From Blepharisma japonicum (taxonomy: Eukaryota; Ciliophora; Heterotrichea; Heterotrichida; Blepharismidae): 64,000 nucleotides of DNA. This document shows, one piece after another, positions 1-64,000 of the stretch (position 1 is its first letter; the number at the start of each line of letters is the position of its first letter). Both the position numbers and the translations under genes were made by a program. The stretch is from contig CATKHK010000064.1 in NCBI GenBank assembly GCA_949751835.1, positions 124,001 through 188,000 of the forward strand, read 5' to 3'. The notes beneath the pieces were generated by a model. The model ran no database searches and was not told the origin of the DNA. It saw nothing but the letters and a program-made list of their open reading frames with translations.

Positions 1-344
1 GTAAAGCCAAAATAGTAAATGACATAAGAACCCCTGAAATCTTGATCTGTAACATGCTTTCCTTGAGAATTAATCATTTTTCAAGGGCCTCCAATTTTAT
101 GCTCAACTGCTATTCGAGTCGTAGGCTTATCAGCATCTTTGCTAACTGGCATATATTTTTGCAATAGAATTGATGATGCGATTCCTAATATTCCACCCAT
201 AAAAATCAAGCCTTTATAACTTTTAGGCTGCTCATTTTGTTGATTATTTTCGTTTTGATTACCTTGCTTTGGATCAGTGCTAAATACTCGAGAAAGATAA
301 ATATTTTTTCTAAGTGTTTTTGCGCTTTGTCTTAAAAGCATCAT
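1..344 (-). CDS. SCO1: SCO1/SenC-like mitochondrial copper chaperone, C-terminus outside window
   Basis: Family role: inner-membrane protein that delivers copper to the Cu-A site of cytochrome c oxidase. The first 23 or so residues are basic and Ser/Arg-rich, as in a mitochondrial presequence. One membrane helix follows at about residues 44-63, then the start of the thioredoxin-like domain with HKIGGPW, VTDQDF and YYFGF, which match the family block just before the CxxxC copper site. The CxxxC itself would lie beyond base 1, so the gene is cut by the window edge. A TGA in GGPW must be read as Trp, since the reading frame continues straight into conserved sequence. The ATG at 344 gives a sensible presequence; a second Met follows immediately. 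It faces the DOMON gene divergently across about 400 bases. Confidence 0.85.
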
Positions 345-751
345 TTCTAAATCAATAAATATGAAAACTATCTAAACTTAAAATAAGTATCTTTTGTGTT
401 TAATAATTTTTAATGGAAATTTTAATTTTAACTCTTGGAATATAAAAAATTTATCAAATTTTAGATGCCAATAATATTAAAATTGAGGTTTTGTCGTTCG
501 ATGCACTTTCCCTTGATCTAATCTGACTTAAAATTTTGATATATCTCTAAGCCTTATAAGAGTCTTTTTAGCTATTAGTTTAATGTCTATAATTTTACTC
601 ATCAGAAGATTTGATATATAAAATCTGCTGAAAAATTTCAAAATATATTTTTATATCAAAGAGACTGCTCTGTGTCAATTCAAACAGAAACTATGTCCAA
701 ATTTAAGTCTAATCGGTATCCATTTTAAATTCAAATAAAATTAACAAAAAT
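345..751. other. Divergent intergenic region
   Basis: AT-rich spacer between two divergently transcribed genes, presumably holding both promoters. I see no open frame, repeat or RNA gene in it. Confidence 0.5.
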
Positions 752-1441
752 ATGTTATTTCTGGTGTATCTAGCACTTCAATCTCTTATTCCTTTAGGAC
801 TATCAGCAATTATTCAATCACTTTCTATAGGAACACAACTCGCATGGTATTTCCCAGATAACTCAACCATAACATTTTACTATTTAATGCCCACTGAATA
901 TGTAGGGACTTCAAACTGGGAATGAATTGGAATTGGATTCCTCCCTTCATCCTCTGGCTATTCTATGACTGGGGCTGATATCGTTACAATTGAAACCTCT
1001 TCAGGGCAAACTGATGATCGTTTTGCCACTGAAAATGGTTATCCTTCTTTAGATACATCAAATGGTGGGAAAAATAGCCTTCAGGAAATACAGCAGTCGA
1101 CAATGGACACATATACAGTTTATTCTTGGACCAGACAATTAAATACTGATGATAATGATGATCTCGGTTTGCAAATAAATGGACAATATTTAACAATTTC
1201 AGCAAAAGGGAATATTGTTGGTGGGGATATTGCTCAACATAGCAACTCAGGAACAAGCAGTGATTCTATAGTCTTAGCTTATGACGCAAATCCTTTAACT
1301 CAAGCTACTGTCAGCCAAAATACTAATGGGGAAAGCCAAAGCACTAGCACAAATAATGATACAACAACAGAAAATAATAGTTCAAGTCTGTATCTTTCTA
1401 GTGCTTTTGGCCTTGGATTCATTCTTTACATAACTGTTTAG
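752..1441 (+). CDS. DOMON-domain surface protein with signal peptide and hydrophobic tail
   Basis: A 229-residue protein. Residues 1-20 (MLFLVYLALQSLIPLGLSA) form a signal peptide. Residues about 25-150 look like a DOMON domain, a heme- or sugar-binding beta-sandwich: WIGIGFLP, then GADIVTI, then YSWTRQL with a following acidic stretch, in the usual order. A Ser/Thr/Asn-rich linker (about 180-210) leads to a C-terminal hydrophobic segment that ends the protein, as in a GPI-anchored protein. One TGA in NWEWIG is read as Trp. The upstream ATG at 752 is chosen because it supplies the signal peptide; the Met at 965 lies inside the domain. No cytochrome b561 partner domain is present, so this is the stand-alone DOMON type. 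The ligand is unknown. Confidence 0.7.
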
Positions 1442-1927
1442 CTTGGTAAATAATCAAATTTAAATATAATAAGGAAATGCTGTAAAGTAATATTAAATTC
1501 GAAAATTGAAGATTTTAGTTTACCTAAAATAGATCCAGTAATAATTGTAAAATGAAATTAAGTATTATTAATTATTTTAAAGACGGACTTAAAGAAATAA
1601 TAGTAAAGGTGAAATATATCAAAAGCTAAATTTTCAATGTGCAGTTAAAAAAATTATTTTTTAAATATAGTTCTCATAAAATAATTGGCCGTTAAGAGCA
1701 AAACCTGATTAGATGGCAAATCAAAAGATTCCTCTGATGTGTAATAGCTATATAGATTATAATATGAAGTATTGAAAAACCCAAAAGAACAAGTATTCTT
1801 CCAACAAAATTAAAACATTTTGTAAAAGTGTATTTTTGGACTTAATTCTTATATTTTTGCAATATTCCTCAAAATAATTTTCATATGCTGTTTTACATAA
1901 AACATGTAAAAGATTTAAATAAAGAAG
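1442..1927. other. Intergenic, no gene seen
   Basis: AT-rich spacer dense in TAA/TAG on the plus strand. Nothing recognisable apart from the presumed promoter of the phosphatase-like gene at its right end. Confidence 0.5.
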
Positions 1928-3139
1928 ATGGAAATGGAGCTTATAGGTCCAATCAAGGTAAAAGATGGTCTATTTATCGGGGATGAATTCTCCTCTCAAG
2001 ACCTTGAATTCGTTGTAGCCAACAAAGTCACTCATATCATAAACTGTGCAGCTCGCCAAGTTCCAAATCATTGGGAACCAATTGGAGTCCAATATTTGAG
2101 TTTATACTGACTTGACAATGACTCTCAAATTTTATTTGATGTCAGAAACGAAACCATCACTCAAATCTTTGATTTTATTGAAATTGCTCACAATCTAGGC
2201 GAAAGCGTTTTGGTTCATTCAGTCAGAGGCCGATCTCGGTGTATATGTGCTTTAGCTAGTTATTTTGTACAAAAATACCGCTGAACTCTATTCAAAACTT
2301 TGGAGTTCTTGAACTCTCGACGTCCAGATATGGATTTGAGGCCTCCGTTTATACAGCAATTAGCTGCATTAGAAAATCGTTTATTAAAGCAAGGAAATGG
2401 ACCTGTCTCCTCAAGCTGGGATGAAGAAATTTTTCATGATCCAGAAGAGCATGTGCTGAGAAATACGTTTTTAAATGCACAGATGGGTCCTTTTGTACAT
2501 TATGACGACGCACTTGAAGAAATAGAAAAGTTGAATAAGTTGAATTGGGCTGATAATCACACTGATGAAAAAGAAAAATTAGTTGATATTCCGCATCCTT
2601 CAAGCAAAAATCCTGTTGAAGATGGGCATGCTATATTAAGATCTTGTATGAAAGGTGCTGAACAAATCGAATATCGAGCACCTTTATTAGTAATGAAAAA
2701 TGAAAAACCGCAGAGGATAAGAGCAGGCGGAGAAATCATCGGGAATTGCTTTAATAAAAAGGAAATCAATGGAATCAGCCATGAAGATCTGCAGAAGCTG
2801 ACTGAGTCATTGCATCAAGATATGTGGAAATCGCTAAATATAAAAGTACCTGAAAAGAAAGGGGATAGGGATAATTCACCTGCTGGAGCTTCAAAAAGAA
2901 GAGTAAGTCCTGTTAATGTGAATGTAAATAGAAAAAGGCCAAACGCATGACTTATGGCAAATGATGGAGCAAAAGCTGACAAAAATGAAGACAAAGGAAA
3001 TAAGGAAGGATTGAAAAAAAGAAATAGGCCGAATACAGCGCCAGCTACAGGTAGTGAAAAAGTTGAAGTAAAAAGCAGGGCTTATTCAGCTTATAAAACT
3101 GGGAATAAAGTGAATAAAGGCCATAGAGATACAAGATAA
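1928..3139 (+). CDS. Dual-specificity phosphatase-like protein with catalytic Cys replaced (pseudophosphatase)
   Basis: A 403-residue protein. Residues 1-135 have the dual-specificity phosphatase fold order: IGPIKVKDGLFIGDEFSSQD, THIINCAARQVPN, YLSLYWLD and the P-loop region VLVHSVRGRSR. The canonical loop is HCxxGxxR. Here the codon after His97 is TCA, so Ser98 stands where the nucleophilic Cys should be, while Gly and Arg are kept. Such a protein should bind phospho-residues or scaffold rather than hydrolyse, like STYX-type pseudophosphatases; this is inference. Residues 140-403 are a long basic, polar tail without a known domain. Three in-frame TGA codons are read as Trp, including the one in LYWLD. 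No intron is needed. Confidence 0.75.
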
Positions 3140-4645
3140 ATATGTAATTCCATTAATAATACAGTCAAATAATATTTTTTCTGCACCAGAGATTTAAAAA
3201 ATTATTTGTCAAACAAAGAGTCAGTAAAATGATAACATGCTTCACATAGAAAATAATAATTAGTCACCTTTTCACAATAAATTATGATTTATTAATAATT
3301 TATAATGATAAATTATTGATATTGACTATTTTGATATAATCTTGATCATTGATGCTTTATGAAAAAATTTTCTTTCACAAGACAATTCCTCAAGATTAGT
3401 AAATATTTATAGAATTAAACTTATTCATTTTTATTGACATAGAAGTTAAATTGTTTAAAATGAGTTGCAGAAATAATTAGAGGTGGTCAATTTGAATATA
3501 TTAGCAAATTCTGTCTAGAATGGTGATAGTAGTCTAATTTACCGCATCCTTTCAACAATTGACTAGTATCAAAAATTCTTTTGACCAGAATCTCAGAAAA
3601 AATCCAAGTTTTTAAAAATTAGATTACAAGTTATTTTATAGCATTAGATACACATGGTTAAAAAATCTTTGGATCTGATATGAGTGATAAAACTTTGTAA
3701 ATCAATTCCTTTAAAACAATTTATCAAATTCTATTTGACTCTCCAAGTAAAGAAGATATGATCTGTAATTTTTTTACTCCTATCGCCAATGATAAGATCA
3801 CTTAATTTATATAGCCTAAGCAATATCTATATCATCTTAATAAAATCGATATATCATTATAACTTAATTTAATAAGTTTGAAATCAAATTTTATTGAAAG
3901 ATTTAAATTTTAAAGAAAAATGCCAATATTTGCATAAAAACTTTGCCATAATAATAAAAATAAACTGAACTATTTATAGTGCTCTAAAATTATTTATTTT
4001 ATAAAGATTAAAATGAGAATAAGTATAAAAGGTTGAGGGAATGTTTTGGTTTTTACGAAGCTAAATAATCCTGGTAGTATGAAATATTTGATTATGCTTT
4101 GATTTATGCAAATTCTAGAATTATTTTGAGTCTTCTTACTTATTTATGCATTAAATAGCATTGAAAATCATGAATTATGATGGCGACAGAAATGGAAAAC
4201 CCATGACTGAAAGCGGCATTTTAAAGTCTTATGACATGAAAACTGTGAGATCACTATTGAGGTTTAGCATATATAAATTATTTGACAGATTTCTCTATTA
4301 TCCTCTAAGAAAATTTAAAAATTGTACGGATAGAAGATTACTTCTTTATTTGAGTTACTAAATCACAATTGAGATGAAGCGGGAAATAATTAGGGGAAAT
4401 TGAACAATTTTTACATTTATCACTATTCCAACTCTTAAATAATGATGGAGTTCAAATTTCCTACAAACCAAAATCAATGATCAATTATCATTCTTCTTAC
4501 CTAATGGAAACATTGTGGAAGCCATATTATCAATGGATGAAGCCCATCCAAAAAAGCAAAGGTGATTATTTTTTTGTATAAAGTAAGGTTAAATGTAACT
4601 TTAAAATATAATAAACATTTATACACGAAATAAGACTGACGTAAA
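3140..4645. other. Long intergenic region with weak coding-like traces
   Basis: 1.5 kb without a convincing gene. On the plus strand 3623-3805 reads as protein-like sequence (SYFIALDTHG, KIFGSDMSDKT, LFDSPSKED) but is broken by two TAA codons that no 15-16 nt intron removes. Around 4079-4361 there are short coding-like pieces in different frames (for example GKPMTESGILKSYD) with no shared start. These could be decayed genes or chance. Confidence 0.35.
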
Positions 4646-5434
4646 ATGAGTGCTCAGAAAACCCTATCAAATTGGATGATAAAACTATCAGAAAATGATC
4701 CTTCCCATGTGTCTGAATGCCAAATACTGATTAAAGATACATGCGAAGTCATGATCAATAACCCAATCCCAGAAGAAGACAGAAATTTTTACAAAACAAT
4801 TCTAGCTCTTTCTCAATTCGATCTAAACGAAAATTCAGCAAAATTTCAACTTATTCAATACATCTCTCTTCTACTTGATTATTTTTTTTGTAGCTCCTTC
4901 GGTGCAATGGCACCTCAATTTGAAGAACATCTAAGACGTAATCTTACTAAAACTCCAAGCCATCTCACAAATAATAAGAATTACTTAAAAGTTCCTGAAG
5001 TCGAAAGTGGATATGCCTCCATTAAGGTTGAAAAGTCATTCCTTGAAATTGGAGAAACTTATTCTTTTGGAGACACTCGTGTAAAAATAGTAGATATTCG
5101 AAATAACGATCTACTTTCTTTACAGTGGATCACAAAAGAAGGAATCTCTCCTCAAGAAATAGCAGACAATGGTATTGAACTGAAAATTGGGCGAAATCGA
5201 GACGTAAACTTTAGGTTTAAATATGACCTAAGGATGTCAAAATATCACGCAATGCTTGGGAGAGAAAACGGAAGGTGATACATAAGAGACAATAATTCAA
5301 GAAATGGAGTCTGGAAGCATGTAGGTGTACAGAGTAAAGACAATTGCTTCACTAATAAAAACGAAATTAAAACCACAAAAATGTACATTTATGATGAAAT
5401 TTTGCATGGTAACCAAAGAAAATTGAATTTTTAA
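4646..5434 (+). CDS. FHA-domain protein
   Basis: A 262-residue protein. The N-terminal 130 residues are helical and unassigned. Residues about 145-255 form a forkhead-associated domain, which binds phosphothreonine peptides: LKIGRNRDVNFRF (beta-strand with the conserved Gly-Arg), then MSKYHAMLGREN (the Ser-x-x-His signature, positions that contact phosphothreonine and stabilise the loop) and DNNSRNGVW (the conserved Asn). Reading TGA at 5276 as Trp gives GRWYIRD, the usual aromatic strand; under the standard code the domain would be cut in half there. No kinase or other effector domain is attached, so its job is probably as an adaptor. Partner unknown. Confidence 0.8.
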
Positions 5435-6483
5435 GTGTCTAGTAAATTAAATGTAAATTTTTATTTATCCAACCTGGCTACAATTTAAATTTTAACGGAA
5501 AGAAAATTTCTGTTTTTTAAATGTGACAACAACAATTTGATTCTTGTTTCTTATAAAGATTTCTGGGAATAAGTGTGGTGGTGATTGTTTGAGATATACC
5601 AATTAAAACACGAAATTACCTCAAAATCATGTTTTACTATGATTCTTTGAACTCTTATTAATCATCTTATTGCTGATCCTGATATATATTTGATGTAGTT
5701 AAATTATAAGCATAAGCTGTGCTCCTGGACCCTATAAGGAAAATAAGATTATTGAAAATTTTTCTTATTTTAATAAAGAATTTTTTTAATTGAAAATTAA
5801 ACTAGTGTGATAATAGAATTAGAGAATTGCTTTATAAATATAAAATATGTATTATGCTCCTCCAATTAACATTTCTTTGAAATCTTTCAAACAATTATAA
5901 GATTGAAATTATATAATTTTGATATATTTATAAAATTAATAAGAGTAATTTTTTACACAATAATAAGTGGATAAAATTATTTAGACTAACTTGACTTTAG
6001 AAAAAGTTCTCAACACTGGGTACATATTCGTCAGAATTAACATGGAGCATGGCCAAGTCAAAATCCAACTCTTGAATTTTTTGATAAGCTGAACTAACCT
6101 AAGTAATAGCTTTGAATTTTAGAGCCATCCTCTGTAGACTGCTTCAATATTTTTATTATTTAATAGCTTTCAAATAAAATTTTTGCAAAAAAATAATTAA
6201 ATTTCATAAAAAATTTAGCTTCAAGCTTAAAAGTATCAATAGCAAAATTAAAATGATCCTACAGGAATTAAGCTTTAAAAAATTGTCAATGCTAAATCTT
6301 TCTTTATCTTTTAATGAGAGTTTACACAAAATTGCTAATTGTTTGATTCTATTTTCTAATGCAATATCTATAAATTTTTAAATACGGATCATAAGAAAAA
6401 GCAATCATCTTATGCATGCTATTTTTAAATTATAATGCGATTCATCGTTAAATTTCTTACTTTTTTTTATTACGTAATCAAAA
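5435..6483. other. Intergenic region with a possible decayed TPR fragment
   Basis: About 1 kb, AT-rich. On the minus strand at 5997-6149 a piece resembling a tetratricopeptide repeat can be read (EAVYRG, ALKFKA, FDLAML, SVENFF), but it needs one frame change and contains a TAG. I see no intact gene elsewhere in the stretch. Confidence 0.35.
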
Positions 6484-7320
6484 ATGTCGACAATCAAAGA
6501 CATCTACAACTCCAATGCCGTCCATTGGGAAACTTATGCAAGGCAGCCAGGACGTTATCTTTGTGAATATTTTACTATTTTCAAAAATATCAGCCCTTCT
6601 GGCAATGGAGAAGGTGAGTGTCTTTCCAACATGAGAGTCCTAGATCTAGGATGTGGGAATGGTGATTTAAGTATCGAATCATTAAGAAGGGGTGCGAAAT
6701 TCGTTGTTGGAGTTGACTTTGCAGAGAACCTTTTGAGCAGAGCCAGAGAAATTGCTACTGAGGCAGGATTTTCTGAAAGTCATTACTCTTTCATTAGGGG
6801 AAACGTTTTTGAGTCAGAAACAGAAATAGAGCAGCTACCCCTTGATACTCACCGAGAGACATTTGATGTAGTTTTACTTTTATGGATTCTAGACTATTCT
6901 CAAACTTTTCAAGATTTTAAACGGTTGATTAAACTTGCGACTTCTTATTTAAAGCCTGGCGGAACTTTGATGATTTTGGAAAATAACCTTGCATGTGCTA
7001 CTCACATTGAGGAAATTAATAAACAAAGTAAATTTGGAGACTGGGTCTGCTCAAATCCAACGTGAAATGTTGATCACTGGCAAATTCAAAACACTTATAT
7101 AGATCCTCAGACTCAAAGGAGAAATTACACAGAGCATCTCGAAATTTTCAGCAAAGAACAGTATCAGGAAGCCCTACAATTGGCAGGATTGACCATGGAA
7201 AAGTTTGGACCATTAGAATTGGACCCAAAATACAGGGATTTAGGATTTCAGGAGAGTGATTTTTGTTGCTATACTGAAGAAATAGGAGGATATTATCATT
7301 ATAAAGGAGTTAAACATTAA
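6484..7320 (+). CDS. Class I SAM-dependent methyltransferase
   Basis: A 278-residue enzyme with a Rossmann-fold methyltransferase core. Motif I is VLDLGCGNGDLS (about residues 56-67), the SAM-binding loop. The acidic residue of motif II is in VVGVDFAENLL. Motif IV region is FDVVLLLWILDYS and the post-motif strand is YLKPGGTLMIL. The C-terminal third (residues about 195-278) carries YTEHLEIFSKEQYQEALQLAG, which in this superfamily shapes the substrate pocket. The substrate cannot be told from sequence; small-molecule (ubiE/coq5-like) methylation is the nearest general match. One TGA (NPTWNVDHW) is Trp and joins the two halves in one frame. Confidence 0.8.
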
Positions 7321-7702
7321 TAGGAATATCAATTAGATAGTTTTCTAAATCAATATCCTTGAAATATATTATTTAGTAATGATTTGGATAAGTTGCAAAT
7401 TCTTTCACCTCGATCATAAAAATATTTCAACCCTCAGATTTTAGAGCTGATGAACAGTATATACTCTAATCATCTTAAGCGGCAACCTAAAACAATCATT
7501 GTTTGATATGATTAATATTGCCAGGTCTATGCCAAGTCTAGTTTACGTCAAAAAGCAAATCTAAAACTTGATTATTAAGAGTTTCTTTAACTTTCAGGAA
7601 AAAAGATCCAGTGTCTAAAAATAATTGGACTTGGAGATTAAATTAACCTTTTGAAAGACTATGTGTAAAATTTCTTATCATAAAATATTAAAAAATCAAA
7701 AT
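7321..7702. other. Intergenic, short coding-like trace on minus strand
   Basis: Spacer between a plus-strand gene end and a minus-strand gene end, so no promoter is required here. On the minus strand around 7510-7625 a protein-like frame (LDTGSFFLKVKETL, LDLLFDVN) can be read but meets TAG codons and has no start. I regard it as unproven. Confidence 0.35.
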
Positions 7703-8575
7703 TTAAACAAATTCTAATTTCTTTTTCCCTTTTTTCCCTAGAGCTAATTTTAATTCAAGCTCTCTTTTTCTTCTTACTTCTTCTTCACTCTCTTTATAAT
7801 CCACTTTACTCTTTTGTTGAGGCTTTGGAGGGTTCGCTCTGAATTTTTTTATTGGTTCTTTTGCTTCTTCTATAAATTTTCTCTTCCTTTCATTTTCCAC
7901 TCTAACATATCCTTCTATTTCTCTTATTGGCTGTGCATATGATTCACTAAGAGCAATCACGGTATGCTGTGCAAGCTCTGGGCATGGAATTTCTTCAATA
8001 TTCTTAGGAACAAACAATTTCATATCAGTTACATTTCTTCTAGCTCCTACTTGATCTTCTAACTGCTTTATAAGAGAATCCTGCGCAACTATCGTTTTGC
8101 ATAAAGGGATGACCATCAAGGTGGATAAAATTCGTTTAGAAATATCCTCATCAAGCAGAAGAGCAGAAAATGTCCAATTAAATTCATAGATAGCACTGAG
8201 GGTTTTCTTTGCTTCAAATTCGGCGCTATTCTGATCAATTCTGATTTTATAGGTAGATTGAGCATCTTTTTTACTTATAATTGTATTCAACATATTAACC
8301 AACCCCGCAATGCCTCCTTGAATGTTAGGGTTATATTGCTAAATAGAAATCACAGTTATTTCATGTTGGACTTGAGTTGTCCCAGCAGATGAAAAATAGG
8401 TATCCCTCATATTTGATAAAATGAGAGCATATGAAGCACTGCCATCATTTCCTGAAACTGCTTTGGCTTTTATCATTCAAATCTCGTCATCTTGATTAAT
8501 ACTTCACCAGTTTTTATCTTCTAAGAGCTTCAAAGAGTCTAAATGTGTGAGAAAGAAAGTTTTCCAAATATCCAT
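7703..8575 (-). CDS. NHEJ1: XLF/NHEJ1 (Cernunnos)-like non-homologous end-joining factor
   Basis: A 285-residue protein after removal of one 15-nt intron at 8339-8353. Family role: XLF forms filaments with XRCC4 and bridges DNA ends for ligase IV. The head domain shows SYALILSNMRDTYF (compare the SYALLLSDLQ block of animal XLF) and FNWTFSALLLDED, then LMVIPLCKTIVAQDSLIKQL, where animal XLF has the equivalent helix leading into the stalk. The tail is disordered and basic and ends KKGKKKLEFV, resembling the C-terminal Ku-binding motif (basic patch plus terminal aromatic). Two TGA codons (NWW, EIW) are Trp. The ATG at 8575 gives a start typical of the family. In ciliates end joining also repairs programmed DNA elimination breaks, so this may be part of genome rearrangement; that is inference. 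Confidence 0.75.
8339..8353 (-). other. 15-nt intron in XLF-like gene
   Basis: Coding-strand sequence GTGATTTCTATTTAG, A at position 10. It carries an in-frame TAG; removal joins EIT to QYNPN in frame. Confidence 0.8.
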
Positions 8576-9014
8576 TTGCAAAAATATTTAGGTATCTGAA
8601 GAAAACACTTGAACGAACTATTTTATATTTTATTGAGTATTTGAGGTTTTTTGAATAAATACATGGAAATCAGCAAAAATATTATTTAAATTTTGTAAAA
8701 AATTTCTTATAAGCCAGTATATATTAGATTGAATTATTTCTAATAATTAGTCTGATTAAAAGGCTCCGATGTTTCATAAGCCATCAAAATAGTTATATTT
8801 ATATATGGAGAATTTGCAATTTGATATGCTTCCTAGAAATATAATTGGTTTATCTAAGATCACTGAATTATTTAAATAGCTCTTAATAATATATTTATAT
8901 TAAAATTGGATTATATGAGTTAATTTATTCTTTTCTGTGCAGAATTAATATCATATAATTATATATTTTGCAGAATATAAAAAAACGATGCGGTAAAGTC
9001 AACCTTTAATTTTA
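8576..9014. other. Intergenic, no gene seen
   Basis: Very AT-rich spacer upstream of the XLF-like gene and downstream of the small membrane protein gene. No open frame or repeat of note. Confidence 0.5.
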
Positions 9015-9248
9015 TTACGACTTGTGCTCCTGATGAGAGGATAAACGTGTAAGGGTGGAAATCCTGGCCCTGCAAGATACGGCAATAGCTAATACTAATA
9101 CTAATACTAATACTAATACTAATACTAATACATGCTTTCTATCTGCAGGGGAATCTTCAAATCTTGGATCAGGTGAGGGCAGATCATCTTCTATTTTTTA
9201 AAAGCTTAACTTTCAAATTTCGTCGGCCTTAACGAAATAAGTAGTCAT
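9015..9248 (-). CDS. Putative 72-residue single-pass membrane protein with (Val-Leu)7 helix encoded by a hexanucleotide repeat
   Basis: Not a recognised family. On the minus strand an ATG at 9248 opens MTTYFVKADEIWKL, then KDDLPSPDPRFEDSPADRKH. A run of seven exact six-base units follows (9089-9130, CTAATA on the plus strand) that codes for seven Val-Leu pairs, continued by AIAV to make an 18-residue membrane helix. A short basic tail SCRARISTLTRLSSHQEHKS ends at a TAA. The frame is open only if a 15-nt GC-AG intron (9191-9205) is removed. The segment is clearly more GC-rich than its flanks and its acidic-outside, basic-inside charge pattern is typical of a bitopic protein. The non-canonical splice site is the weak point. 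Confidence 0.45.
9089..9130. repeat. Perfect hexanucleotide microsatellite, 7 x CTAATA
   Basis: Seven tandem copies without mismatch. On the minus strand it reads as alternating Val and Leu codons in frame with the small membrane protein gene. It does not match the ciliate telomere repeats known to me. Confidence 0.9.
9191..9205 (-). other. Putative 15-nt GC-AG intron
   Basis: Coding-strand sequence GCTTTTAAAAAATAG. Length, 3' TAG and A at position 10 match the other introns here, but the 5' end is GC. It removes an in-frame TAA. Confidence 0.4.
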
Positions 9249-9483
9249 AATTAATTTTGCTGCTAAAGCATCAGTAATATTGTAAAATGAGTATATTATT
9301 GAGGAAAATTAAGAAATTTACAAATAATTTATATTGCTAGAATCCTTGGCTATTATAATATTAAAAGGTATCATGATAATTTTCGTTAGTCAAAATCTTA
9401 TTACTAAATATCATAATATTGGATAATTAATAATTAAGTTTTCTATTTTAAAATAAATTCCTTATGGTTAACCTATCCTCTCT

Positions 9484-10503
9484 TTATTGACACGACTCTT
9501 TTAGCTGGTCTAACAATGGCTTGATGATTCCTTCCAGCTTGTCAGCCATCTTATAATAAACTGTGTCTCTTTTATTATAAACCCTGCAATTCTTGAACAT
9601 CCTTTCAACATCATCCACAAACTTTTGAACATCATAATGGCCCCTGTCAACGTTTTCTTTCATCGTTTTCAAATCCATAGGCTCTTTGATAATCTCATAA
9701 TAATCAGGAGCTACATCACTTCCCACAGGCTCTCTAAAAGGCCATGAAGAGCTATCAGCTCACATTTGGTCAATAATAAAATGAAAGCAGCTGGCTTTAG
9801 CGTCTTTTTCTTCTTCCTGATAAAAAACTTCTTGGTTAGGGTCATAATTGACTTCTTTTAGTCCAGGAACTTCTTCATAAGTGCAACTTCCATTATCAAT
9901 TAAGCTTTGGCAAGGCTCTCTTACAACCTGATATAATGAAATTTTTGCAATTTGTTCTTTTACATATTCCAGCTGCTCTCTAATATCATAATTTATTACT
10001 GTATAGTCGATATTCGCATCTAGCTTGCACACCATAAGTGTCCCTCCGTCATAATCCTTTATGTATCCTTTTCATATAGATTCTGGCAAAACTGGCTCTA
10101 CTTCAATGGTAAAGCCTTGCTTTTTGAAATATCCCAGAGCAAAATTGTCAGCATAAGTTAAAAAGTATCTTATTCCTTCTTTCATTACGTAATTTTTCAG
10201 GTTATTCATAAGCTGTGTTCCATATCCTTTTACTTGCTCAGAATAAGTCACTGCAAGAAAGGCGATTTCAGAGAAAACTTGCCGCTCGAAATACCTGAAA
10301 CAAACTCCGCCAATAATCAGATCACCCTTAAAAGCGACCATACTTTTATGGTTCCTATCAAGAACGAGCCTTACAATGTATTCGCCAGGCATTTTTGGTA
10401 GCTGCTTCCTGAATATGTTTTTGAGCTTAATTAGCGAAATTAGATGCTCTGGAACGCCATCATTTGTGATGATTTTGTAGTGAAGAGGCTGGTCTTCTTC
10501 CAT
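9484..10503 (-). CDS. GCN5: GCN5/PCAF-type histone acetyltransferase with bromodomain
   Basis: A 339-residue protein that acetylates histone H3 lysines as the SAGA-type catalytic subunit in other eukaryotes. Residues 1-150 are the GNAT catalytic domain: IIGGVCFRYF, FSEIAFLAVT with the general-base Glu79, EQVKGYGTQLMN (acetyl-CoA pyrophosphate loop), FLTYADNFALGYFKKQGF. Residues about 240-335 are a bromodomain: WPFREPV, YYEIIKEPMDLKTM and CRVYNKRDTVYY with the acetyl-lysine-binding Asn. Two TGA codons are Trp (ESIWKGYIKDYDGG and the WADSSSWPF region), joining three blocks in one frame. The animal N-terminal PCAF domain is absent and the protein is shorter than yeast Gcn5. Start chosen at the first ATG, a few residues before the catalytic fold begins. 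Confidence 0.93.
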
Positions 10504-10603
10504 TAAGATTATAAATTTCAGTAAATCTTAATTAAAATTATAAAAAATCTTTAAAGTCCCTTGAGAACTGATTGTAAAAATCACTTCTTTGACTTCATTT
10601 AGT

Positions 10604-11245
10604 TTAAATTGAGTTTGCTAATGATACAACTCTTTTAGGAGAGAGTATTGAGAATTCCGCTGTTTTTTGACTTCTTGGTCCGAAAGCTTCAAAATTATTG
10701 TTTTTTTCTGGGTCTTTTTCAGAGTTCTCACCAAGAGTTTTCCATATGAAAAATTTCCCCTTTTCTGAGCCACATATAATGTGGTCAAAATCTGAAGAAA
10801 AACTAACAGAAATTGGAAACTTGGAGTTTGAGGTTCCTTTATATTTTTGTATTAAGCTGTTGGTTTTGTATTGAAAAAATCTCAATCTCGAGTCATTTGT
10901 GGTTATTAGAAGTAAATCATTGTCAGTGAATTCAAGTCCTGTAACCTTTTTGCCAAAGCATTTAAAACCGGAGCTATTGCGGGATTTCAGAATTGAATGG
11001 AAATGTAGATGTAAGTCGGAATTTGAACTTTAATAAAGCATCACTTTTCCGTGGGATAGGCCAGCAGCGAGAAAATCGCCAAGTGGCGAATATTTAATTA
11101 TATAAATATTGCCTGCAACCTTATAGTTGGATTCGACCTTCCCAGATGTAATTTTGAAAATTCTTATGATACGATCTTCAGCTGCAGTTGCAAAGTATCC
11201 TGAAATAGTTGGATGAAAGCATACAGAATTTACAGGACATGGGTG
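10604..11245 (-). pseudogene. Decayed WDR44-like WD40 gene, C-terminal half only
   Basis: The reading frame encodes the last WD repeats of a WDR44 (Rab11-binding) relative: PVNSVCFHP, AAEDRIIRIFK, YSPLGDFLAAGLSHGKVMLY, GKKVTGLEF, LLLITTNDSRLRFFQY, SFSSDFDHIICGSEKGKFFIW. The order and spacing match WDR44. Two features argue that it is broken. First, a TAA at 11030-11032 lies in the middle of a repeat, right after GKVMLY, with the frame and the homology continuing on both sides; no GT-AG 15-16 nt intron removes it. Second, the frame runs into a TAG at 11246-11248 before any start codon, and I find no further repeats upstream. The 3' end looks natural. A sequence error plus an unrecognised intron is the alternative. 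Confidence 0.55.
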
Positions 11246-11248
11246 CTA

Positions 11249-12344
11249 ATATGTAAAAATAAAATTAAGTAATTTTCAGGTAGAATTTTTGATTTTGAAT
11301 CTTCAGAGTATTTTTTTCATGCATGGTATATTTCTCACTATCAATTTTCTATGCATTTCAATTTGCATTTACACAGAAGTGCATCACTTATATAATGGGC
11401 TTATATAGCTAACCCTCAATTGAAAGTCAAAGAATCAATCCTCAAATCATATTAAGTTTTGCTGTTGAAAGCTGAGACTCTCGAACTAATATTTTCCACT
11501 AATTAAAGAGTGCCAATTTCATTGCAAATTATAATCACTTTCTCAAAGTTAATTCTCTCCATCTCAACACATCAATAAAGCAATGATAAAAACCTCAATA
11601 CTGCATGATATCTATATAAAGCATTAGCATCCATCAAATATAGCAGAGAATTACACAGTAGAAATTAAGATTTGTTTAACAAAAGCAGTCCCTTATCACG
11701 GTATTTTGAATAACATACTATATGAAGAAATGCAAATAAAAATCAAATCATGATAGCAAAGCTTAAAAAATTCTAATAAAATACTTCAGTTAAATAAATA
11801 CCTCTACTAATCATCTTTTGTGAAGTGCTATCTAAAATATTCCCTTTAATAATTACATTCAGGGACATTAATCTATCCTTTGATAAGTTAAATCCTTCAT
11901 CGCTTAAATATTTAAATCGGTATATTCAAGTTCAAAGTCCATTATATTGCTTTTCTTTCATTAATTATTTATTATTTTTATTTCAAAAGACAAATCATAT
12001 TTTCAAAACTTTAAAATACATTAATCTTAGTTACCTCCATGACGCTAAATAGAAATATAGCAATTAGCTGCTCAATCCAAAAAAATTAAGTATTGAAGCG
12101 AGCTGAATCAAGCAACCTTTAAATTACTCAAAGACACTAATTTTAATTTTTACTTCTAATTATTAAATATATTTGTTAAAAATTTTTTGTTTCCATGCTA
12201 ATCATCAAATAATCAGTAAAAGGCCTCTGCTAGCTTCCGCTTCTTTACCATTTTATAAAGGAATGTGAAAAATATAAATGATTATTATTAATTTGGCTAA
12301 AAAGCCTTTAAGTTTAAGTTGTTTTCTTTAAATCCCATTAATGT
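11249..12344. other. Long intergenic region, no gene supported
   Basis: About 1.1 kb, AT-rich. A 75-codon plus-strand frame at 11825-12052 has the composition of noncoding DNA (Phe, Tyr, Ile, Lys, Asn, Leu) and no homology. The right end is presumed promoter for the proteasome gene. Confidence 0.45.
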
Positions 12345-13094
12345 ATGACTGATAAGAATAAAATGTTTGCAACGAAAAATGAGTACGATAGAGGCGTCAA
12401 CACTTTTTCTCCTGAAGGAAGACTTTTTCAAGTAGAATATGCACTAGAGGCAATCAAGCTTGGTTCAACTTCGATCGGCATCACTTGTCAGGATGGCGTT
12501 GTTCTTGCTGTGGAAAGAAGAGTCACAAGCAAGCTGATAGAGCCTTCATCGATTGAGAAGATCTTCGAAATTGACAGCCATGTCGGCTGCGCAATGAGTG
12601 GAATCCTAGCTGACGCAAGAACCCTTGTAGATCATGCGAGAGCTGAAGCTCAGAATCATAGGTTCACGTACTTAGAAGAAATGCTCCTCCAGAGCATTGC
12701 ACAAAGCGTTTGTGATTTGTCTCTTAACTTTGGAGAAGGTGATGGATCACAAAAGAAACCTATGTCAAGACCTTATGGAGTTTCACTACTTATAGGAGGA
12801 GTTGATAAAAATGGGCCTGCACTTTTCACCACAGACCCATCTGGGACCATGTTTAAGTACAAGGCAAAGGCTATCGGCAGCGCTGCAGAAGGAGCTCAAA
12901 CTATGCTTCAAGAAGAATTCAAGGCTGACTTATCACTTGAGGATGGGGTAAAAATGGCTTTGCGCATTTTGAAGCAAGTTATGGAAGAAGCAATCACTAG
13001 CCAAAACGTCGAAGTCGCTGTTGTTTCTTCTCAAGACAAGGTATTTAGAAGGTTGACACCAAGTGGGGTTGAAGAATATTTAACTAGTCTTTAG
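12345..13094 (+). CDS. PSMA5: 20S proteasome subunit alpha-5
   Basis: A 249-residue structural alpha-ring subunit of the 20S proteasome. Diagnostic blocks: YDRGVNTFSPEGRLFQVEYA (alpha-subunit N-terminal signature), EAIKLGSTSIGI, PSSIEKIFEIDSHVGCAMSG, MSRPYGVSLLIGGVD and AIGSAAEGAQTMLQEEF. These match alpha-5 rather than other alpha types. No propeptide or active-site Thr is expected. Family proteins begin at the position of Met7 here (MFATKNEYDRG), so either that Met (12363) or the upstream ATG at 12345 may be the true start. The reading frame needs no TGA and no intron. Confidence 0.95.
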   Translation: MTDKNKMFATKNEYDRGVNTFSPEGRLFQVEYALEAIKLGSTSIGITCQDGVVLAVERRVTSKLIEPSSIEKIFEIDSHVGCAMSGILADARTLVDHARAEAQNHRFTYLEEMLLQSIAQSVCDLSLNFGEGDGSQKKPMSRPYGVSLLIGGVDKNGPALFTTDPSGTMFKYKAKAIGSAAEGAQTMLQEEFKADLSLEDGVKMALRILKQVMEEAITSQNVEVAVVSSQDKVFRRLTPSGVEEYLTSL

Positions 13095-13760
13095 ATCTTT
13101 CTTGCAAACCTGTTTCGGTAATAAATTTTGACTTATAAACAGCATATTATCTATTAAACAAGCCTCATATAAATCATAGACCACACTGTTAAATATTTTT
13201 AGTTTTACCTTATAATTGATATTTAAAAGGATTAAAACAGAAATATTTATTAACCTCTCTCCATGAGATATTCTATAGTAAATAAAGACTAAAACTGCAT
13301 ATTAGATCGCTATGCAAGACCTGAAGTAATTGCTAAACTTACTATAGATTCTTAAAACATTATTTTTATTTAGTAGTATCAAAAAATTAGATTGTCTTGC
13401 TTTACTACAATATAGGGGCTAATAAGGCCAAGAATATATCTAAGTGTCGTTGCTCTATTAGGATGGCTGATAAAATAATTGAATTAGTATTGAATATTAT
13501 TAAATTTGATACAAATAAGATACTAGAAATGGCATAGGATTATGTGTAATATATTGAAACCATAAGTTTAGACTAACTAAATTAAATTAGGAAAGTGCAG
13601 ATTTGGCAGGGAAAACTAAGAGCCGGAAGAAATGGCCTTGAAGACCCTTAAATAAAGCATCAGCTGTATCCTTTTTGCTTAGTTTTTCTTCTTTTAATAA
13701 TTTGACATTGATCAGAACATCTAAAATTAAACAGCTAATTTAATAATAATATTTTGTGAC
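13095..13760. other. Intergenic, no gene seen
   Basis: AT-rich spacer between two plus-strand genes. No open frame of note; the right end presumably holds the chitin synthase promoter. Confidence 0.5.
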
Positions 13761-16700
13761 ATGGACCAGCCACTAACCCCAAAAGCTGGCAAAGAAGGGC
13801 ATATTTCTCTCGTTCCCGATCAAGTAGAGCACAACCCTGAAATTCAACCCCTCGGAAAAAGCATTGATCTAGTCTATCAGCCATTAAAACTTGTGAAGGT
13901 CATGGAAAACCGATATGTCGATAGTAAGCAGTTTCGAGGTCTAAAAGTAACCCAAGGACTTACATGGATTCCTCCCGAAGCTGGCTTTCGACAAGGCATT
14001 TTTAAGGACCTGCTTTATGACTATAGCAAAAAAGGTCAGACCAAAGTTGAGTTTCTTATTGTGGTCACAATGTATAACGAAGACGTAAAAAACTTCAGGG
14101 ACACTATGATTGGTATCACAGAAAATCTTGAAGATTTTAAGCGCGCTGGTGTCCCCGAAAGTGCCATATGTTGCATTATTATAGTCGACGGGATAAAGCC
14201 TTTTCTGCAGACTTTTAACAAGCAAAAGCAATTTTTTTCACAATTTTTTGATGAGCAGAAAATCAAGGATTTTTTCCACGTTGAAGACGCTATTCAATGC
14301 AAAATTCCTAACGAGGATGATGAGGATGAATTTGCCCACTGCTTTATGCAGAATGCAAAATTCGATGAAAGTAACACTCTCCAGTTCATTTTTTGCGTCA
14401 AACAAAAAAATAGAAAGAAACTAAACACACATTTATGGTTCTTCGGAGGATTTTGTGAAATGTTCAATCCCAACTATGTCATGCTATTAGATGTAGGAAC
14501 AAGACCTCTCCCAAACTCCTTGTTTTTGCTTTATGAATGCATGAAGACTGATGTAAGAGTTGCGGGATGTTGCGGTGAAATTAGACCAATGGAGCCAAGC
14601 TTTTGAAACCTTGTTGTAGGGGCTCAGATGGTTGAGTATAAATTTGCACATATCTTTGATAAAGCCCTGGAAAGTGTGATAGGGTACATTACTGTCTTGC
14701 CTGGAGCCTTCAGTGCTTATAGGTGGGAAGCTTTGCAAGGAGCTCCACTATGGGAGCATTATTTTAAATCTATTTGCCATCCAGAGTTTATGGATGCTTT
14801 TCAGTCCAATATTTACCTCGCTGAAGATAGAGTTCTCTGCTTAGCCCTGGTTTCTAAAAAGAATAGAGATTATATTCTAAGATATGTGAAAGACTCAGTC
14901 GCAGAAACAGATGTTCCTGATAAGCTATCAGTTCTTATGGCTCAGCGCAGAAGATGAATAAATGGCTCATGGTTCGCTTTGATTGATTCTATCAAGCGTA
15001 TGAGCTCTGTTTTTGAATCAGCCCACAGTAGGACCAGAAAAATCTGCTTCACAATCCAAATGATTTATTATGTGGTCAACGTCGTTTTCTCATGGTTCAT
15101 GGTAGGCTCGTTCTTTTTAGCATTTGCTATCGCTGTTCGCAAGCAATTTGGAGGAGACTCTGACAGCTCCACAATTATAAGTTTTTCTGGCTGAATCATA
15201 ATTTCGTATACTACGCTTCTGATAATTGTATTTATTATGGCCCTAGGAGTAAAGCCAAAGCGTGTAGAAGATGCTTACAAAGTGATAGCTTGCATCTTCG
15301 GTGTATATATGTTACTAACTATGGGGCTAATGTTCAAATATATCATTACTAACCTGAGCACGAATAGTTGGATCATCCCTTTGATGGTTGCCACTATTTT
15401 TTGCTTTGCCATGAACACTCTTTGTCATAGTGCAACCCTGACTGTGCTGAAGGGAGTTTTGCATTTCGTCTTTTTATCGCCATCTTATGTTAATTTATTT
15501 CTGGTGTATGCTATATGCAATATTCATGATTGCACCTGGGGAAATAGACCCGATCAACAGAGCGATGAGGAGCGAGCCCACTTGGAAGAGTTTGAAGAAT
15601 TCAGAACGCGATGGGCCATTGTGTGGGCGCTTTGTAATAGTGCTTTCGCCTATTATTTAAATCTGGTTGACAAATCAGGCAGCGATGCAACGAGATGGTA
15701 TATCTATTCTATTGCTTTTGTTGGAGTAGGACTGCTTATTATTAGATTTTGTGGAGGAATCATGTACCTATGCCAAGAAAATTGGTGCCAGAAAAAGCTG
15801 CGAGTTAAAGCTCAAGTTGTCCCTTCGCCAATGCCAGTTTTAAAACAATTGTATTGCGACACAAATCAAGAGTTGCTGGATGAAAGCAGAAACCCAATCA
15901 TTGCTGTGGCAGAGGCATCAAGAAAGAACACTGAAGAAGACAAAGAAGAGAGCTCTAATGGGCAGATTGAAGAAGAAAAGCTTGATATTGAGGAAGACGA
16001 TTTCGATATAGACGAAGAAGAAAATCTGGGAATGGAAGAAAACGTGAATGTAAAAAACTACCCAAAAATCAACGTTACTGTGCTGAAGCCAGCATATTCG
16101 GAAAGAAAGGTAAACGCAGGCAAGCCCAAAATGTACAAGCACATCAAAAATGCAATCAGACAGCCTATAAAGAGCAGCAAGTTTCTCAATGAACTTATGA
16201 AAGCAGGAAGTCACAAAGCCCAAAAATCAGCCTTGATGATTCAGTCTTGGTTCCGCAGCTGAAAATGCAGAGAAACCTACCAAAAGCAGCGAAGATTTTT
16301 TGACTACTTAGCTTATGGCAAAACAATCTTGCAGCACTCCTTCTATTTTGTATCAATTTATAAGACTATTAAAGAAGCGCACTTCAAAAATCGCCTTATG
16401 AGGAAAAAGGTTGAGGTAAACATTGTGGTAGATGCATATCCTCTAGAAAAAGGGCTTTCAAAGCCAATTGAACTTAACGACAGCTTGGCTAATGTATGCT
16501 CAAAACTAGAAATAGAACCTGATGAAGCTGAGCTGAGGCGACAACATGATGAATTGATTAAAAAAGTTAGGATAAAGAATGACCTTGTAGATATTTGCAT
16601 TGAAGAAAATAAAGAAGATAAGATCATCGCAAGAAAAATTTATACAGCAAAAACAGAGTTAGCTGATGGAATCGAATACGATGTCGACATTATTTACGTC

Positions 16701-16868
16701 TTCGGAAACGAAAAGAAAATTGAAATTTCTGCTATCAAGGGCAAATTTTCGTATTTTTATACTATGTATTTAGACTTACTACAGGATTTAGAAACTGTAC
16801 AAAAGAAAATTCCTTTTATTTTGAGCCGATTGATGATTGAAGACGGCATGCTACAATTTAAATCATAG
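13761..16868 (+). CDS. Chitin synthase (GT2 family), full catalytic motif set, IQ motif near C-terminus
   Basis: A 1,035-residue membrane enzyme that polymerises UDP-GlcNAc. The cytosolic GT2 domain holds VVTMYNEDVKNFRDTM, MLLDVGTRP (Asp244), AEDRVLCL (Glu355-Asp356-Arg357, catalytic base region) and QRRRW (395-399), whose Trp is a TGA codon. Membrane helices follow at about 430-660: a pair flanking the QRRRW-INGSW region, then five or so more before IRFCGGIMYL. The C-terminal third is unlike fungal enzymes: an acidic linker (about 715-760), then SALMIQSWFRSWKCRETY, which fits a calmodulin-binding IQ motif, and a 180-residue coiled, charged tail. Several TGA codons lie in one unbroken frame; no intron. 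A diverged paralogue lies 5 kb downstream. A role in cyst wall or lorica is likely but inferred. Confidence 0.9.
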
Positions 16869-16933
16869 ATTAATTTATGAATAATCTAGTTTTTAAGATA
16901 ATTTTAATTTGAATATTTAATCGAATTGGTTAT

Positions 16934-18400
16934 TTAAGCTTGAAGGGTGGCAACATATCTTGCGAGATCAATTGGGGTAACAATTGAAATATATGACCCA
17001 GTGTTAACCAGGGCAAAGTGCTCGTCCTCAAATAATGTGTTTAAGTATGTGAGAGGAGTATCCAGAGTTACGATTCTGTTTCCTTTGTACAAAAACATAC
17101 TGCATGGGTCGGTAGATTTGAGCTTTCCTGATGATAATTTTGCTGTGATTCCACCAACAGTGACCACGCCTAATATACTGCTTCCTTCCACAACAGGCAG
17201 CTGGTCATATGACTTTTCTTGCATAAGTTGCAAAACTTCTGAGCAAGGAGTTGAAGGCAAAACGTTTTGTGAAGGACTAAGGTTCAAGTCTCTTAACGTT
17301 TTTCCACTCAAGACGTTGTCTTCTGGCGGAACCATGAAGCCGTTTTGGATCATCCAATTGTCATTGATGAACTTGGTCATATAGTTTCTAATGGAGTCTG
17401 CCAGCAAGACAACTACTCTTTTGCCAGCTGGAAGCGTCTTAGCTATCTGTAGAGCTGCCCAGAAGGAAGAGCCAGATGAGCCACCAACAAGGAGTCCTTC
17501 TTCCTTGATAAGTCTTCTTGCAATATCGAATGAGTTTTGATCATTTGTTTTGACCCAGTGATCGACTAGTCCGCTATTACAGACTCTCGGGACAAAGTCA
17601 TAGCCAATGCCTTCAACTTTGTATGTCCCAACACTATCATGCTCTGGGTCTGCCAAAAGAGAACCTTCAGGATCAACGCCAATGATCTTTACAGTTGGAC
17701 ATCTTTCCTTCAGTTTTCTTGAAATGCCAGTCATAGTGCCTCCAGTTCCTGCAGCAACTACAAAGTAATCCAAATGCCCATCACATTGGCTCAAGATTTC
17801 TTCTGCAGTTTGATCATAATGTGCTAATGGGTTGGATGAGTTTGAGTACTGATTAAGAACAATTGCTTTAGGTAGCTCTCTTTCTAATCTATCTGCAACT
17901 CCAATATGGCTTTCTGGTGAATTAAAAGCAGCCTCTGTTGGAGTTCTGATAATTTCAGCTCCCAATGCTTTGAGAGTATTACTTTTCTCTTGGCTCATCT
18001 TTTCAGGTAAGGTGATTATGCAGTGGTAACCCTTGGCAGCTGCCGTCAAAGCAAGCCCAATTCCTGTATTTCCTGATGTAGGCTCAATCAAAGTCCACCC
18101 AGGCTCAATTCTTCCATCTCTTTCAGCGTCCTCGATCATTCTAAGACCAATTCTATCCTTGACTGATCCTCCTGGATTCAAATACTCGCATTTTACAAGA
18201 ATTTCGCATTGGATCCCGTCCTTTTTTGTAATGTTGTTTATTCGGACCATTGGGGTATTTCCAATTGCTTCCAAAATTGAGCCACATATTCTTGGACGTT
18301 CCTGGTGTGGAAGGTGATGATGAGGAGAAGGTTCACTCGAATTGAGGCTCCATTTGCATGGAGTAGGGGTTTGTCTAATATCGTAAACCTTCTGTGACAT
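16934..18400 (-). CDS. CBS: Cystathionine beta-synthase with heme site and CBS-domain pair
   Basis: A 488-residue PLP enzyme condensing serine and homocysteine to cystathionine. The N-terminus has Cys15 in PCKW and PHHH at 26-29, matching the Cys/His pair that ligates heme in animal CBS. The catalytic core contains NPGGSVKDRIGLRMIEDAER with the PLP Lys81, PTSGNTGIGLAL and the phosphate-binding GTGGTMTGI loop. Two CBS (Bateman) domains occupy about 365-488 (MQEKSYDQLPVVEGSSILGV and following), the regulatory module that binds S-adenosylmethionine in animals. The length is close to the 551-residue human enzyme minus part of its N-terminal extension. The frame is continuous without TGA. It is transcribed toward the end of the chitin synthase gene, with 65 bases between their stops. 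Confidence 0.95.
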   Translation of the reverse strand: MSQKVYDIRQTPTPCKWSLNSSEPSPHHHLPHQERPRICGSILEAIGNTPMVRINNITKKDGIQCEILVKCEYLNPGGSVKDRIGLRMIEDAERDGRIEPGWTLIEPTSGNTGIGLALTAAAKGYHCIITLPEKMSQEKSNTLKALGAEIIRTPTEAAFNSPESHIGVADRLERELPKAIVLNQYSNSSNPLAHYDQTAEEILSQCDGHLDYFVVAAGTGGTMTGISRKLKERCPTVKIIGVDPEGSLLADPEHDSVGTYKVEGIGYDFVPRVCNSGLVDHWVKTNDQNSFDIARRLIKEEGLLVGGSSGSSFWAALQIAKTLPAGKRVVVLLADSIRNYMTKFINDNWMIQNGFMVPPEDNVLSGKTLRDLNLSPSQNVLPSTPCSEVLQLMQEKSYDQLPVVEGSSILGVVTVGGITAKLSSGKLKSTDPCSMFLYKGNRIVTLDTPLTYLNTLFEDEHFALVNTGSYISIVTPIDLARYVATLQA

Positions 18401-19021
18401 AATTATATGGATAAAAATCCATGAAACTCATTGGCTTAAGATGTCATGGAAGTCTCAAAAAAATTCTTAAGGTTAAAACTTTTGAAATGATTGAAAGATT
18501 TAGGAGATTTAGCCAGAAAGTATAAAATAGTCTATTTTATTTCAAATTTCACAAACTTCACCAGAGACTGCATTGATGTGGCTCAATAAACCATATATTA
18601 TTTCGCCATTACTTTTATGTGATTAACTACGTAAGCTAAGCCTAGGGCAATTTTTGTCTTTAATGCTATTAATAATTCAGTAAATAAAATGCACCATAAT
18701 ATTGAGATTAAAATGACTATCAGGTTTAAAGATTTTAAATTTTTTTTTGGTTTATGGGCCTTTAGACTTTATATTAAGCCTAAATATTAGTCTGCAAGAG
18801 TAACTCAAAAATCTGGTATTGTTATTTTTTAAATTTCAAAATAGCACGTTAGTATATTTTTATGGTATTCAAGACATTATATTACAAATAATTTCATATA
18901 TATACTTAGCATTAAACTTTCTGTGGCAAAACACCAAAATATGGAAATCAGCTTGACGTTAGCCTGCTTGAATTTATTTTTGATGATAAAATTATTATAT
19001 AATGGGAAACATAAGTAATAT
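18401..19021. other. Intergenic, no gene seen
   Basis: AT-rich spacer between the start of the CBS gene and the end of the casein kinase gene, both minus strand. No recognisable element. Confidence 0.5.
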
Positions 19022-20071
19022 TTATCTCATACCTCTGGAAGCAATCGTCACTATTTTGGGACCAGGGACATGGTTGGGAGGAGTTTGGCTTGCTCTTTGC
19101 CGATTTTGCTTTACTTCTTCTTGAGTTGGTGGATCTTGATGTCTCGCTTGCTGGGCGTTTAGGTTTTGCTGATTTTGCCCTCCTTGCTGTCTGATTAAGC
19201 ACCAATCAAACATGAAATCATATTGATAATTTTCTCTGAAAAACAAATCTTTGAAAAGTCGTTTTAGATAACTGTAGTCTGGCCTGTCCTCAAACCTCAA
19301 CGCTTTGCAATAATTTATATAAGTTGCGAATTCTGATGGGAAATTGGCACATAAGACTTCCACACTTGTGCTCATCTTTTTTTCCATGATTGCAGCGTAT
19401 TTTTCCTTCTTGTTGTTTCCTTGGAGACCCTGCCAAGGGAGAGATCCTCTGAGAAAGTAGAGTAGGACATAGCCAATGCCTTCTAAATCGTCCCTTCGAG
19501 ACTGTTCGATGCCAATGTGGGTGCTGATAGAGGCATAGCGAGCTGTTCCTGTAAGATTTTTCCCTTCTCGATATGGGATATGCTGATTGGTTTTGGGATC
19601 CCTGTATTTTTTAGCCAAACCGAAATCAATGACGTACACTTGATTGGCTTTGCGTCCCAGGCCGATGAGGAAGTTGTCTGGCTTGATATCTCTGTGTAAG
19701 AAATTTTTTGCGTGGATGTACTCCACTCTTGAGATCATTTGGTCCGCCAGCATCAACACAGTCTTGACGCTCATAGATCTCCCACAAAATTGATGCAAGT
19801 CTTCCAAGGAAGGCCCAAGCAGTTCCATGACCATGACGTTGTAGTCGCCTTCCACTCCATATCAATGGATGCAGGGGATTCCAGTTCCTCCCTGAAGGAT
19901 TCTGTACAAGCGTGACTCATATAGCAGCTGAGGATGCCTCGTTCTAATATTTTCAAGTTTTATTGCGACTTCTTCATTTGTTTGAATATTTGTACCTAAG
20001 TAAATCTCTCCAAACGACCCACTCCCGATTTTCCGTCCGACTCTGAACTTGCTCCCCACACGTAACTCCAT
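19022..20071 (-). CDS. Casein kinase 1 (delta/epsilon-like) Ser/Thr kinase
   Basis: A 349-residue kinase. Motifs: [13 protein letters not shown] (Gly loop), VAIKLE (VAIK Lys), [20 protein letters not shown] (CK1 signature; Trp is TGA at 19859-19861), [19 protein letters not shown] (catalytic loop), [31 protein letters not shown] (the CK1-specific segment replacing APE) and [19 protein letters not shown]. The kinase domain ends near residue 290 and a Gln-rich tail of about 60 residues follows, typical of autoinhibitory CK1 tails. The ATG at 20071 is a few residues before the fold. An 80-base divergent spacer separates it from the membrane-protein gene at 20152. Confidence 0.95.
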
Positions 20072-20151
20072 TTAATTTCTTTCAAAGTTTTAAATCAACG
20101 CAGAGACTGCTATTAAATTAGGAGAGTTTTAAATGATAAAAATAGAAATTG

Positions 20152-20895
20152 ATGATGGCAGATCAGTCATTTGCAGCTGAGATAATTAATCAAGATGAAA
20201 GCGTAATCCAGCTTGACATTTCATCAAATGGGTTATTGAGTGATGAAGCCCGTGCTCAAAGCATGGGGAATGGACTGAAAATCAAAGCTTATGGAAGATG
20301 AGGACTTTATGCGACCAAAACAGAAATTGTTTTATACGATCTAAGGCAAAAAATTTATTGGCTAAGCTTGCTGGAGCTAGGGCTTATGACGATCTCATTC
20401 TTTCTTATGGTCATTTTTGGGAGGTATATGATATTTTTGCAACTGCTTCACTTTATTAGACCTTTTTTCGCATTCAGACTGATAGAACAGTTGCCGAAAT
20501 CTCACGTAATATATGAAGAAATGCCAGACAATCTTGATGACGTCTCCACCTTTCAGCCGCTCCTTTTTGCACATTTCAAGCGTGCCAGTAAAGCATTATC
20601 AGTATACCTTATTGTGACAGCTTTTGCTTCGCTTACAGACTTGATTTCTCTGACAATCCAGTTATCATCAATCGATAGCGATTATAATCCACATCTACTT
20701 TATGCTATATTTGTATGGATATTTTTAGGCCTCGATTTCTTTCTTATTTTCTGGTACTGTACAATGAAATTTACCTTTCCTCAAGAAATTTGGTACAATC
20801 TTATAAAGCTAGCAAGAGGTAGTTGAGACGATGCAAAATGGTTCCTCAAAAATTATTTTCAATCTCTGCAAAGATCCCCTAGTAACGAGTTCTAA
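20152..20895 (+). CDS. Uncharacterised membrane protein
   Basis: A 247-residue protein with no family I recognise. After about 70 polar residues there are hydrophobic segments at about residues 72-95 (SLLELGLMTISFFLMVIFGR, extending into a second half-segment), 148-168 (ALSVYLIVTAFASLTDLISL) and 185-207 (YAIFVWIFLGLDFFLIFWYC). A stretch between the first and second segments (KSHVIYEEMPDNLDDVSTFQ) is acidic. Two TGA codons, one near the N-terminus (YGRWGLY) and one near the C-terminus (GSWDDAKW), are read as Trp. ATG codons at 20152 and 20155 are adjacent and either could be used. Convergent or shared-promoter arrangement with casein kinase gives no functional clue. Confidence 0.65.
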
Positions 20896-21659
20896 TGATC
20901 TTAAAATAAGTTGTATATTTAGTATTATATTTTCATTTATTAAATAATTACTATTATATTTTACTAGTTTGACTTTCGGAAACAAATGAATTGATAAAGC
21001 TGCAAATATTTTAAATAGATTTATTAATTTAAGGATGCTAAATAGCGCTATTAGAATAGGAGGGTTGCTTATTATAAAATATTTCTGAAAATTGGATTTA
21101 AATCTCAAATAAATTATTTAGAGAATTTTCATATTTTATAACTTTGGAATAAACGTAAATATTATTTTTAAAAGAAAAGTTCGGGATCAAAAAAGAGCTA
21201 ATCTTAAATAAGAATAAGGCAAAATTCTTTTAAACAGAGATATTATTGCTTTCAAATATTTCAAGAACTTGCTATTAGTATTGCTTAATGATAAAGTTCA
21301 ATTTTATATCCCAGCTTTGAATATTAGTAGCAATTAAAATTAAAACTATAAAGGCTATTAATAGGTTGCTATCTTAATGCTTTATTATAGTTTTTCTTCT
21401 TTTTATTATTTATAATGCAGCTTTGCTTTACTTTCATTAATAGACACAAAATTTTGATAACTCTTATTATTTTAATTTAATTATGCAAATTATACATATC
21501 ATTTCAAGGTCAATAACTCGACAGTTTTACAGAAATGTTATTAATCATATTTTTGCAGTTTTCGTTCCCATCATTAAATTGGAAAAATTCTGTTAAAATA
21601 TTGAGAGGGTTAACTTTTTTTTATAAACAATATATTAAAATAAATATTATAGAAGAATT
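20896..21659. other. Intergenic, no gene seen
   Basis: AT-rich spacer between two plus-strand genes. A minus-strand 99-codon frame at 20809-21108 overlaps the gene end, has noncoding composition and no homology. Confidence 0.5.
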
Positions 21660-23724
21660 ATGAATAACGATAAAGCACATTGGTGTGACTATCAACCTTT
21701 CCTATTAAACAAGCAAATGGGAAGAAGACAGAGTGGCGAAACAGAATTATGGCGTCTTCACTCAGTTACTGGATTCAAGTTAATTCCTCAAAACATTGAA
21801 GAGCTTGGACTTCTTCAGAAATATAAGTCAAGTAGTCCAGAATCAATAGGGTGTGAAGTAGTTATTGGAATTTTTATTCAGCCTGAGCAAGGGTCGCACT
21901 TCCCTGCAACAATGGAAGAAATTGCCAAAAACTTAGAAAGCTTCAAAGACAAAGATCTCTCAGTTCTCTGCATTGTAATCGCAGATGGAAGAAAAAACTT
22001 GAAAGCAATAAGCAACATTGACTGGCTTGGTAATACTTTACTCAGTTTATTATGATGAAAGAAAAATAACTGATCGATTTAATTTAAATCAAGACAATGA
22101 TGAAATTTCATCTAAATATATTGTAGAAAACCCAGCAGATCCTCATGCAGATGAAGAGCTTGCTCACATGTTTATGCACAAAAACTGGCCAGAGAGAAAT
22201 GAAAAATACAACCTTGATCTAATTTTTTGCATAAAGGAAAAATACTCAGGAAAGCTGAACTCCCACTTGTGATTCTTTGGTGGCTTTTGCCAGCATATCA
22301 ACCCTCGAATAGTCATGCTGCTGGATGCTGGGATCGAGCCAGATAATAATTCTTTATTTTATATGTACATGGCTCTTCGAGCCGATAAAAATCTTGCTGG
22401 ATGCACTGGAGAACTGAAACCAAATGCAAATAACATCAGAAAAATTTTTCGGTATGCTCAACTCTTTGAGTATAAAACAATTTTCATGCTGGATAAAGCT
22501 CTAGAAAGTCTTTTTGGCTACATTTCAAGTCTTCCTAGCTATTTTAGTGCATATCAATGGAAAGCTTTAAGCATGGATATTCTTTTGGGAACTCATTTTA
22601 AATCCATTTGCCATCCTGAAGAAATTGATGCTGCAAACTCAAACTATTATCTTTCCGTGGATAGACTATTGAGCTTATCTCTTTTTATGCAAAGGGATCA
22701 TAGATACACTTTGAGGTATATTAAAAGATCTAAGGCAAAAATTAACGTTTCAAATAAAATTTACAAAATCATGCTTACAAGAAGAAAATGGATAAATGGG
22801 ACTTGGTTCATTTTACTGGAATCTCTCAAAAATTCTTACATGATTCTTTGCTGTAAAACACTGCATCCATGATATAGGATTGTCTTTTTTGGCATACAAA
22901 TGATCTTATTTGTTACCAACTTCTTTTTTTCTTGAATGATTGTGGGATATTTTTTCGTGTTCTTATCTCAAGGTTTGAGAAAAAAAGCTGAAGATGATGA
23001 TTGGGATATTCATGTGCAAGACATTCTTATGATTTTTTATGGCCTAATCCTTGAATATATTATGATCCTTTCTTTAGGAGTTTCTCCCAAAAAGGCAAAT
23101 AAATGCTTGACAGTCCTAAGCTGAATTCTTTTAGCTATTTCTATTGTAAGCGTATTTTTCTTTCTGACATACTGATTCCAGGAGCCAGGTGGAGGCTATT
23201 CAGATATTTACCTTGCAGCTTTTCTTATCGCTACTGGATTATTTGTGTTAAATATTCTTTTCCATTTAGAGATTTTATGCAGTATCCCTCATTATATTGC
23301 TTTAATACCAGTTCTCGTTAATATCTGCATGATTTATTCCATTTGTAATATTCACGACTGCTCAAATAGTGACCCAGAAAAAATCACTGAAAGAGAAAGG
23401 GACCAAATCGTCCGCTTTCAGCCCTTTAGAGCTTTTTGGCTTCTTGTATGGATTTTAACGAATGGAATTTTTGCCTACTTTCTGTATGAGTTAATTGAAG
23501 CAAAACAGATGAATGTGCTAATGGGTATAGCCATGATTGGAATGCTAAATATTATTATCAGACTGATTGGAGGATTATTTTACCATTTGAAAGAATTCAT
23601 CTTAAATAAGTATGACGATAAGGTTGATCTTAGTAGACCGATTGAAGGAGATTCGCAAAACAACTCTGCACAAGTTTTGATTGAAATGCCGAGTTTATCT
23701 GAAAATTCTTCTTTAACTTTATAA
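21660..23724 (+). CDS. Chitin synthase paralogue with altered catalytic motifs
   Basis: A 682-residue protein after removing a 16-nt intron at 22031-22046. It parallels the chitin synthase at 13761 block for block: the LNSHLWFFGG block, VMLLDAGIEP, LDKALESLFGYISSLP, HFKSICHPE, then SVDRLLSLSL and LTRRKWINGTWF, then about seven membrane helices including ICNIHDC. Three changes stand out. Asp-Val-Gly-Thr is Asp-Ala-Gly-Ile, the catalytic EDR is VDR (Val328), and QRRRW is TRRKW (Thr368). The long acidic/IQ/coiled C-terminal extension of the first copy is absent, as is part of its N-terminus. Activity is therefore doubtful; it may be a regulatory partner or a synthase with another acceptor. TGA reads as Trp at several conserved positions, for example SHLWFF. 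Confidence 0.85.
22031..22046 (+). other. 16-nt intron in second chitin synthase gene
   Basis: GTAATACTTTACTCAG, A at position 11. Removal restores the frame from IDWL into VYYDERK, matching the paralogue. Confidence 0.85.
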
Positions 23725-24032
23725 TTAAAAAATTAAAAATCATTTTCAGAATCAATTAGCACTAAATCATTACAAGAAATTTCAATCAGAGAAAGAAAAA
23801 TTATCTTTATGAGATCTGCTCTTAATATTAATAAACAGTAGCTACTTTTAATTATATTACACTCTTAAGCCTGAGGCCCTTAAACTCATAAGCCCATGCA
23901 AATAGATTACATAGAATTTTTAAAAGACAGTGTTTTAGCGATAATCAGCCTAAAGTCACATGAAAATATTTTTTAATTTTGGATAAAACTCTAAGTTTGC
24001 TGGCCCCTTATTTAAATTTCTCAAATTTAATA
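23725..24032. other. Intergenic, no gene seen
   Basis: Short AT-rich spacer. The frame of the next gene extends upstream to about 23979 without an ATG, so part of this may be coding if an unrecognised start or intron exists. Confidence 0.45.
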
Positions 24033-25349
24033 ATGACAGCTTCTATCGAAGAACTTTCTTCCTCCCTGCACGAGACCTTAGTAAATCACAAAGTTTTCGA
24101 AACTGTTCAAGGGAACCAGCTCCGATCTCAAATCATTTCTTCTCTTACACAAGAATTTCAAGCCTGGTGCCCTCAAGGCAAAGTTATAGCATTCGGATCT
24201 TACAAGCTAGGAGTCCATTCTCCGAACACAGATTTGGATATTTTGTGTATTGCACCGAAAAATGTTTCTCGTTCAGAATTCCAAACTGAATTTTATGAGC
24301 GCTTGTCCTCTATGAATGGTGTGTTCTATTGTCATGGCGTGTTTCGTACCAAAGTCCCGATAATTAAACTTATAATAGAAAACACAGCAGTCGACCTCTT
24401 ATATGCAAATGTCGATGCGGAAAACTTACTTGACGACACAATTTTTGATGTTTGTGACGAAGCGACAATGCTCAGCCTGAACGGATATAGAAATAATGAA
24501 ATTTTGCTAAGGCTTGTTCCTGACATAGAAAAATATCAAATGGTTTTGAGGGCTATCAAGCTCTGAGCAAAAAGAAAAGGACTTTATTCTAACATCCTTG
24601 GCTTCTTAGGTGGCGCAGCATGAAGTTTGATGGCTGCAAAGGTCTGCTTGATGTATCCTGGACTTTCTGATGTAGAAATCATACACAAGTTTTTTAAGGT
24701 CTACAGCGTTTGGGATTGAAGTATTCCAATTTGCTTGACCCCAGCAGAATTTCACCAGAAAATGGACATCTACGGCACGCGAAATGCAAATGACAAAAGC
24801 TACATATCTATTATGACCCCGGCATTTCCTAGATATAATGCAGCTTACACGCTTTCCTCCTCAGGCTTTCACTTGATAAATCAAGAAGTAAAACTTGCCT
24901 ATAAAATCACAGAAGATATTTTGGCAGGCGTTGCATCATTTGATGACCTCTTTGCAGAAATTGACTTTTTTCAACAATTCAAATACTTTCTCAGGGTCGA
25001 AATTCAATCGTCAACCGCTCTGGACTTCGAAAATTGGCACGGGCTCGTATCAAGTCGATTAAAATTTTTGATAGCAGACCTCGAGTGCACTTACCCGAAG
25101 CCGAGGGTTTTGATTTACTCAAGATCATTTCCTTCTCCAAACCCAAAATTTCCATATTCAAATGCATATTACATTGGACTCAATTTCAAAGAGATGTCGT
25201 CGTCAACAATTGACTTGAGGTCACCTGTGACCAACTTCTGCCAGATCCTCAATGAACAGAAACCAAACCCGGCCACCATGAATATTAGGATTCGATTCAT
25301 CCCAAGAAATCATTTAGAGCCTTTTATAGTGAAGCCGATACTTACATAG
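24033..25349 (+). CDS. Nuclear poly(A) polymerase
   Basis: A 438-residue enzyme that adds poly(A) tails to mRNA. The nucleotidyltransferase domain has FGSYKLGVHSPNTDLDILC, giving the helical Gly-Ser motif and two catalytic Asp residues, and the third in TAVDLLYAN. The central domain has LNGYRNNEILLRLVP, then LRAIKLWAKRKGLYSNILGF with Trp from TGA, then WSLMAAKVCLMYPG. The C-terminal RNA-binding domain runs about 310-438 with YPKPRVLIYSRSFPSPNP. Length is that of a core polymerase without the Ser/Thr-rich tail of animals. The frame is open upstream to 23979 but contains no ATG, so the start at 24033 (MTASIEEL) is the best available; the family usually has a few more residues before it. Confidence 0.92.
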
Positions 25350-25561
25350 CTGCTTTTCTGTAATTAATAATTAAAAAATTTCTTCCACACAAATACTCTA
25401 TATTTCATTTAAAGTATAAATTTATACTATCCACTTAATTTTTAAAGCTAAGCAAATAGGTTTTATCTAAAACATATCAAAATTTTTAGTAGAAATCCCG
25501 ATATTTAATAATTAAAGGTAAAATGTTTCATCAAATATTCAGCTTATTATAAGAAAACTCA

Positions 25562-27232
25562 ATGGGAATTTGTTGCCAGCGAGATATTAAATTGAGATTT
25601 CCTCCATATGCTGAAGGAATAAAATTTTCTAATTTATCACCACATGCAATCCTCGACAGTAATGAATAAAAAGATGTAAGAGAATGTTATGATTTTATCA
25701 AAGTTATAGGCTACGGGCAATTTGGAACAGTTAGAGAAGCCATAAAATTGCCAAATGCAAAGCCATTGAAAATTACAAATGAAGCCACCAAAGGAAAGCA
25801 TTATGCAGTTAAGTCAATTTCAAAAGAAAGAGTATTGAAAGAGACTGAATCACTAAGAAGAGAGCTAGAAATTTTGCAGATTGTAGATCACCCTAACATC
25901 ATTAAAATGTACGAAATATATGAAGACCTAAAATATATACACATTGTGATGGATTTGTGCACAGGAGGTGACCTTTTTGACTATTTATTACTTAAAGGGA
26001 CTTTAAATGAAATGGAAGTAGCAACTATCATGAAAAAACTGATGCTTGGGGTAAAACATCTCCATAGACTTAACGTGTGTCACCGAGACCTAAAACCGGA
26101 AAATTTTATGCTGAGTCATCCAGGGCCTGATGCTGAAATAAAAATTATTGACTTTGGGATGTCTATAAAATTTACCAATAACCAAATGAACACTATGGTT
26201 GGGACGCCTTATTATTTAGCTCCTGAAATGATGCATGAAACATATGGCAAAGAGTGTGATTACTGATCTCTTGGCGTAATAATGTACTTCTTACTTGTTG
26301 GGAAGCACCCATTTATTGGAGTCAACGTTAATGATGTGTTCATGAGAATATCTAGAGGAAAATTTTCATTTTCTCATCCAAAATGGGCAAATATTTCTAA
26401 TGAAGCAAAAGACTTAATCTCCAGACTTCTTGTGCTGGACCCAACCCAACGTTATAATATGTCTCAGGCATTAATGCATCCTTGATTTCAGCTTTTTATG
26501 GTCAACCAGCCAGAGCCTGTCAATTTAAATATTTTTAATTCTTTAAAGAACTATAAGGCCAGAGGAAAGCTTTGACAAGAAACTATGAAATTGGTAGTTA
26601 AAAACCTTTCTGAAGAACAAATTTCAGAACTTCACAATGCTTTTGTGTCTTTAGATATAGCAAATCAGGGTTACATTACTGCAATTGATATAGAGCAAGC
26701 TATGATTAGGCAGGGCCATGAAATTTTCCTTGATGATTTTCACAGCATGATTAGAAACATAGATTATATTGGAAAAGGAAAATTAAATTACACAGAGTTC
26801 ATTGTAGCTGTTCTCGATAGGAAAAAGATTTTAAATGAAGAACTCATATGGGATGTTTTTAAAAAGTTTGACCTTGTATGAAATATGTAGAATAATGAGG
26901 AGAAAATCGGAGTGAAAGAATTAAAAACGGCACTTGAAGTAGCGGGATGCTCCCTTAGTAGCAATGATTTTAATGAAATCGTAAATGAATTTCAATTGAA
27001 AGCTGGAGAATTTATGGATTTCGCTCATTTCAAAGAAATAATGATGTGCTTTTCCGAGGACAACTCACAAAGATTTTCATTAGGAACAGAAGAATCACCA
27101 AGAAATTCAGCAAGGAGGCTCTCGAAGCAAAGATTGAGTATACGAAGAGTTAGTCGAATTTCAGAAAGAAGAAGTAGCACAAACTCAAAAGTTTCTGCCA
27201 GCGATTTTCCTGTGTGCAAAACAATGACATAA
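25562..27232 (+). CDS. Calcium-dependent protein kinase (CDPK) with N-myristoylation signal
   Basis: A 546-residue protein after removing two 15-nt introns. MGICC at the start is a typical myristoylation plus palmitoylation signal, so the kinase is probably membrane-bound. The kinase domain (about 40-315) has VIGYGQFGTVREA, YAVKSISK, HRDLKPENFM, IIDFGMS, GTPYYLAPEMM and DYWSLGVIMYFLL. A junction helix links to four EF-hands. EF1 (ANQGYITAID) and EF2 (YIGKGKLNYTE) keep only some calcium ligands, EF3 (DLNNEEKIGVKE) looks complete once the second intron is removed, and EF4 is degenerate. A Ser/Arg-rich tail follows. TGA codes Trp in DYWSLGV and HPWFQLF. Its end lies 43 bases from the end of the convergent STT3 gene. 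Confidence 0.93.
25659..25673 (+). other. 15-nt intron 1 of CDPK gene
   Basis: GTAATGAATAAAAAG, A at position 10. Contains an in-frame TAA; removal joins the MGICC leader to the kinase domain. Confidence 0.85.
26876..26890 (+). other. 15-nt intron 2 of CDPK gene
   Basis: GTATGAAATATGTAG. Contains an in-frame TAG; removal rebuilds the third EF-hand loop exactly. Confidence 0.92.
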
Positions 27233-27275
27233 GCAAACCTATCATTAAATACCCTGGATTATTTTATTATATAGT

Positions 27276-29453
27276 CTATCTTGAAGGAAATATCTCATGC
27301 GGGCTCATTTCATCGCGATTAGATTCTGGGAGTAATTCAAATATTCTTACAATCCAATTTTTGGATGTAAATGCCTCTCTAAAATACTTCAGTTTGATAT
27401 CTTTTTCTCCGATTTCTGCTTTTCTTACTGCATCATAGCCTGCAACTCTTCCGTTTCTATTAACTTCTCCAAATCTATAATATGAAAGTCTATACATCAA
27501 GCAATCCCTCATAGTTTGTGATGCACCTCCATCAACTCTATAGACTCCATTGCTTTTGTAGTTGCTTTCCTTTATATGAGGAAAAACTCCTCCTGCAATT
27601 CTTATCATCCACAAAAATTTATTAATGTCATCTCCTGAGTATCCATTGTAGCCTCCAAAGATAACCAGAACGTAATTTACATCTAATTTTCTCAATAAAG
27701 CAGCAGCTTCCTCTTCGTCACTGCCAAAAATCATTCCCATAGTAGCTATATGAGTATTATTTCATGTATTATTGTCAACCATAACTGTTCGATTTCCCAT
27801 CCCAGTTATCTGGTAACCATAATCCCACCATGACATTATTCTCGAATTTTGTTCTGTGTTCATACGAAGCCAATAATAAGCCTCCCTGTAGTCATCAACA
27901 ATTATTCGCTCCCCATTATTGCCAGTACTTGACATAATTATAGATGGACTCGAATAACTTGCAGCACCAGCCCAAACACTATGCCATATATATAGCATCG
28001 AGAATCCTCCAATAATCATAATTACTGGTAGCGATAATTCAATGGGAATTCCATAGGCAGGCTTTTTAGGTTTTTCTTCAGAGTCCTTGGTATCAATATA
28101 TTTTATTCATTTTTTGTAGTGAATAACATGTCTGACAAAAATTTGCAAAGTTTCTGAAACTCCGATCCCAGAGAGAACGCAAAGTGCAGGTGCAAGAACA
28201 AGTAGTAGCCTAACCATAACAGATGCAAAATACACGGCTAAAACACCATATAAAGCAATAAAAAGCCTGGCTTCAGTATATTCTACCAAGCAATAATAGA
28301 GGCCAAGAGGTGCAAAAACAGTCAAAACATGCATGTCAAAAAAGAAAGAGGACCAAGTTGTAGGCTGATGTTCAGAAACTGAAGCTATAATTGGGATGAA
28401 CTTTTTAGCATAAGTAGGGTCAAGTAAAGACATCGATCTTCCACTCCAGACCATTTTTCTTGTCAAAGTTACGTACAGTGCATAAAGAACAATAAAAAAG
28501 AGCGAGCCATATATCATAAATCTCATAATAAGCCTAAATCTTTGTTCACCAATCTTCTCTTTTACCCAATCGCACACATAATAAATATTTATAAAGATAA
28601 ATACCAAATGTGATGCTAAATGCTCTGAAGAGGTCACTCCAAGGAAGCCGATAAAAGGGATTTGCATTGCTAGTAGTGTACCAAGTATATGGAAAGTGCA
28701 ATAAGCAATATACATATTATTGCTGAATTTGCCTATAAAAATCAATCCTGTCACATAAATTGGGATAACGTTAATAATGAAGGTATACCCTCCCCATGAC
28801 GCTGCCATGTAGAAGAATGCCAAAGAAGCCATGCTGCTCCAAATCAAAGATCCCTACATAAAAAATACAGTTTTTGAAGCTTTAATAAATAGATAAAACG
28901 TAAACATCATCGCAAAAATAGCTGTTCCTTCGTAATCATAACTCCCTGCTACTGATCTAGATATGTAGGCTGGCACTACGCTTATAAAAAGCGCTCCAAA
29001 TAATGCAGGCTCTGATTTATTTGTAATTTCTTTAGTTAATAGGTAGCAAGATAGGGCTGTAAGAGCTGAAAATATAGGCGCTAGAAATACGCACACGTTC
29101 CTTATATCTATTGGAAATGTGAGGAAATGTGAAAAGCTGTGTAATGCTAGAGAAGTAGTCATTATTCCTGGATATAAAGTGCCGCCGATCACTCTTCCAA
29201 GAGGGAACCAAGAGTATGGATCAAACCAGTTCCAGAATTCATATAATCCTTTTTCAGCTAGAAATCGAGTTGTTCTGTAATTAAACCAGGGATCAAATTC
29301 ATGAATTATGCTTTCGAAGCGAATGACCTAAATTACTCATACAGAAAAGACACGAATTATCACTGCTATCATGCAAATCATTGCAAGAATTATAATACGG
29401 AAAACTGGAGCCCAATGTATAAGCGCTTCTTTGATTCCTGTACTCGATTTCAT
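27276..29453 (-). CDS. STT3: STT3, catalytic subunit of oligosaccharyltransferase
   Basis: A 715-residue multi-span ER enzyme that transfers the lipid-linked glycan to Asn. After two 15-nt introns are removed the N-terminus reads [20 protein letters not shown], the family signature with catalytic acidic residues, followed by LYPGIM and [16 protein letters not shown], then about eleven membrane helices. The lumenal part has [20 protein letters not shown], the WWDYG substrate-sequon pocket at about residue 532, and [12 protein letters not shown]; the Trp in NTW is TGA. Another TGA gives HYKKWIKYID. The ATG at 29453 gives a short cytosolic leader. Length and order match the family throughout. 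Near-touching convergent neighbour is the CDPK gene. Confidence 0.96.
28854..28868 (-). other. 15-nt intron 2 of STT3 gene
   Basis: Coding strand GTATTTTTTATGTAG, A at position 10. Contains TAG; removal gives ASKTGSLIWSS, as in the family. Confidence 0.92.
29329..29343 (-). other. 15-nt intron 1 of STT3 gene
   Basis: Coding strand GTATGAGTAATTTAG, A at position 10. Removal joins RVFS to VIRFESI, the family signature. Confidence 0.93.
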
Positions 29454-29835
29454 ATTTATAGTGTATTTGCAAAATCTATTAGCTTATTAATTATCTGATG
29501 ATAGTTTTATCTAATCTGCACTGAGGATAATAGTTTTATAGATGTATTTATAGTCAATTTTGATTTTAGTCTTATTACTATCATAAAATCGTGCTCTGGC
29601 TATTTGAATTAGTAAAAATATTAAGAGAATATAATAAAAAATGCTGTCATTTATCGAATTGAAAAATCTTTAAAAATTAGAGGATTCCTAAATTTATATG
29701 GATTTAGTCATTTGATTTTTTTTAAAGGCAAAATTTTCATAATATGTACTACATAAAATAATATCCTAATAATTGCATTTCTATTTATCAAAAGTAGTCT
29801 TTTTTTTACAAGCAAATTAATATATATATAGTTTA
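29454..29835. other. Intergenic, no gene seen
   Basis: AT-rich spacer between two minus-strand genes; presumably the STT3 promoter and the end of the coiled-coil gene. Confidence 0.5.
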
Positions 29836-32124
29836 TTAATAATCTTTAGCATATGATCGTTTACTTGCTCTTGTGGATCCAGCTACTGAATGCGATCTCA
29901 AATGTTTTCTATCAGTTAAAGACATAAACTTTGAAGCTGAATCGTTATTATAACTTCTCTCCTTAAGGAAGAACTTTCTCGGGATTTTAATTTGAGATTT
30001 GGCATATTTTGCTTGGTCCTTCAGGGTCAATTTTTCCTTAAATTTAAGAGTCATCATCTTTTTATCAATGGCTAAGACTTCTTGCAAAATAGTGTGGGCT
30101 CTAATAGCAGATTTTACTTTTTCATCAGAAATTTCACTTGACGATTTATGATGCAAATTGAGTTTTGGAATATCTTTATTCATTAAATGCGGCAAACTTA
30201 GTTTTCTTGGCTTCAGAACTTCTTCTAATGTCGCCATTTCGTTTTTTTGAATTTGATGCCTTGGTGATCTCTCGACAATTTGATAGGTTCCATTCTCCGT
30301 GTCATTTGTGAAATCAACTGATTTTTCAAAATTTTTAATTTCTAGCTTTTTGCTTTCAAAAATTCTAGATATTTCTCGAACTTTGTTTTGATGCTTAATG
30401 TCACAACTACTAACAAACCTCAAATTTTCTTCTTTTAATTTAAGTGAGTTTTCCAAGACTCTCGAGAATTCTTCCCCAAGCAAACCAATTCTCTGCTTGA
30501 GAATTTCGTGGGACTCTGTATTTATAAGAGGAAGTTTATTAGCAATTTCTTCTCTTGATATTTCAGATAAGAAATTTTTTAGCATTTCTTCATTGAGGAA
30601 AATTCTGATAATTTGACAATCCTCAACAAAGCTTGAAAACAGCAATGACAGCTTTTTATCATTGGGGAAAAATTGAAGAAATGCCTGGGCAATCTTAGTT
30701 TTTGACAGCTTGTGAAAGAAAAGTTTCGCACTCAAATTCATTGAATCCATTCTTTGCAAGGATGGTAAGAATTTTTTTTTTATTAAAGTTACCATGCGAC
30801 GAGACTTTCTTATCGATTCTCGTTTGATTCCTTGTAAAATTGCTGCAGTTGCAGATCGAAATTCTCTTGTTAGCTTTTGCAGTTTGCCCTCTTCAACTGC
30901 TTGATCATTGATCCTTTCCAAAAAATAAACATAATTATCAATTATATGGGAAAAACAAACATATAGCAGGAGCAGTAGATTTTCAGAAAATCGTGAAGAT
31001 TCTTTAATGGTCTTCGGCACTGTTTCAATCTTATGGCGGGCTTCGTTAAAAGTGCTGTTAGGAACACTATCAATAATCCCTGAGTTTTCACGTTTTAAAT
31101 TATCGAGCTCTTGATCAAATGTCAGAAACTCATCTTTTTTGATCGCTTGAAGGAGTGAAAGTTCTTGATACCTAGTACTCAAAGAAGTTTCCTTGAAAAT
31201 TAATTCTTTATAACATAATATAATTTCATCAATTTCCAGCTGACTAATTCCGTGAGTGATATCACATTCATGATTATTTCGGCCCATGATGTCTTCTATC
31301 TTTTTAAAATGATAAAAATAGGTTGCAAGTGCTTTCTTCATTTCTTGCAGTTCATTATGAGATTGCTTCAGAGTAATTTCATTTTCAATCAGCTGATCCA
31401 CTAAATTCTTCTTTGCAGATTCATTGATTTTTTTCTGGATACTAAAAAAGCCCATTCTTTCTATTATATCTTCAGATTTATTTGCAACACTCTGCTTCAT
31501 TATGCTTAGTTTCTTATAGTTACTTTCAAAGTCAGTTTTTGATTTTTCTACTGCCTCTTGGTATTTATCAGTCTGAAATTGCACAATAACTGAGTTATTT
31601 TTTGATGTAAATTTATTTTGCAGCAATGATGAATGATGTTTTGTTATTCTTGAGTGCGTATCACCCATCTCTTTGAGTCTTTGACTCAAAATCATTGCAG
31701 AAAGTCTCTCCTTTGCTCTCATTTTGGATAAGGCTTCAGAATTTTTGGTTTCAAGTGAAACTTTCGACTCCTGCTCCAAAACTTGCCTCAATAAGTCGCT
31801 GGCTTTGTTTTGCAATGGGAGTTGAGAATTTGTAACGTTTTCAATTGCAATTCTTTCGAGTTTTCTAACGGTTTCTTCCAATACTCCAAGCGCATTTTGC
31901 TTTGAGCTATTTTCAGAGACCAGTAGATTTAGTTGGTTCCTTAGCTTTACTTGCTCTGATAAATCTACGCTTTTAATATTTTCAATTTCTTGCGTTTTTG
32001 AAGTGTATTGCTGTTCTATTTCTTGCTTAAGCCGAAATGTTTCAATCTTTAATATGTTTTCTGAGCGCAAATAGTCATCAGGGAAAGGACTATTTTCGTG
32101 AAGACTAATGTTCTGTTCATTCAT
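29836..32124 (-). CDS. Coiled-coil protein of unknown function
   Basis: A 762-residue protein I do not recognise. It is almost entirely charged and helical: long heptad-like stretches at about residues 25-110 (FRLKQEIEQQYTSKTQEIEN), 130-370 and 540-620, with no membrane segment, no ATPase motif and no zinc-binding Cys. The middle part (about 385-520) is less charged and contains KKKFLPSLQRMDSMNLSAKL and FLQFFPNDKKLSLLFSSF, which may be a globular domain. The C-terminal 130 residues are basic and Ser-rich. No TGA occurs in frame, so it is the only long gene here open in the standard code as one piece besides CBS and PP2C. A cytoskeletal or basal-body role is plausible by composition only. Confidence 0.75.
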   Translation of the reverse strand: MNEQNISLHENSPFPDDYLRSENILKIETFRLKQEIEQQYTSKTQEIENIKSVDLSEQVKLRNQLNLLVSENSSKQNALGVLEETVRKLERIAIENVTNSQLPLQNKASDLLRQVLEQESKVSLETKNSEALSKMRAKERLSAMILSQRLKEMGDTHSRITKHHSSLLQNKFTSKNNSVIVQFQTDKYQEAVEKSKTDFESNYKKLSIMKQSVANKSEDIIERMGFFSIQKKINESAKKNLVDQLIENEITLKQSHNELQEMKKALATYFYHFKKIEDIMGRNNHECDITHGISQLEIDEIILCYKELIFKETSLSTRYQELSLLQAIKKDEFLTFDQELDNLKRENSGIIDSVPNSTFNEARHKIETVPKTIKESSRFSENLLLLLYVCFSHIIDNYVYFLERINDQAVEEGKLQKLTREFRSATAAILQGIKRESIRKSRRMVTLIKKKFLPSLQRMDSMNLSAKLFFHKLSKTKIAQAFLQFFPNDKKLSLLFSSFVEDCQIIRIFLNEEMLKNFLSEISREEIANKLPLINTESHEILKQRIGLLGEEFSRVLENSLKLKEENLRFVSSCDIKHQNKVREISRIFESKKLEIKNFEKSVDFTNDTENGTYQIVERSPRHQIQKNEMATLEEVLKPRKLSLPHLMNKDIPKLNLHHKSSSEISDEKVKSAIRAHTILQEVLAIDKKMMTLKFKEKLTLKDQAKYAKSQIKIPRKFFLKERSYNNDSASKFMSLTDRKHLRSHSVAGSTRASKRSYAKDY

Positions 32125-32724
32125 TTTGATTGCTTTATGGAATATTAATTTAATTAATTTATGATCTTTATTGTTGGGTATTCATTTATGACTATTGTTT
32201 TGAGTGAAATAATATGACGAAGTTATAAATAATCCTGCTGTTTTAATTATTTCTCACCCCTACAATTTTAATTCTGACTCTTGCTTGTATCCAAAATTAG
32301 AAAATGTTGATGCGATTAGTGAACAAAGCCTAGTACTATTATCCAAAAACTTTTGGCAATTAGAAGAACGAACTGAATTGAGGAGTTTTCTTCATCAAAA
32401 AGACTTTCTTGTGAAGATTGCAGATGCAGGAGTTATCTTCAAATTTTAATTAATATTTTGAGAAATGGTGAGTAAAATAACTAAATATAATGGCATCCGC
32501 TTTGCTTAAATGTATTTTTTGGGATTAATTAGTAGTATAATATCTTATATAATATTTAATAGAATTTCTTTCATATAAAATGAGAAATAAGATATTTTTC
32601 TATAATTATGAATAGAAAATATTAAGATTTAAAGATTAGTTTTCTAGATATGTTTTTATTTTTTATAATTTCATTTTGTCAATTTTGATAGAGAACTTCT
32701 AATATATGTTGAGAAAATATTTTA
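32125..32724. other. Intergenic with a start-less coding-like stretch at 32213-32449
   Basis: On the plus strand 78 codons ending in a normal TAA read as ordinary protein: PAVLIISHPYNFNSDSCLYP, KNFWQLEERTELRSFLHQKD, KIADAGVIFKF. A TAA lies directly upstream and there is no ATG in frame; no 15-16 nt GT-AG intron links it to a start. It may be the 3' end of a lost gene. The family is not recognisable. Confidence 0.4.
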
Positions 32725-34864
32725 ATGAGTAAAACCAAAATTGAAAACTGAGAATTAAAAGAGTTTTCCCATCCTTTAAACAAGCCGTTTACTCCTAGGA
32801 AGTCCTTTGAAGGGCCTGTTATGCAAAGAAGATGCAGTGACGGAAGCTGCCTCATTATTTTTTTGGCTTGCAATCTTGGTCTTGCGGCAATTATAATTTA
32901 CAGTATTTTTTATTTAAGGCTTGTACGCAGGAAATCAGAAGTTATTAACTGCTCCTTATGACTTTAGGGCTAGTTTGTGCGGAGAAGGACATGTATCTAA
33001 AGAAAGTTATGGATTTTTTATTAATCCTTTAGAAACAACAAATGTCGTTGTATGCTTAAGCGGATGCCCCGCTTACACTGTTGAATATGGAGTTTGCTTG
33101 TATGATACAGATTTATCAATAGACATAAATCAATGCTTTTGAACTTATCCTTCAAAGCCATATAAAAATAAATACTGTATACCTGCAGAAAAAGACAAGA
33201 GAGAAAAAGTTTATGAGTTCATTGATGATAGAAATATTGAGAACTGAGCAGGGGACATAGTCAGATCTTGAGACCTGCTACTTTTAAGTGGCATTTTCAC
33301 AAGTATTTTAGGAACCCTTTGATTAATAATCTTCAAAGTGAAGTTGGGATTTTTGAGAGTTTTGATATATCTAAATTTAGCTTTATCTTTTCTAGTAATT
33401 GCAGGACTCTCTTATGAAATCTATAAAGAAGGAGATCGAGAAGAAGATCGATTGTGTGAAAATAAAGGTCCTTGTGTAATGGAAAATTGCACTTTTGATC
33501 ACTTAAATAGCTGGAGAATATCCTCCTATATTGTAGGTATTTGTGGGCTTTTTCTATGGTTTTTTAATTGATTTTGCATAGACAGTAGAAGTGCATGGAA
33601 TTTATTGAAATTTGGAAATTTATCACTGGTGAAGCAAATAATTCCTCTGCTGATACCTTTTTTTGGATCCATTTTTGCTCTAATCATTTTTGGAGCAATT
33701 TGAATTTTAGTGACATTTGGTCTTAGCTTAGCTGATTATGAAATTATAGATGAAAATTTAGTTATTGGTGGCCAAGTAAAAGAAATTACCTATAATCCAT
33801 ATATAAGGCTCGCAACTCTTAGTGGATTATTAGTCTGTTTTTGATGGCTGAGTTTTATATGTCACTTAATTCAAATGCTTGCAAATGGAATCGCGTGCTT
33901 TCATTATTTTTCTTACGAAAAAAATAAATCAATGATTTTTGCAGCATTAAAATTAATTTTTACTTACCATTTGGGAACTATTTGCTATTCTTCTTTTCTT
34001 CTGCCAATTATTTACTTCCCCAGAAGTGCATTGAGCAGCTTTAAAAGAAACTTAAAGGCGAGTGAAAATTGTTTATCAAATTTTTGCATCTCTATTTTTT
34101 TTCCTATGTTTGCTTGCCTTGAATTTTGACTAAAATATTATACAGAGATGTTTTTCTCTTTCCAAATTATATGAGGAAGCGATTTTATGAGTTCTTCAAA
34201 ACAATCATATTTCTTAAATAAGAGAAATAAAGGTCGCCAAGATTCAATGATGCTAGGTCTAAGCAAGCTAACATTTCAAATACAAATGAACTTATTCTTA
34301 ATTCCACCAATTTTAGTTATACTTTGAATCCATTATATGGATGAAACAATAAATGGAGAATATACAAGGTATATTGGATCGATTGTTTTTCCTATTTCTT
34401 TTGGATTCTTAATTGGAGGATTTATTAGCCAATTATATGGAGGTTTTATTAGTGGCATTGCTAATGGTACCATAATAAGCTATTTATGTGAATTTGAAAT
34501 GATTGCTCCAGAAGATCGATTATGCCCAACAGAATTTGCCCAAATAATTGGCAACTTTGAATTATCAGAGCTAGATAAAACAAAAATTGATAGTTCTCCA
34601 ATTAAACTTGTTGGAAAGGAAGCAAGTATGGATGAGAATGATCTCATTAACGAAATAGGTGATTTCCAGAAAAGAAATAACGACAGAGACCTTGAAAATA
34701 TTTTAAGTTTTGCCGATCTCAGGCAAAGCGTCACGTTGAATGAGCCAAAAAGAGATATGGAAATCGTTGAAGATTTAGAAGAGGATTATAAGCCAGTTTT
34801 TACAGAAAGGAAAAAGAATGTTGATTTTGAGCACTTCTCTCAAAATCTAATTTTTAGACAATAA
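32725..34864 (+). CDS. Choline transporter-like protein (SLC44/CTL family)
   Basis: A 707-residue membrane protein after removing a 16-nt intron at 32903-32918. The family N-terminus is clear: CSDGSCLIIFLACNLGLAA (first helix), then LYAGNQKLLTAPYDFRASLC, corresponding to the CTL block that leads into the Cys-rich extracellular loop (LSGCPAYTVEYGVCLYD). About nine further helices follow, with GNLSLVKQI and AALKLIFTYHLGTICYSSFL, close to the CTL signature region, and YTEMFFSFQIIWGSDFMSSS. The C-terminal 150 residues are cytosolic and acidic. At least eight TGA codons are Trp. Family members move choline or related organic cations; the substrate here is not established by sequence. ATG 32725 chosen as the only in-frame start before the first helix. 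Confidence 0.85.
32903..32918 (+). other. 16-nt intron in CTL gene
   Basis: GTATTTTTTATTTAAG, A at position 10. Removal joins AIIIY to SLYAGNQ, matching the family. Confidence 0.88.
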
Positions 34865-35425
34865 TTTTATTTTTAATATTCTTCACTAGAGTTTCATTTC
34901 ATAATAGTAACCTGAATTTGCCTCTAAAGCCTAATAGAAAAATCTAATAAAATAAAATTTATTATGCTAAGCATCATTATTTTTAAAAAAAGCTGCAAGC
35001 AAATACCTTTGCTTCTTGACTGAAATTTAGCTCACAAAAGAGCAGATACCTTTAGATTACAACCAAAGCACGTGGCTAAAGATAAAAATCTTAATTTAAT
35101 CAAAAATTTTTATTCTTACTCAGAAATACCTTACAATAGCTCAATATCGAAGCAGGCCTGATTTAAATATCTGGTATCAAATGCAGAAGCTGACTTTATA
35201 AATCGATTTCACCGCATATAATATATAATTTTTAAATAATAAGAGACAATAGTTACTTGGCAGATGTCTGCCAGTGTAAATCAAAAGGTTTTATTTTGGT
35301 ATTCACAAATTAAAGAAATAATTTTTATGCATTATAATATTTAACAGCTTAGCTTTCTAAATATAAAATAAACTGGAATCTAATCAGCAATGACCTATTT
35401 ATAAAGTAATTAGACATTTGGAAAT
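34865..35425. other. Intergenic region containing one small open frame
   Basis: AT-rich spacer; see the separate entry for the 85-codon frame at 34964-35221. Nothing else is visible. Confidence 0.45.
34964..35221 (+). CDS. Possible small gene, 85 residues, unknown
   Basis: An ATG-to-TAA frame visible only with TGA as Trp. It reads MLSIIIFKKSCKQIPLLLDW, then AHKRADTFRLQPKHVAKDK and SISKQAWFKYLVSNAEADF, with balanced amino acid use unlike the Lys/Asn/Ile/Phe-rich frames of nearby noncoding DNA. No domain is recognised. It lies 100 bases after the CTL gene and 200 before the histidine kinase gene on the same strand. Chance cannot be excluded for a frame of this size. Confidence 0.3.
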
Positions 35426-37561
35426 ATGGTAAACCTAAAAAATCTCTGATGGGAAGAAGAAGTCAATGAAAAATACCAAATACTAAAGAAGTTTAATTTT
35501 ACTATAATTAGAGCGGTTATATTACTACATCTTTTTAACATTCTTTTTATCAAGGATTATGATTCCATGATCACATTTGCCCCATATAATTTGATTTCGG
35601 TGCTGCAAAATTTTTTTATTTGGCTTATGGAACAAAGAAGCATGAATATAAAATCGGCTGTTGCAATAATTATTTCAGAAGTCAATGGATTGATATGGTT
35701 CTCCATGTGAACTAAAGAAGTCGAGCAAATGAGGACTCTTCTAGCTACCCTTTCTTTTGCCTCAATAAATTTATATGAATGGCCATTTCTCGAGTCATTT
35801 TGGGCTCGAAATTTTATTTTACTCAAAAATTTGATCATGTTTAATTATATTGATCTAATGGAAGACAAAGAGTTCATATTCCCACCAATGACTTTTTTTT
35901 TGATCTTTCTTCTATGTGAAATGTGATATAGAAACATGAAAGAAAACTCATATGAAAAATTTCTATCCAGAAAGAATATTGAAAATGCTGAAAAACGGAT
36001 CGAGCTCATTTTTAAACTTTTTCCGGATGGAATCTTAATAATCTCTGAAAGCAACGAAATTTTATTTTCTAATGAAAATATAGTGAAATTGCTAAATTGC
36101 AGCTTAACTGATGTAATGAATGTTATATCATCAATTGATTATTGTGAAGGAAAAAAATATTCAAATTTATCAATCTCGAACAAATTGATTGATGATATAA
36201 ATTCAGTTAGAGATTTGCAAATAAATGAAGAGAAGCTTCTTGGAATATGCGAAAAAAATAATAATTACTTAGAATGAAAAAGCCAAAAAGTGTTATGAAA
36301 CGATAATGAGGCAATTTTATTGACTTTGAGAAATGTCAGCAATATAATTCAACTCGAAAAATCAATATCAGACAACAATTTTAAAACTATAATTTTGAGA
36401 TCTGTTTCACATGAATTAAGAACTCCTTTAAACTCGATCGCAACTTTGGTTGATTCCTTAAAAGAAGAGCCTGAGATCAAGAAAAATAAAATCTGGACCG
36501 AGAAATTAAGTATTGCTATGGTTTCTTCCGAGCTTCTTTTGAGTCTTATCAATGACTTACTTGACTATTCTAAAATTTTAGCTGGAGTGTTTTCTATTCA
36601 AAAATCAAATATTTTATTGAGTGATGTGATTAGTAGTGCAACTCAATTAATCAAACTCCAGCTAGAAAAGAAAGGCTTAAAGCTATTTGTAAGAATAGAT
36701 CCTGAGCTGCCAGCTTATATTTGTACTGACGCACTACGATGTAGCCAAATCCTCCTAAATTTGTTGAGCAATGCGCTAAAATTTACTATGGCAGGCCATA
36801 TCGAGTTGATTTGTGTTGGGTGTGCGAACGGAAAAATGAAAGTAATTGTTCAAGATACTGGGATTGGGATGAAGGAAAATAAATTGAAAGATTTATTTAA
36901 AGAATTTAGCACTCATAGCAAGAGTTTAAATCCGTCTGGTTGTGGACTTGGACTGTTTATATCTAATATAATTGCTAAAGAACTGGGATCAAAGTGCATT
37001 GAAGTTGAATCAAGATATAAGCATGGGTCATCATTTAGTTTTACAATTGATATCTCTAAAGAAACTATTTGAAATGAAGAAGCTTTAAGTGAAAATATTG
37101 ACAAGGATATGGAAGAGGATTACGCTCCAATAAAAATCAAAGATTTCAATTCAATCAAAAGCCAAAACTATCCTAATGTATTAATTGTTGATGATAATGA
37201 ATTTAATCGCATTGCGCTTGGATCAATTCTTTCCAGCAATAATATATCATACCATGAAGCCTGTACTGGAAGCCAGGCTGTTGAATTTGTAAAGATGATG
37301 GATAGCCGTAAAAGATCTTATAAATTGGTGATTATGGATGGGAGTATGCCTGATCTCAATGGCTGAGAAGCAGCCACAATAATTCAGGAGTTGCACTCTC
37401 AGGGAAATATTGTAAATATACCCATAATAATTGGATATACTGCTTTTACCTCTGGACAAGATGTAAAGGCATGTCTGGATGCTGGAATGAAAGAATGCAT
37501 ACCAAAGCCATGCAATCCCAAGCAGCTCATCAGCAAAATATCGCATTATTTGCTACTATAA
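35426..37561 (+). CDS. Membrane-anchored hybrid histidine kinase with receiver domain
   Basis: A 711-residue two-component protein. After a short cytosolic leader there are several hydrophobic segments in residues 20-160 (for example IRAVILLHLFNILFI and MTFFLIFLLCEMWY). Residues about 185-295 look like a PAS-type sensor (FPDGILIISESNEILFSNEN). The dimerisation domain holds SVSHELRTPLNSI with phospho-acceptor His329. The ATPase domain has LLNLLSNALKFT (N box), VQDTGIGM (G1) and GCGLGLFIS (G2). A C-terminal receiver domain has LIVDDNEFNR, VIMDGSMPDLNGW with phospho-acceptor Asp638, and the conserved Lys in IPKPCNPKQL. All key residues are present. Four or so TGA codons are Trp; no intron. No phosphotransfer partner gene lies nearby. 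Confidence 0.93.
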
Positions 37562-38295
37562 ATTTATATATATGTTTATAACCTTTATTTACTAGTTGAT
37601 ATTTTAAGTAAATGATCTTGAAGAAATTAATATTTTATGTAATTATAATAATATTTATAAAATTATGCAGTATAGATATAAATATGTGCAATGATAAATT
37701 TAAACTACAAATAGCCTAAAGAAGTTTGTATCTTAAAAAGTGATAAGATTAAGTAAGCAGATATTATATTTTCATATATCATTTTTTTAAGTATGCATAA
37801 AAATTTTATATGCGAGATGGTCACATTAAAATCAGTCAATGATATTTTCGAATTACTAGTTTAATTATTAATAATTCAGCTTAAGAAAATATAATAAGTA
37901 TCACTAATAATTCAACAATATAAATCTTTAATCCCTATTTTAATCCCACATTAATAGATATTGTAAGCTAATGAGTTTGAAGAAAATAAAATTACATGCA
38001 ATCATAATAATATTTATAAATAGATATAAATATGTGCAATTATGAAATTAAACTATCCTAAATAAGCATGTATATCAAAAATGATAAGATTAAGTTTTAA
38101 ATTTTTGTACTCGTTAATATGCTTTTGAAAATTTTGATAAATTAGAAGATTTAACATAAAAGTCAGCCCATGATTGTTTTCTTCCTCTGCAATAAGTTAC
38201 TTTATTTAAAAAAGAAAATTTCTTAAGAATATATTTATTATTACATATTAAAATATATGATAGTTGAATTATTAATAATACAGGTTAAGAAGATA
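37562..38295. repeat. Intergenic region made of two diverged tandem copies of about 300 bases
   Basis: Copy 1 (about 37590-37900) and copy 2 (about 37945-38295) share matched blocks in the same order: TTGAAGAAA, TAATAATATTTATAAA, ATAGATATAAATATGTGCAA, ATGATAAGATTAAGT, and at the end ATTATTAATAAT followed by CAGCTTAAGAA or CAGGTTAAGAA. Copy 2 runs directly into the start codon of the giant surface-protein gene. The region is AT-rich and I see no open frame. It looks like a duplicated upstream region, perhaps left from a lost tandem gene copy. Confidence 0.65.
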
Positions 38296-41200
38296 ATGAA
38301 TTTAATATTTTGTTTGAAGATTATACTAGCACTATCGATTTCTAATTTATCATGCAACGAGAATTGATGCCCTTCAGATTGAGTAATTTTAATTCAGAGA
38401 GGAGATGGATCTTGTGACTTAGAATGCATGGCATCTTATTGCAATTTTGATTCTTCTACTTCCTATTCTTCACCTTTTTCCTTCAAAGAATCTGATTGCT
38501 ATGAAAATTGCATTTACGACCGTGGATGCCCTGAAGCATTTTTGGGTGATTCTATATGCAATTCTGAATGCAACAATTTAGAGTGTGGATTTGATTTAGG
38601 AGATTGTGGATATTGCGCGCAAGGATGTAATTATAATTTAGGCTATGATTATATGTTGGGAACTCACTGCTATAAAGAATGCAATAATTCAACTTGCTAC
38701 TATGGTGTTGGAATATGTAAAGAGTGTAATACGGGGTGCACCTCAGGGATACTCGGAAATAATAAGTGTGATTCTGCATGCAGAACAGCCAGCTGTAATT
38801 ATGATTTCGGAGATTGCTCTACTTCTTATTGCTCTGATAGTTGCTTTTTATGAATGATTGATGATGGAATCTGCCAACAAGAGTGCCATAACGAAAATTG
38901 CAATTGAGATGGCACTGATTGCGATTGTTCGCCAGGCTGCACAGAGGATTTATTAAAAAATTCTGAGTGTGATTCTGTATGCAATAACTCTGCATGCCTG
39001 TTTGACAATATGCTTTGCGGATACTGCGCGAGTCTGTGCTATAAAGATATGATTGGAAATGGATTTTGCAATCAAGAATGCTACAACAAGGCCTGCAATT
39101 GAGACGTAAAAGATTGTCAATGTGCAGAGACCTGCTATCATACTGAATGAGGCAAATGCTCTGAGGGCTGCATGGTACCTCAATGCTCATATGATACATA
39201 TAGCTCCGATTCATCACAAAGATGTACTAATGAGGAAGAGATTCTGCTATATGCCCATATGCAATTAATTAATAACGACTTAAATACAGTTCCAAGCCTA
39301 AATCATTGCAAGAAAGACACGAAGTGCAATACTACCAGCTTGCTAGATCCATCAGTTTGCTTGACTGAATGTGATAATGAATACTGCGCTTATTCTTGAA
39401 TAAACTGTGACCCAGAGAAGAGCTATCAGTGCTCTGACTCCAATTGCTTGAAATGCTATAGCAAATATCCTGGAGGGTGCTTTCAGTGTGATTATTCAAA
39501 AACTCATCAGTTTTTTGGTTACTGTTTAGAAGACTGTCCTTCTGGATATACTTCTCTTAATCTTTTCGATAAGCTTAATATGTGTATACCTGCTGAAGAT
39601 AAATCAAGCATGGGGTCTCCTGTTGAGTATTATGTGACTTCGATACAGACTGATGATGAAGTTGGAGGCATTGGGACACGTGAAAAACCCTTTCAATCTT
39701 TAGCGCTTGCTTTAGCAACAATAAACACCAAGGATTCAATTGTATACCTTTTGAATGATGGAGTCCATTATCTCACTCAACTCAATCAGAGTTATCCTAT
39801 ATACGTCACAACAGAAGATCCTACAAAGCCATTTAATTCCCAGCTCCAACGAGAAATATTAACAATTACAACTCTTAATAATGACTATGCATATCTAAAA
39901 CCAAAAGTCGATTGATCCATACTTACAATAGCAATGAATAATACCAGCTATCTTGATATAAGCAATGTAATTTTTGATGGGAATGAATGAGTTCACGGAG
40001 AGAATGACTGCCTAGATAATGCATGCTCTTATTGTCCTACTGTAACCTTGCAGTACGATGGAACTTACAAAGATGACCGAAATAACCCAATCTCAGATTT
40101 CACAAATTCAACCTATTGTAGCGATTTTCATAGCTGAAATTTATTTGAAATTACTCCTGGGGCACAGCTATTTTTAGAAAATGTAGCATTTGTCAATTGA
40201 AGACTGGAAGAGGCTTCACTAATTTCTAATATTGGAGGAGACCTCATTTTTACTAATGTCACATTTGATAATATTAGAACAGCTCCCAATCGAGAATCAT
40301 CTGTTATAATTTATGGGGATTGCGGGAGCAAGTATTATGACTGTGGAGATTTGGTGATTGATGGAGGCAAAGTGTCAAGGCTTAATAACGGGTTTGAGTA
40401 TTCCAATGATCATGTTTTCAGAGGATTTTTGCTGGCTTATAGGATAAGAAATATTGAATTGCATGGTATTGAGTTCACTGAAAATGCAGTATATGCTCCA
40501 GAAACCAATGTTAGTATATCTTCGCTGATTTACTTAGAAATTTTTAGACAAATTGACATTAAAAACTGCAACTTTACTTATAACTATGCGAAAAATGGGC
40601 TAATCTATGCCACTCCAACAAGTTTATTATTAAGGTCAGATGTAAATTCAAACAATGAAATAGAGGATTATTTGATAAATCATATATCTATCAAGAATAG
40701 TATCTTTAAAAACAATTATGCAGTATCAGTAGGCATTCTATCAGTGCGCTATCAAATTGAATTGCAAAATATATACTTTGACACAGTTAATATAGAGAAT
40801 AACGCAGTCGAAAGCGGCCCTATTATTTTTATTAATAATACAATAATAAGAGACTCGTATATTCATGGCGTGACATCTATCGTCACTACATCTAATGGCA
40901 AAAGATTGTCTGCATATCAAAAATACCGGACATTCCTTTGAGCACACGTCAACTTCATTAACAATTTTTCAGGGAGTTCTGGGATGTTTGACATAACCAA
41001 GCTTGTCAACATGCGTTTTGATAATCTCACAATGAATTCAAATGGAAGCTCTGATTTAAAAGCTGAAGATGCTAATACTATTCTTTTCAGCTATTGAAGT
41101 AATGATAGTAACATATACTTAAAACAATATATTCCTACAAGCACTTTTGATTGCAGCTCATTAGCTTACCTTGGCACTGCTACAAATATCAGCATAATCA

Positions 41201-44200
41201 ATTCTCATTTAGAAAATAATTACTGCAAGGCTTCACTTCCTACAATTTACATATATTCTACCAATATTATATTTATAAATGCAACAATATTTGATGGCAA
41301 CTATGGATCATCGACTGACTTACCTACTAATTTACTAATTGATGGAGGAAATGATACTTCAATTGATTATTCAGATTTTATAAACAATAGAAATAATGAA
41401 TTAGAATTAGGATATGGATCCATTTATATAAAGGGTCTTAATCATTCTGTTTCAATATCCAATACAAATTTTAAAAATAACTATGCAGTAAATGGAGCAA
41501 TTGCATTTAGTGGAAAATCAATAATATTTTTAAAATGTGATTTTGAAGCCAACCAATCCCCAACAGATGGAGCAGGTATGTATATTTGACAAGTTTATCA
41601 AGGCACAATGACTATTAGCATTAGCGAATGCACATTTACTCAAAATGAGGCAAACCTGGGATCTGGAGGAGCAATTTTTCTAAAGAATGCTGGAGTATCC
41701 TCTAATCTTATATCCTTCTCCGTTATAGATTCTACCTTTACTAAAAACAATGCAAATTATGGATCGGGACTATATATTTCCAATAGTGTAAAGTTGTATG
41801 GATATGCAAAAATCACGCTTTGTAAATTTACTGAGAACTATGTTCATAACTCAGGAGTGGTAGCTGTTTTGTTTAAAGCTGGAATTTTAGAAATGTCTCA
41901 ATGCACTTTTAGTTTCAATGTTGGGAGATTAGGCTCTGCAATTTATGCAGAGCATGCTGATGATTCAGTTTTAGCTGCTTCAAAAGTTCTTATTGATAGC
42001 TCTAATTTTAGAGAAAATAAAGGGAAGGCTGTGATTTTCCTATCAAACTCAGATGTCTTTTCTTATATTAAAACAAGCTATTGCAACTTCACTTCAAATA
42101 GTGGAGCAGCCATCCATTTAGATTATGATCAGTGATTTGACCAAAATTCAACCTTTGAACTGAATATAGGAGAAGAAGGAGGAGGATTGAAAATGTTGGA
42201 TAGCTCCTCAGCAAGCTGTGAAAATACTGCATTCATTGAAAACATATCCAGCGGCAATGGAGGAGGGGTATCATCAGGCTCAAAGTCACAATTCAGCTGT
42301 GTTTCTTGCTATTTTATGAGCAATCAGGCAAATTATTCTGGAGGTGCCATATACAATGAACAGAGCTCGATTCTTAATATATCCTATACAGTTTTTCATA
42401 AAAATCAATGTGGTGACAAAGGGTCAGCCATTTATTTGTTGGGCTCAACATCGCCAACTTCAAATATCTCTCACTGTGGCTTTATAGAAAACTACTCAAG
42501 CAATCAAGCTGCAATTGCTTTGCTGGATTCCTCGATCAGCATTGGTTTCTCTGCCTTTTCCCGCAATCTTGCGAATTCAATCACTCCTGGGATTCTTTTG
42601 ACTTTGTCCAATGCAACAATATATTCCTCTACTTTTTTCAACCAAACTGGTCAACAAGGAAGCTTCATTTATGCTACAACACAAAGTTCGGCTGATATTT
42701 ATAATTCTACCTTTGAAAATGGTACAAGTTCTAGCTCAGCCGGAGCAATTTTTTCGATCTCAAGCACTGTTTTAATCAATAAGAGCAAGTTCCAAAATAA
42801 CTCTGCAAGTGGTGGCGGAGGAGGAGTAATTTTATCATATTCCAGTAGCGTCTTACAAGTAAATGATAGCTCATTTGTGAACTCTTACTGCACAGATAAA
42901 GGAGGGATCATAACTGCATATGAAGGAGATTTGACAATAGAAAACTGTGATTGCGAAAACTATAAGGATGGAGCAATTGCCGCAGATAAAATGCACTCAG
43001 TGTACCTTAAAAACTCAACATTCTATAAGGGAGAAGGCACTCTTGGAGGAGCCTTATTTTGCACATCCTGCAGCATCGTAGAAATTTCTGATTCTTCATT
43101 TGTTGAAAATCATGCATCTACTGGAGGAGCTTTATATTTATACACTACTGGTGAGAATAAAATTTCAAAACCATATATTATAATGAAATCTATATTCACA
43201 AAAAATAAATCAGCATTGGGCGGCGGGATTTATACCGATAATATAAGTCTAAATGTATCATTATCTACATTCAGCCAGAATAGAGCAGAATCAGATACTT
43301 CTGTCACAAGCTCAATTCCTACGTCGGGAAACGGAGGAGCAATAGATATGGCTTGCTCAGATTTGACAAGTTGTGTATTTAACATAACAAGTTGTAATTT
43401 CACTGAAAACGTTGCTACTTCAAATGGTGGGGCAATAAATTGGGAAGACTGCATGCCTTTTTCAGAGGGCAATTGATTCTCGAGCAACGAAGCACAATAT
43501 GCACCAGAAATTGCATCATATGCAGTGCAACTTATAGCTCTGGATAAAGATGGCAATGCTGCTGATTCAAATAGAGTTTTAAGTGATATAGCTCTTAAAG
43601 ACGTAGCATCAGGGCAAATAGTAGTTCAAAGTCTAATTTTGGCTCTAGTTGATTATTATAAAAATAAGATCACAACCGATAATATAAGTACTGCAGAACT
43701 ATTGACTGAAAAATCAACTACAATAGCCCTTTCTGGTACAACCAAAGTTACAGCTTCGAAAGGAGTATTCTATTTCTCTGAATTTATTGTGTCTTCAGAG
43801 CCAGGATCAGAAGTTTCTATCAAAGTTTCTACAAATGGTATTGACGAGTCCAACACAAAAAAGCTCTCTCCAGATATCGAGTTTGTAACAAGTCTTGAGA
43901 TTAATATCGCATTAAGAGAATGTGAAATAGGGGAGGCAACTGTAGGAGTGACTTGCAAAGTGTGTGAAGCAAATTATTATAGCTTAAATCCGAATAATAC
44001 CCAATGTTTGCCTTGCCCTTCCTCAGCAATTTGTTATGGAAATTATACAATGGTCCCAGAATCAGGACACTGAAGATCAAATAATATGTCAACCAAATTC
44101 TGGGAATGCCCATTGAGCTCAGCTTGTATTGGCTCTCCATCACCTCCTAATATTTCATTAACGGGGTTGTGTGATATTGGATACGAAGGCAATATGTGCC

Positions 44201-45675
44201 AAGGGTGTTCAGCAGGTTATTCACGTGTAGGAAAAAATTCATGTGGGAAATGTCCTGATGATGTAGCAAATTCTTTTCGAGTAATAGGAATGTTTATCCT
44301 TGTTGTCATTGTAGCAGGAATTATGGTTAGAGAAACTCGAAAGAGTGCATACGTGCCCAAATCTATGCAATCAATATATATAAAAATTTTTGTTAATTAT
44401 TTGCAATTGGTAATGCTAATGAGTACATTTGATTTATCATGACCAAGTATTGTACTTGAAATTTTTGCAGCACAAAATAATGCTGGGTCAGTTAGCGATC
44501 AAATTTTTTCTTTTGATTGTTTCCTAGATTCAGGAAATGGGCAAAGTGATATCTATTTTAAAAAGTTGATAATTATGGCAGCTGTGCCAATTTTTATTGG
44601 ATTTTGTTCATTATTATTTTGAGGAATACTAGCCTGATATAGGCATGATAGGAGCTCTTTTAATAACGATTTAATATCGACAATAGTGATTTTATTGTTC
44701 CTTTTCCACCCAAATTTAGTCAAAACCATGTTTTCAGTATTCAGCTGTAGAGAAATCGACAACGGAGAATATTGGCTTGTTGATAATTTAAATATAAGAT
44801 GCTGGGATCAAAGACACATTTTTTACTCTATCCTTGTAGTTGTGCCTGCAATTATAATTTGGGGCATAGGAATCCCTACCGTTTCTTTATTCTTTTTATA
44901 TAAAAGCCGAAGGCAACTGGATTCTATTAGTGTTAGGCTCCGATTTGGATTTTTATTTAATGGATATAAATTAAGAAGCTACTACTGGGAATTCATTATA
45001 CTATATCGGAAGATCCTTATTGTCTGCTGTTCAGTGTTCTTGGCAAATTTTTCTACAAATATTCAAGCCCTTACAGTGATGGCTTTAATACTTTTCTGCA
45101 TCTATATCCATAATAAAGCAAAACCTTACAATGGCGAAATTCTGAATAAAATGGAAGCTAGATCGCTATTAGTTGCTGGAACAACAATTTATTGTGGCCT
45201 TTACTATCTAACAAATGATTTAGACCCTCCTTCAAAGCTATTATTTTTTTTTATTATCTTAGGAGTCAACATATACTTTCTCTACTACTGGCTAAATAAG
45301 ATGTTTGGGGTTGGCTTAGAAATTCTGGGCCAGCTAATCCCATATTTTAGAAGGAAATGCTCAAAAAAAGTGATGGATGGATTTGACGACAGACTCTTTG
45401 GAGACTCAGAATTGAGGCATGTTCGAATTAGAGAGGGCGAAAAAATATTTTCTATTGTTCCTGGAGAAGCTATCCTACCTAGTCCTGCCGTTGAGCCTGA
45501 ATTGATAGATTTACTTAATATGAATATAAAAGAGTTATTTTTGCAAAAAGCTAGAGACAACATTGAAGAATCAAATAAAAGAAAAGTGTCATTTTATAAT
45601 GATGAAATACAGCAAGATGCAGGAAATATATCAGAATCTGACACAACTACTAGGGAAACTAAATTAAATTCTTAA
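38296..45675 (+). CDS. Giant surface protein: LNR repeats, Pmp-like beta-helix, C-terminal multi-span membrane module
   Basis: A 2,459-residue protein in one frame with many TGA codons read as Trp and no intron. Order of parts: signal peptide (1-20, FCLKIILALSISNLS); Cys-rich repeats of Notch/LNR type at about 20-300 (CNSECNNLECGFDLGDC and similar, at least seven); a further Cys-rich piece; a right-handed beta-helix at about 440-1730. Its rungs carry FxxN and GGA(I/L/V) motifs (FTQNEANLGSGGAIF, FMSNQANYSGGAIY, FVENHASTGGALY), the pattern of chlamydial polymorphic membrane proteins. Then a short Cys-rich stalk (CKVCEANYYSLNPNNTQCLP) and about eight membrane helices at 1990-2330, ending in a cytosolic tail. 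The last module resembles that of the receptor at 54216. Likely an adhesin or sensor; ligand unknown. Confidence 0.85.
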
Positions 45676-45822
45676 AATTATGGCATAATTTACTATATAC
45701 TCTAGAAGCTTATTAAAATTCCAAATATATTTATTAAGCTTCACTATTTTATCACAGAGGGATTAAAAATAATGTTATTAATATTAGCCGAAGCCATGAG
45801 TATTGGGAATTCAGCTTGGATT

Positions 45823-48798
45823 CTAGCATTTACTTTTGATAGATAAATTAGATCTTGATGTAAGTAGCTTCTTTGTTTCCAATCTATGAAGCTTATGCAT
45901 AGCTGTCAAACCCAAGTTGTCCTTTGCTTTTTCCGAACTTTGGTCTAATTTCAATTTATTGCTGCTCTTCAAATAATATAAAGCAAAGGCCTCTTCCATT
46001 GTCCGGGATTCCTTCACGCATCCTGAAAAATGTTCTGGAAATAGCAAAAGGACACAATTCCTGATGGCTTCCATAGGCTTACTGATTGGTGCTATAATAG
46101 AAAATTCTTCTTTATCCTTTCTAAAACTTCCCAAAAGCACAATACCTCCCGTTCTGAGATCAATCATGCTTCCACGGATAAAGTATTTGATTTGGGAGTT
46201 CTTTATCATCCTCATCATATGGTCTTCGCTAACATCCCCAAACCCGAGCTTGCTGGCATTTAAACTTATCAGTTCCTCACTTGCCTCTTTATATAGATCC
46301 TCGATAAAGACATCTTTATTAAGCATTGCAGCTGGTATGTGAGCTGCAAATACCATCGTCAGCGCCGTTGCTGTCGAGGTATTGATTTTATAAGTTGGCA
46401 ATAAATGCTGCACGCCCACAATGTTCCCAATCATCAGTTCTTGGTCAATTCATGACGCCGTTTCATGAACTCTCCCATTAAAAATCAAGTAAGCTCCGTC
46501 TGAAGGATCGCCCTCTTTGAAGAGTAATTGGTCAGGCTGATAATGCCGCTCTGTTATCATTGGTAAAAGTAACTCAATGTCAGCTTCAGTAGCATTCCTG
46601 AACCGATTTTTGAGGATATCCTTTACCGAAGGAACAGTTGGGTTTTTCTGGAACGTGAGCTGCTTCATATTGTTATCAATTGCATCTATCAAGTGCTCGA
46701 ATTCGATTTCCTTGATTACTCCTTGGTGGTAAATCTTGTTAATAAGTTTTCGCTGAGAAATCAATAAGGCGTGAGAAGCCATACTTGACGTGACCTCAGC
46801 TACAACTTCAGGGTATGAATCAGTGATGTTATCCCTGACAAATTCCTTGCAGAGCTCAATTTGATCGTGAGCTTCTTCCATGACATCTCTGAAAATTAAT
46901 TCGTCAATGTCGATTTCCATGGTATCCATTAACTCTTCAGCCTCAGTATGTGCTGAAATAAAAGTGCTAGCAACATCATAAGTGAGAATGACACGATCAT
47001 ACAACAAATTTTTGAAAATACGTCCTATAATGGGAAGGCTGGCTAAATACATGTAAATGTTCATTAAGCGCTTGTTGTATAGCTCTTTTTGCAGCAGTTC
47101 CCAGTCAGCCATTTTTTGAGATTCGATGTCAAGTACTCTGTTACATGATTCTATTAAGACCAATGAAGCTACGCCAGAGCACTGTCCAGACTCAAATTCA
47201 TGCCAATAAATTCCTTTTAAAGTTGTATAGAATCTCCTCCTAGTTTCATTAACAAGCTCTGAAGGTGATAGCCTAAACTTAGCCATATACCGAGATAGCA
47301 GTTCTTCAGGCGTATCATTGTGATGCTTTCTGAGAATTTTTGAACCAACTTGGGTGTTTTCCATAATCTGGACAAGCAAATTTTTGGGCCCTGAAAGTTC
47401 CATGACTTTTTCCCATCTAACAAGATTAAACTGTTTATCGTTTCTCATACTTTCTACCTTTTTAGCCGTATGCTGCAATATAGCTGTAGTTACACCTACA
47501 AGCATATTCTCTTCAACTTCGCTCAGTGTTTCCATACCGAAAGTCTTCACTGCAAATTTCATAGCAAAGCTGTCCAATACAATACTTAGTCCTGCTATTC
47601 CGACAGTAAAGAACAGCAGAAGATCTTTGAACGTGTTATTCAAATCAGCTTCATTGTAAACTATCAATGCTAAAGCAGTAGCTATAACTCCTTTTAGTCC
47701 TGCAAGGGTCATCACAACTGTTTCTTTTCAATTAATCCCATATCCAAATCGCTTCAACAAAGGATAATGAATGACAATAACAAGACCTCTCACGAGGTGC
47801 AGAAAAATGAATAAAGTGAATAGCACCACTACATCTTTAAACTCAAGCGATGTTTGTTTAATAAAAAAGAAACCCAAAAGCATTCCTGCAATAATGAACA
47901 CAACTGATTCCACTGAAGTTCCAGCAATGTTTCAAAAATTATGCAGGGGCTTTTCCACCATTGGGCTTATGAGTGTCTTTCCGTATGCACTCATATAGAG
48001 CCCAAAAGTGACAACAGAAATTCCGCCTGAGGCTCCAATACCAGTAGCATCAGCTGTGTAGAATAGCAAATAGGTCGTTACTAATGTTAATAGGGTTTCT
48101 TGTATCTGATCATTCACCATTCGTTTTATTATTCACCCCATCACTATTGCAAAAGTGATGCCCAATATAAACCCAACCCCTGACAAGTCAAAAAACTCGA
48201 GAATGCTTGTTTGGACATCTGCCTTTCCAAGGGTGCTATCAAGCATGACATTGAAAAGGACTAGAATTGTTGCTTCATTTAAAAGGGTTTCACCCTCAAT
48301 AAGAGTCTTAAACCGATTGTCAGCATGCATTTCTTTAAGCTGAGCGACCACAGCAACATGGTCTGTAGCGCTTAAAATTACGCCTAGTAGTAAAGCTTCG
48401 TCCCAGTAAAAATCATACTCTAGAATAACTTTTATGACAATTGCTGTCAAAATTGCAGATAGGACAACTGCAGATGTGGCCATAGGAACAATTTGCCAGA
48501 TTTCTCTTTTGAATGTATATCAGTCGGTTGAAAATGCTGCGTCAAATATTAATGCTGGGAGAATTCCTAGCATAACTAGCTCAGGGCTCAATGTATCCAC
48601 TTGGCTAACTGCCCCTTGAAGGCCTGGAAAGACTTCACCAATTAGTCTGAAAAGGATACCAACCAGCAATAGAATGGGGGAGACTGGAATTTTGAAATGT
48701 TTTTTGAGCTCGTAGCTTATGATAGTAAGGAAGAGTGCAATAAATGTAAAAAGGACAATGTCAGGCGCTTGAGAGTCGCTTGATTCAGACTCAGACAT
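45823..48798 (-). CDS. Na+/H+ exchanger (CPA1/SLC9C-SOS1-like) with cyclic nucleotide-binding domain
   Basis: A 991-residue protein. Residues 1-430 form the exchanger domain with about twelve helices: IPVSPILLLVGILFRLIGE, LGILPALIFDAAFSTDW, VILSATDHVAVVAQLKEM and GETLLNEATILVLFN, later TLAGLKGVIATALAL. The family ion-binding pair Asn-Asp in LLND appears here as Asn174-Glu175. A long helical cytosolic region (430-740) follows. Residues about 740-840 are a cyclic nucleotide-binding fold (RHYQPDQLLFKEGDPSDGAY, FNGRVHE), and 150 further residues complete the tail. I find no voltage-sensor segment between exchanger and nucleotide domain, so the layout is closer to plant SOS1 than to sperm sNHE. 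Several TGA codons are Trp. The start at 48798 (MSESESS) is chosen over an upstream ATG, which would add 29 hydrophobic residues. Confidence 0.88.
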
Positions 48799-48970
48799 TA
48801 ACTTAAATCTTATATAATTTAAAAAGAAGCGCAGTATTATAAGGTATTTTAAAGTTAGTAAATGATTCTTGCAGATGCAATTCAAAAATCATAAATATTT
48901 CTTATATCTTTTAGTTCCAAAAGCAAATATTAATGAATATAATATAAAAAAATATAAAAAATTAATTATA

Positions 48971-50179
48971 CTAAACTACAGGGGTGATCCTGTGTCTTAA
49001 TCTACTTTTGGCTGCTCTTTTGAAACCTTTTAGAGCAATCATAATAGTTGTAAGGTTATCTGTGGATCTTCTTTCAAATGCAAGCTGCAAAATTGACTCT
49101 ACAGCTGCGCCGCATCTATGATGAATGTTTTCGCTTTCCCAGCAATCGGCTCTCCATGCCTGAGTTGCTATTTCTTTGTTGGTAAGTTGGTCGAAGATCC
49201 CATCTGATCCCAGGATGATGAACTCACAGTCATCTGTGATTTTGAATGATTTTATCTCAGGCTCAGATATGATTACGTTTGAAATCCCACCCATGCTGGG
49301 CATCTTTGCTTCTATATCTCCAAAGGTTCTTGCTACTGAAAGTCTTCCAGGGTTCACCCTGACTGGGCCTAGTTTATTATATCCAAATGGAGTCTGATAT
49401 AAAGACCCGCCAGCTTCTATTATTCGGCACTTTTCGATTTCATCCGAAGGCTTGTGGTCGCGTGACAAAGCTTTGACTTTGCTTCCTCTTTCACAGCATA
49501 AAATAGCCCGAGAGTCGCCGACGTTGGCTATATAGCATGTGTCTCCTACAAAAAGTGCAAAAATACAGCAGCTTCCTGATACATCTATCACTTCTCCTTG
49601 TGCACGTTTCATAAACTCTTGTTCAGCTTTAGCACAAGCTTTTTCAATAGCCAGCTTAGGATTGCTGGGGAAGCTCTGTTCTTGGATGATGTACTGATGC
49701 AAGTGATTTCTTAAGAATTCAGCACATGATGATCCTCCATGGCCATCAAAAATCCCGAAATATGAGCACTTTGGAAAAGACTTTTCTGAGTTAGATTGCT
49801 TTTTCAGCATATTAATGCTGATGCAAGCTCTGTCTTCGTTGTAGTTTCTGACCAGCCCAGGGTGGGTGATTACTGCATAAGCTTTTGTAACCCCGTAAGA
49901 ATTAACTGAGAATTTAGCACGATTTTCTTGAGGGATGAAGAAAGGCTTAATTCCTGCTTCTTTGAATGTATTTTTGTTGTTGTGAGCCTTTGGGGAAAGA
50001 AGCTGATTGTCTATGAAATTAAGGCTCGCTGTTGGAGTCAGCATCGCTGAATTCCTTTGAGAGATGAAACTGCTGGGAAGAGTCAGTAACCGAGTGGTGC
50101 TTCTTGTGGGGACACCCTGCTCTGGTAGCTTCTTCAAGCTTTTAGAATGTCTTAGTTCTGGTAATACAAGAGTGCTCAT
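48971..50179 (-). CDS. PP2C-family (PPM) Ser/Thr phosphatase
   Basis: A 402-residue metal-dependent phosphatase. After about 100 polar residues the catalytic domain begins with KAYAVITHPGLVRNYNEDRA and YFGIFDGHGGSSCAEFL, whose Asp residues bind the metal pair. Then come CYIANVGDSRAILC, ALSRDHKPSDEIEKCRI, LSVARTFGDIEAK, FIILGSDGIFDQLTN and STDNLTTIMIAL, all in family order and with the metal-binding Asp residues of DGIFD and DNLT kept. The N-terminal extension is Ser/Thr-rich without a myristoylation signal. The frame is unbroken, without TGA or intron. The tail KRAAKSRLRHRI is basic. Substrate unknown. Confidence 0.93.
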   Translation of the reverse strand: MSTLVLPELRHSKSLKKLPEQGVPTRSTTRLLTLPSSFISQRNSAMLTPTASLNFIDNQLLSPKAHNNKNTFKEAGIKPFFIPQENRAKFSVNSYGVTKAYAVITHPGLVRNYNEDRACISINMLKKQSNSEKSFPKCSYFGIFDGHGGSSCAEFLRNHLHQYIIQEQSFPSNPKLAIEKACAKAEQEFMKRAQGEVIDVSGSCCIFALFVGDTCYIANVGDSRAILCCERGSKVKALSRDHKPSDEIEKCRIIEAGGSLYQTPFGYNKLGPVRVNPGRLSVARTFGDIEAKMPSMGGISNVIISEPEIKSFKITDDCEFIILGSDGIFDQLTNKEIATQAWRADCWESENIHHRCGAAVESILQLAFERRSTDNLTTIMIALKGFKRAAKSRLRHRITPVV

Positions 50180-50909
50180 AATGGATCTTTGATTTTATGA
50201 ACTCTATTTTTAAGCCACGATATTTAATGACGAAATCTGTTTGAAATCTGAATAGCCAGGAGATTTGAAGAATAAGATTTAAAAATTTGAACTAAGTAAA
50301 TTTATTTATTTGCAAAACAAAATCTTTGGTTTTTCTTAATTAATATATAAAAGACTCAATGATGTGTCTCAAAAAAAAGTTTAATCTATTTTGGTTTTGC
50401 ACCGACGATGAAAAATAAGTTTTAAACTGCATTTTTTATTTTAGTCACATCTTTTTAGCTGATGAGCTGGCAAATTTGTACATGTTGATATAATAAAAAT
50501 TTTCTAACTCATAAATATCTTATTACTGTTTTAAAGCTTATGAAAGTTTTTTGTTTATTAAGAAACTTAAGTTTTGATAACAAATAAATATAATAATTAT
50601 TTGAAATATAATCACAAATTTTTAAATCAAAAATTTTGCTATCAAGGCCATAAGATGTGCATAAAAATTTTATTCTTAATCTCTGTATCTATCTTGCTAT
50701 TGTCTAAATAAATATTTGCAAACCATAATTTATCTGAAATATAAAGCTTCGATATGAGAGCTAATTTATATATCTAATAGCAGTATAAACTTCTATATGA
50801 ATAAACTTACAATCTCCCCCAGTTTTCATTGCAAACATAAAAGACTCGAATTGTCTGGGGTTTAAAAATATGTAAGAAATAGAATTTTATAAATTGGTGA
50901 ATAAAATAA
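50180..50909. other. Intergenic, no gene seen
   Basis: Strongly AT-rich divergent spacer between the PP2C gene and the first Cys-rich gene, presumably containing both promoters. Confidence 0.5.
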
Positions 50910-52046
50910 ATGGTTGGTTTTCTAAAACTTTTCCAGCTCCTTTCCTTGCTTTCTTCTGCCTATAGTCTCACGCAATGCGCAAAATATACCTGCAAAACCT
51001 CTGACCAGGACTTCCTTCCAGAAACTTGTGCCTACCAAGACAATATTACTGATACTTATTATGCTCGAAAATGTTCAGATTCAAGTTATGACTGCGTATC
51101 AGATGCATCATCATCTTATCAATTCAATTACACTTGTAAAGTGCCCACTCCGCTGGCTGTCAACAGCTTACCAGGTGAATGGTGCAAAACATTGTCAGAT
51201 TGCCTCTATTCCACTGCTTGTGAAGATGGAATATGTATAGGTACTCCCAAAGGTGAACCTTGCACATATAATGGCCAGTGTGAGCCAGGAACATTTTGTA
51301 GCAGCAATAACGTTTGCACAGCCCAGATAGAGATAGGAAAAAAGGGCTGTCTTTATGATTTTCAGTGTGTAAATAATGGAGCTTGTAATATCACTTCACA
51401 AGCTAATCCATCGATGAATACGTGCTATAAATTTAGGTCATTTAGTGTTCACGATCCAGTTGGACACTGCAATACAGGGTTTAGCACTTTGTGTCCTTAT
51501 ATTTACTGTGCAGAAAAGGAGACAAACATGTTTTACTGCACTGATTTGCTCTCAACAGCAAATGGCACTGGAACTCAATGTGATATGAATAGCAGAGGTG
51601 ACTGCGATTCTAATGAAGACAGTTTCTTTAGTCCTGCATACTCCGTAGAGGGAGATTGCACCTGTGGATTAAATTCTCAGGGAACCTCATACTGTTCAGC
51701 TCTTCCAGGAGATATTCCATACAAAAAATATACAGCCCAGCTTTCAAAGTGGGTTACAAGTGAGGCAATTTTTTTATGCAATACACTTAATAGATTTGAC
51801 GATAATTGCATCAAGACTCATTGGGATAAAAACAATTATAATAACTATGTGTATTATGAGATGCAAATGAAAGGATATCAATGGTATATTAATGCTCAAG
51901 ATTGTGTAATGGAGACATTTGGCAAAAATTATTTACAAGCTCAATCAGCTGCAACTGGAGGGGGAGGTGATGGTGATGGAGGCAATGATTCTGCAGTTTC
52001 CTTTGTCAGCTTCTCAATGTTGACTCTTGCTTTGATAGCACAATAG
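50910..52046 (+). CDS. Secreted Cys-rich protein, probably GPI-anchored (paralogue A)
   Basis: A 378-residue protein. Signal peptide at 1-19 (FLKLFQLLSLLSSAYS). Residues 20-340 contain about 34 Cys residues in patterns such as CAKYTCKTSDQ, CLYSTACEDGICIGTPKGEP, CQPG-like CEPGTFCSSNN, and GDCTCGLNSQG; some segments resemble EGF or Dickkopf-type Cys-knots but no named domain fits securely. Near the end a Gly/Asp-rich spacer (GGGGDGDGGND) leads to a hydrophobic tail (VSFVSFSMLTLALIA) that ends the protein, which suggests GPI anchoring. It needs no TGA. A paralogue of the same layout lies at 60236. The conserved IKTHWDKNNYNNYVYYEMQM block near the C-terminus is shared by both. Confidence 0.8.
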   Translation: MVGFLKLFQLLSLLSSAYSLTQCAKYTCKTSDQDFLPETCAYQDNITDTYYARKCSDSSYDCVSDASSSYQFNYTCKVPTPLAVNSLPGEWCKTLSDCLYSTACEDGICIGTPKGEPCTYNGQCEPGTFCSSNNVCTAQIEIGKKGCLYDFQCVNNGACNITSQANPSMNTCYKFRSFSVHDPVGHCNTGFSTLCPYIYCAEKETNMFYCTDLLSTANGTGTQCDMNSRGDCDSNEDSFFSPAYSVEGDCTCGLNSQGTSYCSALPGDIPYKKYTAQLSKWVTSEAIFLCNTLNRFDDNCIKTHWDKNNYNNYVYYEMQMKGYQWYINAQDCVMETFGKNYLQAQSAATGGGGDGDGGNDSAVSFVSFSMLTLALIAQ

Positions 52047-52390
52047 TTAAGATTAATATCTTTCTTTTTAAGTTTTGAGATACCTCTTTAAAAAAACCGA
52101 AATTTACCATATCTCATGCCTCAGTATTGATTCCCATTCAGCATCTTTAGTTTTCAATAAAATTTATTTACAGATTATCTAGATTCAGACGTATATCTCA
52201 TCGTTTGTTTACCTTTTAATTTAAATTGGATTGGATACTCAAATCAGATAGCTTGGCTTAAGTCTATAAGGAATTTTACAAATACAAAAACTAAGCCAGC
52301 TTATGTTAAATAATAGTTTATATTTATTAGTTAAAACAGTCCATCATTATTGAACGAAAAATTCGCAATTAAAAATGCATATAAATCTTA
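52047..52390. other. Intergenic, no gene seen
   Basis: AT-rich spacer between two plus-strand genes; presumably the promoter of the tubulin gene. Confidence 0.5.
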
Positions 52391-53731
52391 ATGAGAGAAA
52401 TCATCAGCATTCAATTTGGCCAATGCGGAAACATGATTGGATCAGCATTTTGGGGAGAAATAGCCGAAGATCACAGTATAGACGTAGAAGGGAATTATTA
52501 TGGCAGCTCAGACAAAGAACTCGCGAAAATAGACAGCTATTTTAGCACGTCTGAAACGAAATTCTTTCCAAGGACAATTATGATCGATTTAGAGCCTCAA
52601 ACTTTAGATGAAATGCGCTTTTCAGCTCTCGCGAAAATTTATAGAGCTGATAAATTTATTTCTGGACATTCTGGCACAGGAAATAACTGGGCTAAAGGAT
52701 ATTATACATTGGGCCCAGAAATCAAGGACTTGATTATGGAAACTGTACGAAAGTCTGCGGAAGAATGTGAGCGCCTTGAAGGGTTCCAAATCTGCCACTC
52801 TCTGGGAGGAGGAACTGGATCAGGGCTTGGCTCCTTAGTTATAAATTCGGTTAGGGAAGAATTTCCAGATAAAATCCTAGAAACATTTTCAGTTATTCCT
52901 TCATCCAAAATTTCAGATATAGCAGTTGAATCATATAACGCAACTTTTTCTTTCAATAAATTAGTCGAATATGCTGATTGCTGCATAATGCTAGATAACG
53001 AAGCCCTATATAAAATCTGCCAAGAAAATCTTGGCTTGGAAGCTCCTACTTATTCAGAATTAAACAGCATCACTGGTTCTGCTATGGCTGGAGTTACATC
53101 ATCTATAAGATTCCCTTCCACCCTGCACTCCAACTGAAGGAAAGTTTGCATGAATTTAATCCCATTCCCTCGGCTTCATTTTTTCACGATTTCTCATATG
53201 CCGCTTTATAAACAACAAGAAAAGCCTGAAAACTCAGAATGGAAGATCTTGGATTTCTTCCAAAAGATGATAAATCCGAATAATGTCTTAATATCAACTG
53301 GGCATGATCTCTGCTCTCAAAGAATTTACTCAGCGGCTGCGATATTTAGAGGAAATTACACTGATAAGGAATTGAATGACGCACTTGATGAAATCCGCAA
53401 TGAAAAAGCTTCATGGTTTGTAGAATGAATCCCTGACAATCTCCTATGCGGTACTTGCCAAGTACCTCCCAAGTGATCACCAACTAGTGTTTCTTCAATT
53501 ATGAGTGGTAGCTGTGTGAAAGATAATTTTATTAAATTAAGCGAGAAATTCACTGAACTCTATAGAAAAAAGGCTTATACGCACTGGTATACTGAAGAAG
53601 GAATGGATTTAATGGAATTTACAGAAGCTGAAAGCAACATGAATGACCTTGCAAGCGAATATACTCCCTGCTGCTGTTGTTACGAAGAAGAATATGGCGA
53701 AGAATATGATGAAGGAGAGGGTGGAGGTTAA
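52391..53731 (+). CDS. Divergent beta-tubulin
   Basis: A 446-residue tubulin closest to the beta type. MREI begins it (the beta-tubulin autoregulation tetrapeptide), followed by [28 protein letters not shown] (GTP phosphate loop), [19 protein letters not shown] (Trp from TGA) and [20 protein letters not shown], all beta hallmarks. The M-loop region ([18 protein letters not shown]) and the segment up to [10 protein letters not shown] are strongly diverged from ordinary beta-tubulin, so protofilament contacts should differ. The C-terminal tail is unusual: [22 protein letters not shown] has four adjacent Cys, then acidic residues and a triple Gly end. Three TGA codons are Trp. No intron. Probably a specialised isotype rather than the main one; not a pseudogene, since all GTP-binding motifs are intact. 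Confidence 0.9.
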
Positions 53732-54215
53732 AGTTCTGGATCCAAGACATTTTCTAAAATATATTTTTTAAATCTCATTTCTGATTGTAAAATTGATTCT
53801 TTTTAAAATTCACAAGGATGAGAAAAGAATTTAGGATATCTAGTGTAAATTAATTATATTTTATCAAAATAGACTACATTTTCAACACTTAGACGGTAAA
53901 TTCAAGCGAAACATTGAGTAATTATCCTGCTTCTTGGCCAAAATTTGCTGCTATCCACAATAAAATTGCCCTTGCTTTCATTGGAGCTTAACTGGATTAA
54001 GAGCTTATTGCTTCCAGAGTCCTTTGTCATAGCTCTCTCTTTGATGTTTTGGTTTATTTTACCAGCGCACTGTTGAGTTTCCAACTGGAATCTAAAGTTA
54101 ATACTCATGCCAAAAATAGCAGAAAATCAATTCTAATATATATAGCATTGAAGGGCAATATCCAGACTGAAATACTAATGAGCACTATCTTCTATTATAA
54201 AAAATTAAAATTATT
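53732..54215. other. Intergenic region containing a partial duplicate of the receptor tail
   Basis: Convergent spacer between tubulin and receptor genes. Most of it from 53900 to 54185 is a decayed copy of the receptor's C-terminal tail; see the pseudogene entry. Confidence 0.55.
53902..54185 (-). pseudogene. Decayed duplicate of receptor C-terminal tail
   Basis: The frame at 53902-54108 reads FRFQLETQQCAGKINQNIKE and LLIQLSSNESK, which align with FRFQLGKSIRADEINQSIRE and ILMHISSDRS at the end of the adjacent receptor. Further upstream the DNA still aligns with the receptor gene (SMLI-like block) but not in one frame. It sits immediately downstream of the intact gene in the same orientation, so a partial tandem duplication is the simplest reading. 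Confidence 0.6.
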
Positions 54216-57200
54216 CTACTTCTTTATTAAATTTTTTTCTTTATATACCTGGCTTCTATCAGAACTAATGTGCATTAAAATGCCACTACTAATATTGGAT
54301 AATTCAAATTTCCTCTCTCTTATACTTTGATTAATTTCATCAGCACGTATTGACTTTCCTAGTTGGAATCTAAATAGCAATCCAATGTCGGGATTTTTAT
54401 CAGAAATTAGCATTGAGGGATAATGTCGAGTCTGAATATATAGACCTGTTAATATTAAAATCACCCAACCCGTAAAATCAGCTGTTAGTCATAATGGCAC
54501 TAATTGATAAGGTGATACAGAATAAATAGAAGATAAAGATACACCCCATATCACAGCTAAGTAAGAGATAATAAGTCATAAATTCACTCGACCATAATTG
54601 TAAGGCCTTAGCTTAATGCAAAACATAATAAAAATTAAAACTAGTAGGATATAAATAAGTCCATGCAAACTCTCATAATAAACTTTTAATGTTTTACTAA
54701 GAATAATTGCACTTACTTGCAAAATTCCTTTAGCCATCAGAAATAAAGGCTTAGTTTTTATGTTTCCATTACTCAAAATATCTGCAAGTGGTCTAAAATA
54801 TATAGCTGAAGGTAAATAAATAATTAATGAAATAATAGACAATGTCGCTCATATGATATGTTTATCTTGTCAGCAAAATGTAGAACAATCTTGATGCACA
54901 AATGTTTGTTTAAGATTTGGACCTATAGATTCGTAGCACGCAAAAGAACTCAATAGCACAGAAACAAGAGGTAAAAATCCCAAGTTTCCTATTAATGTAA
55001 GGGAAATTTTTGACATTCCTCGAATAGTTCAACTAATGGAGTTTTCAGATTTTTCGAATAAGTTAAACTTGATTACGATGCTAAAAAATACCCATGCAGC
55101 AACAATTATTACAGCACAATTCACATATATTCAGAGCCTTTCCCCTTTATTAAGCCATCCTATATTTATTGAAACCCAAGTTGACACTTTGCTTGAAAAA
55201 ATATCATAGCTGAAGTCTGGGCCAAGAGAAAGGAATTGCAGAAAATCGACCAATACGGCCATCATAGCTATATAATCTTCGAATTGAATCTTTGCTATGT
55301 GCATTGGTTCTATATCTTCTCTATTCCAGTGCCTTTTCCAAACAATAAAAGTTATAAAGACTGTTACAATAAAAATGAAAGCAGATAATGAATAGAAAAT
55401 TGCTGCTCCATTGGTAGAAAATCTGATTTTTTTCTTATCAAAAGGGCATCCATCATTGTAGGAAATCTTATCATCAGGAAGAGTTGTTTTATTATTGTAC
55501 CAAATAATACTATCGGAAAATGTAAATAGTTGCTCACTTCCAACGCTATAAGTCCCTGTGAGTGCTTCATAAATAGCTCCGGTTGTTTTATTTCATCTTA
55601 TATTGTAAATTCCAAGAGTTGCTGAATTTCGATTGTTGCTACCAGATTCAATTGAGACAGTGCCTGAACACCCCAAAAATTTTTGAAGTCTTAGATTTGT
55701 ATTCATTACAGAGTTGTCTTCATAGTCTTCCCCTTGAATTAATGTATATTTTAAGCCATTCATGATAAGCATTGCAGCATCAAAAGACAAGCATCTGAAA
55801 TCAGCAGTGGATAAATTATAGCAGTCTTTAATCTCTTTAAAAATTTCTTGTCCATATTCTCCGATTCATTCAGCTTCCATAATTACTATTGAACCATATA
55901 GCAGCTCCTTTAACTGTTGCCTAGCAACTTCAGTGCTCATATGATTCTGAGCAAATGCCACTCTATTAGTCACCAAAAAGATGCAATCCCCTTGCCTGCA
56001 GCCAGCTTCGTAAAAATCTACAATAACATCATATTCAGATGGTGGAGTGACATATAGCAATATAGGCCGAACTTTTAAGTCGATTATCTTCTTCATTCAA
56101 TCTTTTACCTCACTAAAAAGAGTATGGTTATAGTTCAGCATAAATCATCTGTCTTCTTTTTTGTTAGCAATATTAATTTTATAATCTTCAGCCCATTTGG
56201 CAATATAATTATGAACGTTAATGTTGTCTGTAGAATTTTCTAATATTAAAACTATATTCTTCCATCCAAAAACATTAATTAGAGTAGTAAGAACGCTAGT
56301 ATGGTATAAATCATGGCCAGCGATTCTCATGAATTGAGGGTACTCTTCTTTATTTTCTAACGCTTGAGGAGTTGCATAATAGGCAACAACTGGCATTGTA
56401 AGATTTAGCGTTTTCATCGAAGCAATATTACCAAGTAAAGTAGTTGGGACTGTTGATGTTATAAAAGCAATTCCAGGGTTGCTAACTAATTTAGAAAAGC
56501 AGTTTTTAGAAAAAGCAGGAACATAAACTTCTCCGCCACAATCAGTATGTGTAATTCTAATATCAAAACCATCAAGAAAGCGAGTTTCTTGGATATAAGA
56601 AAGCAAAGCATATCGTGAGCCTTGATTGAGCAAATATGATTGGATGCTATTTGGAAACCCAGGATTTGTCAAGCCATCCGCTATTCATATATTTATTGGT
56701 GTTGTTGGAGAATTCGGCATAGAAGATGAATTCCCAATAAAAATTGTATCATTATTTAAAATAATTGCTCCATCAATTATTGCTCCGACACTTCTTTTTT
56801 CGTTATTATATGAGTTCATAATGGTAAAACTTGGGATTGGATGGTGGTTTATTGTATTTTGCTCCAAATAATTTCTTAAGTCTAAATTATTATTGCTATA
56901 TGGAAAGCTAAGTATCAGGTCAATTAATTTGACGCAAGATAAAGCTTCATAGCTATAATAATCTGTGGCATTTTCAAGCCCTAATTCGATATACTCCAGA
57001 ATTCCATTTTCATTTTCATTTGCTTCCCATCAGCTTCTGCTTCCCAAAATTATTCCAAGTCCCTTCTCCATCATTTTTTTCTTCTTCAAGCTTTTAAGTA
57101 ATTTCGAGGCGCTTTCACCTTGATTTAAAATAACAATATTTCTGATTCCAGTAGATTTAATTACTTTACCAATAAAAATATCTGAAAATGTTTGGGTTTC

Positions 57201-57704
57201 TTTGTTACCGAAAAAAAATGGTTCTCACTTTTTTAATAAGAACTGATCCTTGAAATCCTTGAAGTAGTCAATCGTATTTTCATCAAAAATAATAATAAAT
57301 TTTTCTCAATTCAAAAAGCTGATTAAACTTGATAAAGCCATCAAATTATCCAAATTTGAAGGATGAGTAAAATACTGCCATTGTGAATATGATTTAATAA
57401 AATTTTCAGTTGAAATATGGATTATTTTATTTTTTTGGGTAAATTCTTTTATAATTTCTGATATTGAATTGCTTTCAGAAAGATCAAGCATAATATTTGA
57501 CATTTTACTAATGTTTTCAATTTTCAAATCCGTATTTACAAGTATTTCATTTATGTCAACTTGGAAGAGAAATTTTTGTTTTATTGCTGATGATATGCTT
57601 TCTTTTAAATTCATTTCGGTGCTGTTACTATAAACGATCTCAACAAGCAGTTGGCAAAAGCCGTGCAATAAAATTGTCAGAATGATATGAGTTTGTGTCC
57701 ACAT
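54216..57704 (-). CDS. Receptor with two periplasmic-binding-protein-like domains and eight membrane helices
   Basis: A 1,162-residue protein in one frame with many TGA codons read as Trp. Signal peptide at 1-22. Residues about 25-330 form a first ANF-receptor/periplasmic-binding fold (FIIIFDEN, IRNIVILNQ, LGIILGSRSWW); residues about 340-720 a second (FDIRITHTDCGGEVYV, GIAFITST, FMRIAGHDLYHTSVL, FGWKNIVLILEN). This type binds small ligands in glutamate and natriuretic-peptide receptors. Membrane helices occur at about 765-1090, with CSTFCWQDKHIIW and IKLRPYN. The module resembles the one at the end of the giant surface protein, not an ionotropic or class C GPCR core. The tail (ADEINQSIRERKFELSN) is cytosolic. 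The ligand is unknown. Decayed copies of its C-terminal part occur at 53902 and 59520. Confidence 0.82.
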
Positions 57705-58029
57705 ATATATTAATTATAAATTATAATTGATATTTAATTGTACAGGATCGGAAAATAGCATCGATTATCAGTTATATATTAATTTTATATATTGAATTTT
57801 CGTTATTACTACTTATTTGTTTTTTTATATTTGTTAAGAAATATTTAAATGCTTGATTTCATATCTATAATCAATTTTAAATTAGAAGCCTGCTTAATAA
57901 GTGATAGATATAGCTAAATAAATATATAGTTAAGATGGATTTATTATTCGTTTGTTGCATTTATAACTATAAATAATTAAAATAATAAAGGAAATAACCT
58001 AAAATGAAGATTTAAAGAGTTGCGTATGC
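57705..58029. other. Intergenic, no gene seen
   Basis: Extremely AT-rich spacer upstream of the receptor gene. No frame or repeat identified. Confidence 0.5.
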
Positions 58030-58507
58030 TTAAGGCTCTGAAAAGTGAGAATTTTTAGTTTTGGGTAGAAATTTCCCTTTCCAAAATTTGTCGGATCTTG
58101 CCCTATCTCTTTTCAATAGTTCTCTGATTTCTTTTTTAAGCTCCTAATACTTGTGTCAGTAGGGTTTGCTTTAAAAGCTCTGGATGCATATTCAAAAGCT
58201 TCTTCAAACAAGCGTAAGCCTCTATAAGCTAAAGCTTTTCTATACGAACCATTGCAAGGTTAAGACAAATTGGATTTTTTATTTCAAGGACTGCTTCTCT
58301 GTGCTTATCAATCAGCTCAAAATTTCACTGTAATTGGTCAAAATCTATGTGATATAGGCTAACGTGATAGAAATATTCAGCGTTAAATAAGTCGTTGTTC
58401 TTGTAAAAATCATTGCCAAGGTTTTTGAATTTTAAGGCTTCTTCTAAACGGACTTCGAACACGTCAGAGCGCTTCTCTTCGATGTCAGCAAAATTCTCAA
58501 ATTCCAT
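58030..58507 (-). pseudogene. TPR co-chaperone or immunophilin-like gene, apparently broken
   Basis: The first frame (ATG at 58507) has FKNLGNDFYKNNDLFNAEYF, a TPR repeat, then NPICLNLA. The homology resumes in another frame with SYRKALAYRGLRLFEEAF, EYASRAFKANP and KKEIRELLKRDRARSDKFW, the second TPR and the terminal helix typical of FKBP/Hsp90-type TPR proteins. The parts are in the right order, but about 25 residues expected between NLA and YRKAL are absent and the reading frame changes there. No 15-16 nt intron repairs it: a 17-nt GT-AG segment would fit the frame but remove conserved residues. TGA at 58325 gives Trp. An assembly error is the alternative. Confidence 0.55.
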
Positions 58508-58621
58508 TTATCTAGAAATATTAGAAATTTTACGATTAATATAAGCTTACAATTATAACAATTTTGGCTTTATTTTTACCTCAATGAGCATTTGTGTGCC
58601 TATAAACTTGGCAGAATAATT

Positions 58622-59153
58622 TTAAATGTAATGCTCAAGTTTATCGTTTAAAGTTGCCACTTCTTTTTCCAGGCTACAAATTCTTGACCAAAACCTATAC
58701 AGCACAATCAGCAGTACCCCAATCATGACATATTGAATTTACTGCATACTATTATTTCCTTTTTCCTCTTCTTTTACAGCTGGTTTCACTTCAATTTCAT
58801 CAACTTTTTGTCCTAAGCTTTCCTTAACCGCATTTCTTGCAAGTGGCTCCCAAATATCTTTTGTAACTTCATTAGTTTCTTTAGTCCCTGCATACTCGAT
58901 TTTTCCTCTAAACATTGTGCTCTTTACAAATTCCATCCCATCTATTGATATTTCTGCTTCAGTATATATAGGATCTCTTAAAACGGGTCTCTATCTAATC
59001 TAGTTAGCAATCGATCTTGATAATTCTTATTTTTGATATTTTTTTTTAATTTTGCTTTCAAATTAAGTTTATTTCTTGCCTTTATTTTAAACGTTTACCT
59101 GAATGTAGCTCTTATAATTCCTTTCTTCATAGTTCGGAAAAAATTCTGAAGCC
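58622..59153 (-). pseudogene. Unidentified gene, apparently broken, with membrane and coiled-coil tail
   Basis: On the minus strand protein-like pieces follow one another: SEFFPNYEERNYKSYIQ (near 59145-59100), YQDRLLTRLDRDP, then in a shifted frame LRDPIYTEAEISIDGMEFVK and the 65-codon frame ending NNSMQ at a TAA (58739). The same frame continues after that TAA as a hydrophobic helix (MIGVLLIVLYRFW) and a short coiled coil (CSLEKEVATLNDKLEHYI). The pieces are separated by a frame change, an in-frame stop and a gap not explained by a 15-16 nt intron. It might alternatively be two small genes, one soluble and one 34-residue membrane protein. No family recognised. Confidence 0.35.
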
Positions 59154-59519
59154 TGAAAAACCTATTATTATATTAATTAATAAATTTATATAAGTGTATT
59201 ACATTTAATCTAGGAGCATGTTTTATATGATCTAAAAGAACATTTTTAAATTTTTTCTTTGCCAATTTGCATTATTTATGATAAGTAATTAATAAATTTT
59301 AATCGCGATTCTTTAATATTCATTTTTAAAGCTTTAATAAATAAAATATTTTTAAAAGGGTAATTTAAAAGGGACAAATTATTTTTTATTAATATTCTGA
59401 AGAACTGAAATTTATCAGAACTATTGGATTATGTTATAAATGTCAAAAATTGACTAGCAAGGTTAATATCTAATAATCTGGTTCTTTTATGAGCATTCAT
59501 AGATTTAAGGAATTAAAAT

Positions 59520-59985
59520 TTAAATAGCACTCCAATTTCTGCATTTCTTCAGAAAATAGAATTGGTTGACAGTATCAACTTGAAAATCAAAATACCCTAT
59601 CTTATAAAATCAATTGCTATTGCAAGTAGCACAGATTAATATGGGGATACAGAAAAAATAGGGAATAATTATAACACTCATTATAACAGCCAAATAAGAC
59701 ATAATTAATTAGAGGTTCATTCGAAAATAATTGTGTAATTTTAGCTTAATGCAAAAACACAAAAAAATTGAAATGAGTAAGATATAAATAAGTGCATGCA
59801 GCCCTAAATAGTAAACTTTAGAGTCTTAGGATAATTGCTCTTTTGACAAAATTCCTTTAGTCATAAAAAAAGCGATTTTGTTTTATATTTTCATTGTTCA
59901 CAATATCTCAAATTGCCTGAAATATATCGCTGAAGGCCTATAAATAAATAAGGAATGAAATAATTATATTTTTAATACATTTTTA
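59520..59985 (-). pseudogene. Decayed copy of the receptor's C-terminal membrane module
   Basis: Base by base similarity to 54370-54842 of the intact receptor gene is clear in the same orientation, for example TTAGCTTAATGCAAAA, GATATAAATAAGT, AAAATTCCTTTAG and ATAGCTGAAGG versus ATCGCTGAAGG. No long frame remains; stops and length differences are scattered throughout. It covers the last four or so membrane segments and the beginning of the tail. It lies about 1.8 kb beyond the start of the intact gene. Confidence 0.75.
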
Positions 59986-60235
59986 ACTGTTCATAATTCA
60001 CCTATCTTATTTAGCTTAATAATTTGCATTAAATAATAATAAAATAATTGAAATATTTAGCAATCCTCATTCGCTTAAAAGCAAAAATTTCAATGAAAAA
60101 GGATTATAGTACTACCAATTTAATTTTTCAAGCACAAAACACTAATAACTCTACTTTTTCTAAATTCTTAAATTTTACCTAAAATCATTTTTATTAAGAT
60201 TTATTCACCATTTTATACACTGTTGAATAAATAAA

Positions 60236-61345
60236 ATGGCTCACTCATTTCATCTCCTTGTGGCTATTTCTCTTTCAATTTATGTTTGCTGTGCCCAAAG
60301 TAAGATAACATGCAATAAATTCACTTGTAAAACCCCACAGCAAATATTTTTGCCAGATACATGTGCTTTCCATGATAATCGCACCAATACTTACTATGCA
60401 AGAAAGTGTGAGAATGGATTAGCATGCTACTCTGCTTGAAATAATGGCAGCTACCAGCTCAATTATACTTGCCAAACACCTTCTCTGCCTAGACCAGACA
60501 GCTACCCAGGAGAATGGTGCAATTCCTATTCAGACTGCATTTCATCTTTCTCCACAGCTTGTGTGAATGGGATTTGTATAGGCACTCCTCTTGGTGGTCA
60601 ATGCCAGTTCAATAGTCAATGTCAACCAGGAACATATTGCAAAAACAAGATCTGTACTCCGCAACTAAAAATTGGCGAGTTTGGCTGCTGAAGTAGCTTT
60701 GATTGTGTAAATAACGCAGCTTGCAATCAGGTTTCTTATGATCAACTAGAGCTAAACCAATGCTTAGCTGTTGGGTCTCTTAAAGTTCATGATGAAGTTG
60801 GAGAATGCTACTCCGGATTTAATACTCTTTGTCCCCATGTTTATTGTTCGACAGACCGGACTACCAATAAAGCATATTGTTCAGAACTATTCAAAACACT
60901 ATGGGGTCCAGGAGCAAAATGTGATTTAGAATTAAAATATTCCTGCTATTCCAACAATGATACTTTTTTTAATCCTCCATATTCTGTAGAGGGAAGCTGC
61001 CTTTGTGGATTAAATAAATATGGGTATTCCTTTTGTGGATTATTGCCTGGAGATGCACCGTATCAATCATGGACTCAGATTTTGCAGCAATGGCAAAGAA
61101 GTAAGGAGATATTGAAATGCAACACTATGAGAAGAAATGAGGATAATTGTGTCAAGACTTATTGGAGCAGCCAGAACTATAATGCATTTGTCTACTATTA
61201 TATGAATATGCAATTATATCCTATTACCTGGTGAGCCGAAGACTGTGTAATCGAAACTTTTCAAGAAAATTATTATGAGGCAAGAAAAGCATTCCAAGGA
61301 AATGGAGATAGCCAATCAATTAAAGTTGCTGCAGTAGGCGATTAA
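60236..61345 (+). CDS. Secreted Cys-rich protein (paralogue B, no anchor)
   Basis: A 369-residue protein collinear with the gene at 50910: signal peptide (HLLVAISLSIYVCCAQ), KFTCKTPQQIFLPDTCAFHD, YYARKCENGLACYSAW, CVNGICIGTPLGGQC, CQPGTYCKNKIC, VEGSCLCGLNKYG and NCVKTYWSSQNYNAFVYYYM. Cys positions are almost all conserved, so the fold should be the same. It differs in its end: the Gly/Asp spacer and hydrophobic tail of paralogue A are missing and the protein stops at SIKVAAVGD, so it is probably released rather than membrane-anchored. Three TGA codons (SAWNN, GCWSS, TWWAE) are Trp; paralogue A has none in frame. Confidence 0.82.
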
Positions 61346-61590
61346 CTTTAAAACTTACTAATCTCTCAATCTTTGTTTTATAGAGCCACACACCACCAAT
61401 TAATTAAAATTCTCTTACGAAAAAGTATATATAAGTGCTCATTTTAATGAGAATTTAGAATTATAATTTCTCATTTCCAGACAATTAAAATTTTTCTTTA
61501 AAATTTTTAGGTTTAAAAGATTTACTTTTAAATGAAATAAAAAAGAAAATTTTGATAAAAGTAAATTTACTTATTATTTGCCATTATTGC

Positions 61591-62295
61591 TTACATTTTC
61601 ATTCTCGGCAAAAATTTATTCCAAACTTTGTGCGCATCCTTAACTCCCTGGATTTCTCCTATTACCCTCATCCAATTTACGATATTTGGATATTCATTGA
61701 AATTAAAGCTAAGTATCTCCATCTGAGAAAACTCACAATAGCACGATAAATCTGCAATAGTTGGCGAATATGTTTTTGCAATAAAAGGAAAAGTTTTGAG
61801 TGTTTCATTTACAAATGTCAATGCTTTCTTCTGCCTTTCCAAAATCATTTCGTCAATATCAACTGAACTCTTTACAACTTTCAGCTTAATTCCGTAGATC
61901 CTAAAAAACACATAATACCCACAGCCAAATCTGATGTTTTGATGATGTCAATGAAGATATTGGTCAACATGAGCTCTTTGAGCCGGATCTGATGGATACC
62001 AGCTGTCTTCTGTATGGAAAACAGCAGCTAAATATGCTAAAATTGCATGAGACTCGCAGATAGTCACATTATTGTGAACAATAGTGGGGATTGTTTTTAT
62101 AGGGTTAACTCTGCTGAACTCATCACTTAGATGATCACCCCTCATAATTCTTATTTCTCTGATTTCATGTGGAATATTGGCAATCAAGCAGAAGGAAAGG
62201 ACGGCTCGAGATGGCTGTGAAAAATAGTCCATGTAAAGGATTACAGGTGACTGAGAGCTGGCTGACATAATTGGTGACTTATTATCTATAGCCAT
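61591..62295 (-). CDS. Glutathione S-transferase, theta-like
   Basis: A 234-residue enzyme. The N-terminal thioredoxin-like half has VILYMDYFSQPSRAVLSFCL, with SQPSR matching the theta-class active-site Ser region, then NPIKTIPTIVHNNVTICESHAILAYLA, carrying the cis-Pro (TIPTI) and the glutathione gamma-glutamyl contact Glu-Ser. The helical C-terminal domain includes WYPSDPAQRAHVDQYLHWHH, where Trp is TGA, and SPTIADLSCYCEF, the N-capping box helix. The ATG at 62295 adds about 15 residues before the fold; Met10 (MSASSQSP) is an equally good start. It conjugates glutathione to electrophiles. A divergent 246-base spacer separates it from the flavin monooxygenase gene, also a detoxification-type enzyme, though joint regulation is not shown. 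Confidence 0.9.
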
Positions 62296-62541
62296 TCACC
62301 ATTATTGATCGCTATCATTAAAATGTAGCCGATTTAAATTGGTTCTTTCCGCATACATAGAATTGTTACATTTTCAATTATGAAAATAAATATCAATAAT
62401 TGAGCTACATCAAGAATGAATCCAATAGCTCGCTAAAGGCAAGAAACTTAATTAATAAATAGTTTAATTTTAATTCTTTCTAAAACAACTATTAATTCAC
62501 ATAAAGACTCATTTCTTGGCAAGAGACCAAAATTATATAAA

Positions 62542-64000
62542 ATGGAAATAACACATACTTCTGTTGCAATCATAGGTGCAGGCCCAAGTGGATTAGCAGC
62601 CTGCAAATCTGTTTTAGAAGTAGGCCTTACTCCAACTATTTTTGAGAAAGCTTCAAGCTTAGGCGGTCTCTGAAAAGGCCACACAGGAATCTGGCACAAA
62701 ATGTCAGCAAATCTTTCCAAATTTTCTTGTTCATTTTCTGATTTTCCTTGGGATGACAACTCCCCTATGTTTCCCAACCAAGAAGAATTGCTTTCATATC
62801 TCCACCGCTATGCAGACTATTTCAATCTTCACCCCTATATTCTTTATAACAAAGAGGTTAAAAATCTATATAAAAGCCAAGATAAATGGGTCCTAGTAAC
62901 AGAGCATTTAACTGCGGAATTTGATTTTGCAATCATAACCACTGGGATTTTCTCCAAGCCTCACTACCCAGACATCAAAGGAATTGACAAATTTTCTGAA
63001 AATCACAGTGTTAGCCACAGTCATAGTTATTGGAGAAACGATGAATTTGCTGGCAAAAAAGTTGTGGTAGTTGGAGGATCTTTTAGTGGAGCTGAAATTG
63101 CTACAGATATTTCTAAATTAGCAGGAGAGGTGCATAATATAATAAAGTATCCTTTATGGGTTGCTCCAAGATATTTTCCACCTAATAATGTGCCAGTCGA
63201 TTTATGCTTTTACTCAAGAGCTAGAAGTGCTTTAAAAAAAACGAGAGAAGCAAAAGTTAATAACAGATTGAGAAATCAATATCTTAGCGGAATTTTAGAA
63301 AAGCAAGGAAGGGTTTGTCCAGATCTTTTTATAGATCCAAATAGTGAAGATGCATCTTATTTAATCTTAAGTGACAGCTATATCCCAGATATTGAGAGTG
63401 GGAGAATTATCATTCATAAAGCAGAAATCTTGGAATTTGACGAGCAAGGAATAATAATAAACGAAAAAGATGAAACAAAACACATTAATTGTGACGCAGT
63501 CGTTTTTTGCACAGGATTTGAGCCAAATCTTGACTTTTTATGTTATAATATAAGAGATAATATTGGATATGACCCAATAAATTTACTACAGCCAGTTTTA
63601 CTGCATAAGTGTACTTTTTCTACATATGATCAAACTATAGCATTTGTTGGAGTGTACCGTGGGCCTTATTTTGCTATCACAGAACTTCAAGGAAGATGGG
63701 CTGCAATGGTATTTGCAGGGATGCTTCCATCAGTTGATAAAGAAACTTTGCAAAAAGGGATACAAGAAGAAATTGAAATAAAAAACATGAGGCCTATACC
63801 TCAATTTCCTCACCCAGACTATGAAAGTTTTGCTGATAGTATAGCTAGAGAAATTGGAGTGTTGCCAAATCTTGAAGAGACTGATCCATTGTACTCAGCT
63901 CTGTGAAATGGACCCTTAATCCCTGCTCATTATAGACTCTGCGGTCCTTTTAGAAATCCATATCTAGCGAAGCAGACAATTAAAAGTGCCTTGATTGCTT
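62542..64000 (+). CDS. Flavin-containing monooxygenase, 3' end outside window
   Basis: At least 486 residues, cut by the right edge. The FAD-binding GAGPSG motif is in [19 protein letters not shown] and LGGLWKG follows (Trp is TGA). The NADPH-binding Rossmann motif is [18 protein letters not shown]. Between them lies [14 protein letters not shown] in the position of the FMO signature before the second nucleotide site, and [13 protein letters not shown] corresponds to the ATG-type segment. It fits FMO/Baeyer-Villiger type flavoproteins, NADPH-dependent oxygenases of soft nucleophiles. A second TGA at 63904-63906 is Trp and the frame continues as [14 protein letters not shown] to the window end. 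The start ATG at 62542 is four residues before the FAD fold and is the natural choice. Confidence 0.9.

Follow-up and report, generated by a model that had tools for sequence, protein, structure and literature searches.

Different sensor ectodomains on an apparently shared nine-helix membrane module, related to fungal TRP-like proteins, in hundreds of Blepharisma surface proteins

Can two surface proteins with unlike ectodomains carry the same membrane output domain? The question is raised by a 64,000 nucleotide stretch of the Blepharisma japonicum genome (contig CATKHK010000064.1, positions 124,001 to 188,000, hereafter the window), in which we analysed two proteins, a giant beta-helix surface protein (P0001, class A; 38296-45675, plus strand, 2459 amino acids) and a tandem Venus-flytrap receptor (P0002, class B; 54216-57704, minus strand, 1162 amino acids). 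The DNA follows the Blepharisma-type ciliate code, in which TGA encodes tryptophan, and both genes lie where a first-pass annotation had placed them, in frames that are open once their TGA codons (20 in P0001, 14 in P0002) are read in this way. That annotation held the N-terminal parts to be unrelated and the C-terminal ends to match in order, and both statements stand: one protein has LNR/Notch repeats plus a Chlamydia-PMP repeat match that stays below threshold, the other an ANF_receptor match, while both ends show a Cys...CW loop followed by KPYN or RPYN.

The class A protein opens with six LNR/Notch-type cysteine repeats (PF00066, Pfam E 3.4e-25 in six stretches; 38503-39225, plus strand, from residue 70, the end being approximate), followed by a repetitive, beta-helix-like (PMP-like) ectodomain (39643-43575, plus strand, limits approximate) recognised from the repeat pattern of the translation and from a Chlam_PMP match of 11.9 bits, below the Pfam cut-off of 20.6. 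Pfam profile matches across class A place a membrane-proximal Cys-rich domain resembling DUF7630 (PF24633) at 44098-44253 (plus strand); with E up to 10 allowed, it is matched by 25 of 26 class A members (best E 9.3e-8), P0001 itself scoring 16.3 bits, well short of the cut-off of 27. The membrane module occupies 44272-45294 (plus strand, residues 1993-2333). Between its segments 4 and 5 lies a Cys...Cys-Trp...His loop predicted to be outside (44746-44817, plus strand; C2151...C2169-W-D-Q-R-H2174), and between segments 7 and 8 a KPYN motif predicted to be cytosolic (45121-45132, plus strand, residues 2276-2279). C2151, C2169, W2170, H2174 and P2277 are invariant in all 27 aligned class A rows, and the motif's tyrosine is kept in 22 rows and replaced by phenylalanine in five.

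The class B protein matches PF01094 (ANF_receptor) as a whole at E 4.2e-29, in two stretches, a first Venus flytrap (matched part 57048-57473, minus strand, 31.5 bits) and a second (55599-56402, minus strand, 70.5 bits). These flytraps match solved class C receptors weakly (best E 0.061). For a second class B member, L079 (contig C133, about 16.7-20.4 kb), the flytraps match plant GLR3.4 (its best PDB match), GABA-B1 and the T1R taste receptors. The class B module spans 54435-55400 (minus strand, residues 769-1090). Its loop between segments 4 and 5, again predicted outside, has the form Cys...Cys-x3-Cys-Trp...His (54858-54938, minus strand; C923, C940, C944-W-Q-D-K-H949), the three cysteines being present in 60 of 60 rows, the tryptophan in 58 and the histidine in 54. 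RPYN, predicted cytosolic, lies between segments 7 and 8 (54597-54608, minus strand, residues 1033-1036; P in 53, Y in 51 and N in 58 of 60 rows), and a stretch just past the last helix is also conserved in class B (consensus FRFSLG..I.A.EINK). The CW motifs, first described as CW-x-DKH and CW-x-RH, keep that order; P0002 reads CWQDKH, as described, but P0001 reads CWDQRH, so that its motif is CW-x-x-RH.

Hydropathy, taken over 27 class A and 50 class B rows, gives nine hydrophobic segments in each protein in place of the eight helices originally counted, in an order identical between the classes, with the Cys...CW loop preceding segment 5 and the PY loop preceding segment 8. Lysine plus arginine density is 0.185 in the predicted inner and 0.065 in the predicted outer loops of class A, and 0.164 and 0.089 in class B, a charge bias fitting a topology with the N-terminus outside and the C-terminus inside. 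Conservation within both classes is strong in the Cys loop and at residues within segments 5-8, and a comparison of seven class A proteins shows the module to be better conserved than the adjoining ~280 ectodomain residues in 21 of 21 pairs. The module found no match in NCBIfam or among solved structures (best E 0.66), single-sequence structure models of the two modules are of very low confidence (mean pLDDT 44.7 and 44.9), too low for the two folds to be set side by side, and of 150 pattern matches of the class A profile in viral contigs none was confirmed as a relative.

Whether the two modules are homologous, or are instead nine-helix domains of separate origin with a few coincidental motifs in common, cannot be read from the pair alone, as the very low pairwise identity (BLASTP E 0.011, 26% over 149 amino acids) would suit convergence. 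The profile comparison called for by the first-pass annotation is more informative. The probability of an A-B match climbs as paralogues are added (24, 37, 62, then 85-92%), a rise that counts against convergence. An earlier, less diverse profile pair scored 43.8 and was exceeded by one of 200 hydropathy-preserving shuffles (51.0), a borderline result. The fuller family profiles score 51.6 (85.5%), against a maximum of 42.3 in 300 hydropathy-preserving column shuffles and of 37.0 in 200 coarser ones; alignments A4 and A3 give 92.0%, and omission of the window's own two proteins still gives 86.7%. Across 40 random half-sets the median is 81% (range 42-92%), and pooling A, C and D (the last two described below) against B gives 93.3% and a score of 61.7, where none of 300 shuffles went beyond 33.1. 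Single sequences are mixed but favourable. Against the A profile five class B tails reach 30-38, with nearly the same register in each, and eight membrane proteins used as negative controls (six encoded in the window and two from elsewhere in the genome, identified as transporter, glycosyltransferase etc. by reading their translations) reach 13-22. Taken singly, 61 class B rows, one of them a stray short frame (L025+2_1257, score 13.5), have a median of 28.5 against 16.4 for 183 shuffles; 53 exceed the shuffles' 95th percentile and 22 their maximum of 29.5, but 39 do not. The alignment takes in the class A PY dipeptide in 42 of the 61 rows and in all 42 sets it on the corresponding class B dipeptide, as do only 6 of the 183 shuffles. 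The same 61 rows served for class B in the fuller profiles, and among the 30 sequences of the class A set are two short frame pieces of L056. Convergence could also draw on the lack of a significant C-B match, yet against it stand the 0 of 300 shuffles that reach the fuller profiles, the steady register, and the segment number, order and charge bias common to A and B, and we regard it as very unlikely. The earlier claim that unrelated ectodomains sit on one membrane module is upheld by profile comparison, and A-B homology appears well supported for segments 4-8 only; for segments 1-3 the number and order agree, and just one single-sequence alignment (L082, 237 columns) extends towards them.

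The first-pass annotation knew of no described name for the module. The Pfam TRP family PF06011, which comprises fungal TRP-like proteins (Flc1-3, Schizosaccharomyces pombe Pkd2 and Aspergillus nidulans TrpR), is its catalogued relative, though P0001 and P0002 themselves miss that model, and the idea of a module with no such relative is rejected because PF06011 matches classes A and C. Class C, with a Cys-rich/DUF4215 ectodomain, and class D, with a laminin-G-like/Cys-rich one, are two further module-bearing sets, their ectodomains scanned in three members each. The three class C proteins scanned score 29.8 (L089), 31.6 (L090) and 27.6 bits (L091) against a PF06011 cut-off of 28.5. A genome search at E up to 10 gave 35 matches among 47 scored, eight of them above cut-off, seven in class C and one in class A (C60:188746, 31.4 bits). 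Assigned by eye on coordinates, 19 of the 35 places are class A, ten class C and three class D, leaving three (C69:247114, C57:34285 and C33:155827) unassigned. Of the 19 class A places, which include a fragment (C148) not counted among the fuller modules below, three reach E about 0.001 or better and the others 0.02 to about 3; hmmscan of 26 class A members reported no PF06011, and P0001 shows none up to E 1 for the whole protein or up to E 10 for the module. The three class D places stay below cut-off (C55, 22.9; C69:18332, 14.2; C191, 12.1 bits), and the class D proteins L096, L097 and L102 have no match up to E 0.1. For class B there is none in P0002, in 39 members or among the 35 genome places.

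Profiles of A and C match at 94.8% (E 5.2e-8) and of A and C+D at 90.9%, one class C sequence used alone as query finds the class A module C11:60754 at 30% identity and E 0.00115, and a single class D tail scores 24.5 (2.0%) against the A profile. C against B directly gives 1.7%, and C+D against B 9.8%, with a score of 31.1 equalled by the shuffle maximum of 31.1. By these comparisons A and C/D are related by sequence, class B joining the shared module, over segments 4-8, through profiles only.

The expectation of large gene families ending in this module was borne out. The class A profile has 91 matches in the genome, 74 of them fuller module places including the window's, the 17 short or broken ones being excluded from the co-occurrence count that follows. 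Class B has at least 203 places, again including the window's; the figure joins 110 from a first search, others judged new by eye and seven read from loci, and includes three under 1 kb and some broken copies. Modules of both classes lie largely in tandem arrays, and both class sizes are lower bounds. The modular receptor family envisaged by the first-pass annotation survives as a shared module under differing ectodomains, but not its freely swappable sensors. An LNR match lies 3-8.5 kb upstream of at least 64 of the 74 fuller class A modules (from the best 150 of 501 LNR candidates), and 92 of 106 ANF matches have a class B module within 400 bp downstream, the other 14 being without a listed one. 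Free swapping is not supported by these counts. Classes A and B keep steadily to their own ectodomains, so that each looks like the product of a single ancient fusion that later multiplied in tandem, and we read the whole as a few fusions rather than continual exchange.

How does this architecture compare with known systems? Like the fungal TRP-like proteins, these have an N-terminal ectodomain followed by many helices, with the class C membrane region scoring close to or above the Pfam cut-off and a single class A paralogue exceeding it. The lipid-binding ML/TRP_N domain that forms the N-terminus of fungal Flc and Pkd2 is not among the Pfam matches of P0001, P0002, L089-L091, L079 or L082, and, unlike the fungal family, the Blepharisma proteins have giant or flytrap ectodomains, exist in hundreds of copies and, in class B, escape the Pfam model. 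Two fungal studies describe a role for PF06011 proteins in Ca2+ homeostasis (PMC8618638, PMC9600462), and one also describes the Flc family in flavin transport (PMC9600462). Ionotropic glutamate receptors and plant GLRs resemble class B in having a flytrap sensor, here proposed to gate a cation path, but the class B output is the nine-segment module; P0002 has no Lig_chan pore, only ANF_receptor being found up to E 1. A giant beta-helix ectodomain before a multi-helix C-terminus, as in class A, recalls the protist beta-helix/PMP-like giant surface proteins that we take to be the PANTHER 'G protein-coupled receptor-related' group, for whose number our literature search found no paper. It is the present analysis that links such proteins with PF06011 and with the flytrap receptors. 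The same search, through titles and abstract openings with few subscription journals and hence weak evidence of absence, found no description of a flytrap receptor with a TRP-like module.

The class C GPCRs (mGluR, GABA-B, CaSR, T1R) likewise place a flytrap before a multi-helix domain, but class B has two flytraps in tandem and nine segments. The 7tm_3 domain (PF00003) is absent from P0002 and from 39 class B modules, and NCD3G is not among the Pfam matches of P0002. Three proteins of the genome match 7tm_3, one over cut-off. A six-frame PF00503 search, which ignored introns and could miss an intron-split gene, found no full G-alpha; its 28 matches among 38 scored all lie within profile positions 143-264, the GTPase core, and the sole frame to pass the cut-off carries three of these cores one after another. 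This argues against GPCR signalling, and with nine segments, no 7tm_3 and no full G-alpha found we reject class B as class C GPCRs. RGS domains are present (9 of 10 matches over cut-off) and, together with the 7tm_3 matches, indicate that some G-protein-like signalling may exist.

The best explanation, and the one we lean towards, makes these proteins surface receptors that share an ancient nine-helix module related to PF06011, to which different ectodomains were fused and in which they would control a cation (Ca2+) path; sensor-gated channel activity is our best guess for the module's members. LNR repeats and a beta-helix (A), tandem Venus flytraps (B), Cys-rich/DUF4215 (C) and laminin-G-like/Cys-rich domains (D) would each have been joined to the module long ago, and tandem duplication would then have enlarged each class. 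Between segments 4 and 5 the conserved Cys loop would lie outside and couple ectodomain to helices. In class B it would be moved when the flytraps close on a small ligand, probably an amino-acid-like one, and in class A by contact with, or pull on, the beta-helix; its movement would open the cation path or release a second messenger, and not by way of a G protein.

Could the module be shared but signal without conducting ions, class B acting through a G protein or other cytosolic partner in the manner of class C GPCRs? The resemblance of its flytraps, the RGS domains and the conserved post-helix stretch would suit such a partner, but nine segments, the missing 7tm_3 and the failure to find a full G-alpha make this unlikely, as does a survey of 27 ciliate species that reports no family C GPCR (PMC9960496). 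Decidedly unlikely, in our judgement, is a module serving mainly as anchor or transporter, with A, C and D as adhesins or surface coat and only class B as receptors. Beta-helix, LNR, laminin-G-like and Cys-rich ectodomains do resemble adhesins, and the Flc connection with flavin transport points the same way, but conservation of the Cys loop and segments 5-8 in A and B goes beyond an anchor's needs, and in the seven class A proteins compared the module outconserves its neighbouring ectodomain.

Within the receptor reading, a further step is tentative, and we would not yet expect it to hold in full: class B as a new class of ligand-gated Ca2+ channel, with flytraps on a TRP-like nine-helix pore, arisen independently of class C GPCRs and ionotropic glutamate receptors and, at 200 or more members, forming the ciliate's main chemoreceptor repertoire without heterotrimeric G proteins. 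Were it true, a third, unrelated type of output would have been placed, in very many proteins, behind the clamshell sensor that serves taste, GABA and glutamate receptors, and this in a lineage whose survey gave no class C GPCR (PMC9960496) and in a genome where our search turned up no full G-alpha; several anonymous giant protist surface proteins would also be tied to the fungal TRP-like family. Gamone 2 is a tryptophan-derived mating pheromone of Blepharisma whose receptor is, to our knowledge, not known. Class B might include it, and would provide a concrete candidate set both for this receptor and for ciliate sensing of amino-acid-like cues, raising the testable question of whether a flytrap ligand opens the TRP-like module. 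As to faster change of the class B ectodomain the result is mixed. Among 26 proteins the flytrap shows lower similarity than the module in 171 of 325 pairs, a share that rises to 30 of 32 when only pairs with module identity of at least 60% are counted.

The giant beta-helix protein P0001 (2459 aa; 38296-45675, + strand) and the tandem Venus-flytrap receptor P0002 (1162 aa; 57704-54216, - strand) are each encoded by a single open frame when TGA is read as Trp (20 and 14 codons, respectively), and both genes are interrupted under the standard code. Pfam identifies six LNR/Notch repeats in the P0001 ectodomain, with a long repetitive stretch matching Chlamydia PMP below threshold, and two ANF_receptor (Venus-flytrap) domains in P0002, while the membrane regions have no Pfam match at E up to 1. 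The two proteins represent class A (LNR and beta-helix ectodomain) and class B (tandem flytraps), and averaged hydropathy (27 rows for class A, 50 for class B) shows nine membrane segments in each class, not the eight helices originally claimed, in the same order, i.e. four segments, a Cys loop, segment 5, two more, a PY loop, and the last two. With the N-terminus set outside, Lys+Arg content is higher in inner than in outer loops, 0.185 versus 0.065 in class A (27 rows) and 0.164 versus 0.089 in class B (60 rows); the outer loop predicted to join segments 4 and 5 carries the conserved cysteines. The motifs noted in both membrane regions by the first-pass annotation are therefore real. Structure prediction, for which the input was the two window tails alone, gave models of very low confidence (mean pLDDT: class B, 44.7; class A, 44.9).

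BLASTP aligns P0001 and P0002 over 149 residues (E 0.011). Profile-profile comparison of the two membrane regions, the check that had been proposed for their relatedness, bears it out as sequence diversity grows: the A-B probability was 24.5% for profiles built from 8 sequences of class A and 30 of class B, 37.1% with 8 and 22 in the profile tool's own alignments, and 62%, 85.5% and then 92.0% as more diverse members were included. Hydropathy-preserving column shuffles beat the A-B score once in 200 at the 62% stage (51.0 versus 43.8) and never in 300 at the 85.5% stage (shuffle maximum 42.3 versus 51.6). Omission of the window's own proteins changed the probability little (86.7%), and 40 random half-sets gave a median of 81% (range 42-92%). 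Against the class A profile, eight unrelated multi-helix proteins scored 13-22, five class B tails chosen for diversity 30-38, and lone class C and class D tails (classes described below) 41 and 24.5. Class B rows compared singly had a median of 28.5 (n=61) versus 16.4 for shuffled sequences (n=183); 53 of the 61 exceeded the shuffles' 95th percentile (22.1) and only 22 their maximum (29.5). The class A PY motif lay within the alignment for 42 of these rows and in all 42 was set on the corresponding class B dipeptide (P, A or S, then Y, F or L), a placement seen in 6 of 183 shuffles. We conclude from these sequence comparisons that the two modules share homologous segments 4-8. Beyond agreement in number and order, segments 1-3 have a single pointer to homology, the alignment of one sequence taken singly, L082, over 237 columns reaching towards them.

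The first-pass annotation had no described name for the module, but a catalogued relative exists, the Pfam TRP family (PF06011). A genome search with PF06011 at E up to 10 gave 35 matches among 47 scored candidates, eight passing the cut-off. By coordinates, 19 are class A places, of which one (C60:188746, 31.4 bits) is over the cut-off, two more reach E ~0.001 or better, and the remainder are weak; hmmscan with its usual filters assigned PF06011 to none of 26 class A members. The other matches (10 class C, three class D, three unassigned) led us to the two further classes. Class C lies in tandem arrays on contigs C139, C110, C15 and others, and the three members scanned have Cys-rich repeats and DUF4215 followed by a membrane part scoring 29.8, 31.6 and 27.6 bits to PF06011 (cut-off 28.5). 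A genome search with one class C query scored 94 of 100 candidates and gave 51 matches; class D places and one class A module are among the weaker of these. On contigs including C69 and C191 lies class D, in which all three members scanned carry laminin-G-like domains; a class C profile run against the frames of seven loci picks up these three members at E 4.8e-21 to 4.4e-19. Profile probabilities were 94.8% for A versus C, 90.9% for A versus C+D, and 93.3% for A+C+D versus B (score 61.7; shuffle maximum 33.1). Neither C (1.7%) nor C+D (9.8%) matched B significantly, so class B joins the family via class A. A further Cys-rich domain adjoining the class A membrane region resembles DUF7630; with E up to 10 allowed, the match is seen in 25 of 26 members (strongest E 9.3e-8). 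The module belongs to a catalogued family, as a distant branch of it, and is therefore not a new kind of domain.

Class A has 91 genome matches, 74 of them fuller modules. An LNR match lies 3-8.5 kb upstream of 64 of these 74, a class A module lies downstream of 124 of 148 LNR matches, and class A neighbours on one strand form 44 pairs with a median spacing of 8.2 kb. Three class B searches (110 of 275, 108 of 260 and 107 of 291 candidates scored) gave at least 196 distinct places, and seven more read individually bring the lower bound to at least 203; a class B module follows within 400 bp of 92 of 106 ANF matches (102 of 267 candidates scored). This co-occurrence indicates that classes A and B largely retain their own ectodomains. 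The earlier proposal of a modular receptor family with swappable sensors thus stands as to large families built on one module, but not as to swapping, and we read the history as a few old fusions with much tandem duplication, not ongoing exchange of ectodomains.

Small ligands make flytrap domains close around them. In the class B member L079 these domains match plant GLR3.4 (E 4.7e-17), GABA-B1 and T1R taste receptors, and the similarity of the window's flytraps to solved class C receptors is weak (best E 0.061). PMC8618638 and PMC9600462 give the fungal relatives a role in Ca2+ homeostasis. Our best-supported guess is that the module is a putative sensor-gated cation path, in which ligand on the sensor would lead to ion flow through the module. 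PMC9960496, a survey of 27 ciliate species, reports family C GPCRs in none of them; here their place may be taken by flytraps mounted on a module that is not a GPCR. As far as our search reached, in a literature partly available as text, the flytrap plus TRP-like architecture, the link joining classes A-D and the class numbers are new. A G-alpha search of the genome gave 28 matches, all inside profile positions 143-264, taken for the core common to small GTPases; a full G-alpha was not found in this search, which an intron-split gene could escape. RGS domains are present (nine of 10 matches over the cut-off). Three proteins match 7tm_3 (C5:680687, C25:371904 and C81:97858), the first at 38 bits and with no flytrap seen, the others below cut-off; those at C25 and C81 are each followed directly downstream, on the same strand, by an RGS match.

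The assembly comprises 45.19 Mb in 224 contigs, and A+T in the window is ~67%. The telomere repeat is (CCCTAACA): exact copies of (CCCTAACA)3 number 77 forward and 91 reverse in the assembly, its backward control has none, and copies among the matches listed lie, where placeable, at or near contig ends. TGA as Trp, A+T and telomere repeat agree with Blepharisma stoltei (41 Mbp, 66% A+T), as given in PMC9942806, and we accordingly assign the DNA to a Blepharisma.

Frame-broken copies occur at five loci (L056, L098-L101) and at several class C-query places on C139 and C110. Blepharisma has tiny introns of 15-16 bp, and some of the breaks may be such introns; other copies, with many stops, look like pseudogenes. 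As read from translations, a putative hybrid histidine kinase with a receiver domain (35426-37561, + strand) lies immediately upstream of the beta-helix gene, and two similar Cys-rich, probably secreted proteins of 378 and 369 aa (50910-52046 and 60236-61345, both + strand) flank the flytrap receptor together with the gene for an apparently divergent tubulin-like protein of 446 aa with an acidic end (52391-53731, + strand).
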